Of a stretch of DNA of 64,000 nucleotides, positions 1 through 64,000 are shown piece after piece (within the stretch, counting starts at the first letter, position 1; every line of letters starts with the position of its first letter). The position numbers and the translations under genes are program-made. Below the pieces are notes generated by a model. The model searched no databases, was not told the DNA's origin, and saw only the letters and a list, made by a program, of their open reading frames with translations. This stretch comes from Glandiceps talaboti (lineage: Eukaryota > Hemichordata > Enteropneusta > Spengelidae): positions 1,327,001-1,391,000 of the forward strand of contig NC_135553.1 in the NCBI RefSeq assembly GCF_964340395.1. The letters run 5' to 3'.

Positions 1-27
1 TTTGACATATGTTTTTTATATATTCAG

Positions 28-1861
28 GGAGAGTGATTCTGTCAGGGGGAAGTAATGGTTTGATTGCAGTAAGCAGTCCAGCTACTGGTATGACAATTAG
101 AGTCATCAATGATCACAAGGGTGCTCCTATTACTAGCATAGATGTAGCACCACACAAGGTATGTACTCTCTGATCAGTTCAGATGAGTGATGTGAACATT
201 TATGGAGTACATAAAAAAATGTAATAATCCATGTTCTTGGAAGAGTTATTGTGACAACTAGGAATTCAACAGTTGGAAGACATGTTGAATTGTTCACATT
301 CGATGTTAATTTGTTCAAAAATGGCACCTTACATACTCTGTTGTCACACACTCAATAGATTGGTTTACCTATATGCTGTCACTATGTAACCTAATATTGG
401 TGGTTCAAACCTGGTAGAAATACATGATGTTTTGCATAATTGTGTGAATGTGTTTTAATCATCATTTATCATGTATTTGTTGAATTCTTTAACAGGATGT
501 AATTGACAGTGGATTCCCAGGTGTGTCTATGTGGTTGGCTGCCAGTGCTGATAGGAGAATCAGTGTGTGGACTGTTGATTGGTCTAAAGACTCCTGTGAA
601 TTGATGGACTGGCTGTCATTCCCTGCACCAGCAATTACTCCAGATGGTACAACTATTAGGAGGGGTGATATTGTAAGTTGGATTTCTATTTCACTGACAC
701 TGCATTTGGTCTTTTCAGTTTATTTGAATGGATAATATATAATTATTACTTCATTTTGTTTTCCAGGCTTGCTTCAGACTACTGCCACCTACATTGGCCA
801 GGTTTTCACCTAGTGAACCAGATGTCATTCTTTATGCAGGTTATGGAATGCAAAAACATGTCAGTTTCTACAGTATGTCCCAAAGAAAGGTTAGTTGAAA
901 ATAACATGCATTATGAATTGTAGCATCATCATGTATGATAGTTTGTTAGTTTGGACTACCACACATGTTAAGAGTTGAGTACATGTATAGATACAGCATT
1001 GGTATGTATGTTGTTGTGTGTAAAATGCTGACAGGTAGATTTGTTGACCAATAAAACCCTACATGTAAATAATACTGTGACTCTATCTCTCCTTATCTGT
1101 AGGTGATTCGTACAGCTGCACTAACACACTGGGCAACAAGTCTGGATGTATCTCCATCAGGTCATGTTATAGCATGTGGAGCTAGTGGTGAGTTGTCTAC
1201 TACATGTATATTCAAATATTACCCAGCTATATAAGTCCCTCCTTCTGCTGTATGATATAATCATTAGCAGTAGTAAACAATACTTTGTCTTTCATATCTC
1301 CACAAGTTGCATTTTTCCTTGGTTTTTAAGCCTCCTTTACTCATTTATGACAGTTCCAGCTATATAAAACTACCATACCCCTTTAACAAATCAAATATAT
1401 AGGAGGTTAAGCATGAGGATTAAGCTACATAGTTAATAGAATGTGAATACTATGTAATATTTTATAAGAGTGCAACAACTTATAAGGAAGTCAAAATGGA
1501 ACCCAAAATCTTGAAAAACACACCACTTCACTTTACAGCGACAAACTTCATTGTTTTTGAGGCCTTTGCATTTCCTTGGTGAAATTTTGAAAAATTGTCT
1601 CAAAGCAATATGATATCATAAATAAAGAATGGAGTAGATCGTTGTTAGTGAAAACTGCAGAAATGTATGATCTCTGCTAATTGTGTTGATATCATTTCTT
1701 ACACAGAGCGTTTGGTAAAATTGATGGACTACTACGAAGGCAGTTTCCAGGACTTTACTGGACACAATGATGCTGTCAATATTATTTCCTTCTCACCATC
1801 AGGAAGGTTTCTATTCAGTGCTGCACATAATGAAATTATTATGTGGGAGTTGAATGTCTGA
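28..1861 (+). CDS. WDR90: WDR90/POC16-like WD40 protein, C-terminal end (partial; gene begins upstream of the window)
   Basis: Five phase-consistent exons (28-158, 496-672, 767-889, 1103-1187, 1707-1861) with GT-AG borders encode the last ~222 residues, ending at TGA 1859-1861. The peptide contains WD-repeat strands such as SNGLIAVSSP, DHKGAPITSI, RRISVWTVDW and, in the last exon, GHNDAVNIISFSPSGRF followed by NEIIMWEL. The order of segments resembles the C-terminal propeller of WDR90, from memory of the family. WDR90 (POC16 in Chlamydomonas) is a long protein of the centriole/cilium wall with an N-terminal DUF667 microtubule-binding domain and many WD repeats. Only the final blades are in this window, so the DUF667 part cannot be checked. 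Another long ciliary WD40 protein is the main alternative. Confidence 0.72.
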
Positions 1862-2469
1862 ATGAAATGAGGACGTTGAAATGCCTGACAAATGTCATAT
1901 TGTAGTTTATACTGTATTAAATACCAACGGCTTCTATATTGTCAAAATTAACTGGTTATCAGTTTTTGCAATGTTACTACTGAGCTGTAGATATTCATAT
2001 CAATAGCATTTTACTGGTTCAAAGATGTACTGTGCAGTAGAAGGGGGAGGGGGTAGGATTAGGGGAGACAGATTTGATAGTGGTGTATAAATGTTGTATT
2101 CACGCTATCCTTAGTTCCCTTTGTATTAGTTATGAATTGTGTATATATATATATGCATAGGTAAAATGTTACATTATGTTGATTTGAGTTTTACATTGCA
2201 AAAACATACAAATTTATCAGTTGATACTGAGATGTAATTCTAATTTAAAGCATCCAGACCGAATATAATTTCAGTTACAAAATTTACAAATTATAATTCT
2301 AAATTACTGAACAACTAGTACTACAATGGAAACTCAATACTTCTGTCTTGCATTATGTCTTAGAACCAGTACAAGTACACTCTACTTCTCTGTTTTATTG
2401 ACTTTTATATCCAATTGAGTTTATCAGTCTGTTAGAGAACACATGTAATTATATCTATCGCCTCTCTCT

Positions 2470-2488
2470 TTGTGTCTGTCTGTCTGTC

Positions 2489-2529
<41 letters not shown>

Positions 2530-2920
2530 GCCTCTGTGTATGTGTCTGTGTGTGTGTGTGTGTGTGTATTAGGATGTATGTAGGCATACATGAATGCATG
2601 CATTTATGTATGTATGCACATGTACATATGTATGAATGAAGGGATGGAGGGATGGATGGATGGATGTGTGTGTGCACATACATATGTATGGATGGATGGA
2701 TGGATGTGTGCACAAACATATGTATGAATGGAGGGATGGATGTGTGTACCCACATACATATGTATGGATGGATGGATGGATGTGTGCACAAACATATGTA
2801 TGAATGGAGGGATGGATGTGTGTACACACATACATATGTATGGATGGATGGATGGATGTGTGCACAAACATATGTATGAATGGAGGGATGGATGTGTGTA
2901 CACATATATGGGAATCTGTC
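2470..2920. repeat. Compound satellite: GTCT and TG microsatellites followed by a ~76-bp GATG-rich minisatellite
   Basis: A TCTG tetranucleotide run (about 2476-2530) passes into a TG run (about 2540-2568). Then about three imperfect ~76-bp units follow, each made of GGATG repeats plus CACATACATATGTATGG and ACAAACATATGTATG motifs. Open frames across it on both strands encode only low-complexity Met-Asp-Gly-Trp or His-Pro-Ser-Ile peptides and are products of the repeat. Confidence 0.9.
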
Positions 2921-3593
2921 TATATGTGTGTCTGTTGGTCTGTCTGTATATGTTTGTATCTGTGTGTGTATACACTAGCAAACACAGTGTCACACATCAC
3001 ATAATGTACTTCTTCTGTTTGTGTAGTTTTTGAATGTTGAATGCACAATTTTTAACAGCAGTGCATTTAGAAATTTATAAAAATGATATTGTTAATTGTG
3101 ACACAGTGTGTAAACATGTAGGAGACAGATACTCCAAGTATTGTATTAATGCATTGTAATATGGTGATCTTGTATGTAATGACATCAAATGATAGGGACC
3201 TTAATCAGTAGCAAACAACAATGCTTAGATTACTCCAAGTAAAGGCAGAAGTTGCAAGATCAAGATTTCATGGTACTTAATTTCATTTAATTGCTAGCAG
3301 TAACAAAGAATCAAAAGTTGCTAAGTTTGCTGCTGACTTGTTATCATTCAAGTTGCATATAACCATAACACATTGATATACTTAGCATTGCCATCTGATT
3401 ATTTGTAAATTGAAACACTTGTAGAAGTTCATTGTCAGGGATCAAATTTATGATGTGTTGACACATAATTATGAAAAATCTATTTTGAAACAACTTTTTG
3501 GTTGTATCTATTTTGAAGGGATTGAACTGCTTCTGTTTAACTCTTGATCAGTATTACACCAGAATGGAAAGTTTTTAGTTACTAGTACTGGGA

Positions 3594-3830
3594 GTTGAAG
3601 CATTGTTGTAAACCACAGCCTCTTTTACAGCACCATCCAAAACACACCATCAATAGTGTCATGGAAGAAATAACAGCTCTGGTTTGCAAGAATGAGTTGA
3701 AGTACATTGTTGCAAACCAAGGCCTGTTTTATGGCAACATTCTTAACGAGCCTCCCATTATTTCGAAATGTAGTGGTAGAAATAATAACTTTGGTTTGCG
3801 AGAATGGTTGAAGTAATACTTGAAGCAACT
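3594..3830. repeat. Two diverged tandem copies of a ~105-bp unit
   Basis: The stretch from about 3594 (GAAGCATTGTTGTAAACCA) recurs in diverged form from about 3699 (GAAGTACATTGTTGCAAACCA), and both copies carry a GGTTTGC-AGAATG motif before the next GAAGTA. Divergence is high, so this is an old duplication. No coding role is evident. Confidence 0.5.
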
Positions 3831-4817
3831 GTTGCATTTATTAGTAAATTGTCACTGCCCAAAACTAACAATAACTGCCAAACTGATAATAATCAAGCTT
3901 AGAGGAATAGTCTTATTTCTGTCTTTACTTGACATGTGTACATTTTGATAATACTGCTGTCAACACTCTCTATTTCGAAATACAGAAAGATTAGAATGTT
4001 CATGATGTAATCACTAGAAGGTTTCCCATAAACCTGTGCAGGAAATACCTGACCACATGTCAAGTGCGGTAGGGCTTCTTTAGATTTCAAAGTTTAGTAA
4101 GTTACCAAGGTGCTATTTTATCACCCAGAGTCATATGCAAATTAATAGCAGTAATAAGTGTACTAAAGGCAAAAATAAGTATGACCAAATTTTTTCCTGA
4201 AATAACACATGCATATTTTGTAGCTGTACTGTGTCTGTATTGTACATTTCTAAATTAAAGTCAAATCTTATCAATTGTATTAATTAGTCACTATTCATGG
4301 ATTTACTAGTCAAATAGAGTTTTTTTAATGAAAAGATTATTCATGTACTTTCATAATGTAATAAAAACCACTTATTTGTATAATATTTGTATGTGTTACT
4401 TGTATTGGTGTTAGCAGCACAGTCTGTAACTTTACGGTCTTTAGTGGTTACTTTTGAAATGCATCTATACTTGATGTTATTCCAATCACCATCCCTACAC
4501 AAACTGTTCCAATTTAGTTTATAAGATGTACAATTGACTAATGTGTTTCAACTGATAAAGCTGTCATCATTAGTTAGCGCACTACAACATTTTATAATGA
4601 ACTCTTACTACTCTATATACACATAATAGCAGGCATTCAAAGGCACTTTGGTATACAACATATTCATGAAGAAAAATCCAAAATGGAATAAAGATCCCTA
4701 AAAGTTGTAAACATGCCAATAGCTGGGGTTTTTTTGGTAATTTGATGTGAAAATAGGAAGAATCCCTAGCATATGGGACATTCAGATCTAAAGAAAAAAC
4801 AACAATGCTGCCCAATG

Positions 4818-4864
4818 GTTGGTTGGTTTGTTTGTTGGTTGGTTGGTTGGTTGGTTGGTTGGTT
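4818..4864. repeat. GGTT tetranucleotide microsatellite
   Basis: A run of GGTT/TGGT units is directly visible, followed by GGTTTATTGTG. Confidence 0.9.
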
Positions 4865-5732
4865 TATTGTGTTAGAAGTCCTGGTTAGGACCACCCTTAG
4901 TCAGTGGTTTTTGGTATGAAACGATTACTGTGGTAAATAATGATGATGTTATAGAACATGTATTCCTACATGAATGATGATGTGACTAAAGGCTCAATAT
5001 TCAAGTTATAAATGTAAGGACAATGCTGCCACAGCACCAGTGCTAATTAATTCAGACATTTTGTAGTTTCCAAATTGGCTTTCATGTAATGCATGACTTC
5101 AAAAAATTCAAAGAAACTGTATAAGTGTAAAAATTATAAGACAGTGTCAGTGAATTCCTACCCCCCTCCACCCCCCACCCCCACACACACGCACGCGCAG
5201 AGATATGACAAGAAAGAATTTTTCCCTAATGAATGGAATTGTAAGGAATGAGTATGAGTTGAATTAAATACAGTATCTTGCAACAATAACACTGAAAAAA
5301 AATGAAAAATACAGATGAGCTATCGTGAAAAGATGGTACAGTTATTAAAGTCATATAGATTCGTGGTTGAATTTATTTATTTCCCAGCTTTCCTTTCATC
5401 TACAAGATCAGTGTCCCAAAATATTCAGTAGGCCTACATTGTAACAAAAATAACAGCAATGCCCAATGGGTGTGTCATAACGAGGCTTGGGGAATCCCCA
5501 ACGTCACTTATGCAAATTACGAATGTCGTCGAATATCATACTATATACTACTTTTCACAGGCATAAATTTTACTACGATAATTCGAAATTTCTGTACTTA
5601 TTTTTAAGAAGAAAATATTCGACAAACTAGCGAATCCGTTCTACCTCAATCGGGAAATTACTAAAGCCCTCTGTACCACGTGACACAACGCTATCACATG
5701 ATAACGTGACGTACGTTGCTGACATATCTTTG

Positions 5733-7061
5733 GCAGAAATCAGAGGAGGCTGGAAGGGTCTCACGTGACACCCATGTGACCGTTTCGCGATAGAGCATAC
5801 GCTGATGACCTCGGTGAGTACCTCATTCTTTTATCCGTTTTATTCCCATTTGCGTCATTAGTCTTTCGTTCAGACGATCACTATTTTTTAAAATGACCAT
5901 TACAAGTGTCATGCAACATGGAAATCGTGTTTTCAGTATGCTTAGTGTATCTAAAACGAACACAAACTTTGGTACTCGACAAGTCAATGTTATCGATATC
6001 TACATTTCCGGGGTTTTCACCTCGGTCGTTTTAACACAAAATTATGTTTCTATGTATGCTTTTGTCACTTTTCTATTAATTACCGTCATGAATTTCATGG
6101 TTCTGCAGGGATCTTCCCAATACCCCACTTTATAATGTGCGTAAATTGTCACTACTTTTTGTTGAATTTCGATGTTTTCAAGATGGCGACCCATTGTGCG
6201 TGCATATAACACGCAAAGTGGCTTGGCCATTGACGGCTGTCCTACACTTGCTGGTCGGACGTGTTTATTGACACTCTCGTGTCGTGAATTGATCGTTACA
6301 GGTAACACTAATCCAATTGTCAGCATTTCCTCTTGTACCCTTAAAATTTTGTCCTTTTCACTCATATCAAGACATTTTTCTGTTTATTTTCAGATTCGTC
6401 GCTATCGCTAGTCGATTTGCTGTGCCAAATCTGGGCTTTCTTCTGTTCTTCATGTTACATTTTGTCTCCTATTAAACCATCTCTGTGTTGCCTTCTATAA
6501 ATGTGTCTTGCTTGTGAGAAAAAGACCTGAATGTAATTTAACGTAAACCCCTTTCCTACCCCCTGATGATAGCTAAAGAAATAATTTAGCTTACATCTTA
6601 CAAACTAATTGTTAAAAAAAATGATGTACAACAACGTCATGTATTACAAATTTGTATGATAAACAATTGAGACCTCCAAGGCCTATTTTATGTCAAAGCT
6701 TTAATATGTTCAGAAAGCACTCGTATTACGGATCCACATAGTGAATATTTTCCTCTTCACATGGCTTTCATGCCAGTCACTCAAAATATCAAATCTCGCC
6801 ATTCCAGCTCAAAATTACATATATTACATCTACCTTGCTAGTTATATAATATTTCGCAATGCTTATATGATCAAAAATACTCATCATACGTTACCACAAT
6901 TTGCGTAGCCTGAGCACATTTTGCTACATGTATGTGGCCAGACGAGCAAAACCATGTCGGATTAAAATATGCGAAACTGAGAGACTCGCACAATGTGTGG
7001 CAATATATAACTTTATAATACAGAGGCCGAAGTCTTGTTGTAGTTGTAGTTGTAGTTGTAT

Positions 7062-7131
<70 letters not shown>

Positions 7132-7977
7132 TGAGCAAATGTTTGTATTTTGGAAGGTAGACATCTAACGTTTTAGTCAGCTAGACTGAATAAAGTTGAG
7201 GAGCTGTACTTGGGACACTGCACTAAAAAATACGACCTGCTTACCCGAGTTGCCTTCATTCTGGTGTCACTATTACACACGATTGCAGGGTGATATAGAA
7301 TTTGCAAGTTAAATGTTACTTGAAAATATCTCAAACATGTGCGAAATCATATACCCTTTCGTGTAGGGTCAATGATGAAATTGGGTGTGCACGGTGATTT
7401 AAATTACAGTAGTAGTTGAGCAAGTTGTGAGAAACTCGCCTGTTTCACCAGTGTTTGCATTTTCACGTCACATCACTTGCCAATGGAGGTTACCTTCGAT
7501 TCCGGGGCGGATCACCCACTTTCTACCGCGAATCTTGAGTAGACCTTGTCTATTTCTAACTATAGCCATTTAAAAGTACACAAGAATCCATCTCTTTTGC
7601 AAAATTTTGTAAATTTTGGGCGAAACTACAAACGGGCGAAAAACCGGACCGAAATTTACGACCTCGGCGGGGTCAAGTATTCTTCACGAAAAATCACAGT
7701 ATTCCTATCAATAATTCCAAAATCGATTCTACTAGCACGGAGGGAGAAATATCAGTCGAAAGGTTCGCTTTTATAGTATCCAATATGATGAATTATTGTG
7801 AAAGTTACGGCGAGTTGATGCCCCAAACTACGCGTACGGCTGGTGACCTCTGAGCCAGCCACCATTGTAAACGTACGTTCACAAGCGTACTCAATGGAGG
7901 CTCACTGCGTAATGAGCTTTCGCAGTTATTTTTACCCATCATGCTCTGCACCCCTTCCAGCCTCCTCTGGCAGAAAT
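5733..7977. mobile_element. Non-autonomous hAT-like DNA transposon (2229 bp plus its target duplications)
   Basis: The element spans 5741-7969. Its ends are an 18-bp perfect terminal inverted repeat, CAGAGGAGGCTGGAAGGG, at 5741-5758 and as the reverse complement at 7952-7969. It is flanked by an exact 8-bp direct repeat GCAGAAAT at 5733-5740 and 7970-7977. An 8-bp duplication plus a TIR starting CAGAGG is the signature of the hAT superfamily. The interior is AT-rich with a TTTA microsatellite (about 7056-7130). No open frame inside resembles a hAT transposase, so it is a non-autonomous or heavily deleted copy. Removing it and one duplication gives the inferred empty site TTTGGCAGAAATAGTACTC. 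It sits ~290 bp before the TNFR-like start codon and may affect that promoter. Confidence 0.85.
7050..7134. repeat. TTTA microsatellite inside the hAT-like element
   Basis: A run of TTTA units follows a short TAGTTG repeat. It lies inside the transposon boundaries. Confidence 0.9.
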
Positions 7978-8262
7978 AGTACTCGTTAGTAGCTTATAAT
8001 ATCTATGGAGAGATAAACAAATCGTCCTTCATTGTTCGTTATGTCAATGGATAAAAAACTGGAAAAGTTGCCGTCAACATCTGGGATCGTGAGAAACTGC
8101 AGTCGTACCCCGCCGATCTACGAGAATTCCATAAGTACCTACCGTCCGCTCACCTCACAAACTTTTATAGATTGGAACTACCAGTTTGCATATCAGCAAG
8201 TTTGCCAACAATCGGAAAACTTGGAAAAAAAGTTCAACATAATCTCAACCACAGAGAAAAAT

Positions 8263-11200
8263 ATGCAACTCCCGAATCAAAGACATGTAAAACGGTATGC
8301 CGCTATTGTGGTAAGTTGCTGTTTGATACGTGTATGAAAAAAAATTTCACAACATTTTGAACATTGTTCGCTTTGTCATGAACCTACTTAAAATGTTTTG
8401 TGGTATTTTTAAAAAATGTTAGCGATAAAATAATATTTTCATGTTATCGCCTGTGGCAAATAGACTGAATTGTGTTCAAGTTCAATTACCTATACTGGAT
8501 ATTACAGTATTAAAATCAATTTTTTACACTTATGTGTATATGTTAATTTGTCTCAAGGACACTTGTATCATACTTCCATGCTTATATTGTTATGAGAACA
8601 CAAGAACTGAAGAATAATATGTGTTGCCGTGATTTCTCGTAACTTGACAAAATTTTCTAGCCCTTGTACTTCAACTGTGGAAGATTTCGTAAACCACGTT
8701 TCATATTATTCGGTAGATTTCTGTCTGAATGAAGACAAGATTTCACCGTTCTTTATAGCAAAAAATAATGTAGTGAAGGGTAAATTGTTATGTAATGACG
8801 TCATATTTACCACACCTGTTCATAGTTCAAGACAGAGACGGGACGATTAATTCATTTTCAATCTTGTGAGAATAATTATAAAAAATGAATATTCTAATCA
8901 AAATGAAATCATGACTTGCACTTTTTATGGTTGTATTACATGTATGTCATGACCTGCCACCACAGACCACCATTGCATTTGATGTGGTTAGACAACACAA
9001 TTGTAAAGGAATTTTGGTATTCATAAACAGTTGACTCCATTTTGTTTTGCATGCTGCTCTTACCTTTTGAAATTTATACTAGTATGTTATACAGTTTTAT
9101 CACTAACGATATCATAACAAATGTCACACAATAATATCAATAATATATTCAGACACTAGAGATCATGTATCATTTTTTATTTTTTTTATTTTTTTTTTTT
9201 TTTACCTACAGATATTGATTTTGTTTGACTTTGGAGAGAAGTTTGTTAGTGCTGCACCTATTGAGAATTGTTCAGCTAATGACAGACAGTACCTACATAA
9301 TGGTATATGTTGTAATATGTGTCAACCTGGTAAGGCGGATGTCTTTGATATAATAGTTTTCAGAAATAAATAATGTATTGCAATACAATATAATATTACA
9401 TTGAAAAAAATGTAAAATCCTTTGCAATTTTAATATAAGTATTATTCACAAAGTTAATTGTACACAAGACAACAAACTTGGGTGGGGGTGGGGGGGTCCA
9501 TTTTTAGACCAATTAAACCATCACACACAAGTTAATAATTCTTGGACTATGAAGAATACACCAGATCTCAGTTTAACAGAATAAGACAATTGATTGGAAG
9601 AATTTAGTGTCTTATATTAGGTCTCTGATTTGCATATATGCCCACTTAATTGACATTTTGTTAGGTAATTTTGTCTGTTTTCCATAAACATTGTAAGATG
9701 AGAAAGTATATATAAGTTTGGTGTGGATGGTTGGATTTAGCTCTACTAATGAATTCCATTTAAATCTACACATCAATCGAATTTGATAACTATTGATTTA
9801 TTCAAAATTTATGAAAAATTACAAAAAAAATATGAAATTAATAAATATGGAAGTGAAGTTATCCAAGTTATCCTGTATTGTAATAGTAACTATAAAATGA
9901 AGGTAAAATATGGTCTAATGGATGTCCTATGTATTCCATACTGTATTCTGCCCTCTAGTAAACAAATGTACTTTTACATACCTCGTTAAATGTACTTTTT
10001 TATTTTTCCATAGGATACAAGTTATACAGTCACTGTAGAGGGAGACCAGATGACAGAGTGTGTGTGCCATGTCCTAGACTGTATTACACTAGAGACTGGA
10101 ACTATGCTACTGACTGTATAGCTGTCAATCCATGTAATATGAGTAAATATGAATACATACGTATACCAGCAAACTCAGATGGTACTAGTGACAATGTCTG
10201 TGATTGCGTAGCTGGATATGAATATAGTCCGTCTGGAGAAAGATGTCAAAAGATAACGGAATATGTAGATGTAACACTGTCACCAAAATCAACTATAGAC
10301 GGTAGGTCAACTGTATTTCATTGTCATGCCCATGATGACTGCATGCAATTTGACAGATTTTTCTTCTCATTTTTGTTGATTACGTTTTTGTTTATATATG
10401 TATTCTTTTGTTTTAACAGAAACAGTAACAGACATCACTCCAATACAGACAACAAAGAATGGTTCAGTATTGAATACAGCAGTTCCTTCTGAAACCAGTA
10501 CTCAGCAATCCACAGAACCAAATAATGAAAAGAAAGTTGCTCAAATCATAGGCTTTTCACTGGGCACACTTTTGTTAATTTGTCTATGTTTTGTCTTGGT
10601 GTTCTTCAAAAGGAAGAAGATGTTTTGCTTCAAAAATAGGTCCCAACCTGATCCTGGTGAGTTGTTAAATAAGTATACTTAATTTTTCCACAGGATACTG
10701 TGACTGGAGAAGTATTTAATTTTCATTATGTGGCAATCTTAATAAAGTCCACCAAATTAACTCACCTGGGCTTGTTTGCTAATCTTAATAAAGTCCACCA
10801 AATTAACCCACCCAGGCTTGTTTGCCAATCTTCCAAAATAAAGGCTTACAAGTTAGACCAGCTAATACACTTACTTTGTTTTACTAAACAGAACACTTCA
10901 TGTGACATGTACATTTTTTAAAGCAAAGCCAAGCTATGTGACTGAAATCTGTATAAGGTGTTTTTTCTTCTTGACAGTGGAATTGTAGAATTCACTGTGA
11001 ATTAACTAATTATGTAGAATTCACTCTGAATTAACTAATTATGGTAATTATAGGATTTGAGTCTAGTAATGCTTCAACATTAGACATATCTAACCAAAAG
11101 AAATGGCTGCCTACACTTCCATCCCGATATAAGCTTGTTTTTGCATGAAAACAATCCAGCAGAAACTTGTCAAATTTGTTATCTTTGTTGTCTTCCATTT

Positions 11201-12750
11201 CAGAATTGCCAAGTGGAGGAGATAATGCCACAACTGATAGAGGAGAGAATAGACCAATGTTGCCAATAGAAGTTCCAACTAAAGATGTATGTGTCAGTGG
11301 TGATGAGATAGATGAAGGCACTGGTACAGTGACGCCATCCTCAAGGAGAACAAGTGCTGAAGTACAGGAAGACTGTCCAAATACTTCCAGATCAACACTT
11401 AATTCTAGTGGATATCTTGAAGACTATGGTATGTTTTCATTATCAATGTCAACTATGGTCGTGCATGTAGATGTAATAACAGTAATAGTACACATATCAT
11501 ACAGTTTGACCAATAGTGTACATACAGCATGTGTGTGGATGGATTTTGACATGATCTGCAGTTTTATCACTTGATAGTATTGTCCCAGTACTGGCTATAA
11601 AACAAAAATCTGGCCTCTCTCAGCTAAACTTTTTAATATGTCCATCATACTCAAGTTATAATTTTTGGCCAGGCAAATCAAAATGACTAGATTTAAATAC
11701 ATTACTTACACTCTGAATCAAATATATTGTTTAAATTTCTATTCCAGTTCCAGCACCTGTAGGCATGAAAGACAAAGACATTGCAAATTTACGAAAACAT
11801 ATGGATGACTTTGTAAGGGATCTACCAACTCAACGTGTTTTAGATAACATGTCTGATGTAAGTAGTTTGTTACATAGTTAGTCAGACAACAATTCTAATC
11901 AATTTTCAACATTTATGTGTTGTGTTATTAAGGCCCAGTTCAGATTAGGATTCAAATTTAGGTTTAAAAAACAGTTATCTAGCAGAGTTATAGAAAAAGT
12001 TGGTCAAGAACACAGATAGATCCTAAGTAAACAGTTATCTAGCAGAGTTATAGAAAAAGGTGGTCAAGAACACAGATAGATCCTAAGTAAACATTATGAC
12101 ACCATTTATGTGAGAACCTGGGATTGACACCCTGTCCTTTAAAGCCAGCAAGAGACCAAGGCTGTTGACAATGGAACCTGGTTCTGCATACATTTTACCA
12201 TGACTATGATAAGTAAACTTATAAGACAACTCGCATAGTTTTTACCCTCTTTCCATAAAAATGATTATAACATGTCAGCTTTTGGTAGTGTTCTACAAAT
12301 GTTTGTTCCAATTATACAATAGATTAGATTAGATTAGATTAGATTAGTTTAGATTAGATTAGATTTGATTAGATTAGATGTAATTGTTTTACAACTGTAT
12401 AGAAAGTTGTTCACTGATTTTTAGTAGATGTAGTAAAATGACGACTATAAGATGTGGTAAAATGACTAGGAAAGGTATTAGCTTTTAATTCTTCACTGTC
12501 ATTTTTATCAAAATGGTTTATTTTGTGCTACACATATTGAATTAAATGTTTTCATGTTTTGCAGACCTTTTCTTTGGAAGATATTGCAGCTATAACACAT
12601 AGCAGTTTGGATGAATGTAAACAAAGGAGGGAACTTGTTCAAACCCTAATAAGACAAGGACCTGATGCATATGATAAATTTGTTGCAGCACTGGACAAAG
12701 TGTGCAAACATCTAGCAGCTGCACTGAAAGCAGACAAGAAAAAAGTGTGA
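8263..12750 (+). CDS. TNF-receptor-like transmembrane protein with a C-terminal CARD
   Basis: Seven phase-consistent exons: 8263-8310, 9212-9329, 10014-10301, 10420-10656, 11204-11428, 11748-11857 and 12565-12750, giving 403 aa. The start at 8263 is chosen because it yields a basic N-terminus (MQLPNQRHVKR) followed across intron 1 by a hydrophobic signal-peptide core. Residues ~35-145 are TNFR-type cysteine-rich repeats (CCNMCQPGY, CVPCPRLYYTRDWN, CDCVAGYEYSPSGERC). A Ser/Thr-rich stalk precedes a membrane segment at ~191-213 (stop-transfer FKRKK). After an acidic linker, residues ~316-397 (LRKHMDDFVRDLPTQRVLD, GPDAYDKFVAALDKVCKHL) match a CARD, not a death domain. TNFR-CARD is not a vertebrate receptor arrangement. 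An upstream in-frame extension exists but would bury the signal peptide. Confidence 0.8.
11958..12090. repeat. 60-bp tandem duplication in intron 6 of the TNFR-CARD gene
   Basis: A 60-bp block beginning ACAGTTATCTAGCAGAGTTA appears twice back to back (about 11971-12030 and 12031-12090), differing at very few positions. Confidence 0.85.
12319..12380. repeat. AGATT pentanucleotide microsatellite
   Basis: About a dozen AGATT/AGTTT units in intron 6 of the TNFR-CARD gene. Confidence 0.9.
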
Positions 12751-12939
12751 TATCTCCAATGTGGGATCTGTATGTTTGAGGTATGCTGAAAGCAATAACA
12801 TGCCCTTGATAAGTTCTCCTGCCAGATTTAATGACTCTAATGAACAGAGATAGGGATGTCTTTCCATGAATTCATTGTAAGAAAGTGAGTGAAAACTGAT
12901 CACTAGAAAAGGTGTATAAGTTTATCAGTTGCTTTCTAG

Positions 12940-13985
12940 TCCAAGTCTGTGAAGTGGATGAAGTAGATCTCTAGTACAGTGCTGTGAGGGGTATACAATT
13001 GATCTCTAGTACAGTGCTGTGAGGGGGATGAAATAGATCTCTAGTACAGTGCTGTGAAGTGGATGAAATAGATCTCTAGTACAGTGCTGTGAGGGGAATG
13101 AAATAGATCTCTAGTACAGTGCTGTGAGGGGTATGGAATAGATCTCTAGTACAGTGCTGTGAGGGGAATGAAATAGATCTCTAGTACAGTGCTGTGAGGG
13201 GAATGAAGTAGATCTCAAAACCAGGGCTGTGAGGGGGATGAAATAGATCTCTAGTACAGTGTTGTGAGGGGTATGAAATAGATCTCAAGTACAGTGCTGT
13301 GAGGGGTATGAAATAGATCTCTAGTACAGTGCTGTGAAGGGGATGAAATAGATCTCTAGTACAGTGCTGTGAGGGGAATGAAATAGATCTCTAGTACAGT
13401 GCTGTGAGGGGTATGAAATAGATCTCTAATACAGTGCTGTGAGGGGTATGAAATAGATCTCTAATACAGTGCTGTGAGGGGTATGAAATAGATCTCTAAT
13501 ACAGTGCTGTGAGGGGTATGAAATAGATCTCTAGTACAGTGCTGTGAAGGGGATGAAATAGATCTCTAGTACAGTGCTGTGAGGGGAATGAAATAGATCT
13601 CTAGTACAGTGCTGTGAGGGGAATGAAGTAGATCTCAAAACCAGGGCTGTGAGGGGGATGAAATAGATCTCTAGTACAGTGCTGTGAAGTGGATGAAATA
13701 GATCTCTAATACAGTGCTGTGAGGGGTATGAAATAGATCTCTAATACAGTGCTGTGAGGGGTATGAAATAGATCTCTAGTACAGTGCTGTGAAGGGGATG
13801 AAATAGATCTCTAGTACAGTGCTGTGAGGGGAATGAAATAGATCTCAAGTACAGTGTTGTGAGGGGAATGAAATAGATCTCTAGTACAGTGCTGTGAGGA
13901 GAATGAAATAGATCTCTAGTACAGTGCTGTGAGGGGAATTAAATAGATCTCTATTACAGTGCTGTGAGGGGTATGAAATAGATGC
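12940..13985. repeat. 35-bp minisatellite, about 30 copies, just downstream of the TNFR-CARD stop codon
   Basis: The unit GATCTCTAGTACAGTGCTGT plus GAGGGGAATGAAATA repeats every 35 bp. Variants (GTATG, AATG, GGATG, AAGTGG and a CAAAACCAGGG form) recur in blocks. For example, the CAAAACCAGGG variant occurs at about 13217 and again at about 13637 with similar neighbours, which shows higher-order duplication. The array begins ~190 bp after the stop and may lie in the 3' UTR. Confidence 0.95.
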
Positions 13986-16900
13986 ACAGGCTATGAAATG
14001 GATTACACAAATTTCTATCATGGGTTTGTGGAGGAGATAAAATTGATGTCCAATGCAGAGTGAAATTATTTTGAGAAATGTGGAAAAAATGGTTCACCAA
14101 ACCAGGCCAATGAAGCGGATGAAATAGCTTACCTCAGTATTAAACCTGGTGTAATTTTATGTGAAAATGACGAGAAGTTACTAGACTTGAGACAAGCTGC
14201 ACTGGAAACAAATGCCAAATGTATCAAATGAAAGACTATATAAAAAATACTATTATAAGAGTTCTATAGTATAGGGTGTTACATGCTATGACTCTTGCAT
14301 AAAGTCAACGGTGTCAAATTAGACTTTTCTAAACAGGAACTAATGTTGGTGTTTAAATGAAGTGCCAAGTATAATATTGATACACCCACTGAATATCTGT
14401 ACAGAAATTATTGGTATCATTTACATGGATATGAAAGATTTACTTAATTAGAAATATTTACAATATATTTACCGGCCTGGACCAAAATAGGCGTACTATA
14501 GTATGACAACAAAATCTTGTGTTTTGTACAAAAAGTGCCTTTTCCATTGATCAAATAGGAGACATGACAATATGCAATAAGTCTTCTCCCTTTGACTGTG
14601 TAAGAGACTTTGGGAAAATTAGTTGAGTGAATAGTGGCTTGTCAATAAACTATACTGTACATGTACATTGCTGGTTCACATACTACAACTGTTATGTGTT
14701 TCTGCTTGGCTTAACCTTTCAATGACTTGGTTTGAGGTAACTCTGTAAGTACTCCCTGAAAATACGATGTCAGCCATTAAATACTCTGGCCACATTCTTA
14801 TTAAAGAGCACTTTAAAAAAAAAAAAAGTTGTATTTCTTTTCAAACATATGTAGTTTTTTTTCAACCTTTGTAGTTTTTTCCAACATTGCTATAATTTAG
14901 TAATGTTCTTTGATATACAGCCAAGTTACTGTTGTTCATATCATTGTATTTCATTGTATTTGAACAGGGGAAGGCTATAGGCTATATTTTCACCTTATTG
15001 TATCAACAGAAAGTATTACAGCTGTTTAAAAAGGTTTAATCATAGATCATGGAATGGGACAGATCTATGATTTCATTCAGCATTTGTGCCTTACCTTTAC
15101 CCAGCTAGGTGAAATGGGCACCTGGTAGGATGTAATAGTTATGTGAATTGTAATCCTAATGTCTTGTGTGAAGATGTGACAGTAAGGATCATATATCCAG
15201 AGATCTGAAGCAAGTGTGGATTATTAGTATTTCTTCCAGGCTGTGTAAAGTATTAAGGGCAAAATCATGGCACACATATCAATACAATCTAACAAGACAA
15301 TTTGAATACTGATGTTATTACTTTAATTAACTTTACAAAATCATGACAAGATTTTAGTGCAGTGTCTCCTAACAAAACCCAAATCATGACAAGATTTTAG
15401 TGCAGTGTCTCCTAACAAAACCCCCCATCATGAAATGACTAGTCTTTCATTCAGTCATACTAATTTGTATATTAACTACCTCATAAAATGTGTATGCCAA
15501 GTCTTATTTGATAATAAATCATTAATTGACAAGATTTATTTGTATTCATTTTAATACAAAGATTGAGTTGATAAACAAACATCATTTACATTCATTACAA
15601 ATGTTGACTGTTGATAGAATTATACAATAGATTTCATGAACACTATTCAATATCTTCTCTGAAGAGATACTCTTCAGTTTCAAAATACACACAAACTTGT
15701 CATTCAATTATTTCTTCTCTAAGTTAGAGCAAATGCATCTGTTAACTTTTTCTGATTATTTCTTACACTTTCTTTTTGTATATTTGTACAAAAAATACCC
15801 CACTGTATTTAATGTCTTGTATTTTTTGATACTATAGCCTTTCAGTTACTATTTGTATACTAGAACCTTTCAGTTGGTATTTGAATACTATAGCCTTTCA
15901 GTTACTATTTGTATACTAGAACCTTTCAGTTGGTATTTGCACATAATAAATGCTGCATTGAATTCACCAAGAAATAATTGTTGTATTCAGTATGGTATGA
16001 TAGTCTAAGAATGGTTATGATTGTAAAAACAATGCTGTGTCAAAGACTTCAATTTACATGTCACTTTAATAGAGTTTTTAAAACTACCCACTACAAGACA
16101 GTTTTTAATGCAATTTTTCATTTACAAGTTAGACTAAGATTTTTATAGTGATTAGTCAGTCATTTGACATGTTATGCCATGATTTTTTCAGCAATGTAAT
16201 TTTCAATGCAAATATTCATTCTTTTTAATTTGAATGGTAATAATTAACTAACACTAACAAGTTCACATTTAATGTGTTATTTATACTGAACTGAGTATAT
16301 TTAATATAATTAGTGCTCAAATGTTTGACACATTTTACATTCACAGGATTTCTTTCAAAGATGCACGTACAAATGATATAAAAATAGATCTTTTTGGCTA
16401 CTATTACCAAATATTAAAGTTGAATGGTAATACATAGTTTTAATATCACATGACACATCAGTACTTAGCATTAATATCTAATTAGGGTGAATCTAGTGAT
16501 TGCTTCAAGTAGAACCAAATGTGCTACATGTATCTTCACATGTATTACATTATGCTTGTCTTCCAAACACAGAATGGCCAGGACATTCTGTCAACATTGA
16601 CAAAATGACTATCCTTGATACAGATATCAAGTATTTTGAATAAGGAGTGAATGAAGGCATTTACATCTGAGTTTTCCAACCATCACTAAACAAATACAGA
16701 GGGTGATACAAACTTCCAGACACCTATGACCCCTTTAAGCTCACATGTCCATCAGGTCACATGTTCTGAACAATGGGTCAATCTGTTGACAAAAACTGAA
16801 GTCGGTAATCAAAATGTTCAGGTAACAATTTTCAAGTTTGTGTTTGGAACTAAAGTTTATAATGTAATTAATGTGTAAAAATATTGGTAAGAGAAGTTGT

Positions 16901-17953
16901 TTATAATTGGTAAAGGTAATTTAAAATACACTGCACGCAATAGTGGATTCATTTTTTTTTGTAACGCTACATGTTGTAACATCCTATCCTACTGAACTAT
17001 CTTCAGCTGCACAAACTTTTAAAAAGTTCTCAATTTGACTATGTCACACACTATTTAAAACAAATACATATGAATACACTAAATCAGAGTTGTAAAATCA
17101 ATCCTGTGTAAAACTAAAGTCTTCCAATGTGTCACACTCTATGTCAGTCCACATACAGCTGCAAATGCTCTCATTAATAGTATTTCAATATTTTGTTTAT
17201 TTCCCTAAAATCTACCCACACCATCTAGTACTTTCTCTGTTTTGTAACTCAGTGCTTTCCTTGGATTCTGTAATTGATCGGAGATAAAAAAAACAAAAAA
17301 CAAAAACCCAACAGTTGATAACACAGACTGGCTTTGTAAAAATGTCTCAATATAGCTGGATGCAAATCTTAGATACATTTAGACAAACTAAAGACATGTA
17401 CTTGAAGACAGTTGGGTATTGTTAACATAAACTTTTGAGAATACTTTCCACTTTCTCAATGATCAAACCTTGTCTTGAATTTCACAAAGGTATACCCCTT
17501 ATTACTACACTACTGTATACTCCACTGTGTGTTGTTACAAAGTACCTGGTAGTCAGTGGGAGACTTGTCTGCCTGTATGATCCTGTAAGGCATACCGATG
17601 GAGGCACTGGCTCCGAGCAGGTTCAAACAAGCTAGGCAGGTTCCAGGTTAGGGGTCAGACCAAATACATCACCCTGTTCACCAGGTTGGGGGGTTGGGCA
17701 TGGTGCTATCAACTCCATCCTGTAAAACAACTTCTTGTTACAGAAACTGCAATGTAGCCTTGTGTCCCAGCCAGTGAGGAGGATTAGTTAGTTATAGTAC
17801 TTACATATTAATCCAGAGATAATACATCCTGGATAATACCCTAAATTTCATAATTTTGACTGAAATTGACAATTCTAGTAAAATCAACATGGATCTACAG
17901 AATTTACTTTGAACCAAAGTCAGTCAAGCTGTTTCAGTCAACATTATAATTGT
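13986..17953. other. Convergent intergenic interval between the TNFR-CARD and DED-kinase-caspase genes
   Basis: AT-rich, with no exon I can support. It should contain the 3' UTRs of both convergent genes. Visible structures are a ~45-bp tandem duplication (about 15340-15422, AAATCATGACAAGATTTTAG twice), a ~62-bp duplication around 15830-15945 (CCTTTCAGTTACTATTTG and CCTTTCAGTTGGTATTTG alternating), and several A/T homopolymer runs. The reading frame near 17435-17635 has no family features. Confidence 0.55.
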
Positions 17954-20900
17954 CTATTGATTTTCTGCTTTGCAATATGCTATGATTCTTCTTCTTGTAT
18001 TTTCTTCAGCGACTGTTTGAGGGTGTTGTTCTTTACGGTGTTCAGCTACTTCTTTGGTTACATGGTGGTAGACATAGTCAGTCAGTTCATTGAATGTGAT
18101 GTAAGACTGTCTTTTCATCTCATCTCTGTAACTACAGCATTTAGCACACTTACTGTTTTCTGTGGAGTTTTTGAGGCGACATTTCCTTGCAGCATGTAGA
18201 CCTTCTTGTACATGAGTAGTAAAGACACTTTTCCCTGTTTTGTAACCCAGTGCAGTTTCTGGACCTTTACTTGCTGACCACTGCACTATACTGTAGTTTG
18301 CTGATGTTGTTGGACTTGGGGAGGCCTTTTCAATGACATCATCAGACTCTGTAAGTTTGCAGAGATTAGGAATGGCACTACAGAGCTCTTCATCATCACA
18401 ATCAGTAGCTAGATCATTATCACCCTTGGTTACGATAGAAGATGGGCTGTTGACAAAAAATCCACTTGGTAACGGACCATTCTTTGCTGCATAGCAACAA
18501 TCAAGAATAATGAGAAGCTGTGTAAAATTCATCGTGTGAAGTTTCAGTTTTAATTCTGATGCCTGAAGAAAGTCATCACTACCACACACCAGAATTTCAC
18601 CTTGTCGTCCACCATGCCCAGAGAAATGGAAGATCAAACTGGCTTCATGAGCACCACGCATTCTTTCTTCCATAATACTTAACTGTGCTAGAATATTCTT
18701 TGAAGTTGGTTTCAATTCATCTGACACCTGTTTGGATGTCATCAAAATGGCATTTTCTTTCCTGGAAGAATTTCAATGAAAGGATCATTAATTATAAAAA
18801 AGAATTTTTAATAGTTCTTGATTCATAACTATAAGTGTTCTAATTACTATAATACTAAGTAACATTTTACCATCCAGAATGACAAGCTTTTTGAAATTCA
18901 TTTTTTGGCTTTACTGTTAGTTGGCATGGCATGTAACAATGAACACAGTCGTAATTGGCATGCCCCCTCATCCCATTTCATGGTGTTACCATACTCCTCT
19001 ATCTTCTGGTGTGTCAAGAATCACCAATTTGTATAGCGAACTTGTCCTGTTCTCTGTCAACGATCATCAAGTTCCAATAGATGATGTAACTGTATTATTT
19101 TGTATGACATGGTCTGTGATAGCTGTGTTTGACATGGTCTGTGATAGCTGTGTGTGACATATGGTCTGTGATAGCTGTGTGTGACATGGTCTGTGATAGC
19201 TGTGTGTGACATGGTCTGTGATAGCTGTGTGTGACATGGTCTGTGAGAGCTGTGTGTGACATGGTCTGTGATAGCTGTGTGTGACATGGTCTGTGATAGC
19301 TGTGTGTGACATGGTCTGTGAGAGCTGTGTGTGACATGGTCTGTGATAGCTGTGTGTGACATGGTCTGTGTAGCTGTGTGTGACATGGTCTGTGATAGCT
19401 GTGTTTGACATGGTCTGTGATAGCTGTGTGTGACATGGTCTGTGATAGCTGTGTTTGACATGGTCTGTGATAGCTGTGTTTGACATGGTCTGTGATAGCT
19501 GTGTGTGACATGGTCTGTGATAGCTGTGTGTGACATGGTCTGTGATAGCTGTGTGTGACATGGTCTGTGATAGCTGTGTGTGATGGTCTGTGATAGCTGT
19601 GTGTGACATGGTCTACGTTATATACACCATATCACATGACATCATTATAAATATTACTCTCAGGTATTTTTGGTAATTTTACAATATAAATTATTTACCT
19701 AATAGCTCCAATTTCAGGGTGAGTGAAGACTTTGTATAGTCCTTTTGCATCAGGATGAAAGTCGGCATCTGAATCTTTGGTTCCGATGAATATAGCAAAA
19801 CTGTCTGAATGACCTTGATTGACAGAAAAATAAAAAATAAATATTAAGATAAGATACACATAATTAATCATTTGATACATATGAACAAAAACTGCAGCTA
19901 CTAAGGTCACAGGTCAAAGATCAACAGCATGTCAGTACAGTGTATAGTTAAGTTAAATAAACATCTTGCCAAAGCTGTCTTGTGTCCTGGTCTAACTACA
20001 ACCATATGTTTCAATTATTTGACTGGATCTTTGTCAAAAATAAATATATCTACTTGAATTTAATATTTGAAGAGGATTTCATATTTTGAATGTACCACCA
20101 TTTTGTATTTTGCATACAATTGTGTTCAGGATGTGACCAAGCCACCTTTTGCTAGCTGTTAGCTAACTGTTTGTATCCTGAATGCACCCAATGTAGGACA
20201 ACAGTGGACTCCCAGACTTACCTATAGGTGGTTCAGCATCACCATGAGAGGGACAGACCAGTGGATTCTTATCAGAATCTATCAAACACTGTAAACATAT
20301 CTTATCACAACTGCTGTCACAGTAGTGACTTTTCAGAGCAAGACCTCGTACTGAAATATAAAGAATAGAGGAACATATTACTTCATTCTATAATGAGTTG
20401 CTTCTGAAATTAAAAAACAAAGTTGTTAAATTGTACATTTGTGGTGATATATACTTGTGCACCCATAACATATCGATAGTGTTTCTGAGTTCTTCCAAAG
20501 TTAGAAGAAGACATGGCATTCTCTCAGCTGGTGACAACCTGTAGTCACAAACACTCACACTCACACGTTTTAGAGAATTTTATTGTCTACATGTCCTTTA
20601 ATAAATGTACCACATTTCTAAATGGGCAAAGAATGAATTTTGCATTTTATAATAATAATCTTTATTTATACTGGATAGTTCTTTAAGCATATAAACACTT
20701 GTCTCCCAAGAAGTCCAGTGAGGGCCATCCCTCATGGGTTCAGTGTTAATGCAGGAGGAAACCGGAGTACCCGGGGAAAACCTGCGTTGTTCGGTAGAGT
20801 CAAACTGAACGACACTCTTCTTACTTACAGTGTAGTAAATTTAATCGAACCCTGAATGGGGTTCGAACCCCGACCGCAGTGGTAATAGGCAAGTGGTTTA

Positions 20901-23900
20901 ACCACTCGGCCACCGACAACCCATATGTGGTAGAAGTCCTCATTTAATAACTTACCTCTTGGCTGTACAGAGCACATTGCACACAGGTCATCACCAGTGG
21001 GTTCATTATAGATCCTACACTCGGCATCTACTGTTATTTTCTGTGAATGAAGTATAAAAAAATATGGTAAAATTAAGCACTCTTGTTACATTTCAAGTTA
21101 ACCACTGATACTTTATTGGAATACATTTGAAGGAAATATATAAGAGGTAACTTACAGTAAGGTACTATAGAAAGATTAGATAACCTAGAAATTTACATCA
21201 AAAAATGAAAGTACTATATACCTTGTAAGAATACCATCTATTCACACATACCTTGTAAGAATACCATCTATTCACACACACCTTGTAAGAATACCATCTA
21301 TTCACATATACCTTGTAAGAATACCATCTATTCACACATACCTTGTAAGAATACCATCTATTCACACATACCTTGTAAGAATACCATCTATTCACACATA
21401 CCTTGTAAGAATACCATCTATTCACACACAGCTTGTAAGAATACCATCTATTCACACATACCTTGTAAGAATACCATCTATTCACACATACCTTGTAAGA
21501 ATACCATCTATTCACACACACCTTGTAAGAATACCATCTATTCACACACACCTTGTAAGAATACCATCTATTCACACACACCTTGTAAGAATACCATCTA
21601 TTCACACATACCCTGTAAGAATACATCTATTCACACATAGCTTGTAAGAATACCATCTATTCACACATACCTTGTAAGAATACATCTATTCACACATACC
21701 TTGTAAGAATACATCTATTCACACATACCTTGTAAGAATACATCTATTCACACACACCTTGTAAGAATACCATCTATTCACACATAGCTTGTAAGAATAC
21801 CATCTATTCACATATACCTTGTAAGAATACCATCTATTCACACATAGCTTGTAAGAATACCATCTATTCACACATACCTTGTAAGAATACCATCTATTCA
21901 CACATACCTTGTAAGAAATACCATCTATTCACACATACCTTGTAAGAATACCATCTATTCACACACCTTGTAAGAATACCATCTGTTCAGACATACCTTG
22001 TAAGAATACCATCTATTCACACATACCTTGTAAGAAATACCATCTATTCACACATACCTTGTAAGAATACCATCTATTCACACACCTTGTAAGAATACAT
22101 CTATTCACACATAGCTTGTAAGAATACCATCTATTCACACATACCTTGTAAGAATACATCTATTCACACATACCTTGTAAGAATACCATCTGTTCAGACA
22201 TACCCTGTAAGAATACATCTATTCACACATACCCTGTAAGAATACCATCTATTCACACATACCCTGTAAGAATACATCTATTCACACACACCTTGTAAGA
22301 ATACCATCTATTCACACATAGCTTGTAAGAATACCATCTATTCACATATACCTTGTAAGAATACCATCTATTCACACATAGCTTGTAAGAATACCATCTA
22401 TTCACACATACCTTGTAAGAATACCATCTATTCACACATACCTTGTAAGAATACCATCCATTCACACATACCTTGTAAGAATACCATCTATTCATACATA
22501 CCTTGTAAGAATACCATCTATTCACATACCTTGTAAGAATACCATCTATTCACATACCTTGTAAGAATACCATCTATTCACACATACCCTGTAAGAATAC
22601 CATCTATTCACACATACCCTGTAAGAATACATCTATTCACACATAGCTTGTAAGAATACCATCAATTCACATACCTTGTATGAATACCATCTATTCACAC
22701 ATACCTTGTAAGAATACCATCAATTCACACATACCTTGTAAGAATACCATCTATTCACACATACCTTGTAAGAATACCATCAATTCACATACCTTGTAAG
22801 AATACCATCTATTCACATACCTTGTAAGAATACCATCTATTCACATACCTTGTAAGAATACCATCTATTCACATACCTTGTAAGAATACCATCAATTCAC
22901 ATACCTTGTAAGAATACCATCAATTCACACATACCTTGTAAGAATACCATCTATTCACACATACCTTGTAAGAATACCATCTATTCACACATACCTTGTA
23001 AGAAATACCATCTATTCACACATACCTTGTAAGAATACCATCTATTCACACACCTTGTAAGAATACCATCTGTTCAGACATACCTTGTAAGAATACCATC
23101 TATTCACACATACCTTGTAAGAAATACCATCTATTCACACATACCTTGTAAGAATACCATCTATTCACACACCTTGTAAGAATACCATCTATTCACACAT
23201 ACCTTGTAAGAATACCATCTATTCACACATACCTTGTAAGAATACCATCTATTCACACATACCTTGTAAGAATACCATCTATTCACACACCTTGTAAGAA
23301 TACCATCTATTCACACACCTTGTAAGAATACCATCTATTCACACACCTTGTAAGAATACCATCTATTCACATATACCTTGTAAGAATACCATCTATTCAC
23401 ACATACCTTGATTTCATTATTGAATTTCTCCCACTCAATTCTTTTAAATGGGTTCTTCTTTACACATTGACATATCAAATCAGCAAAATTGATTGAAAAA
23501 ATTTTCTCAACTTCATCTTCTACAGGCCAGACATCCTACAACAAAACAATAGCATCATGCTTCCATTTTACTAGCATTGGATACAATGTGTATATGTAAC
23601 AAATCAAGTTCAGGTTATTAGATAGCATTACTGTAAATAGTTACCACTGGGCTAACAAACAAGTAGCCATTTTTTGATTTCTTAATTACAACACACTGAA
23701 TACAACATTGTACTACACCAATATGTTGATGGTCAAAGGAACAGTGCCATACATAAAAACATCAACTTCCTGTTAAAAGTATTTTCAGGACCCTGCAGTA
23801 TTTAATTAATTGTTTTTATTATAATTCTGGTCCGTAAATCATGATCATAACATGTTTGTGTGCATTCAGCAAACTCTGCATAGGCTGGGGTGTGTATTTC

Positions 23901-26900
23901 CTTACTTTGTTAGCTTCCTCTAGTAACTTCATGCAGTCTTTGAAACAACGTTTATTCCTCAGCTCAATATGTAAAGGTTTCCTTTCTGTTTCCAAGAAAG
24001 CCGGCATACAAGTCAACAAACATAACATCACTGAAAAAACAGAACAAATATGAATCAGTATTAAACACAACATCAATGAATACTAATTAATACTATGCAT
24101 TGTTAACATACCAATGCTAAGACCTTCAATTTGCATTGCTAACTTACCAATGCCCAAACTGTCAATCTGTATTGTTAACTTAACTTACCAATGCCAAGAC
24201 TGTCAATCTACATTGTTAACTTACCAATGCCAAGACTGTCAATCTACATTGTTAACTTACCAATGCCAAGACTGTCAATCTACATTGTTAACTTACCAAT
24301 GCCAAGACTGTCAATCTACATTGTTAACTTACCAATGCCAAGACTGTCAATCTACATTGTTAACTTACCAATGCCAAGACTGAAAAGATCGTTGTAAGGC
24401 CTTTGTTTCCATTCATCAAACATAGCTGGGTCTTGATATCCAGGTGTTCCAGGGTGACAAGCTGTTACTGATGCATACGATTTGCCTATATCAAGTTCCT
24501 TTGATAAACCAACATCTCCCAATCTGGCATTGAAATTGTCATCTAGTAGAATATTTCCTGGTTTGACATCAAGATGAAGTATTGTAGGCCTGAGAAAAGA
24601 CAAGGAAAATATCTTTATTTTGAAATTGGTTTCTGTGAACAAAACACTAATTACTAAACCCTCACTCAGTCACACCTTAGTATTAAAGTTGTAATTGTGG
24701 TGAAGTCCAAATACAGGAGAAATAGTCACTGACTAAGACCAGCATCTTGAATTTCATAATGATTTACCAGACATATACACAGAAGAATTTATTACATTCT
24801 ATTTACTCAAGACAAACTCTAGAAAGGCCTTTTTCCACAGATTACTCATTAAATGCAATAACTTACTATCAAACATTATGCCTGCCAAGCTTTGATGTTT
24901 TCAAAAATTATTTTTTAAAATGGTCAGATTCTGGCAAACACTTTAATAGACATACTAAAGCACTATTGAAATTTCAGTTTAATTGTATTAAAACCATCCA
25001 TAATCGCTCACTTGTTTGGTGTTTCTTTGTGAAGATATATCAATGCTGAACTGACTTGATGTACAATAGCAAGACGTCTCTGCCATGTCAGTCTGGGATC
25101 CTTTGAATCTATGGCTTGCTTCAAGTCTCCTCCACTCATATAGGGATATACAATACACATAGGTTTACTGCCAATACAAAGTAAACAGTGGGTCACATGG
25201 GATATACAATACACATAGGTTTACTGCCAATACAAAGTAAACAGTGGGTCACATGGGATATACAATACACATGGGTTTACTGCCAATACAAAGTAAACAG
25301 TGGGTCACATGGGATATACAATACACATAGGTTTACTGCCAATACAAAGTAAACAGTGGGTCACATGGGATATACAATACACATAGGTTTACTGCCAATA
25401 CAAAGTAAACAGTGGGTCACATGGGATATACAATACACATAGGTTTACTGCCAATACAAAGTAAACAGTGGGTTACATGGGATATACAATACACATAGGC
25501 TTACTGCCAATACAAAGTAAACAGTGGGTTACATGGGATATACAATACACATAGGTTTACTGCCAATACAAAGTAAACAGTGGGTCACATGGGATATACA
25601 ATACACATAGGTTTACTGCCAATACAAAGTAAACAGTGGGTCACATGGGATATACAATACACATAGGTTTACTGCCAATACAAGGTAAACAGTGGGTCAC
25701 ATGGGATATACAATACACATAGGTTTACTGCCAATACAAGGTAAACAGTGGGTCACATGCGATATACAATACACATAGGTTTACTGCCAATACAAGGTAA
25801 ACAGTGGGTCACATGGGATATACAATACATATAGGCTTACTGCCAATACAAAGTAAACAGTGGGTCACATGGGATATACAATACACATAGGTTTACTGCC
25901 AATACAAAGTAAACAGTGGGTCACATGGGATATACAATACACATAGGTTTACTGCCAATACAAAGTAAACAGTGGGTCACATGGGATATACAATACACAT
26001 AGGTTTACTGCCAATACAAGGTAAACAGTGGGTCACATGGGATATACAATACACATAGGTTTACTGCCAATACAAGGTAAACAGTGGGTCACATGCGATA
26101 TACAATACACATAGGTTTACTGCCAATACAAGGTAAACAGTGGGTCACATGGGATATACAATACATATAGGCTTACTGCCAATACAAAGTAAACAGTGGG
26201 TTACATGGGATATACAATACACATAGGTTTACGGCCAATACAAAGTAAACAGTGGGTCACATGGGATATACAATACACATAGGTTTACTGCCAATACAAA
26301 GTAAACAGTGGGTCACATGGGATATACAATACACATAGGTTTACTGCCAATACAAGGTAAACAGTGGGTCACATGGGATATACAATACACATAGGTTTAC
26401 TGCCAATACAAGGTAAACAGTGGGTCACATGGGATATACAATACACATAGGTTTACTGCCAATACAAGGTAAACAGTGGGTCACATGGGATATACAATAC
26501 ACATAGGTTTACTGCCAATACAAGGTAAACAGTGGGTCACATGGGATATACCATACACATAGGTTTACTGCCAATACAAGGTAAACAGTGGGTCACATGG
26601 GATATACAATACACATAGGTTTACTGCCAATACAAGGTAAACAGTGGGTCACATGGGATATACAATACACATAGGTTTACTGCCAATACAAAGTAAACAG
26701 TGGGTCACATGGGATATACAATACACATAGGTTTACTGCCAATACAAGGTAAACAGTGGGTCACATGGGATATACAATACACATAGGTTTACTGCCAATA
26801 CTAAGTAAACAGTGGGTCACATGGGATATACAATACACATAGGTTTACTGCCAATACAAGGTAAACAGTGGGTCACATGGGATATACAATACACATAGGT

Positions 26901-27334
26901 TTACTGCCAATACAAAGTAAACAGTGGGTCACATGGGATATACAATACACATAGGTTTACTGCCAATACAAAGTAAACAGTGGGTCACATGGGATATACA
27001 ATACACATAGGTTTACTGCCAATACAAGGTAAACAGTGGGTCACATGGGATATACAATACACATAGGTTTACTGCCAATACTAAGTAAACAGTGGGTCAC
27101 ATGGGATATACAATACACATAGGTTTACTGCCAATACAAGGTAAACAGTGGGTCACATGGGATATACAATACACATAGGTTTACTGCCAATACTAAGTAA
27201 ACAGTGGGTCAGGTAAACTTAAAATAGTGTTCAATAAGATGGTTTGCTCAATACTTTCTTTTTTACCCACCCAGTGGACACACAAACACACACAGACACA
27301 CACACACACACACACACAGACACACACACACGCA

Positions 27335-27407
<73 letters not shown>

Positions 27408-30400
27408 GTAGGATCACCCTACAAACACAAGTACACCAAAACAAATAGAGGCAAAAACACACAAACACAAATATTAAAACGAACAAAGGTTCACATGTAG
27501 TACATCGTACACAATTATACCAGAACAATTAAATCTCACCTCTCTTGTTCACATATACCAATGACTGGCATTATGTAAGGATGTCGTACTTTTGCCACAG
27601 ACCGCTCCTAGAAAGATAAAAAATTACATACCCACTTTGACAGCTGACTGTCCATTCATCACAAAAGTACAAGAAGTATACATTAAAAATTCATCTCTTC
27701 AAATTCAAACTGACAACATTGTATGAATGCAGTGAAAGTCAAGTTTTATGATAACATAGCCATATGACTGAAATTTCTTTGTGTACTAAAATTATAAAAT
27801 GCTATGATATACTATTATACAAATCTAGACAAATAGTCAAGATAATATCTCAATATTAATCAATATACCTGCACACAGACTGCTGTAAATGTGGACCACT
27901 TAGGGCAGTGAGATAAAACACTAAAATGTCGTGGTACACAATCTGAGAACCACTTAGGCCAGTGACAAAATTACAACATAGTATTAGTTTTAGATAACAA
28001 CTACTTAGACTAGCCTAAGAGATATAAGATTTTCATGACTGTTATTACCGTTTATTCAATTTTAGACTTCACATCTGTCCATTGATATTTTTTCAAAATC
28101 AACATTGTTGTATAAATATTAATACTGATATTATAATATTTTGTTAATAACTTCATAACTATCCCTATCAGAAAAACTCACTCACCCTATCAAAGTGTTT
28201 TTCTCCTTGCGAACCAAAAAGCTGTGTGAGTTTCAGTCGCTTCACAGCAACGGTGTAGTCCAACCCACATTTAAGTTTTATTTTACCTGTGAGATGATAA
28301 TGAAATAAGATGGTTATTATTCTATCATGAATCATGATTTTTATGATTGTATTCTATTGCTGCATACCATACAGTCCCAATGCATGAAAAACCATTTTAT
28401 GGATGCACTGCTGTTAATTAATAAATAAAATAAAATAAAATAAATAAATGAATAAATAAATAAGAAATAAACATGAAAGTAAAACAGAATACCCTAAAAC
28501 TGAATGTTGAAATTCTGTCCAAATATGACAAACTAGTATGATATCATGATAAGTGTAATGTGTTGATACTTCTTCTTCCAATCTCATATCATCTACTTAC
28601 CTTTGAACACATCTCCAAATCCACCCTCTGTGCAAATAACGTTTTTGAAGTCACATGCCATTTCTGAAATCTGGTCATAATTGAAAGTCTCCAGTCTGTG
28701 TCCTAAATGTGAGCTTGTCCATTGTAGCACTGGTGCAGGTGCTGTACTCTCCTCTGTTGGATTGGATGGTACAACTTGTGATGAGGGACTAACTGCTGTC
28801 TGTGGAAGGTGAATTTTCACTGGAGATGCAGTCTCTATTATAGGTGATGCAATCTCCATTGATGTTAACGGAACTGGTGTAGGAGAAACTGATGGTTCAG
28901 GAACTGATGCAGCAACATCTGATGTTGCAGTAACTGCTGCTGGACTTGATGTAGTAGAAGGAACAGATGTTGCAGGAAGTGATATTGAAGGCACTGCTAA
29001 TGCTATGGATTGACCATCTGCAAGAGATGAACCACTTGTTACCTCAGTTGAGCCTCCAATAGCAGCTGTTTGTATTGGGGCTGTAGATGGACTAATGGAA
29101 ACTGTCTGTTGTGGAAAGTTTAGTGCTGATGTTCCTGTAGCTGGACTATGGGAAACTGTCTGTTGTGGAAAGTTTAGTGCTGACGTTCCTGTAGCTGGAC
29201 TATGGGAAACTGTCTGTTGTGGAAAGTTTAGTGCTGACGTTCCTGTACGCAGTACACTTTCTTGGTGTCTCATTGAGTCATATGGATTAATAGGATATGC
29301 CATACTACTATCTCTGTATTGCATAGACTGCTCTGTAGTATTAGAAGCTGTGACATCATCACCTTGACCTAATGGCCTTGGTTGAGGAGAGTGTAAATGT
29401 GAAAACATGAATGTGCTTTCTGGAGCTGACGATGGTTTGGTATTATCGTGGGAGATTGCTAAGGATTCACCATATCTAGGTTGAACAGAGCCAAAGCCAA
29501 GTTGTGTGGGAGCCTTGGATCTCTGAGTCATTGCTAATTGAGGGCCTGGTTCATCACCATAGCTGAATGGTCGGGTCTGTACTCTATTATCAGAAGAACT
29601 TAAATCAAGGGCTCTCATTCTATGTGACAATGATTGTCCAAAATATGCAGGACTGAGTAGTTCAGGTGTTGTTGTTGGTGGTGGTGGAACATGTCGTGGA
29701 GTTTGACTTGAGTCAGTACCTGAATAACAAAGATATGACATAAACAATCATGTTCATAAGTCTGAGATACTTCTACACAGTTGCAATTAGATGAAATTTC
29801 ATAATCTATAATCTTTGCATCCAAAATACAATGTATGGTTGTTTTTGGGGGATAGTGGATGTGTAGTTATCTGACCTTCAGTTCCACAGAATCCATATAT
29901 AAACTGTTATGGTTTATTTACTAAATGTATCCTGTACTTAGGTACAGGTAGTGATTAAAACACAGGCATTATACCATACACAAGCCAACTTTACTTAGAC
30001 TACCTTATGAATGAGTTACTTGTACTGAGCGCCCTCAAGCAGTGATTCCTGCAACTAGTTACAGGGATCACATGGCATGCATGGGTCACCACTCGGTAGA
30101 AGTATTTATTTAAAAACATAAAAAGTAAAAATAAAGAAAAAAAAAATATCTGTAAACAAATACAAAGGCAATTTTTGAATTTCCGTGCTCTTATCTGTTA
30201 TTTTTTAAAAGGAACACAAATGAGATGATATGTTACCAGTTTGAGGTGTGTTGCTATGGGTTTGTTTTCTCTGTGTTTCCTGGTAATCTTGGTGTCTTTG
30301 CTGGTAGTCTGATAGTGTTCGCTTGTAGTTGGGTTGTCTTTGCTTGGGGTCCTGTAGCATTTGATTGTAGTCTGATCGTGTTCGTTTGTAGTCCCGTGGT

Positions 30401-32105
30401 GTTTGCTGGTGGTCTGGGACTGTCAGCCCTTGATATGTTGGAGCTCGATATCTATCTGGAGAATACTCTGGTAATAGAATGATAAGAAATCATTATACGT
30501 ATGTTTACGGTGGAAAAGTCTAGAACTTAATGTAAAACAACACATACTTAATAATTGGTAGATATGTAATAACAGAACAAGGAGAATAATAACATGATAT
30601 GCAGTCAATGATAAGAGGTTTGAGTCAATTAGCATAATTTAACATTTGTCTACCAATGTTTACCACAATACTTATCATGGCCTGTATCATACATGTTCAT
30701 TTGCTACACTGTATATTGATCATTATATCATACTCAAGCCAAGTTATTGTCCTCAAACAGAAAATATGGATCATATACCCTGGTCATTCTACATCACAAC
30801 AAACCCATGTCTACATCACTGACTTTGCAGTGTCCAAAATATGAATCAAAAACCTTCCAAATCACCAGATTATGCTTGAGGAGGTATGAATATATTAGTC
30901 CTCAATATTTCACTTCTTTCAGCTGGAAAACACTCATGACCTAAGGGTTTGTCACTACTCATCTAGTAGCTCAGAGTGACAAGGCCCCTTAGGTCACTCG
31001 TATTTTCCTCAGCTGAATGAAGAAAAATATTGGGAACTTATATCTAAATATACAGTACAGTATTGCTCTGGGATTACAAGGACTTTACAATGTTTCATTT
31101 GAAGGGTGACATGGATATGAGATAATTATAGTCCAAGGGTTTCTGTCAAGTAGTGTTATAGATATACAAATGTAGATGTATGCAATACAAAAGGCAAACA
31201 AATTAATTCACCAGATGATCATGTATTTTAAAATACATTCAATTTTCAAATTGCCAAATGTTACAGTTTTGTAGCTAATTTTTAGATTAAGTGAAATATC
31301 TCAAAAAGCAGACTGAAATATATACTACTAGCAAATTGTTGGAAAGTTATTTAGAGTGAAAACTGTAAAAATACAGAAAGTAGTTGATCATTTTGCTGGC
31401 TACTAGCTATTACCCACACCTCTAACTTGATAGGTAGCTATATTGCATGGGATGACCTGAAATTTGTCTTTAAATCAATCTGTAGTTCACATGAGGCTAT
31501 TGTAGTAATATTCATAGACTTGAAGTGACACCAGGGTCTAAGTGCTAACATAGTGTCTCACCTTCAACTAATCTGGCTAAGTCATTCCTTCCAATTGTTG
31601 CAAGTACTCCCTGGAGTCCATCATCTCTAGACAATACCTTAGGATCTTTGGAAAGGACAAGTCTTCTCTCAAGGTGTTTAAAAGTTGTCCAAATGCATTT
31701 TTGTTCACGAACTCTTGCTGTCAATTTCTCTCTAAACTGGTATATGACATCAGCTATATCTTCTCTCTTCAGATTATTTCCAATATGATGTAGTAGTCTT
31801 CGATAAGAACTGATCTTACCTTGGGTTTGAAATTTTCGTTCAACGTCATGTAGATCTTCCCTGAATTTATCTTTGATAAGTTTGTTTTCATCAATAAGCC
31901 ATAGTAACTCTTTGACCAATTCAAGATTTCTTTCACTTATATGCCCCTGCTCTTTCAAGAGGAAGAAAAGATCTACTGCTTTGTCACATCTCTCTAGATT
32001 CCTATCACCAATAAGGTCAGTCAACAGAAATTTTAATCTAACTACATTTGAATCGGTGATTTGATTCGATGTGTTGACGAAAAGTTTATTAATCCACTGT
32101 GCCAT
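17954..32105 (-). CDS. Tandem-DED / IRAK-like kinase / zinc-binding / caspase-like (C14) multidomain protein
   Basis: Thirteen exons in consistent phase: 32105-31562, 30467-30237, 29719-28601, 28286-28186, 27607-27540, 25167-25012, 24589-24369, 24030-23906, 23535-23407, 21040-20956, 20350-20222, 19804-19699, 18761-17954; 1273 aa. DED1 is ~2-76 ([12 protein letters not shown]) and DED2 ~98-181 (RNDL, helix-6 RxDL). A Gln/Ser/Pro linker precedes an IRAK4-like kinase, ~605-895: GGFGDVFKG loop, Lys647 in VAVK, FDRE with Glu666, HLDVKPGN (Asp747, Asn752) and DVG (Asp765). The non-RD loop and DVG are unusual. Residues ~905-960 form a Cys/His zinc-binding module. A C14 domain follows with His1054 (FSGHGG), Cys1094 (LDCCYA) and small-subunit-like [11 protein letters not shown] and ITFNEL. 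The ATG follows a splice acceptor (TTACAG). Exon 12 has an alternative acceptor giving start 19813. Confidence 0.85.
19106..19615. repeat. 25-bp minisatellite in intron 12 of the kinase-caspase gene, ~20 copies
   Basis: The unit GACATGGTCTGTGATAGCTG plus TGTGT repeats every 25 bp with few substitutions (GAGAGC for GATAGC, TTTGA for TGTGA). Open frames on the minus strand spell only a repeated HTAITDHV-type peptide. Unlike the other large arrays of this gene, it contains no exon edge. Confidence 0.95.
20645..20922 (-). mobile_element. tRNA-derived SINE with a conserved-looking central core
   Basis: On the minus strand the element starts near 20922 with GGGTTGTCGG. It carries an A box TGGCCGAGTGG (plus 20902-20912) and a B box GGTTCGAACCC (around 20858-20870), the internal pol III promoter of a tRNA-like head. 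Downstream is a core with GGTTTTCCCCGGGTACTCCG followed by GTTTCCTCCTGC, a motif I associate with widespread animal SINE cores. It ends with AATAAAG and an ATT-type tail at about 20647. It lies in intron 10 of the kinase-caspase gene. I did not find a clear target-site duplication. Confidence 0.8.
21219..23408. repeat. 30-bp minisatellite of ~73 copies, each carrying the splice donor of kinase-caspase exon 9
   Basis: On the gene (minus) strand the unit is GTATGTGTGAATAGATGGTA plus TTCTTACAAG, so every junction reads ACAAG|GTATGTG. Exon 9 ends ATCAAG at 23407 and the array starts at its own donor GTATGTG, so the intron consists of repeated copies of a donor-like sequence. Most units are 30 bp; 28-, 29- and 31-bp variants interrupt. 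In the exon 9 frame the unit is stop-free and encodes [10 protein letters not shown]. The array fills most of intron 9. Confidence 0.95.
24106..24380. repeat. 36-bp repeat spanning the exon 7 donor of the kinase-caspase gene, ~5-7 copies
   Basis: On the gene strand each unit contains AGTCTTGGCATTG|GTAAGTTAAC, that is, the last 13 bases of exon 7 plus its donor (exon end at 24369). At least five copies are near-perfect and the distal ones are diverged. The period is 36 bp. Read-through in frame meets TAG within the first unit, so downstream donors would encode a truncated kinase. Confidence 0.92.
25143..27212. repeat. 56-bp minisatellite, ~37 copies, each carrying the splice acceptor and start of kinase-caspase exon 6
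   Basis: On the gene strand each unit contains TTTGTATTGGCAG|TAAACC followed by the bases for MCIVYP, that is, the real exon 6 acceptor (exon start 25167) plus about 25 bases of kinase coding sequence. Variants are point changes only (AAAGT/AAGGT/TAAGT, GGG/GCG). Because 56 is not a multiple of 3, use of a distal acceptor would shift the frame. The array fills most of intron 5. Confidence 0.95.
27276..27406. repeat. CA dinucleotide microsatellite in intron 5 of the kinase-caspase gene
   Basis: A nearly pure CA run with a few CAGA, CGCA and CAAA interruptions. Frames on either strand give only His-Thr or Cys-Val polymers. Confidence 0.95.
28425..28464. repeat. AATAA/TAAA simple repeat
   Basis: A short run of AAATA and AATA units in intron 3 of the kinase-caspase gene. 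Confidence 0.8.
29092..29262 (-). repeat. 54-bp coding minisatellite inside kinase-caspase exon 3 (18-aa repeat x3)
   Basis: Three nearly identical 54-bp units encode [18 protein letters not shown] in tandem in the Ser/Pro-rich linker between the second DED and the kinase. The last copy diverges at its end (SISPS). The period is a multiple of 3, so the frame is preserved. Confidence 0.95.
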
Positions 32106-32269
32106 CTGTAATTCTATTGACTCAGTTGTGTACAAAAATGGTAAAATATCAGTTTTCTAACAGTGACTTTTAAGTGAAATGAATGAGTTGTTGTATTTTG
32201 CTGTATTTGTGTCTTTTGGTACAGTTATGTCACTGACAGATACTTGTCAATAAAGTTGCACTTCTTTAT

Positions 32270-33133
32270 TCAGTTGTGTCTGAAAAGTTTTAAACCCATC
32301 CAATTGAGACAGAGAAAAAACACTGCCACTGGTACTGTAGCTGGTACAAGTAGACTATAGTAACACATGGACTGACCATCCATACAACAGTCTGGGAATT
32401 CCTGAAATCAAAAAAAACAACAAATACAATTACTGGTAGAAGAATTTGTAATAGATGTTAATTATAAACAGTGCTGATGAGAAGAAGACAATTTTCTGAG
32501 AATTTTCTGAGTATATATATATATATACACATAGGTATGTGATATGTACCTCACACCTCACAACGTAGAAACCCAAACAAGAGTTCACCATGCACCAACC
32601 CGTAGTATACAGTGTTGACATCATATACAGTGTTGAACTTCAGGCTACACTGGCAGATCAAACAATATTTTCGATTAATGTGAGCGTTCAATATCGGGAT
32701 GCTGCAAGATTTGTAGTCACAGAACAATGTACCACATGGCTTGAAGTGGATGGCATGCTGAGGTAAACCGATTTGTCACAAACATGACAAATAAACCATG
32801 TTTGTCTCAGGCATGACAAATACATAGACTATATCGCTTCGCTATTTGTCTTGCTGTTGTAAACGGTCACAAAATTGCGCTTACTACAACTGAGTCATAC
32901 TCTAATCGTGTAAACCGAAAGGAGGAAAATACCCTACCTGTTCTATATTTAGATTATGGATCTATGTAGGTATGACTGAACCATTCGTAATACAGTAGCC
33001 TATCAAATCAAACAGACATTACTCATCTCATCTCACCCACCTTGTCTTGACAATCTGCGAAGATTACTCCATATGTACAAGCCGACATTAAGCAAAGTAT
33101 TATAACGATTGAAAATACATGTATAGTGTTCAT
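32270..33133 (-). CDS. Small signal-peptide/membrane protein, 74 aa, two exons
   Basis: Exons 33133-33041 and 32401-32270 join in phase 0 through GTGGGT...TTTCAG. The N-terminus MNTIHVFSIVIILCLMSACT is a good signal peptide. The mature part has a Cys cluster (DCQDKEFPDCCMDGQSMCYY) and a hydrophobic segment (SLLVPATVPVAVFFLCLNW) that could span the membrane, then a short basic tail ending RHN. An AATAAA overlaps the stop codon. The stop is only ~164 bases before the ATG of the DED-kinase-caspase gene on the same strand. I do not recognise the family. A type I mini-membrane protein fits. Alternatively, its first exon could serve as an upstream exon of the next gene. Confidence 0.5.
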
Positions 33134-33291
33134 ATTTGTCGACTCAGGTGAAGTGAATTCTTAAAACCAGGACCATCTATCCTTGGCTTGGCGCTTGGTA
33201 TCACGGAACTTGCACGTAGTATGTACAGACACTCCTATGTCATACTTCCTGGTATCGGGGTGAAAGGTCAACATTGTCATCGTAGAGGGCG

Positions 33292-33527
33292 TATTATATT
33301 ATACCAGTATATTCATGGCGCAAATCGAGAGATCTGATTGGTCCAGACATCGAACTAGCGCGTCTAAAATGAGCGATAATGCACAGTTGGCACGCATCCA
33401 AATTTTGATGTTAACTGTTCGTCTACGAACGTTGCAGTCCGTGAAGGGATGGGGACGCAAATGAAACCAGAAAACATCGCGTCTTATCTTGTTTCCGATA
33501 TTTTCAATATACTGGTATAATATAATA
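33292..33527. mobile_element. MITE-like element with 22-bp perfect terminal inverted repeats
   Basis: Positions 33292-33313 are the exact reverse complement of 33506-33527 (core ATACCAGTATATT / AATATACTGGTAT). The interior (~190 bp) has higher CpG content and no coding capacity. The element lies ~160 bp upstream of the 74-aa gene start, and a hairpin element abuts it. The target duplication is unclear (GCG on both sides is possible). Confidence 0.6.
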
Positions 33528-33670
33528 GCGATAAACCACCCCATGGAATGGTATACCACTCGGTTTTGACCAGTGAACTCAATATATGCACTCGCTATCG
33601 CTCGTGCATATATTTCGTTCACTGGTCAAAACCTCTTGGTATACCATTCCCAGGGGGTGGTTTATTGCTT
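33528..33670. mobile_element. Near-palindromic foldback (hairpin) element
   Basis: The left arm GCGATAAACCACCCCATGG... (33528-33591) pairs with the right arm ...CAGGGGGTGGTTTATTGCTT (about 33604-33670) over ~64 bases with few mismatches. Shared motifs include AATGGTATACCA and TTTTGACCAGTGAAC. The loop is about 12 bases. It directly abuts the TIR element at 33292-33527, so one may be nested in or derived from the other. Confidence 0.75.
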
Positions 33671-36323
33671 AAATATATAACAATCTGTCAAGATAATGGT
33701 CAGGGTATTAGACTACAAAGAAAATGTTGGTATCTCTTGTAAAGCAAAAAAATGGAAAAAAAAATTTAATCACATGTAGCACCGTTGATAAGATTTTATA
33801 TAAGCTTAGCACCTGGCAAAACTCTGAGGAGACGATCGCGATCACACGGTAAGATACAAGTGTTAACATTTATTACTAGTTCTAGACTTGTTCAAGTCTC
33901 CGAGCTTTTTTCATTCTTTATTTGAATAAAATATTTGTTTATACAAACAAACAAACAAACAAACAAACAAAAACAGCATAACTGTATTCTTTTGTGTGAA
34001 ATGATAACCTGACTGAGTTATTGCGAAACATATATAGACATTTAGGAGACTTCTAGCAACTGGGAAAATGAAAGAAAAAAATTGACGCTATTTTTCTTTA
34101 CAAAACCAAAAGTGAATAACAAATTGAAAACATTCTAAGGTAAGATTCAAAAATCTCCCACGTGACAGGAGTCAATTTATACGGTGACGTATATTACATA
34201 TCTGAAAGATGTCTAAAGAACTTTTGTGTAGTGCGTTGACATGTGTGGTGCTTTTTTGTGTGAAATAAAAACAATGATATTAACGTCATTAAATAATGAA
34301 ATAAAATAAAATACTATCATATAAGGCAAGAGGGAAGAAAGATAACATTACAGTCGACAGATCTAGAGATACTTTAAACATCGGTTTATCTATTAACGAG
34401 ACTACTGTATTTGGGGAAAACTTTCAGGACTCAGTCTATGAATGCCAACATTATAACACTTCGCATCTTACCCTAAACACCACTACTCGTGAGAGTGACG
34501 AAGCATCTGTGTAAAAAAATGAAAAAGTTTATATTTGCCGGAGAGGAAGGGGTATTATTTACAACTTTTTGACAAAAAGAGCAATATTTCAGAGGCTCAA
34601 CCTGTGATGGCAGGAACAAAAATTGCTCTCAAATCTATGCTGTCATACTATTTGTATCACCCAAAGATATTACAGATAGCACAGACCACACCGGCCTGAG
34701 ATGCCAGGTAACAGGTTCACTTAACGTTATTTGTATTTCAAATGTGTCACATGAAACGCCCATGAAATGGTCATTGATAATCGTTTTTACTTTGAGACCG
34801 TCGGATGTCAGCTCGGACATTTTGTTTCGTTTAGTTTGTGTAAAAACTAATCATCCGTTTTTATTTTCTTACACTTTTTTGATATTTTGGTGACGAAAAT
34901 GCAATATTTCAAAAATCTTGGATAAGAATTATTGTTTTGCAGTATTTTCACCTGTAAAATATAAGATTTGAAAGAGATAACCAAAACTTTAAGATTATAT
35001 TTATCACATTTGCTAAGAAAATAAAAACCCAAAATAGATCAGAAATTATCTAGAATACATTGCATCATATCGGTTACTATTATAATGCTAAATTTGGGGT
35101 ATTCTATCACTGCCCATAAGGGATTGTGTATGATTTTCAAAGAGTACAACATCATGAACATGGAATGAACTTGAAGATGGCCCGGGAAGACAATAATATG
35201 TGGTGTTTGGGTAATTCACAGAAATCAATCATACACTCGGCCTTGCCCTGTATAGCATAAATGATAAGTAAAAATATACTAGTAAAAGAGTACATGTAAT
35301 ATAGCAACTCTTATTTCCCCAGGCTTATCAGATATTTCGACGAGACGTATTTGATCAGAGTGTATTTGACGATGCTGAATTCGAATTTGTACTTTACTTC
35401 AGTGTATATACACAATCTACTTTGCATACAATTACATAAGGGGTCAGAGTTCACAATAGAGTAAACTATACGACATGCCTTTTCAGTGTCTACATATCCA
35501 TCATGCAGTTAGTACATGTACTACCAACAGAAACATCGAAGGTAAGATTGTTTACTCAAAAAACACATATCTGCATTATTTCGTCTGTTCTATTATTTGT
35601 TCACAGGACGATACTTATACGGTGGGCTAAGTGTGCTTTAAAAGAACATAAAATGACCTTCGACCTTTCTATTCCATGGTGTCATGTTTACGTGTATACA
35701 AGTAGTGACACTGACAAAATAACTTATATGACCAGTTCGGTGCATGGGACATATAATCAAACATGTAAAATGACTATGACACATACTGTGTACGTCTTGT
35801 AGGGGTTTTGTGACGTCACATTTACACCCGTTGATAGGATAATACCTGTTATTGAAAACATCAAATTGTGTGACTATATCAATGCTAAACTCGATGACCA
35901 ATTAACAAAGAAACCTTTTTTAAGTCAATGTTACTGTATTCTCTGCGGCAATGAATTTGCTCTGCTATGCTACTCTGTCAGTCCACAGATTCATTCGTAA
36001 CGTTTGCAGTTCGACAAAACAAGAGACTAGTTGCATAAAGTGTATGTGTATACATGGGGATACATCGAAACATTGATTTTTTTTTTCGGAAGAAAAATTA
36101 CCTCATATGACATTTTGACATGTTAATGAACTATATTTTATTGGTTGATAATAAATCATTTAAATGTCTACAGTAGAATGACATATTTCTTTCTTTTCTC
36201 ACCGTCTTTCAAAGTGGTCACCGGTTAAAGAGGTATGAAGTACCTGAAGTAGAGAGGAATCGTCTCATCTATCGCACAAAACGTTAGTTGACTACTGTTC
36301 GAGTACTTTCCCACCCCTACGCT
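33671..36323. other. Intergenic interval upstream of the SLC46-like gene
   Basis: No exon with family features is seen. It holds an AAAC tetranucleotide run (about 33944-33972) and AT-rich single-copy sequence. Open frames such as that near 35503-35802 lack any recognisable motif. The last ~300 bases should contain the SLC46-like promoter, but no clear core element could be fixed. Confidence 0.5.
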
Positions 36324-40373
<4,050 letters not shown>

Positions 40374-41146
40374 GTGCGCTTATAAAATTACAAAACATTT
40401 AAACTTAGAATATATACCAGGAATTGTGAGAAAAGCGACACAATTCATTCAGTAATGCAGAGGACAAAGCTCGAGCTCTGTCTTGAAGCTGACTGAATGT
40501 GTACAATGTCTGTAAAATACGTCGCTGGGGGCGTCCTTTCCATCCCTTCAGTGGACGGGATGAGAACAGTGACTACAATGGGCTATCTTTCTGTCTAACA
40601 ATAGAGTCGAGTTTGAAACTTTGAGCAGCATATGATTAGAGATTAGTAAGTCTACCTATCAACACAATATTCAATTATAGAGCTTTAGTACAACGCTTCT
40701 CTTACTTCGTAATAGATGAACGTAGAGTAATAGTCAACGGGATCGAACATTTCCAGAACTTGTGGTATAAAGACTTAGACTGTATTTACACATTGAACAC
40801 TGGGGGCGCTGTCTATAATTGATCGGTATATCGCAAACAGTTTGTTGTCAACAAAAACATTCGCAAGCCCCATCAAGGCAGATGAAATTTTCATATTGGC
40901 GAGTTTGAATTTATGAACAAGGACTGAATGCACACCTGGGGTTTCCTTAGTACATGGAATGTTAGATACATTTCGGAATAAAAGATTCTAGTAAGAGTTG
41001 AAATCCATCCACAGCTGTTTTGATGTCATGATGTTCGATTGATCGCACCTCTTAGCCTGTCTCAAGCTGTGCTAAAACAACGTACGTAAATTCCGATGAA
41101 AAGACTATAAAAGTCAAACTCATGCAGTCCTGGAAATCAGCTCAGT
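40374..41146. other. Convergent intergenic interval between the SLC46-like and C-type lectin genes
   Basis: About 770 bases that should hold both 3' UTRs. I see no exon, RNA gene or repeat here. Confidence 0.5.
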
Positions 41147-44100
41147 TTAGACTAATTTATAAAAATCGACACCATTTTTGGTTACCATGGTAGATTGAGA
41201 TGTATGGGAGTACATCTTACAGTTATCTGTACCATCAACGTTGTTAGAGTCGTATGTGAATCCTAAACAATGTGTTGTGAATGTACATTGTCGACCACAC
41301 GCAATAGGAGAATAACTCATTTTCGTGTCTAAAGTTTCTGTTGTATGTTCCTTATCTTCTTCGAGTTTTACGTAGTTGTTCTGTTTTGACACTATAAAGA
41401 ACAAAAAGAAACCACAGTCAATGACAGCAGGTATTCTGGGAATAAATATCAAATGTAAACATTCACATTTTGCCATACATTAAGCTTGACATACATTTTT
41501 CTGTATATAAGATAACATCAGTACCAATACTAGTAGTGTAATGAGAATCTAAACTTAACCAATATGCTGTAACCATGGTAACAATTTCAATTAGCTGTTG
41601 CTTTCCCAAACTTAGTCTATTAAAATATGAACAAAATTAGTCTTTTTTGTTGTCAAATATTGCTATGATTTTAGACGGTAGTGAGATGAATAAATAAACG
41701 TGTTCAGAATGACTATATTTATTTATGCGTTTCATCAAAGTGACCTTTAATCCGTTAATGCCAAGTGGATTAAAATGATAAAGGTGTGATTAATATCCGA
41801 GATTTTAATTATTTACAATCGTTTAGACAATGAGAGCAAAGGAAAGGGAAGAAAACCTGTTCGTCAGACTGACAGTGCATGCAGTGATAACGTAGAACAT
41901 AACTTGTATTGTGTAGTATTTTAAGGGAGCACAAACTTAGTTTATACGTTTTGGGCATAATATATGCTACATGTTTAAAAAGTCACACTCTCAGTATTGT
42001 ATAGTCTGTAAAGTACGCCGTGATGGGGCGCCCTCACACATCGATATATTACATGCATGTACGTATATTGAATATGCAAACGGCATTCTATTTCATACGT
42101 GAGAGAAGGCCGGTGAGGGCGGAACGACACAACGATTCTTACAGCCTAAGTATTGCACGTCTTGAATTCCACTACAAACACACTACCACCCTTCTTATGT
42201 ACCAGACACAAACACACAGACAATATATTCGGAAACAGAATATGAGATGATGAGAGCCAGACCCTAGACAAGCGGCTGGACCATTTATTCAAGATGTGAG
42301 AAATGAACTCATACAAGTATCATAAATGCACACTAGTGCTATACGTACGCAAACTTAACAAAAGTTGAAATAACAGTATGTCTTATTACTGTGCATGGTA
42401 CAGAGCAAACCCGTCAACACCCTATCATGCCAGCCAGGAAAAACAGAGGTTAAAACCTTAACATACAAATTTGGAAAAAATCTCTGAAACCTGTAGTCCG
42501 TTTGCTTATGCATGATCGGGTTCAAGGTGTGGTGTTGGACCTCACCACAGTACCATGAAAACGTAAATTAAAACGAATTAACAATACGAAAGATATATAT
42601 ATATAGACTATGGCAATGGGAACGACCCCAATGTGATACATAATGGTATGTTACATTACTTGTAACTAAAAACACACAGGAAATGTGTCACTGCCAGAAA
42701 ACGTCAGAACATGCGTGGAAAACGTGCACACTATTAAAACTGTGAAAACACGTGACATCAAGACAGTGATTTCGATACTATACTGACGAAACGTGCGAAA
42801 TCATATTTACTGACGTTTTCCTAACCATCAATTGCAGTTGACTAAACTCAAACCTGGTATTAAGGTATAATTTGTAAACTATCCGATGACGGAATTTTTT
42901 ATGTGTAAAAATGTCGAGGAAGTCCACACGTTAATATTGTAACAATGCAAGAAGACAATTGTAATTGTAATGACGTCATGGAAGGCATCCACCTACATTG
43001 ACTTTATACTAAAATAGTTTAATCTATACGTGTTATGCAAGTATTTTCATTTGAGTAAAAAGATTATTAACTCAGCCTGTGCCACTTTAATTATAGTGAC
43101 AAATGAAGTACAGCCAAGGAAATATAGCTTCACAGGGTATACGTTATATCACTCACAATACTACAGCAAGACATACACCAAATGATTGACACGTTATCAC
43201 GATATCACAGCTAGACATACACCAAATGATTGACACGTTATCACGATATCACATCAAGACATTCACCAAATGATTGACACGTGAACATGATATCACAAGA
43301 CATTCACCAAATGATTGACACGTTATCACAACAAGACATTCTCCAAATGATTGACACGATATCACAAGACATTCACCAAATAATTGACACGGTAACACGA
43401 TATCACAGCAAGATAGCAAGACATATTGACACGTTTGAGTCTTACCTTTATTGGCTTTACATGCAGCTCGATACCTTGCATCGCATGATTTGTCTTGCCA
43501 TACGCCATTATCATTGACTATAATCACGGCACAATTCTGATCCAGTCCTCCATTGGGTTGACTGTTTTTCCAATTGAAATATACAGTATCTGTATCACTT
43601 GACGCATACCTCCATACCCCTTCAACATTGAGGTCATTTTGACCAAGCCAATAACCAAACCTATTAGATTACAACGTATAAAATTTATATAGAACAATTC
43701 TAAAACAAAGTATGATGGACTTCTGACAGCTCCCGTTACCATGGTTACTGTTGTCTGCATACAAAGAGTGACGTTGTGGGGCCCATAGCTCTGGTGCAAC
43801 TTTTCACGATAAGAAAATGTACCAAACCATTGGAATTCACCTTCCTACTCACTCGCCCACTTCAGAATAATCAGACTTGAAATGATAATGACAAAACAAA
43901 ACGTACAGACTGAACGCGCCATAATTTCATAAAACTTGTTCGTGGAGTACTTCTTAACAGGTGGTTTTGTGGAATGATCCGAGAACGGACATTATATCGG
44001 GACTGGAATTGCATGTTTTCAACGTGTTCCAATCCCTGAAGTAAAAGGAATCTCTGCACAGAGTGCGTATATGGTGAATAGTCGTTGAACGTATCTTTTG

Positions 44101-46032
44101 CCTGATGTCTGCATGCTTTGGTGTCTATGGTACGTTCATCGTCTTAAAAGCGGTGCTCATGGTTTTGAAAGAGTGAACTGTGTGCACTCTTGGACAATGT
44201 TAACTTGCCAAACGAACAGTTTTGTTACAGTATCTAATGTCAACAACCGGAAGTAAATAAGTGTTACAGCGCTCCAATTTTGAAGCGATAGCTCCGCTCT
44301 ATTTATATACAAATGTAAGACTATGGTTACTATATATGTAAACTAGTCTCAGCACCCTCTGATTGGCTCGAGTAATCTGTGCACCTGTCTATCATTCTCT
44401 CTTTGTTCTAACTTTAGTGACCACACTTCAACACCTGAGCGCTGGTGACTGACACCAGTCCCTTGGGAAGGCTGCTAGTAACAGTTACTGGGGAAAAACA
44501 AGTTGACCATATTTTCTCTTATTTTCCTTAAAATTTGAAATGAATAATAAATTCACACCATTTGAAGATTATGAGACAAAATAAATCTGCCAAGGGATTG
44601 TGCTAGTCTAGTTTATAGCTCAATTGTTTGATAAATATTTCGTATATTCGAATGGATGTACTCCGCCACATCAATGCATGATAGTCGTGGACCAACTGGC
44701 GTTTAACTACTGGTGACAAAATTCATTTAGTAACAAGGATAGTCACTAGAGGAATGTAGTTGTGTGTATATTAGAGTGACATGTAATGTGAAGAGGAATA
44801 CTGGTATAACTACGTAGTCAACAAGAATTAAAACCTTGCGACCTACACTGAATTTTCCTTCAGTTTTCGAAATACGTAAGCATTTTCGTCATCATCCATT
44901 ACATCAATGAGATCACCTCCCTCTAATTGGCACACTGCCCTGGCTTCCAACCAAGTATATCTGGTCCCAGTAAATCGGTAACAAACGAAAGGGTTTGGTC
45001 CAGGGATATAACCAACTTGACAACCTAGGAAACAATAATAATGTGATACAGCGATGAAGTTAAATCTTTAAACAGCTATGGAATGATCATATCAGAATGG
45101 TCAACCCGTACTTCTATCCCAACAAAAAATAAGAACAAATAAACAATGTATACAATCTATTTTATAAAATTCATTAAGGTATGCTTATTTTTGAATAATA
45201 ATACATTTAGCTCCCGATCCCGTGCATAGCTGAAAGTAATCAGCTTGTATATATTTGAAGACGTTCAAGAGAAATTCCTTTAAAAAGAAAACTCTGCTAC
45301 CGTTTTTACGATGTATTGCATCATAACTTTAGGTGCGACAATGACATCATACACTGTACTGTCACATTTCAGTATGTGTCTGGAAAATGTTTATTACATG
45401 TATTTTCGGCATCGATGACTTTTCAAGGAGATGACAGTGTTTATTCATCAACTGCAACCAACAGTTTGATAATGTCATTCAGCAAATACATTACAACTTA
45501 AACTATATTTGCCCACTAGTTTCCTTTATTTAATAGCTTGTTGACGTTACATGATTGACAGTTACATGATTGACAGTTACATGATTGCCAGTTACATGAT
45601 TGACAATTACTTGAAATTGACAGTAACATGATTGATAGTTACATGATTGACAGTTACATGATTGACAGTTACTTGATTGACAGTTACTTGATTGACAGTT
45701 ACTTGAAATTGACAGTTACATGATTGATAGTTGCATGATTGACAGTTACTTGAAATTGACAGTAACATGATTGACAGTTACATGATTGACAGTTACATGA
45801 TTGACAGTTACTTGAAATTTACAGTAACATGATTGACAGTTACATGATTGAGAGTTACATGATTTGTTATATGTTGACAGTATTTGTTGTTGTCATATTT
45901 GTCATTTGTCTTTCATTGTTTATCTGTTCAAACTAAGCTGTCAACGTACGTACCTGTAGATGCATGGCTTGACATCATAGTGAAGTTAAAGATATAACAA
46001 CAGAGAGTGAATTTAGTCGTTAGGTGTTTCAT
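41147..46032 (-). CDS. Secreted C-type lectin with a C-terminal PAN/apple-like domain
   Basis: Four phase-consistent exons (46032-45954, 45024-44847, 43660-43446, 41391-41147) encode 238 aa. Residues 1-~25 (MKHLTTKFTLCCYIFNF...) are a signal peptide. Residues ~28-153 form one CTLD: CQVGYIPGPNPFVCYRF, TWLEARAVCQLEGGDL, FGYWLGQNDLNVEGVW, a QPN ligand-loop motif at 120-122 in place of EPN/QPD, CAVI at 129-132, and GVWQDKSC in place of WND. These changes leave Ca/sugar binding uncertain. Residues ~158-238 contain CGRQCTFTTHCLGF, CKMYS and DFYKLV, a PAN/apple-like pattern. The exon 2 donor is taken as GT|GTAGGT at 44847, the only nearby choice that restores the CTLD frame. It is probably an innate recognition or adhesion protein. 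Confidence 0.82.
43150..43435. repeat. Irregular ~40-45-bp tandem repeat in lectin intron 3
   Basis: CACCAAATGATTGACACG recurs at least six times with variable CACGATATCACA and AGACATTC spacers. It ends about 10 bases before the exon 3 donor but does not include it. Confidence 0.85.
45540..45868. repeat. GACAGTTACATGATT 15-bp tandem array in lectin intron 1
   Basis: About twenty copies of TGACAGTTACATGATT or the variant TTGACAGTTACTTGAAA. Confidence 0.92.
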
Positions 46033-46858
46033 GGTTGGACATCTGTTTAGTATGATTAAATCGAAGTGATGTTATGTTTTAAAGAAGAGTGTGTAGAATG
46101 GTAACACCCACGACTAGAAGCTGAAAACATAAAGAATTGTTTTATCCAATCCACATCACTTCTTTGTAGCGTTGCCAAGCAATCGTCGTTGCCTTGACAA
46201 CCAAGTTAGCTTTTAGTTTTATACATTAGCAGATGCATTATTCTTTGCATTTGACTATATCTATTCTATTCCCACTTTAGAAATGTCTGACGTTAAGTTT
46301 CCTTTATGAACAAAATGCACACGGCTCCCACCTAGTTAAATTTTAATCCATGGGCTGTTTCATATACATAACGCATCCTTTACATTGTCGGATTATGGTT
46401 TTGATAGTACACATCCACTCGTCTGTATTGCTCAAATACAAGGGTTATAATTAACAAAACTCTAGCAGTTGAACTATTATTTTTATCCCCGTCATATTCA
46501 CTTGTCTGTTTCTTATCTGGTTTTGTAATTAAAAGTAATCACCCCCATTCTTATATACTACTTTATTCTTTTATGAAAAAAATCAATTCTGATATCACTC
46601 TGTTTGTTTATATAAATATAGAAAAAAAACACCCATAAGAGTAAATATTTCAAATCATTTATTCGAAATTAAAATCTTTATCTGCAAAAATTAATTGATG
46701 TATAAATCCACATTCGCTTAATAAACAAAACATGTTTCCGCAAAGTTGTTCATAAAAACGTTTTCCTTCCATAACCGGTCATAACTTATATAAGCAACTT
46801 TGCCTCCATAGATATTCCACAGATAAACAAACCATTTTCTCTCCCTCGCATCCAAAAA

Positions 46859-47056
46859 TCACGTACAAAAATTTCCTATTCCTACATGCATACTCTTGAT
46901 TGATTCGATGAACTTTGAACCAATGACATCCACTGTAGCTCTACATATCATACCAAGCGTCGCTATGGTCGCCATGGCTGCAAAGTGGGCAATGAAGTCA
47001 TCATTGATTGGTTGACCTTCTGTGCCCCCATGCAATTTGCATAAATTATCCGCCAT
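46859..47056 (-). CDS. Possible 65-aa orphan protein
   Basis: A single open frame starts at an ATG in good context (ATCATGGCGG) and reads MADNLCKLHGGTEGQPINDD, then a mildly hydrophobic segment (FIAHFAAMATIATLGMICRA), then a short tail ending GNFCT. The sequence has balanced composition and is unlike the repeat-derived frames nearby. A GTACGT donor-like site overlaps the end, so it could be a first exon of a longer gene running downstream on the minus strand. I do not recognise a family. It stands head to head with the CCDC33-like gene, about 1 kb apart. Confidence 0.35.
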   Translation of the reverse strand: MADNLCKLHGGTEGQPINDDFIAHFAAMATIATLGMICRATVDVIGSKFIESIKSMHVGIGNFCT

Positions 47057-48112
47057 GATAGTTTGGCAAACAAGGCAACACAAAAGCAAATTCAACAATA
47101 TATAGAAGAAAAGGAATGCAAGTTGGCTGTCAAGAAAACAGTTCACCAATGTATTATTGCTACAGCGGCAACTATTACAGACCAAAATAGGTTGACCTGA
47201 CTGGAAAGTGGAGAAACATTGAGGTAAGTTTACAGTGTTTTCTGTAATTTAGCATTATTTGACATTAGAATGGTCGGATTGTCAGATCAAGTGACTGCAC
47301 TAACTTCGCTCTCTCAATTCGATTTGTTATCGTTCAGCGGAGATTAGTCTATTGACTGCATTAAATGACTTAAACCTTTGTCAATCAAACATTTATTCAG
47401 TAGTCAATGGATTTTCTTCTTTGAAAAGAACTCCGGCGACGGTATCAAATATATAACGTTATATACCGTTATACGTCCAATGTGACCTATTCACTGATTC
47501 AGTCAATCTGCAACTAAACAGTACTTTCCTTAGTCCCAGAACAGTGGTAACGGTAGTACAGAAGTGAATTCGCTACTTGTTGCTGCTAACGTTTAACAGT
47601 TAACTTCAATGAAATTATCGGCCATGTTGAATCTATGTTCCTTACAGGAGAATTAAATTGCTTCTATTGTGTTTAACGAGTACAATTTCACTCATGTTTT
47701 TAACAGTTCCCACAACACAGTCTGGATCGATTGTTCACAGAGTGTACTATATAGCTATAATTAACGTGTGAATTGATCAGTCCCGCCTTTAATACATCAG
47801 ACGACGAAAACCGCATGATATAATGAACTTGAACTGGTGTGCGAGTTAATTAATACATGAAGGCTGGTCAACCTTTCCAGAATTTTGATATTTTAGCATT
47901 GAAATTTATGTGCCGGCCAATGGCCATGCCATGAGACAAGTGCCTGTTTGGTTTTAGTTGAGGAGTTCACTTATCGTTTATCTATGATGTGATTTTTACA
48001 GGTATAAACATTCCGTCGTTGCTCATGGTGCCGTAACAATAGGTTTGTAACGGCATAACACAACTGGACTTTCACCCGGGCTGGTGCATTTGACATTTGT
48101 GATAATCCAAAC
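47057..48112. other. Head-to-head intergenic interval upstream of the CCDC33-like gene
   Basis: About 1 kb with no supported exon. It probably contains the CCDC33-like promoter and, if the minus-strand 65-aa frame is real, that gene's promoter too. No clear core motif could be assigned. Confidence 0.45.
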
Positions 48113-51100
48113 ATGGCAGTCAAGATAGAAACCAAAAATTTGGACTTTGAGTTCCAAATCACTGACGTTACGTTCAATGTGAATGGCAAATATTACCTGA
48201 AACTAACAGTTGATAACAGTGCTGCTGAAAATGTGGATATGGGAGGTGTGACAGTGAGATCGGAGAGAGATGGTGAACCAACTAACGACTACACTGCAAA
48301 CACTGATGAAATTGAGCAAGAAGATAAAGAAGTACTTTACACTTTCAAAAATGATACATTTATTTTTAATCTTCCCAAAGGTAAGCATAAATTAACTTTA
48401 TCTGTCAGTGTTTTTGCTTTGGTTTTATTACCCTGGTAACATAGAAATTGGGGAAATAGCTTCTATTCATATTTCCATTATTTTATTGTAATTTTTTCCC
48501 AGTACAGCAATTAATTTGGTCCAAGCTGTAACTGTAGCTTATTTTGCTTAGTCAGAGTATAAAAATACAAAAGACTTACATAAAACTTAATTTGATAGTG
48601 GTAAATTATGTTAGATAGGCTGTCTTTCTCATTGTCTTTGAAAGTAAGGGATGGACAATTTCAAATTTAGTACTTGGACATAATGCATAATCTTGTCTCC
48701 ATCAAGTGACCTAAGCTGTGAACGGTTGTCTTGGTTACCCAATCTCAGTGTGCCTGATCAATGCCGATGCCAATAAAAGGTAGTTTAGCAAAGACTTGGT
48801 AATCAAGTATGTGTTATTATTGTAAATAATAAATTATGTAAGTAGATTACCATCATGTCAAGTCTGGATTCCAAATAAAAGCTCTGCCAGTTTTAAAAAT
48901 TATTTAGACATATTTCAGTAAATACCAAATTTGTTAAAAAATATATTCAAAGTTATTGTCATATTTATGTATGTTTCTCGTGAAATTATGTTAAATTCAA
49001 TCCAGTGACAGTGATTGGGCCTCTTTTTAATTCATCCTACCTTGATGTAAGAATGAGAAATCTAAGATCAACAGCACCAGAAAAAGAAAATTTTTGTTTT
49101 TTGACTATTTCTTCATGAACAGTTTATTCATACACAAGCTTTCTTCTTCAACTTTTGATTGAGCAAATCAGTTGTCCTTCTTCAGTGTCTAACTGGAGCT
49201 GATAGAATGATCCAAATTGCTGGAGTGGAGGTGTTGAGTAACCAGAGGTGTGAATAGGTTAGCTTTGATGTATGTAAATTCAGGTGTGAATGAACTTGTC
49301 AGTTATGTATGTCTAACTGTCCACCTTCTGTGATGATGTCATGGTAGATTGGTGGAATGTCATATTTTCCTACATTGGCATTAAGTGATGGATTGTTGAC
49401 TTTGATGTACATGGCCTCAAATAGTCTTCCATGTTTTGTTTCCTTTCGATGATAGGGCCTGCTGGTCTCCCCTATATAGAAGGCACTGCACCCTGGTGTA
49501 GAGCAAAATATTTTGTAGATAACGTCTTTTAATGCATCAAATGAAATTTATCAAATGTATCAGACAGTTTTATGTCATGTTAAAAACAGCACTTCTGTAC
49601 AAGTGGAAGTCATCCAGTCATCCTTGAATAACTCATAGTACCATTGCAAATATAAAATAGTAAATGATAGTAGAATTGATAGCAATGAATTCTGTGGTTT
49701 TACCAATTGCTGCCACTAGAGGGCATGCTTTATTTGAAAGGTCTACATACCGTTGATTTCAGCTATAAGTCATTGTAACAATTATTCACATCCCAAACAC
49801 AAATGCGATTACAAACAACAGCTTGGAGGAAATAATTCTATTAAAAAATGTGCAACATATGGCAGATTTTACTTTTAATCTTTTTACTGGTAAATATAGC
49901 ATTGTGGACCAGATTTGATTTAGTTGGACTTATAACAATCATACACAGAGACATGATAGTCATATAAAAATCTCATACAGACGTTGTTAATGTAATTTTA
50001 TTGAAGCAAAGGGGGTTATCAGCAAAGTATCAAAAGTGTTGTTTGCAGCAAAAATAATAATTTTATAGTATGCATATTTGTTTATTATTATGTTGTCACA
50101 CCTCCTAAGAGATGAATGAGTGAAAGAATGAATGAATGACTGAAATTTATTTCACCAGATAACAAAAATAAGCTACACTTTCAAAGAACTTACATATGAT
50201 ACAAATATACAAAATGAATACAAAAGAAATACATAAATGTATGTCAAAGTGAGAAAAATTGGCATTCCTGTGAGTCACCACAAAGTAAGAGATAGGGGAA
50301 CACTAAATTTTGGTGCATCACTAGAAATTGTGTGCATCATTTGCACGACAAAATTGACTTAGAGCACACTGCTTATCAGTGGAACCATATTGCATAAATA
50401 GGATAATTCTTTTGTTGAAATTCTGGACTAACAATTCAAAAGCTCAGCCAGGTAACTGTTTTTTGCACCATGAGTTTAATCTTAATTCAAAAGAATATTT
50501 TTAAGAAATATCAATAATATATTTAAAGGTTATTCCCCACATAGGTTTTGACCTTCAGTAGCAGTTGCATTGCAATTTATGGATAATTAAAATCCATCAG
50601 AAAATGTCAGCTTTCATGATGGGTTTATACCATAATGGTTTATTTTGTAGACAACTAAATTACAGTATTAAACTTTGACATGCTATCTGTCAATCTAGTG
50701 AAACCCAATAATGGTTAATGCATATTCTATTGAAAATGTATAATATAGGCTTTTTAGGGAGCGGAGCATAAAGGAAATATATTGTTCAAACACTAAATGT
50801 ACGTTAAATGAAGACATAGCAGAAATAGGACAGTTAGGTCGAATCTGCCTACACAGTTGCATAGCAGATACAACTTTACTGCACTGACGCAACGAGGAAG
50901 AGACAAAGAATTCTGACTTTCATATTTATGGACCTAAATTGACACCAATTACAGAGTTTGTCAGGTTAAATCATTTATATGTTTATATACAAATTATTGT
51001 TATCACTAATGTGCCAGTCAGTCAAAAGTGGGAAGACTATTCAATATTCAAATAGATGTCCATTATTTTACCATAGCCAAAGTTATTTCTGTCTCATATC

Positions 51101-54100
51101 TGTAGACAATTTATTTGAATGTATTCACATTGTATTCATGATTAACATTATTATAACAAATTTTCCTTTTTAAAACTGTCATGTGTAGCTCAATTAATGT
51201 TCTGTATGTGTTATATGGACCATTACCTTCATTTAAAACTCTGCCTTCATTTATAATTCTAAATTACCCTTTTGAAATAGTTCAATGATGTTTTTGGCAA
51301 CCGTTAACAAAAGTGGAAAGCTATTCAATATAACATTAAAATAAATAAATGTTTTTATCTTAACCAACATAGTAGAACTTGCTTTTTACTAAGCATTTCC
51401 TACCAAATCATCAGAAAATGTTATTGTACTTATTTTAGACCAGAGAAAACATTAGAATTTGGTGTAAAAAAATTATCTCATTAACAAAATTTCTAAAAAA
51501 TAAAATTATCAAATGTTTTATTCAGTGCATCTGTAAAGTGTATATAGGGGTCATGTGACTACTATGTCATTCCATTAGATTCAATTTAACAATTATTTCC
51601 AATTCCCTGTAGTGAATTCTGTCTCCTAATGAACAATCTTTTCTGACTGACTTTTGTGTGTATCCACTACACTTCACTGGTTCTGTTCTGATTAGATTAA
51701 ATTGCTTTAAATGGATTCCCCAAAGTGGTAGTTGTGTGCAGTGATGTAGCTCATTTTCAAAGTAGGTGGACTCATAAATCTGGCCAATGAATGAAATAAA
51801 GAATTCTGAAACAAATTCCTGAAAAAGTATGTGGCAAACAATTTCTAATTCACTAAAACTGACTCATATCTGGGATGTAGATAAGGTAGGTGTCACGCAA
51901 AAACAACCAGGCTATAACACTTTTTCAGGAAATTCTTTATTTCATTCTTTGGGCAGATTTATGAGTTTTGTTTCTACGTAATATCACCCACTTTTCACAT
52001 TTTACTCAGCACTCTCGTGTGGCTCTGTCAGATGTATGTAACAAGCGCTCACAATAGAACAAGTGACAGTAAATGTAAGAGCAAACAAGAAATCACGACA
52101 TGTACACTATACTCGGATTTTAATCAGATTGTGGTTGGAGAATCAATTCTAATTAACACTTTGAAGTGGGGACAGGACTATGGTTGCTTATTTTAAGAGT
52201 GTGAATACTAGTAGTTAGAAGAAAGACTACATTAAAACCAGTTGTTAAACAGTACATATTACATTTGAATTGTTCAAATATATGAAGCAGAAAGAATACC
52301 AAAATTAAGTTAACAGCAGTAGACAGTGTAGGTTTTGTAAGAAGGATCCAAATGTTTGTAAAAGTAATCATGAAACTTTCATTCATGTCTCCTATAATGT
52401 ATGCCAGATGGATTGTATGTTATCTTAATATCAAGAAATCAACAAATCTTACTTTGTAAACATTTTGTTATATGTTGTAGGACAAGGAAAATTTCTGTCA
52501 TTTATTTCAAGAGTTTACAAAGACTAACATCTGATATTTTATATTACAAAACGAATATACATGTATTGGCAAGTTAAGGTGATATATTAAGTCTTGTCCA
52601 CTAGGGGGCGCTCTTCAGATTAGCCATCCATCAAGTTGGCCTTCATACAAAGTATATCATTTGAATAAAGGCCAAACTATTCGTGGGTTTCAATTGACAT
52701 CTTCACATATTCTTCAAGAGTTACCAGTAATCAAATTTAAAATTGTCAAGATGTAAAAAAAATGAATCTATTGATATATCATGTGAATATATTGTTAATA
52801 TCATAATGCCTATTGTAAGTTCTTAGAAAAAGTATTTTGTTAAGTTTTAGTTTAATCATGCTGGGAAACAAAATAGTTTATGTTATAGTTAGGTAGGTAT
52901 GTATGGAGCTGGTGTAATTTGTATGATGTTGAAAATGATGTGTATTTTAATTTCAATTCTTGGTACCTGCAATAGTATTTCATTTCAAGCTAGCGAGTCA
53001 AAATAGAAGAAGGTCGGTGGACTTATTCTCAAAAGTGTCTTCAGTAAATGAAACATGTGACCAAGACATTGAATAATTGTGATTTCTATGGCACATTGAG
53101 AGAAAAATTATATTTTAGGTACCAAGAATTCAATAATATATTTTTACATGAATAGTCAAAAAGTCACTTTATATTATTGCGATAGAAGTTTGATATAAAA
53201 GTATTTGATATCTTAACGAATGGACTCAAATCAAAGTTGTTGGTTTCAACTTTTTGTTTTTGTAGGATTCTGTAAGAATGATGCTAAACATGATGTAGTC
53301 CTGATAGTAGAGGCATTTAAAGTTGATGACGACAGTGGTGACTTTGAGAAAGCTGGTGAGGGCAAGTTTGCTATTTATCCCAGAACAAATGAGCCCAAGA
53401 TTAATCTGTATGCCCGGAAGGGGGAGGATATGTATAACTATAGTGGGATTATGACGTTATTCCGGACTCTTACAAAGGAACCAATATCCATGCACTGTGG
53501 TAGACTGAAATATACTGTATCCATGAGAGAAGGTGCCCCACCAGGAGCATCACCACAACCACCATCGCCGGAACGTGAACCAACACCACAACCAGTCAAA
53601 GAACCGACCCCACCACCAAAAACACCAACACCACCACCCAAAGAACCAACTCCCCCACCCAAAGAACCTACCCCACCACCACCACTCCCACCGCCACCTC
53701 CACCTCAAGAACGGAAAAAAAGTCCACAAAGTAAAAAAGTACCTGATGATCCAAGATTAGTTATTCCGTCACCAACACCACCACCAGGACCTGGTGAAAG
53801 AGTAAGTAAGATTTAATACTAAGTTTGAAATGATGGCCTCCTTGTAGTGATAGAATTAAGTAGTTGAAAGATGCACTCGCTGCAACTGGAATGTTTTTTG
53901 AAAATATTTTGCTAGGTACAATAACTTACTTGTAATATCGTACACTGTGAACAATATTGCATATCCTGTGGATATAAACCTCTTTTTTGTAGCTGTATAC
54001 ATGAAAATCAAATCAAGTTGATTTTCAGATCCATACCCAAAATGCAGCGATCACTCACAATCTCAACCTGCTTATGGATTATATTAAAGTTAAACACTGG

Positions 54101-57100
54101 TTAACATCTACAATGTCTAATTATTAGAATTTTAACAATTTTAAGTGAATATGTTGTTGTTGTCTGATCAAAAAATGATACTCCAGTTATACCAGATGCA
54201 TGGATAGATTTAAAACCAAGATTTAAACTTGCCACTACACTACCTACAAATAATTGTAGATACTTCATGTCTTGGTACTTCTCCCCAGTCCACATTGATA
54301 CATGTAGATTTGAAATAGTAGACAGAAATAATACTAATGAATTTTGTTGTAATGTATAATATTTTACAAACATGCTGTAAGTACAACACAGCAGGGTTCT
54401 AAAATTGGGTAATGTTCACATAAACATGTTGTAAGTACCATACAACACAGCCAGCACAGTACAGTGGTGTTTTATTTCAAGTCATGATTATTGAAGCATG
54501 TAATTGTAGTGATTGTGTGAAATTAATCCCTGATGGCAGTCAATGCAGGTAACAACACTCACCTTGTAACTAGGACATGATTATAAACAAGTTACTAACC
54601 CATGATTACCAACATTTAAAAAACCATGTATAACTTGGCAGAAAATTACAACAAATTCGACACAAAATCATGTATATTGCAACTTCATGGTATGAATTGT
54701 ATTAAAGTTATTTAAAGTTATTTAAAGTTATATAAAGTTGTTATAATGACTTTCAAGATAAAGCAAAATATTTAGACTTTAGAAAAAAAAATGACAATAA
54801 ATTCGCTAATAGAAAACAATTGTTAACATTTTACAGAAATTTAATTAAGGACATTGTCATAAATAGTTCAATAAATGAAAGGTCTTAGAAGAATTATAGA
54901 TTTCTGTTCAAGGAAAATATACTATAGTTTTATTTATTTCTTTTTTATTTTTGGTGGGTTTATTTGATTATCATATTAAACACCTTCAGTACATCAATCT
55001 TTTAAGTAAGGCTTTTATCTCTACTCATCTTTGACTCATAGTGACATCATTTGCACCCTATGTCACTTGAATTTTCCGTGGTTGAACCTAGAAACATTTT
55101 GTCAATTGCCAGACATTGCTTCTTGTAAACTGAGCACCCATAGTGATTTAAAAAACCAAAATCAATAAATGGCTAAAGTCTATTCTGTGTAACTATGATA
55201 TAGCTGAGTTCTTCAGTTATTTCCCTGTAGTACACAAATCCAGATTTTTCCTTTCTATTTTGTCAGACCCCTGATTAACAAAAACCCTGTTTAGCATGAT
55301 TTGTGTGATCCAGTAACAATAATATCTGTTTTCCTCATAGTTTATATCTTAATTGTACCAGTCAAGTGTTTACTTGTTAAGTTCATATTGATGTGTTCTG
55401 CTTCATTTAAATATCTAATTACATGTCCATCAAAAGGAGTACTGTATACTCTGTACACCCCACTGTATAAACACTGTAACTAGCCTATTTGTTGTTTCTT
55501 TTCAACAAATCAGAGCTCTTTTCTATTCCGCTATGCAAATAATGGAGATCACACTTGCATTGAGTTTGATATGCTAATGTGACATTGGTATTCAATTGTC
55601 AAAAGTACATTGACAGTATGTGTCCGTAGATGAAGGCTTGGGGAGATTGAATACGTACGGTACACACATTGACGTGACCTCATCTAAACTACACAGATAT
55701 GTGTCAACATCACAACCATACAAGTTGTTTGGAATTTAAAGTTGAACACTGTATAGGATTCGGATGCTAAGTTGTTCACTGAGTACCAAAGGTTGAAATA
55801 TCTACTGATATTGAAGCTGGCAGGAGGCAGTTATTTCTAGTAGTGCTTCAAGATGTCAACAACCGATGCTGTGCCACCTCAGTCTAGGACTTCAAATCAT
55901 AGAAATACACCTCCACAGACATCACAGAGTAAACGTACACCTCCACGTTCAGAGTCTAGATCACCAACGAAAGCAGACGATGATAACTCACAGTCCAAGT
56001 CTAAGACATCATTACCTAAATCTAAACCTACGACACCACAACCAGAAACGGAGAATACGGACAACAAAAACACACCAAAGCCAGCATCCAGGAAATCAAA
56101 TCGATCTCTAACACAACAAAGCGATCATCCCGAACTGAGAGGTGGATCGTCTAATCCTGGTTCACAACCACAAACACCTAAAATATTTCCACCAGGATCT
56201 AAGGTTTGTTTACTGTTGACATTTTGTCTTAGCAGCTAGCTGACATGCTGTCTTTAAGTAGTCGCTAAGGTGCATATTTTACTAAATATCACAGTAACAC
56301 AATATACATGGTGACTTTGAAGTTCAAGTTCCTTAAAATTTTGTAAAAAATCATAGGAATTGACATTCCGATTCATGGTCATGTCAGTTTACATTATTTG
56401 ATAGACGTACTTGTAAGAGTCTGTCAAACTATGGCTGCCATATTGGATTACTACTTGGAAACACAGTTATATACCTACATGTACATGGACTTTGTCCCTT
56501 TAGATGTAACAATAAAACAGTAAAATCAATATTTTAACGCTGGCAATACATTTACAAGGTCCAGTGTTTTAGACCACAATAATCCAGTAAACTAAGAGAC
56601 ACAATCCAGATATATTTACTAACAACAGCTTCTAATATATATTGTAATATTGGAAACTGTGTGGTTATATTATATGATAGAAAGATGGGTTAATATTACT
56701 TATATACATAAATGTAATATCAACACTTGATATGTTCAGGTTCATATAAAAGGAATAGATACTGTTTACATGAAATAAATATAAATACATAAAGTAGCAA
56801 TTATTATTTTTAACAGAAACCATCATTACGGTAATTAATATGAAGATGCTGTATTTTATGATGAAGGCATATCCCCCCTCCCCTGTTTCTTTGAAGAATA
56901 TTTCTCAAGAAAACATTTTCTTACATTTTTAAAAGAAATGTAGATGTGTAGATAAATGTATTAATTTTTTTACTACATGGTTAACAAGTAACTTATAGTA
57001 ACAAATAAAACAGTAATTACATGTATGAACAATTTAAATTATTTTTTGTGAAATCATTCTTATTTACCTCAAACTGAAATAAGTCTTAGTTATTGCCACT

Positions 57101-60100
57101 ACTAGGTTTCAAATAAGTGTAACTTGAATAATATTTTGCTAAAAGAGTAAAAATTACATACCTCATGACCTGGTATGACCTTACACTAGCCGTCAATTGA
57201 CTGTTATCTGTGAAGTATGTACACACCAAATTATGACATAGATAGATATTGATTTCTACAATGGTATTCAGGATATGACTTAATCACTATAATACAATGT
57301 ATAAATTATAATACCTGTATGTATTGAATTCAATCAATAGTAATAGTACTTGGCAAACACTTGTATCAGGAAATCAACAATATTGATTGGAAAAAATCAA
57401 TGTCTCTGCAGTGATTTTGATTCTAAGTACTTGTAGAACTGTACTGACAAAGTGGAAGTCTAAAGGTTTTCCTAGGCTTTGAAATCCTTCTCACGTCACA
57501 AGGGCAAAAGATATCTTGAGATTCAAAGTCATGGATAGCCAGCTCTCTAGAGTAACAAAGGGAAGAAAATCTGCTTCTCTATTTATGCATAGTTTTCCAA
57601 ATCACAATTTTGACACAGCTAGTAGAGTGTGGTTATCAACATACCGGTACCTTGGAAACAATGGTTCATTATACCCAGTCCTATCTACTGCTGTGCATTT
57701 ATCAAAAAGATTGTTCAGTTGTCCAACACATGCTGTTTTTCTTTTCCAATGTTTTGATGTTTTATACAGTGGTTCATTTATACTTACACTGTGACAGCGT
57801 TATTCTACACCTCCATACACAATAAAGACATACATACATTTTGTGTTCTAAAGTCTTATACTTCTTTGTATTCAAGGAATCACGGAATAATTTTGAGTAT
57901 ACCCAAGTTGTTGTGTATACATACTGTTCTGCTGTTTGGTTTTATTTTTATGACAATATTAGATATTAGTTATGATCTATTAGTGCAGGTCAGACTTCAA
58001 TTACTTCCACAACACTGACACAGTCATTATGTTTTAATCTATGTGATCAAGAAATCCCAAAACTATGGAAAGTATACCTGGTTTTATTGTTATAGTAATT
58101 TTTTATGTCAATGTTAAATTCAAAAACATGTATTGGTTATGAACTATTTATTGTAATTTAGAATTTAATTATTTCAACCACAACACTAGTACTCTGATAT
58201 TTTAATCTATGGGATCTCATAATCACAATTCACAGATGACAACAACATCCCCCCAATCAACCCCCATCAACCACCCTCCCATCACCCCCCCCCCTCCCAA
58301 TCAATCAACCCCATGATTACCCCAGACAAATAAAACCATACCTATAAATACATTTCAGTACCTATTTGGGAACTACAATATTTTTGTTGAATATTTTTGT
58401 TTGTGGATTAATATTTTCTTGAGCCTTAGAATTTCAGCCTTTATTCATAGATAAAATTCCCATCTTTGATATCAATCTAAATTAAATGTGAGATGAATCA
58501 CACAGTAACATAATAACAAGACCTTTTTATTTAGCACAAATTTTGTTCAAATGCATGTATCAGGTTACTAGTAGAAAGGGTAAACAGTATGATATGGAAG
58601 CACTTTTCAATATAACAGTGAGCCAGTGACACATGACCTCTGTCCTGTGTATATTGTTTGATTGAGACAAATATTTGAAATCCATGTGGCTGAATGTGGG
58701 TATTAGATGACATCACATTTGAAGTGGAGTTTCCATAGCAACACTGTAGTTTGTTGACAGTGTAATATTGATGACTTCTTGAATGGAGAATATATCGTTC
58801 ATGATTCCAAGAGTCAATAGGACAATAAAATATTTCTACTTTGTTTTGGAATGGTAAATTAGAAATGAATGTGACATTTTGATCCATCCACTTCGGACCT
58901 TGATTGCACAATGATTTAATTATTCAGCTTTGATGTCTCTCTCCAAAACTGGCAGAATAATGTACCAACATACTACCATCAACTTTAGTGTCTCTCTCCA
59001 AAACTGGCAGAATAATACACCAACTTTAATACTACCATCAATTTATGGACATAGTATAATAAATATTCCACCAGTTTACAGTATTTGTGAATAGTAAAAA
59101 GGAACAAGTTTCTTTGCAAATATACCGGATACTGTAATGTATTATCACCTAGCCTTGTATATGAATGCTATGTGTCCATACAGATATCCTGATGTACAAA
59201 GTGGTGTTTTACTGACAACAATTTAAAACAGGGAGTCTTTGTCTAAGTACTGAAACACTATGGGGATTCAGATTTAGTGCTGATAAATTTTACATTGTAT
59301 TGCACATTTGTATACTGAGTACACTGAAATGGAGCCAGTGTGCCCCCTTTATTAGAATTGACAGTGGCTATATGCATAATATGACACATGTCATGTGTTT
59401 TTGTGACTGTATGTACATAGGAAGTATTACTTGTAGAAACAAAGTTCTTGAAATTTAAAATAAATATTGAATTTTTTTACAAATCGTCCAATTGCACTAC
59501 TACAGAACTGATTAAAGTACAGGCTCTGATGTAGAAATGTGTAAAAAGTGTAATTTTAGTCCAAACTTAACTTAACAATTTTCGGTTTGTTTAGCAGTTT
59601 AATTTATAATGACTTTATGATGACTTTAATAAATATACATGTCTGTTAATTTCAGATTGGTGATTCCCCACTCCCTGAGGCTGCACATTACCAAGGTGGA
59701 CCATTGACTGGTATGCACATATCCAAACCTGGCAAAGATGAAATTGAAATTATCATCCATAGTGCAACAAGTTTACCTTCACTTCCTGATGGTAGGATAC
59801 CAATACCATATGCTATAGGGTAAGTTTACCTTCACTTCCTGATGGTAGGATACCAATACCATATGCTATAGGGTAAGTTTAGGCTTATAGACTAATGTGG
59901 TTGAAGTGTTAACTACTCTGTACTCTGGAATAGAAATATAGTTCAAGTGCTTTAATAGTACTGTGTACTCTGGAATAGAAATATTGTTCAAGTGCTTAGT
60001 ACTGTGTACTCTGGAATAGAAATATTGTTCAAGTGCTTAATACTGTGTACTCTGGAATAGAAATATAGTTCAAGTGCTTAGTACTGTGTACTCTGGAATA

Positions 60101-62268
60101 GAAATATTGTTCAAGTGCTTAATACTGTGTACTCTGGAATAGAAATATAGTTCAAGTGCTTAGTACTGTGTACTCTGGAATAGAAATATAGTTCAAGTGC
60201 TTAGTACTGTGTACTCTGGAATAGAAATATAGTTCAAGTGCTTAGTACTGTGTACTCTGGAATAGAAATATAGTTCAAGTGCTTAGTACTGTGTACTCTG
60301 GAATAGAAATACAGTTCAAGTGCTTAGTACTGTGTACTCCAAGTGCTTAGTACTGTGTACTCTGGAATAGAAATATAGTTCAAGTGCTTAGTACTGTGTA
60401 CTCTGGAATAGAAATATAGTTCAAGTGCTTAGTACTGTGTACTCTAGAATAGAAATATAGTTCAAGTGCTTAGTACTGTGTACTCTGGAATAGAAATATA
60501 GTTCAAGTGCTTAGTAATGTGTACTCTGGAATAGAAATATAGTTCAAGTGCTTAGTACTGTATACTCCAAGTGCTTAGTACTGTGTACTCTGGAATAGAA
60601 ATATGGTTCAAGTGTTCAGTACTATGTACAATTTATAATGGTTGTTCTGTTTGCTTTGAAGTCAAAGATTTTGAGTTCATCCAGCAAAACCAGTAAACCA
60701 GATCAGTTTTGATAACACGCCTCAGTTATGTAAAAACTTGTCTTTAATTTGATTCCTTTCTTTATTTATCAATAATATCAAAAACAGGAAAAGTAACAGT
60801 GATGAGTTGAATAGGAAGCCAGCACAGGCTGCAACTCATACAGTAATATCACCAACTCACTCACCATCATGGGAAGAGTTCATGACAGTTGAAGTAGAAG
60901 AACACCTGGCAAAGAACGAATGTAAGACACTGTGTGCACCTTGTAGAATCAACCAATCATATGATAGGTTACAAACATAGGTCTATTGTAACAGTACTGT
61001 TACTGTAGTGGTAGAGATGGTGGGGAAGGGAAGGTACTCTTTAATATATATGAGACAGGATGTACAGACAGTATTTTGATTAAAAGTAATTTCTCTTGAA
61101 ATTGTATAGTATGTTTTAACCACCTGTAAAAGTACCCTATTGTATATAGTGAACAGATATATGGACAAAAAATTGAATTTTAATTTGAAAATTATTGTGT
61201 CACGGTGGTTTCATTTTTTATGAGTGTTTTTATCTCGTAGATTTGTTCTGTCACCATGTTTAACATGTTATAGTAAAAAGTTAATCTTTATATTTTACAG
61301 CATTGATATTGAAATGTTATAGTAAAAAGTTAATCTTTATATTTTACAGCATTGATATTGAAATGTTATAGTAAAAAGTTAATCTTTATATTTTACAGCA
61401 TTAATATTGAAAGTTGCTGATAATCCAACCAAAGAAAGATTAGCTAAATATGCAATTCCTATTCAACATCTAGTACCATTTCATCAGTATCATTTGGAGC
61501 TAGTCCTGGTAAGTTTAGCTGTAGTTTTATTAACTATTTTGTATTATTAGCTTTGTTTACCTGACATTAAAATAATATCTGACTGCTATATCTGACAACA
61601 TCCTGACTCTACTAAGGTCAATAATAATCTTTATTACCTGGATATGGGTTTTGTGGCCCATCAAGGTTTTACTGCATTAGGGCCCCGACCTTTGGAGGAC
61701 CTGTAAGCAGTACCACCAAGATCCGTAAAACATAAATCTAATCTGTACAGGTTTTGTCATATACCCTATGGAGTCTTAAAATACATTAGAAAACATTATT
61801 GTGCTTATTTCTGGAGAAAATAATGGTTCAACAATTCACAAAGCTGACCTTATTTGGGCAAAGTATGCCTGGCACGATATGGTAAATTATTGCACAAATA
61901 TCTGAGGGTGCTGTTGTCTATTGAATTTCAATGGAGGTGAAATAGATTGACACTAGGTATATGACAATACAATTCACACATTACACCAATATTAGGCAGG
62001 GTGGAGATGAAGACACAGATTTATCTTTAAAGTCTTTCCAGAGCCATATCTGGACACTTTACATAAAACACCTCATAAAGATCTCCATGAACATCTTTTA
62101 CTATCCCAAACTGACATTCCAATGAGTGAATGATTTTCCAACTTATATTCTTTGTGTATGAAAATGTTCCATTCTTATAATGATAATGATAAATGCATCT
62201 GTCCATATTCACTGCAAAATGCTCACATTATATACACACACACACACACACACATACATACATACACT

Positions 62269-62317
<49 letters not shown>

Positions 62318-63231
62318 ACACACACACACATACATACATACATACATACATACACATAACAACCCATGACTGTATTTTCAATTACTTTCCATAAATAGTA
62401 ACTGTTAACGAGTAAAACTATAATTATTATTTTTGACATTTTTCTGGTTTACCCTTTCCTAAAACAGCCAGATAAGTATGGATCAGCTAATGGGATTCGG
62501 TTGTATACAACAATCATGCGTAAACGCAGTATTCTACCTAGAGATCCAAACTTTGTGTACACTGGACTAGAAGTCTATTTGAGATCTGTACAACGTGAGG
62601 TTAGCAACCCTGTAGGACCTCTCATTGCTGTGGCTAGAGTTGTACCAGATTACTTTGGTTACAAGTAAGTTTGTCAATCTCTGTTCTCGTTGGTAAGGTA
62701 TGCCATGATGAAGAGCGCCCTCACACAGGATAGAGCAGGCTGACGAGGATGGAGTGGCATGACATATAGAATCTCTCTCTGTTCTTATTTCCTGATCCAT
62801 TCCTAACAAGTATCAGTCCAACTACAATATTAAACAATCACCAGTTGTTGTACATGAAAACAGAACTTAAGGGAATTTTGTCGGCATGAATATATAAAAC
62901 AAGCATAAGTTTGCAAAAATCTTCATTAAAAACTTAAGAAGTGTTTAACTCGGTAATCTGATTTCTAAGTTCTTTCTGGCTTCATCTAGCTATGATACAC
63001 ACATTCCATCACTGTGACATTGGACTGATTAAAGAACTATTTCAATACCAGTCATGTATATATGTAACATCAATAATATAATTGTAGTTATATGATACTT
63101 ACTATTCCAGGAGAGATATGCTTCTCCAAGTTACAAGACCAGCTGGTATTAATTTAACAACAGTAGACTTTCCAGATCCTAATCCTACAATATTTAAAGT
63201 ACCACCAGCACGTAAACAAGGATATCCACAG
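48113..63231 (+). CDS. CCDC33: CCDC33-like C2-domain protein (N-terminal ~627 residues; continues beyond the window)
   Basis: Eight phase-consistent exons: 48113-48380, 53266-53801, 55853-56203, 59656-59819, 60788-60921, 61399-61508, 62468-62664 and 63111-63231. Residues 1-~165 look like a C2-type beta sandwich (FEFQITDVTFNVNGKYYLKL, CGRLKYTVSMRE). Residues ~165-268 are proline-rich (PTPPPKE repeats) and exon 3 is Ser/Thr/Lys/Pro-rich. The conserved region starts in exon 4 (IEIIIHSATSLPSLPDG) and continues with LILKVADN, YAIPIQHLVPFHQYHLEL, RLYTTIMRKRSILPR and PLIAVARVVPDYFGYK, which match the N-terminal C2 region of CCDC33 in order. CCDC33 is testis-enriched and coiled-coil C-terminally; that part lies outside. 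Exon 3 begins right at an ATG after a CAAG acceptor and ends at a weaker GTTTGT donor, so its borders are the least certain. Confidence 0.8.
49070..49540 (-). pseudogene. Decayed GIY-YIG endonuclease fragment of a Penelope-like or related retroelement
   Basis: On the minus strand, from about 49534 to the stop at 49299, the frame reads KDVIYKIFCSTPGCSAFYIG, then ETSRPYHR, then an internally deleted stretch and LFEAMYIKVNNPSLNANVG. The CxxxxxC...FYIGET.R pattern and the closing PSLN motif are those of GIY-YIG modules attached to Penelope-like and similar retroelements. No reverse transcriptase is present. It sits in intron 1 of the CCDC33-like gene. Sequence 3' of the stop (to about 49070) may be its UTR. 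Confidence 0.6.
49541..53265. other. Long intron 1 of the CCDC33-like gene (rest)
   Basis: AT-rich intron sequence without further exons that I can support. It holds a possible inverted-repeat element at about 51735-52010. Other open frames here show no family motif. Confidence 0.5.
51735..52010. mobile_element. Inverted-repeat (MITE-like) element in CCDC33-like intron 1
   Basis: ACTCATAAATCTGGCCAATG (left, from about 51769) pairs with CATTCTTTGGGCAGATTTATGAGT (right, to about 51966). The arms continue through GAATGAAATAAAGAATT and CCTGAAAAAGT and are imperfect. The interior is ~85 bp. The outer bases are weakly complementary too, so the ends are approximate. Confidence 0.55.
58931..59042. 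repeat. ~55-60-bp tandem duplication in CCDC33-like intron 3
   Basis: GTCTCTCTCCAAAACTGGCA followed by GAATAAT...CACCAACTT appears twice in succession, both copies ending ACTACCATCA. Confidence 0.85.
59769..59876 (+). repeat. 53-bp tandem duplication of the exon 4 end and its splice donor (CCDC33-like)
   Basis: The last ~50 bases of exon 4 with the donor (ATAGG|GTAAGTTT) are repeated exactly once, giving two identical donors at 59820 and 59873. The upstream one keeps the exon 5 frame with the conserved protein. The downstream one would add 53 bases and shift the frame. Confidence 0.95.
59918..60620. repeat. 41-bp minisatellite in CCDC33-like intron 4, ~17 copies
   Basis: The unit TAGAAATATAGTTCAAGTGC plus TTAGTACTGTGTACTCTGGAA repeats every 41 bp, with a few truncated units (CTCCAAGTGC). 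No exon edge is included. Confidence 0.95.
61266..61398 (+). repeat. 49-bp repeat x3 carrying the acceptor of CCDC33-like exon 6
   Basis: Three copies (starts 61266, 61315 and 61364) of a 49-bp unit containing TTTATATTTTACAG|CATT, the acceptor and first ~14 bases of exon 6. Only the last copy (CATTAATATTGAAAG) continues into the conserved coding sequence ILKVADN. Confidence 0.95.
61615..61735 (-). mobile_element. Possible truncated SINE 3' end
   Basis: On the minus strand this reads ...TAATAAAGATTATTATT, the same tail type as the SINE at 20645-20922, preceded by unique-looking sequence with a GGTCGGGGCCC motif. No tRNA-like head is seen, so the call is tentative. Confidence 0.3.
62232..62358. 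repeat. CA / CATA microsatellite in CCDC33-like intron 6
   Basis: CA runs alternate with CATA runs. Frames give only His-Thr or Cys-Val polymers. Confidence 0.95.
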
Positions 63232-64000
63232 GTACGTCAAATAGTAAATAAATGTACCACCATCATGTAGACAAAGATATCCACAGGTACGTCAGATAGT
63301 AAATAAATGTACAACCATCACGTAAACAAGGATATCCACAGGTACGTCAGATAGTAAATAATGTACCACCATCACGTAAACAAGGATATCCACAGGTACG
63401 TCAAATAGTAAATAATGTACAACCATCACGTAGACAAAGATATCCACAGGTACGTCAAATAGTAAATAAATGTACCACCATCACGTAAACAAGGATATCC
63501 ACAGGTACGTCAAATAGTAAATAATGTACCACCATCACGTAAACAAAGATATCCACATGTAGGTCAAATAGTAAATAATGTACCACCATCACGTAGACAA
63601 AGATATCCACAGGTACGTCAAATAGTAAATAATGTACCACCACCATGTAGACAAAGATATCCACAGGTACATCAAATAGTAAAGTACCACCATCACGTAG
63701 ACAAAGATATCAAAGGTACGTCAAGTAGTAAATAATGTACCACCATCACGTAAACAAGGATATCCACAGGTACGTCAAATAGTAAATAATGTACAACCAT
63801 CACGTAGACAAAGATATCCACAGGTACGTCAAATAGTAAATAATGTACCACCATCACGTAGACAAAGATATCCACAGGTACGTCAAATAGTAAATAAATG
63901 TACCACCATCACGTAAACAAGGATATCCACAGGTACGTCAAATAGTAAATAATGTACCACCATCACGTAAACAAGGATATCCACAGGTACGTCAAATAGT
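63199..64000 (+). repeat. ~54-bp minisatellite, >=14 copies, each carrying the end of exon 8 and its donor (CCDC33-like); runs off the window
   Basis: The unit is GTACCACCATCACGTAAACA, AGGATATCCACAG|GTACGTC, then AAATAGTAAATAAT. Its first 33 bases copy the end of exon 8 (VPPARKQGYPQ), followed by the genuine donor GTACGT (exon end 63231). Later copies carry GTAGACAAAG variants. Read-through of the first unit meets TAG within ~12 bases. The array continues past position 64000. Confidence 0.95.

What the first reader, a model, noticed from the sequence alone, without database searches (positions are those of the whole stretch)
17954..32105. One predicted protein joins tandem DEDs, an IRAK-like kinase, a zinc-binding module and a caspase-like protease
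All 13 exon junctions agree in phase (total 3822 nt). The order DED-DED ... protease mirrors an initiator caspase such as caspase-8, but with an IRAK4-like kinase ([23 protein letters not shown]) inserted between. The protease looks like the metacaspase-type C14 class (SGHGG, LDCCYA, a long small-subunit-like tail with ITFNEL) rather than a classical animal caspase with a QACxG active site. Vertebrates keep these modules on separate proteins (FADD/caspase-8, IRAK). A single chain could sense through DEDs, phosphorylate and cleave. I cannot search databases, so novelty is inferred from known families only.
Basis: partly seen in the sequence, partly recalled or inferred. Interest (0 to 1): 0.93.

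Follow-up and report, generated by a model that had tools for sequence, protein, structure and literature searches.

The report
Acorn-worm death-domain kinase-protease fusion protein
One gene of an acorn worm encodes a protein that carries cell-death docking domains, a kinase and a metacaspase-type protease on a single chain; proteins with the same core order exist in a coral and a marine worm, so it looks like an old and apparently undescribed animal signalling switch.

Summary
Thirteen minus-strand exons (32105 to 17954) give 1276 residues, identical to NCBI model LOC144435020 isoform X1 of the hemichordate Glandiceps talaboti. Pfam finds tandem DEDs (1.3e-23), a kinase (8.3e-35) and Peptidase_C14 (4.9e-8). 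The fusion is no accident: kinase, an unnamed eight-ligand zinc-type module and a C14 domain stand in the same order in 5 of 5 relatives from three phyla (Glandiceps, Ptychodera, two Owenia proteins, the coral Stylophora). A DED precedes them in three (one below Pfam's cut-off). The kinase is IRAK/plant-receptor-kinase-like. The protease is metacaspase/bacterial-C14 type, not QACxG. Two acidic residues that I recall as a basic-P1 pocket are invariant, so I predict cleavage after Arg/Lys, not Asp. Likely mechanism (inferred): DED clustering activates kinase and protease together. Nine open-access full-text searches, with capped listings, showed no description. Weak points: no transcript or biochemical data seen; no DED in the Ptychodera model; modest Pfam C14 scores; zinc module unresolved by AlphaFold2; C14 fold not tested by structure search.

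The parts
31562..32105 (-). Exon 1 (544 nt), residues 1-181: tandem death effector domains; RxDL-type motif RNDL at residues 173-176
   Evidence: splice model; Pfam DED 1.3e-23, two stretches; caspase-8 prodomain 2.1e-11 over residues 12-154; motif
30237..30467 (-). Exon 2 (231 nt), linker rich in Q/R/Y/D
28601..29719 (-). Exon 3 (1119 nt): Ser/Thr/Pro-rich linker, then start of kinase with Gly-rich loop GGFGDV (624). Internal acceptor at 29017 gives isoform X2 (1042 aa)
28186..28286 (-). Exon 4: kinase N-lobe with VAVK (predicted catalytic Lys 647)
27540..27607 (-). Exon 5: kinase, predicted alpha-C Glu 666
25012..25167 (-). Exon 6: middle of the kinase domain
24369..24589 (-). Exon 7: kinase catalytic loop HLDVKPGN (745-752) and GDVG (Asp 765)
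23906..24030 (-). Exon 8: kinase C-lobe
23407..23535 (-). Exon 9: end of kinase C-lobe (to residue 898)
20956..21040 (-). Exon 10: first part of zinc-type module (Cys 918, Cys 921)
20222..20350 (-). Exon 11: rest of zinc-type module (C937, C941, C945, C948, C959, H962) and most of the AEPPIGH block
19699..19813 (-). Exon 12: first strand and helix of C14 domain, FHPDA with invariant Asp 991
17954..18761 (-). Exon 13 (808 nt): C14 p20-like part (SGHGG, His 1057; LDCCYA, Asp 1095, Cys 1097), variable acidic linker, p10-like part (QWSAS 1168), Cys 1202/1213/1216, stop

Best explanation
The gene encodes a single-chain dual enzyme, DED-DED / linker / IRAK-type Ser/Thr kinase / zinc-type module / metacaspase-type C14 protease, belonging to an apparently undescribed animal family found so far in two hemichordates, an annelid and a coral. 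Proposed operation: the tandem DEDs join a DED assembly (FADD/DED-caspase-like platform or self-filament). Crowding makes the kinases trans-autophosphorylate as in the IRAK/RIPK group, and brings the C14 domains close enough to activate, probably with cuts in the long variable linker. The protease cleaves after Arg/Lys, not Asp. Shown: gene model, domains, order, conservation of catalytic residues. Inferred: DED clustering, kinase activity, protease activity and specificity, zinc binding, and a role in innate immunity or regulated cell death.
Against: No transcript, expression or biochemical evidence was examined. The Ptychodera model (943 aa) and Owenia P0005 (ankyrin N-terminus) have no DED hit, so the DED input is not universal. 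Pfam C14 scores are modest (27.8 to 33.4 bits in three members, cut-off 21.4); neither full-length Owenia protein gave C14 at E<=0.1 (the P0004 fragment alone 1.9e-6; P0005's piece rests on alignment and the leave-one-out score). A single-sequence PDB search with the C14 part gave only metacaspase-9 at 0.014-0.015, then an unrelated chain at 0.051 and metacaspase-1 at 1.1. AlphaFold2 means are low (47.0 and 52.3); the zinc module is under 50 in both models and residues 1-181 lie at 24-54 in the first. The C14 and zinc folds were not tested by structure search. DFG is DVG, DAG or DPS in the family, so kinase activity is likely, not sure. Basic-P1 preference rests on recalled structure knowledge. 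The immune role is by analogy only.
Confidence: 0.6

Rival explanations
1. Signalling scaffold with one dead enzyme: the protease or the kinase is a pseudoenzyme that regulates assembly, as cFLIP does for caspase-8 or IRAK3 for IRAKs.
Against: Catalytic Lys, HxDxKPxN, metal-binding Asp, protease His and DCC kept in 5 of 5 members across three phyla.
Confidence: 0.2
2. A classical initiator caspase with an inserted kinase: Asp-specific, apoptosis-executing, the hemichordate counterpart of caspase-8.
For: Tandem DEDs match the caspase-8 prodomain at 2.1e-11; order DED-DED...protease.
Against: No QACxG; DCCYA instead. PDB profile searches find metacaspases and no animal caspase catalytic domain. 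The bacterial EACC1 caspase model is hit, below its cut-off, in 4 of 4 scanned.
Confidence: 0.07
3. Lineage-specific fusions or lateral spread among marine invertebrates rather than one ancestral gene; the patchy occurrence is real.
For: Only four named species found in a collection of 5.8 billion proteins; [quoted passage not shown]
Against: Kinase, zinc module and C14 diverge roughly in parallel; order and zinc-ligand spacing kept 5 of 5. The search needs shared exact 5-residue words: the coral protein was missed, Owenia P0005 (it also lies outside the length range), and one search was saturated at 8000 candidates, so absence is weak evidence.
Confidence: 0.2
4. Annotation artefact joining two neighbouring genes.
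For: Introns hold large minisatellites, which can mislead gene models.
Against: Gene models in Ptychodera, Owenia and coral run through the same junctions.
Confidence: 0.02

Closest known systems
Caspase-8 / DED initiator caspases
   Same: Tandem N-terminal DEDs and a C-terminal caspase-family protease with a variable linker between p20-like and p10-like parts
   Different: IRAK-type kinase and zinc-type module lie between; protease is metacaspase/bacterial type (DCCYA, two invariant Asp), not QACxG
IRAK4/IRAK1/Pelle and RIPK kinases
   Same: IRAK/RLK-group kinase behind a death-fold docking domain
   Different: Docking domain is DED rather than DD or CARD, and a protease is fused C-terminally
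Metacaspases (plants, fungi, protists; organisms recalled)
   Same: Closest solved protease sequences (metacaspase-4, -1, -9, MCA2); type I metacaspases also carry a zinc finger before the protease (recalled)
   Different: Animal protein with DED and kinase; the zinc module has no Pfam match above cut-off and a spacing unlike the LSD1-type finger (recalled)
Bacterial-type C14 proteases (NCBIfam caspase_w_EACC1)
   Same: Best other C14 relatives found, P0069 and P0070, share SGHG and LDCCYAA
   Different: No DED or kinase hit in those two; family scores far below the NCBIfam cut-off
Hybrid immune genes of amphioxus (PMC2575513) and sea anemones (PMC5094078)
   Same: Fusions of adaptor and effector domains, e.g. 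TNFR-caspase and DED-NACHT in amphioxus (passages); kinase with death domain, TIR and Roc/COR (NG3) in anemones (passages)
   Different: The passages read list no DED-kinase-protease; the amphioxus hybrid caspases keep QACXG

Membership tests
Death effector domain (DED) proteins | Pfam DED above curated cut-off | tested here: met
   83.4 bits against 35.9, two stretches
Death effector domain (DED) proteins | RxDL-type surface motif (recalled) used in DED-DED contacts | tested here: inconclusive
   RNDL 173 in the second DED, also REDL 82; RFDL 74 in coral; KKDL 241 in Owenia P0004; none in the Ptychodera N-terminus. Structural equivalence of the positions was not checked
IRAK/RIPK-like (TKL) kinases | Kinase domain closest to IRAK/RLK group | tested here: met
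   IRAKs tied with plant receptor-like kinases
IRAK/RIPK-like (TKL) kinases | N-terminal death domain (IRAK orthology) | tested here: not met
   No Death hit in the window protein at E<=1; DEDs instead. Works like, but is not, an IRAK
Animal caspases (caspase-8 group) | QACxG active-site pentapeptide | tested here: not met
   LDCCYA at 1094-1099
Animal caspases (caspase-8 group) | Protease sequence closest to animal caspase catalytic domains | tested here: not met
   PDB profile searches at E<=1: metacaspases, then GPI transamidase, then chance-level c-Jun/AP-1 and MIF rows; caspase-8 matched with its best stretch in the DED part
Metacaspase-type C14 proteases | His-Cys dyad in SGH / D-x-C context | tested here: met
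   Invariant 7 of 7
Metacaspase-type C14 proteases | Two acidic S1-pocket residues for Arg/Lys at P1 (recalled) | tested here: met
   Asp 991 and Asp 1095 invariant 7 of 7 and aligned to metacaspase-4; their role is recalled, not tested
Metacaspase-type C14 proteases | Arg/Lys cleavage and Ca2+ or proximity activation | not testable with these tools
   needs enzymology
RING-type zinc fingers | Cross-brace fold or Pfam RING match above cut-off | tested here: inconclusive
   C-x2-C-x15-C-x3(6)-C-x3-C-x2-C-x10-C-x2-H, 5 of 5, resembles RING spacing (recalled); Pfam zf-RING_2 0.2 in coral only, below cut-off; AlphaFold2 under 50

The most novel reading that the evidence does not exclude
A eumetazoan-old family of self-contained kinase-protease death-fold switches, using an Arg/Lys-specific metacaspase-type protease in animals (generally held to lack metacaspases; recalled), with an exchangeable sensor end (DED, possibly TIR, ankyrin) and a conserved kinase / zinc / protease core; vertebrates split or lost it.
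Probability: 0.45. Interest if true: 0.88.

Novelty: new variant of a known kind. Interest (0 to 1): 0.74.

Why it matters
Animal death-fold signalling is usually described as separate adaptors, kinases and caspases that meet in transient complexes. A conserved protein with all three functions on one chain would be a natural in-cis signalling complex, and its protease would be a metacaspase-type enzyme used in animal DED signalling. It makes two questions testable in corals, acorn worms and annelids: whether kinase and protease control each other in cis, and whether Arg/Lys proteolysis serves animal immunity beyond MALT1 (recalled).

Tried and rejected
Two-gene artefact: rejected. Classical caspase: rejected on active site and profile searches. 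Known name for the zinc module: none; Pfam at E<=10 gave only FYVE_CARP1-2 at 2.1 (Glandiceps) and zf-RING_2 at 0.2 (coral), both below cut-off, among 5 modules. PADLOC: the rows shown (25 of 29, 25 of 35, 25 of 28, 25 of 25) lie in the kinase, mad6 first. Phage records: 17 matched; the five rows listed were over the kinase. Third homologue search with a profile was saturated at 8000 candidates and added only two bacterial-type C14 proteins. TIR at the N-terminus of Owenia P0004 is only E 0.057, below cut-off. Foldseek and VIA-align lists (50 rows each) were filled by kinases, so the C14 and zinc folds were not tested by structure search and an animal caspase fold is not excluded by it; the second model was not searched for that reason. 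Copy number in the window's own genome could not be tested: the genome search did not complete. PDB rows for the neighbouring CARD were weak (Apaf-1 0.71-0.91, polyamine-modulated factor 1 above it).

Full report
What is there. On the minus strand, 32105 down to 17954, thirteen exons with GT-AG borders and compatible phases give 3831 nt including the stop and 1276 residues. This protein is identical to P0002, which NCBI names 'uncharacterized protein LOC144435020 isoform X1 [Glandiceps talaboti]', an enteropneust hemichordate. Isoform X2 (P0001, 1042 aa) is the same chain without residues 259-492 and is explained by an internal acceptor at 29017. What RNA evidence lies behind the NCBI models was not seen.

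Relatives. The search with residues 600-1276 found 67 proteins at E<=0.001 among 2987 candidates: the two Glandiceps isoforms, Ptychodera flava (55% over 99%), two Owenia fusiformis proteins (31% over 99%, 30% over 94%), and 62 others (P0006-P0067) whose listed Pfam domains include a kinase but no C14. Residues 905-1276 gave 5 proteins, the new one being a Stylophora pistillata (coral) protein of 1324 aa whose cluster holds 8 sequences. A profile search (7 proteins, saturated at 8000 candidates) added two bacterial-type C14 proteins. The coral protein had been missed, and Owenia P0005, so these searches do not measure absence. The family here is five non-redundant proteins from four named species and three phyla. 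All five have kinase, zinc-type module and C14 in that order; Pfam calls the C14 domain in three full-length proteins and in the P0004 fragment, while P0005's rests on alignment and a leave-one-out score of 139.8 bits. A DED precedes them in Glandiceps, coral and Owenia P0004 (2.8e-7, but 31.1 bits against a cut-off of 35.9); Owenia P0005 has ankyrin repeats and the Ptychodera model has no N-terminal domain hit. Owenia P0004 shows a weak TIR match (0.057, below cut-off).

One chain. The ten junctions from 3/4 to 12/13 all fall inside sequence aligned across the relatives. Kinase/zinc/C14 identities are: Glandiceps-Ptychodera 57/62/55%, Glandiceps-Owenia P0004 33/44/31%, Glandiceps-Stylophora 39/41/29%. 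This roughly parallel divergence favours inheritance of the joined unit.

Zinc-type module. Cys 918, 921, 937, 941, 945, 948, 959 and His 962 are invariant, with spacing C-x2-C-x15-C-x3(6)-C-x3-C-x2-C-x10-C-x2-H in 5 of 5, followed by a P-P-I-G block. Pfam has no family for it above cut-off. The spacing resembles a RING cross-brace (recalled), but AlphaFold2 does not resolve it (under pLDDT 50). Zinc binding is inferred.

Protease class. The motifs are SGH (His 1057) and LDCCYA (Cys 1097), not QACxG. In PDB a profile of five family and two bacterial-type sequences finds metacaspase-4 (3.4e-9), metacaspase-1, metacaspase-9, MCA2 and, more weakly, GPI transamidase, with chance-level c-Jun/AP-1 and MIF rows; no animal caspase at E<=1. 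The profile without those two sequences finds metacaspase-9 (1e-5), and caspase-8 with its best stretch in the DED part. A single sequence alone reaches metacaspase-9 only at 0.014. Four of four proteins scanned match the bacterial EACC1-type caspase model, far below its cut-off. Asp 991 and Asp 1095 are invariant 7 of 7 and align with the metacaspase positions that I recall as part of the basic S1 pocket; hence the prediction of Arg/Lys cleavage. Leave-one-out models recover each C14 domain at 134 to 156 bits against at most 8.8 bits in 500 shuffles each. AlphaFold2 (means 47.0 and 52.3) gives the p20-like part pLDDT of about 68-89, with the His and the Cys at or just after the ends of two strands and a low-confidence linker before the QWSAS strand. 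The C14 fold was not tested by structure search, because kinases filled the lists.

How it probably works. DED clustering gathers kinases and proteases; IRAK/RIPK-type trans-autophosphorylation and proximity activation of the C14 domain follow; the long variable linker between DCCYA and QWSAS is a candidate processing site. Only anatomy and conservation are shown here; each functional step is inferred.

Literature. Nine full-text searches (several with capped listings, e.g. 20 of 51 papers and 10 of 25) and passages from six papers (PMC8195603, PMC2575513, PMC5094078, PMC5013795, PMC9835746, PMC2246300) showed no DED-kinase-C14 protein. The nearest hybrids in those passages are amphioxus TNFR-caspase and DED-NACHT genes and an anemone kinase-death-TIR gene. 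Supplements and subscription journals were not searched, so this is not proof of absence. PMC8195603 reports marine-invertebrate immune architectures shared by cnidarians and hemichordates and raises lateral transfer, which remains a rival for the distribution seen here.

Verdict. A real, conserved and apparently undescribed kinase-protease family. It uses known domains in a new arrangement, hence 'new variant of a known kind'; if its enzymatic coupling is shown, it would deserve more.

Noticed in passing
window 9212-12751, + strand: Neighbouring, convergent gene: cysteine-rich ectodomain that looks TNFR-like by eye (no Pfam match), a hydrophobic transmembrane-like stretch and an intracellular CARD (PF00619, 2.1e-6, above cut-off). 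A CARD rather than a death domain behind such an ectodomain seems unusual (recalled); it ends about 5 kb from the DED-kinase-protease gene.
   Followed up: partly
window 24098-24382, 21218-23410, 25143-27211: Three minisatellites sit at splice borders of this gene and their units repeat the splice site itself: exon 7 donor (36 bp x 7.8; GGCATTGGTAAGT 7 times), exon 9 donor (30 bp x 74; AAGGTATG 43 times), exon 6 acceptor (56 bp x 37; TTGGCAGTAAAC 33 times). Dozens of possible decoy splice sites in one gene; relevant to how such introns grow and are spliced.
   Followed up: partly
window 29018-29719: An alternative acceptor at 29017 removes 234 residues of Ser/Thr/Pro-rich linker, including a 54-bp (18-residue) tandem repeat, giving isoform X2.
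   Followed up: yes
residues 1202, 1213, 1216 of the protein (exon 13): Three further cysteines in the p10-like part are invariant in the five relatives; possibly a second metal site or redox control.
   Followed up: no
window 36288-37349 (+) and 43249-43668 (-): MFS transporter-like ORF (PF07690, 2e-17) and C-type lectin ORF (PF00059, 1.3e-8).
   Followed up: no
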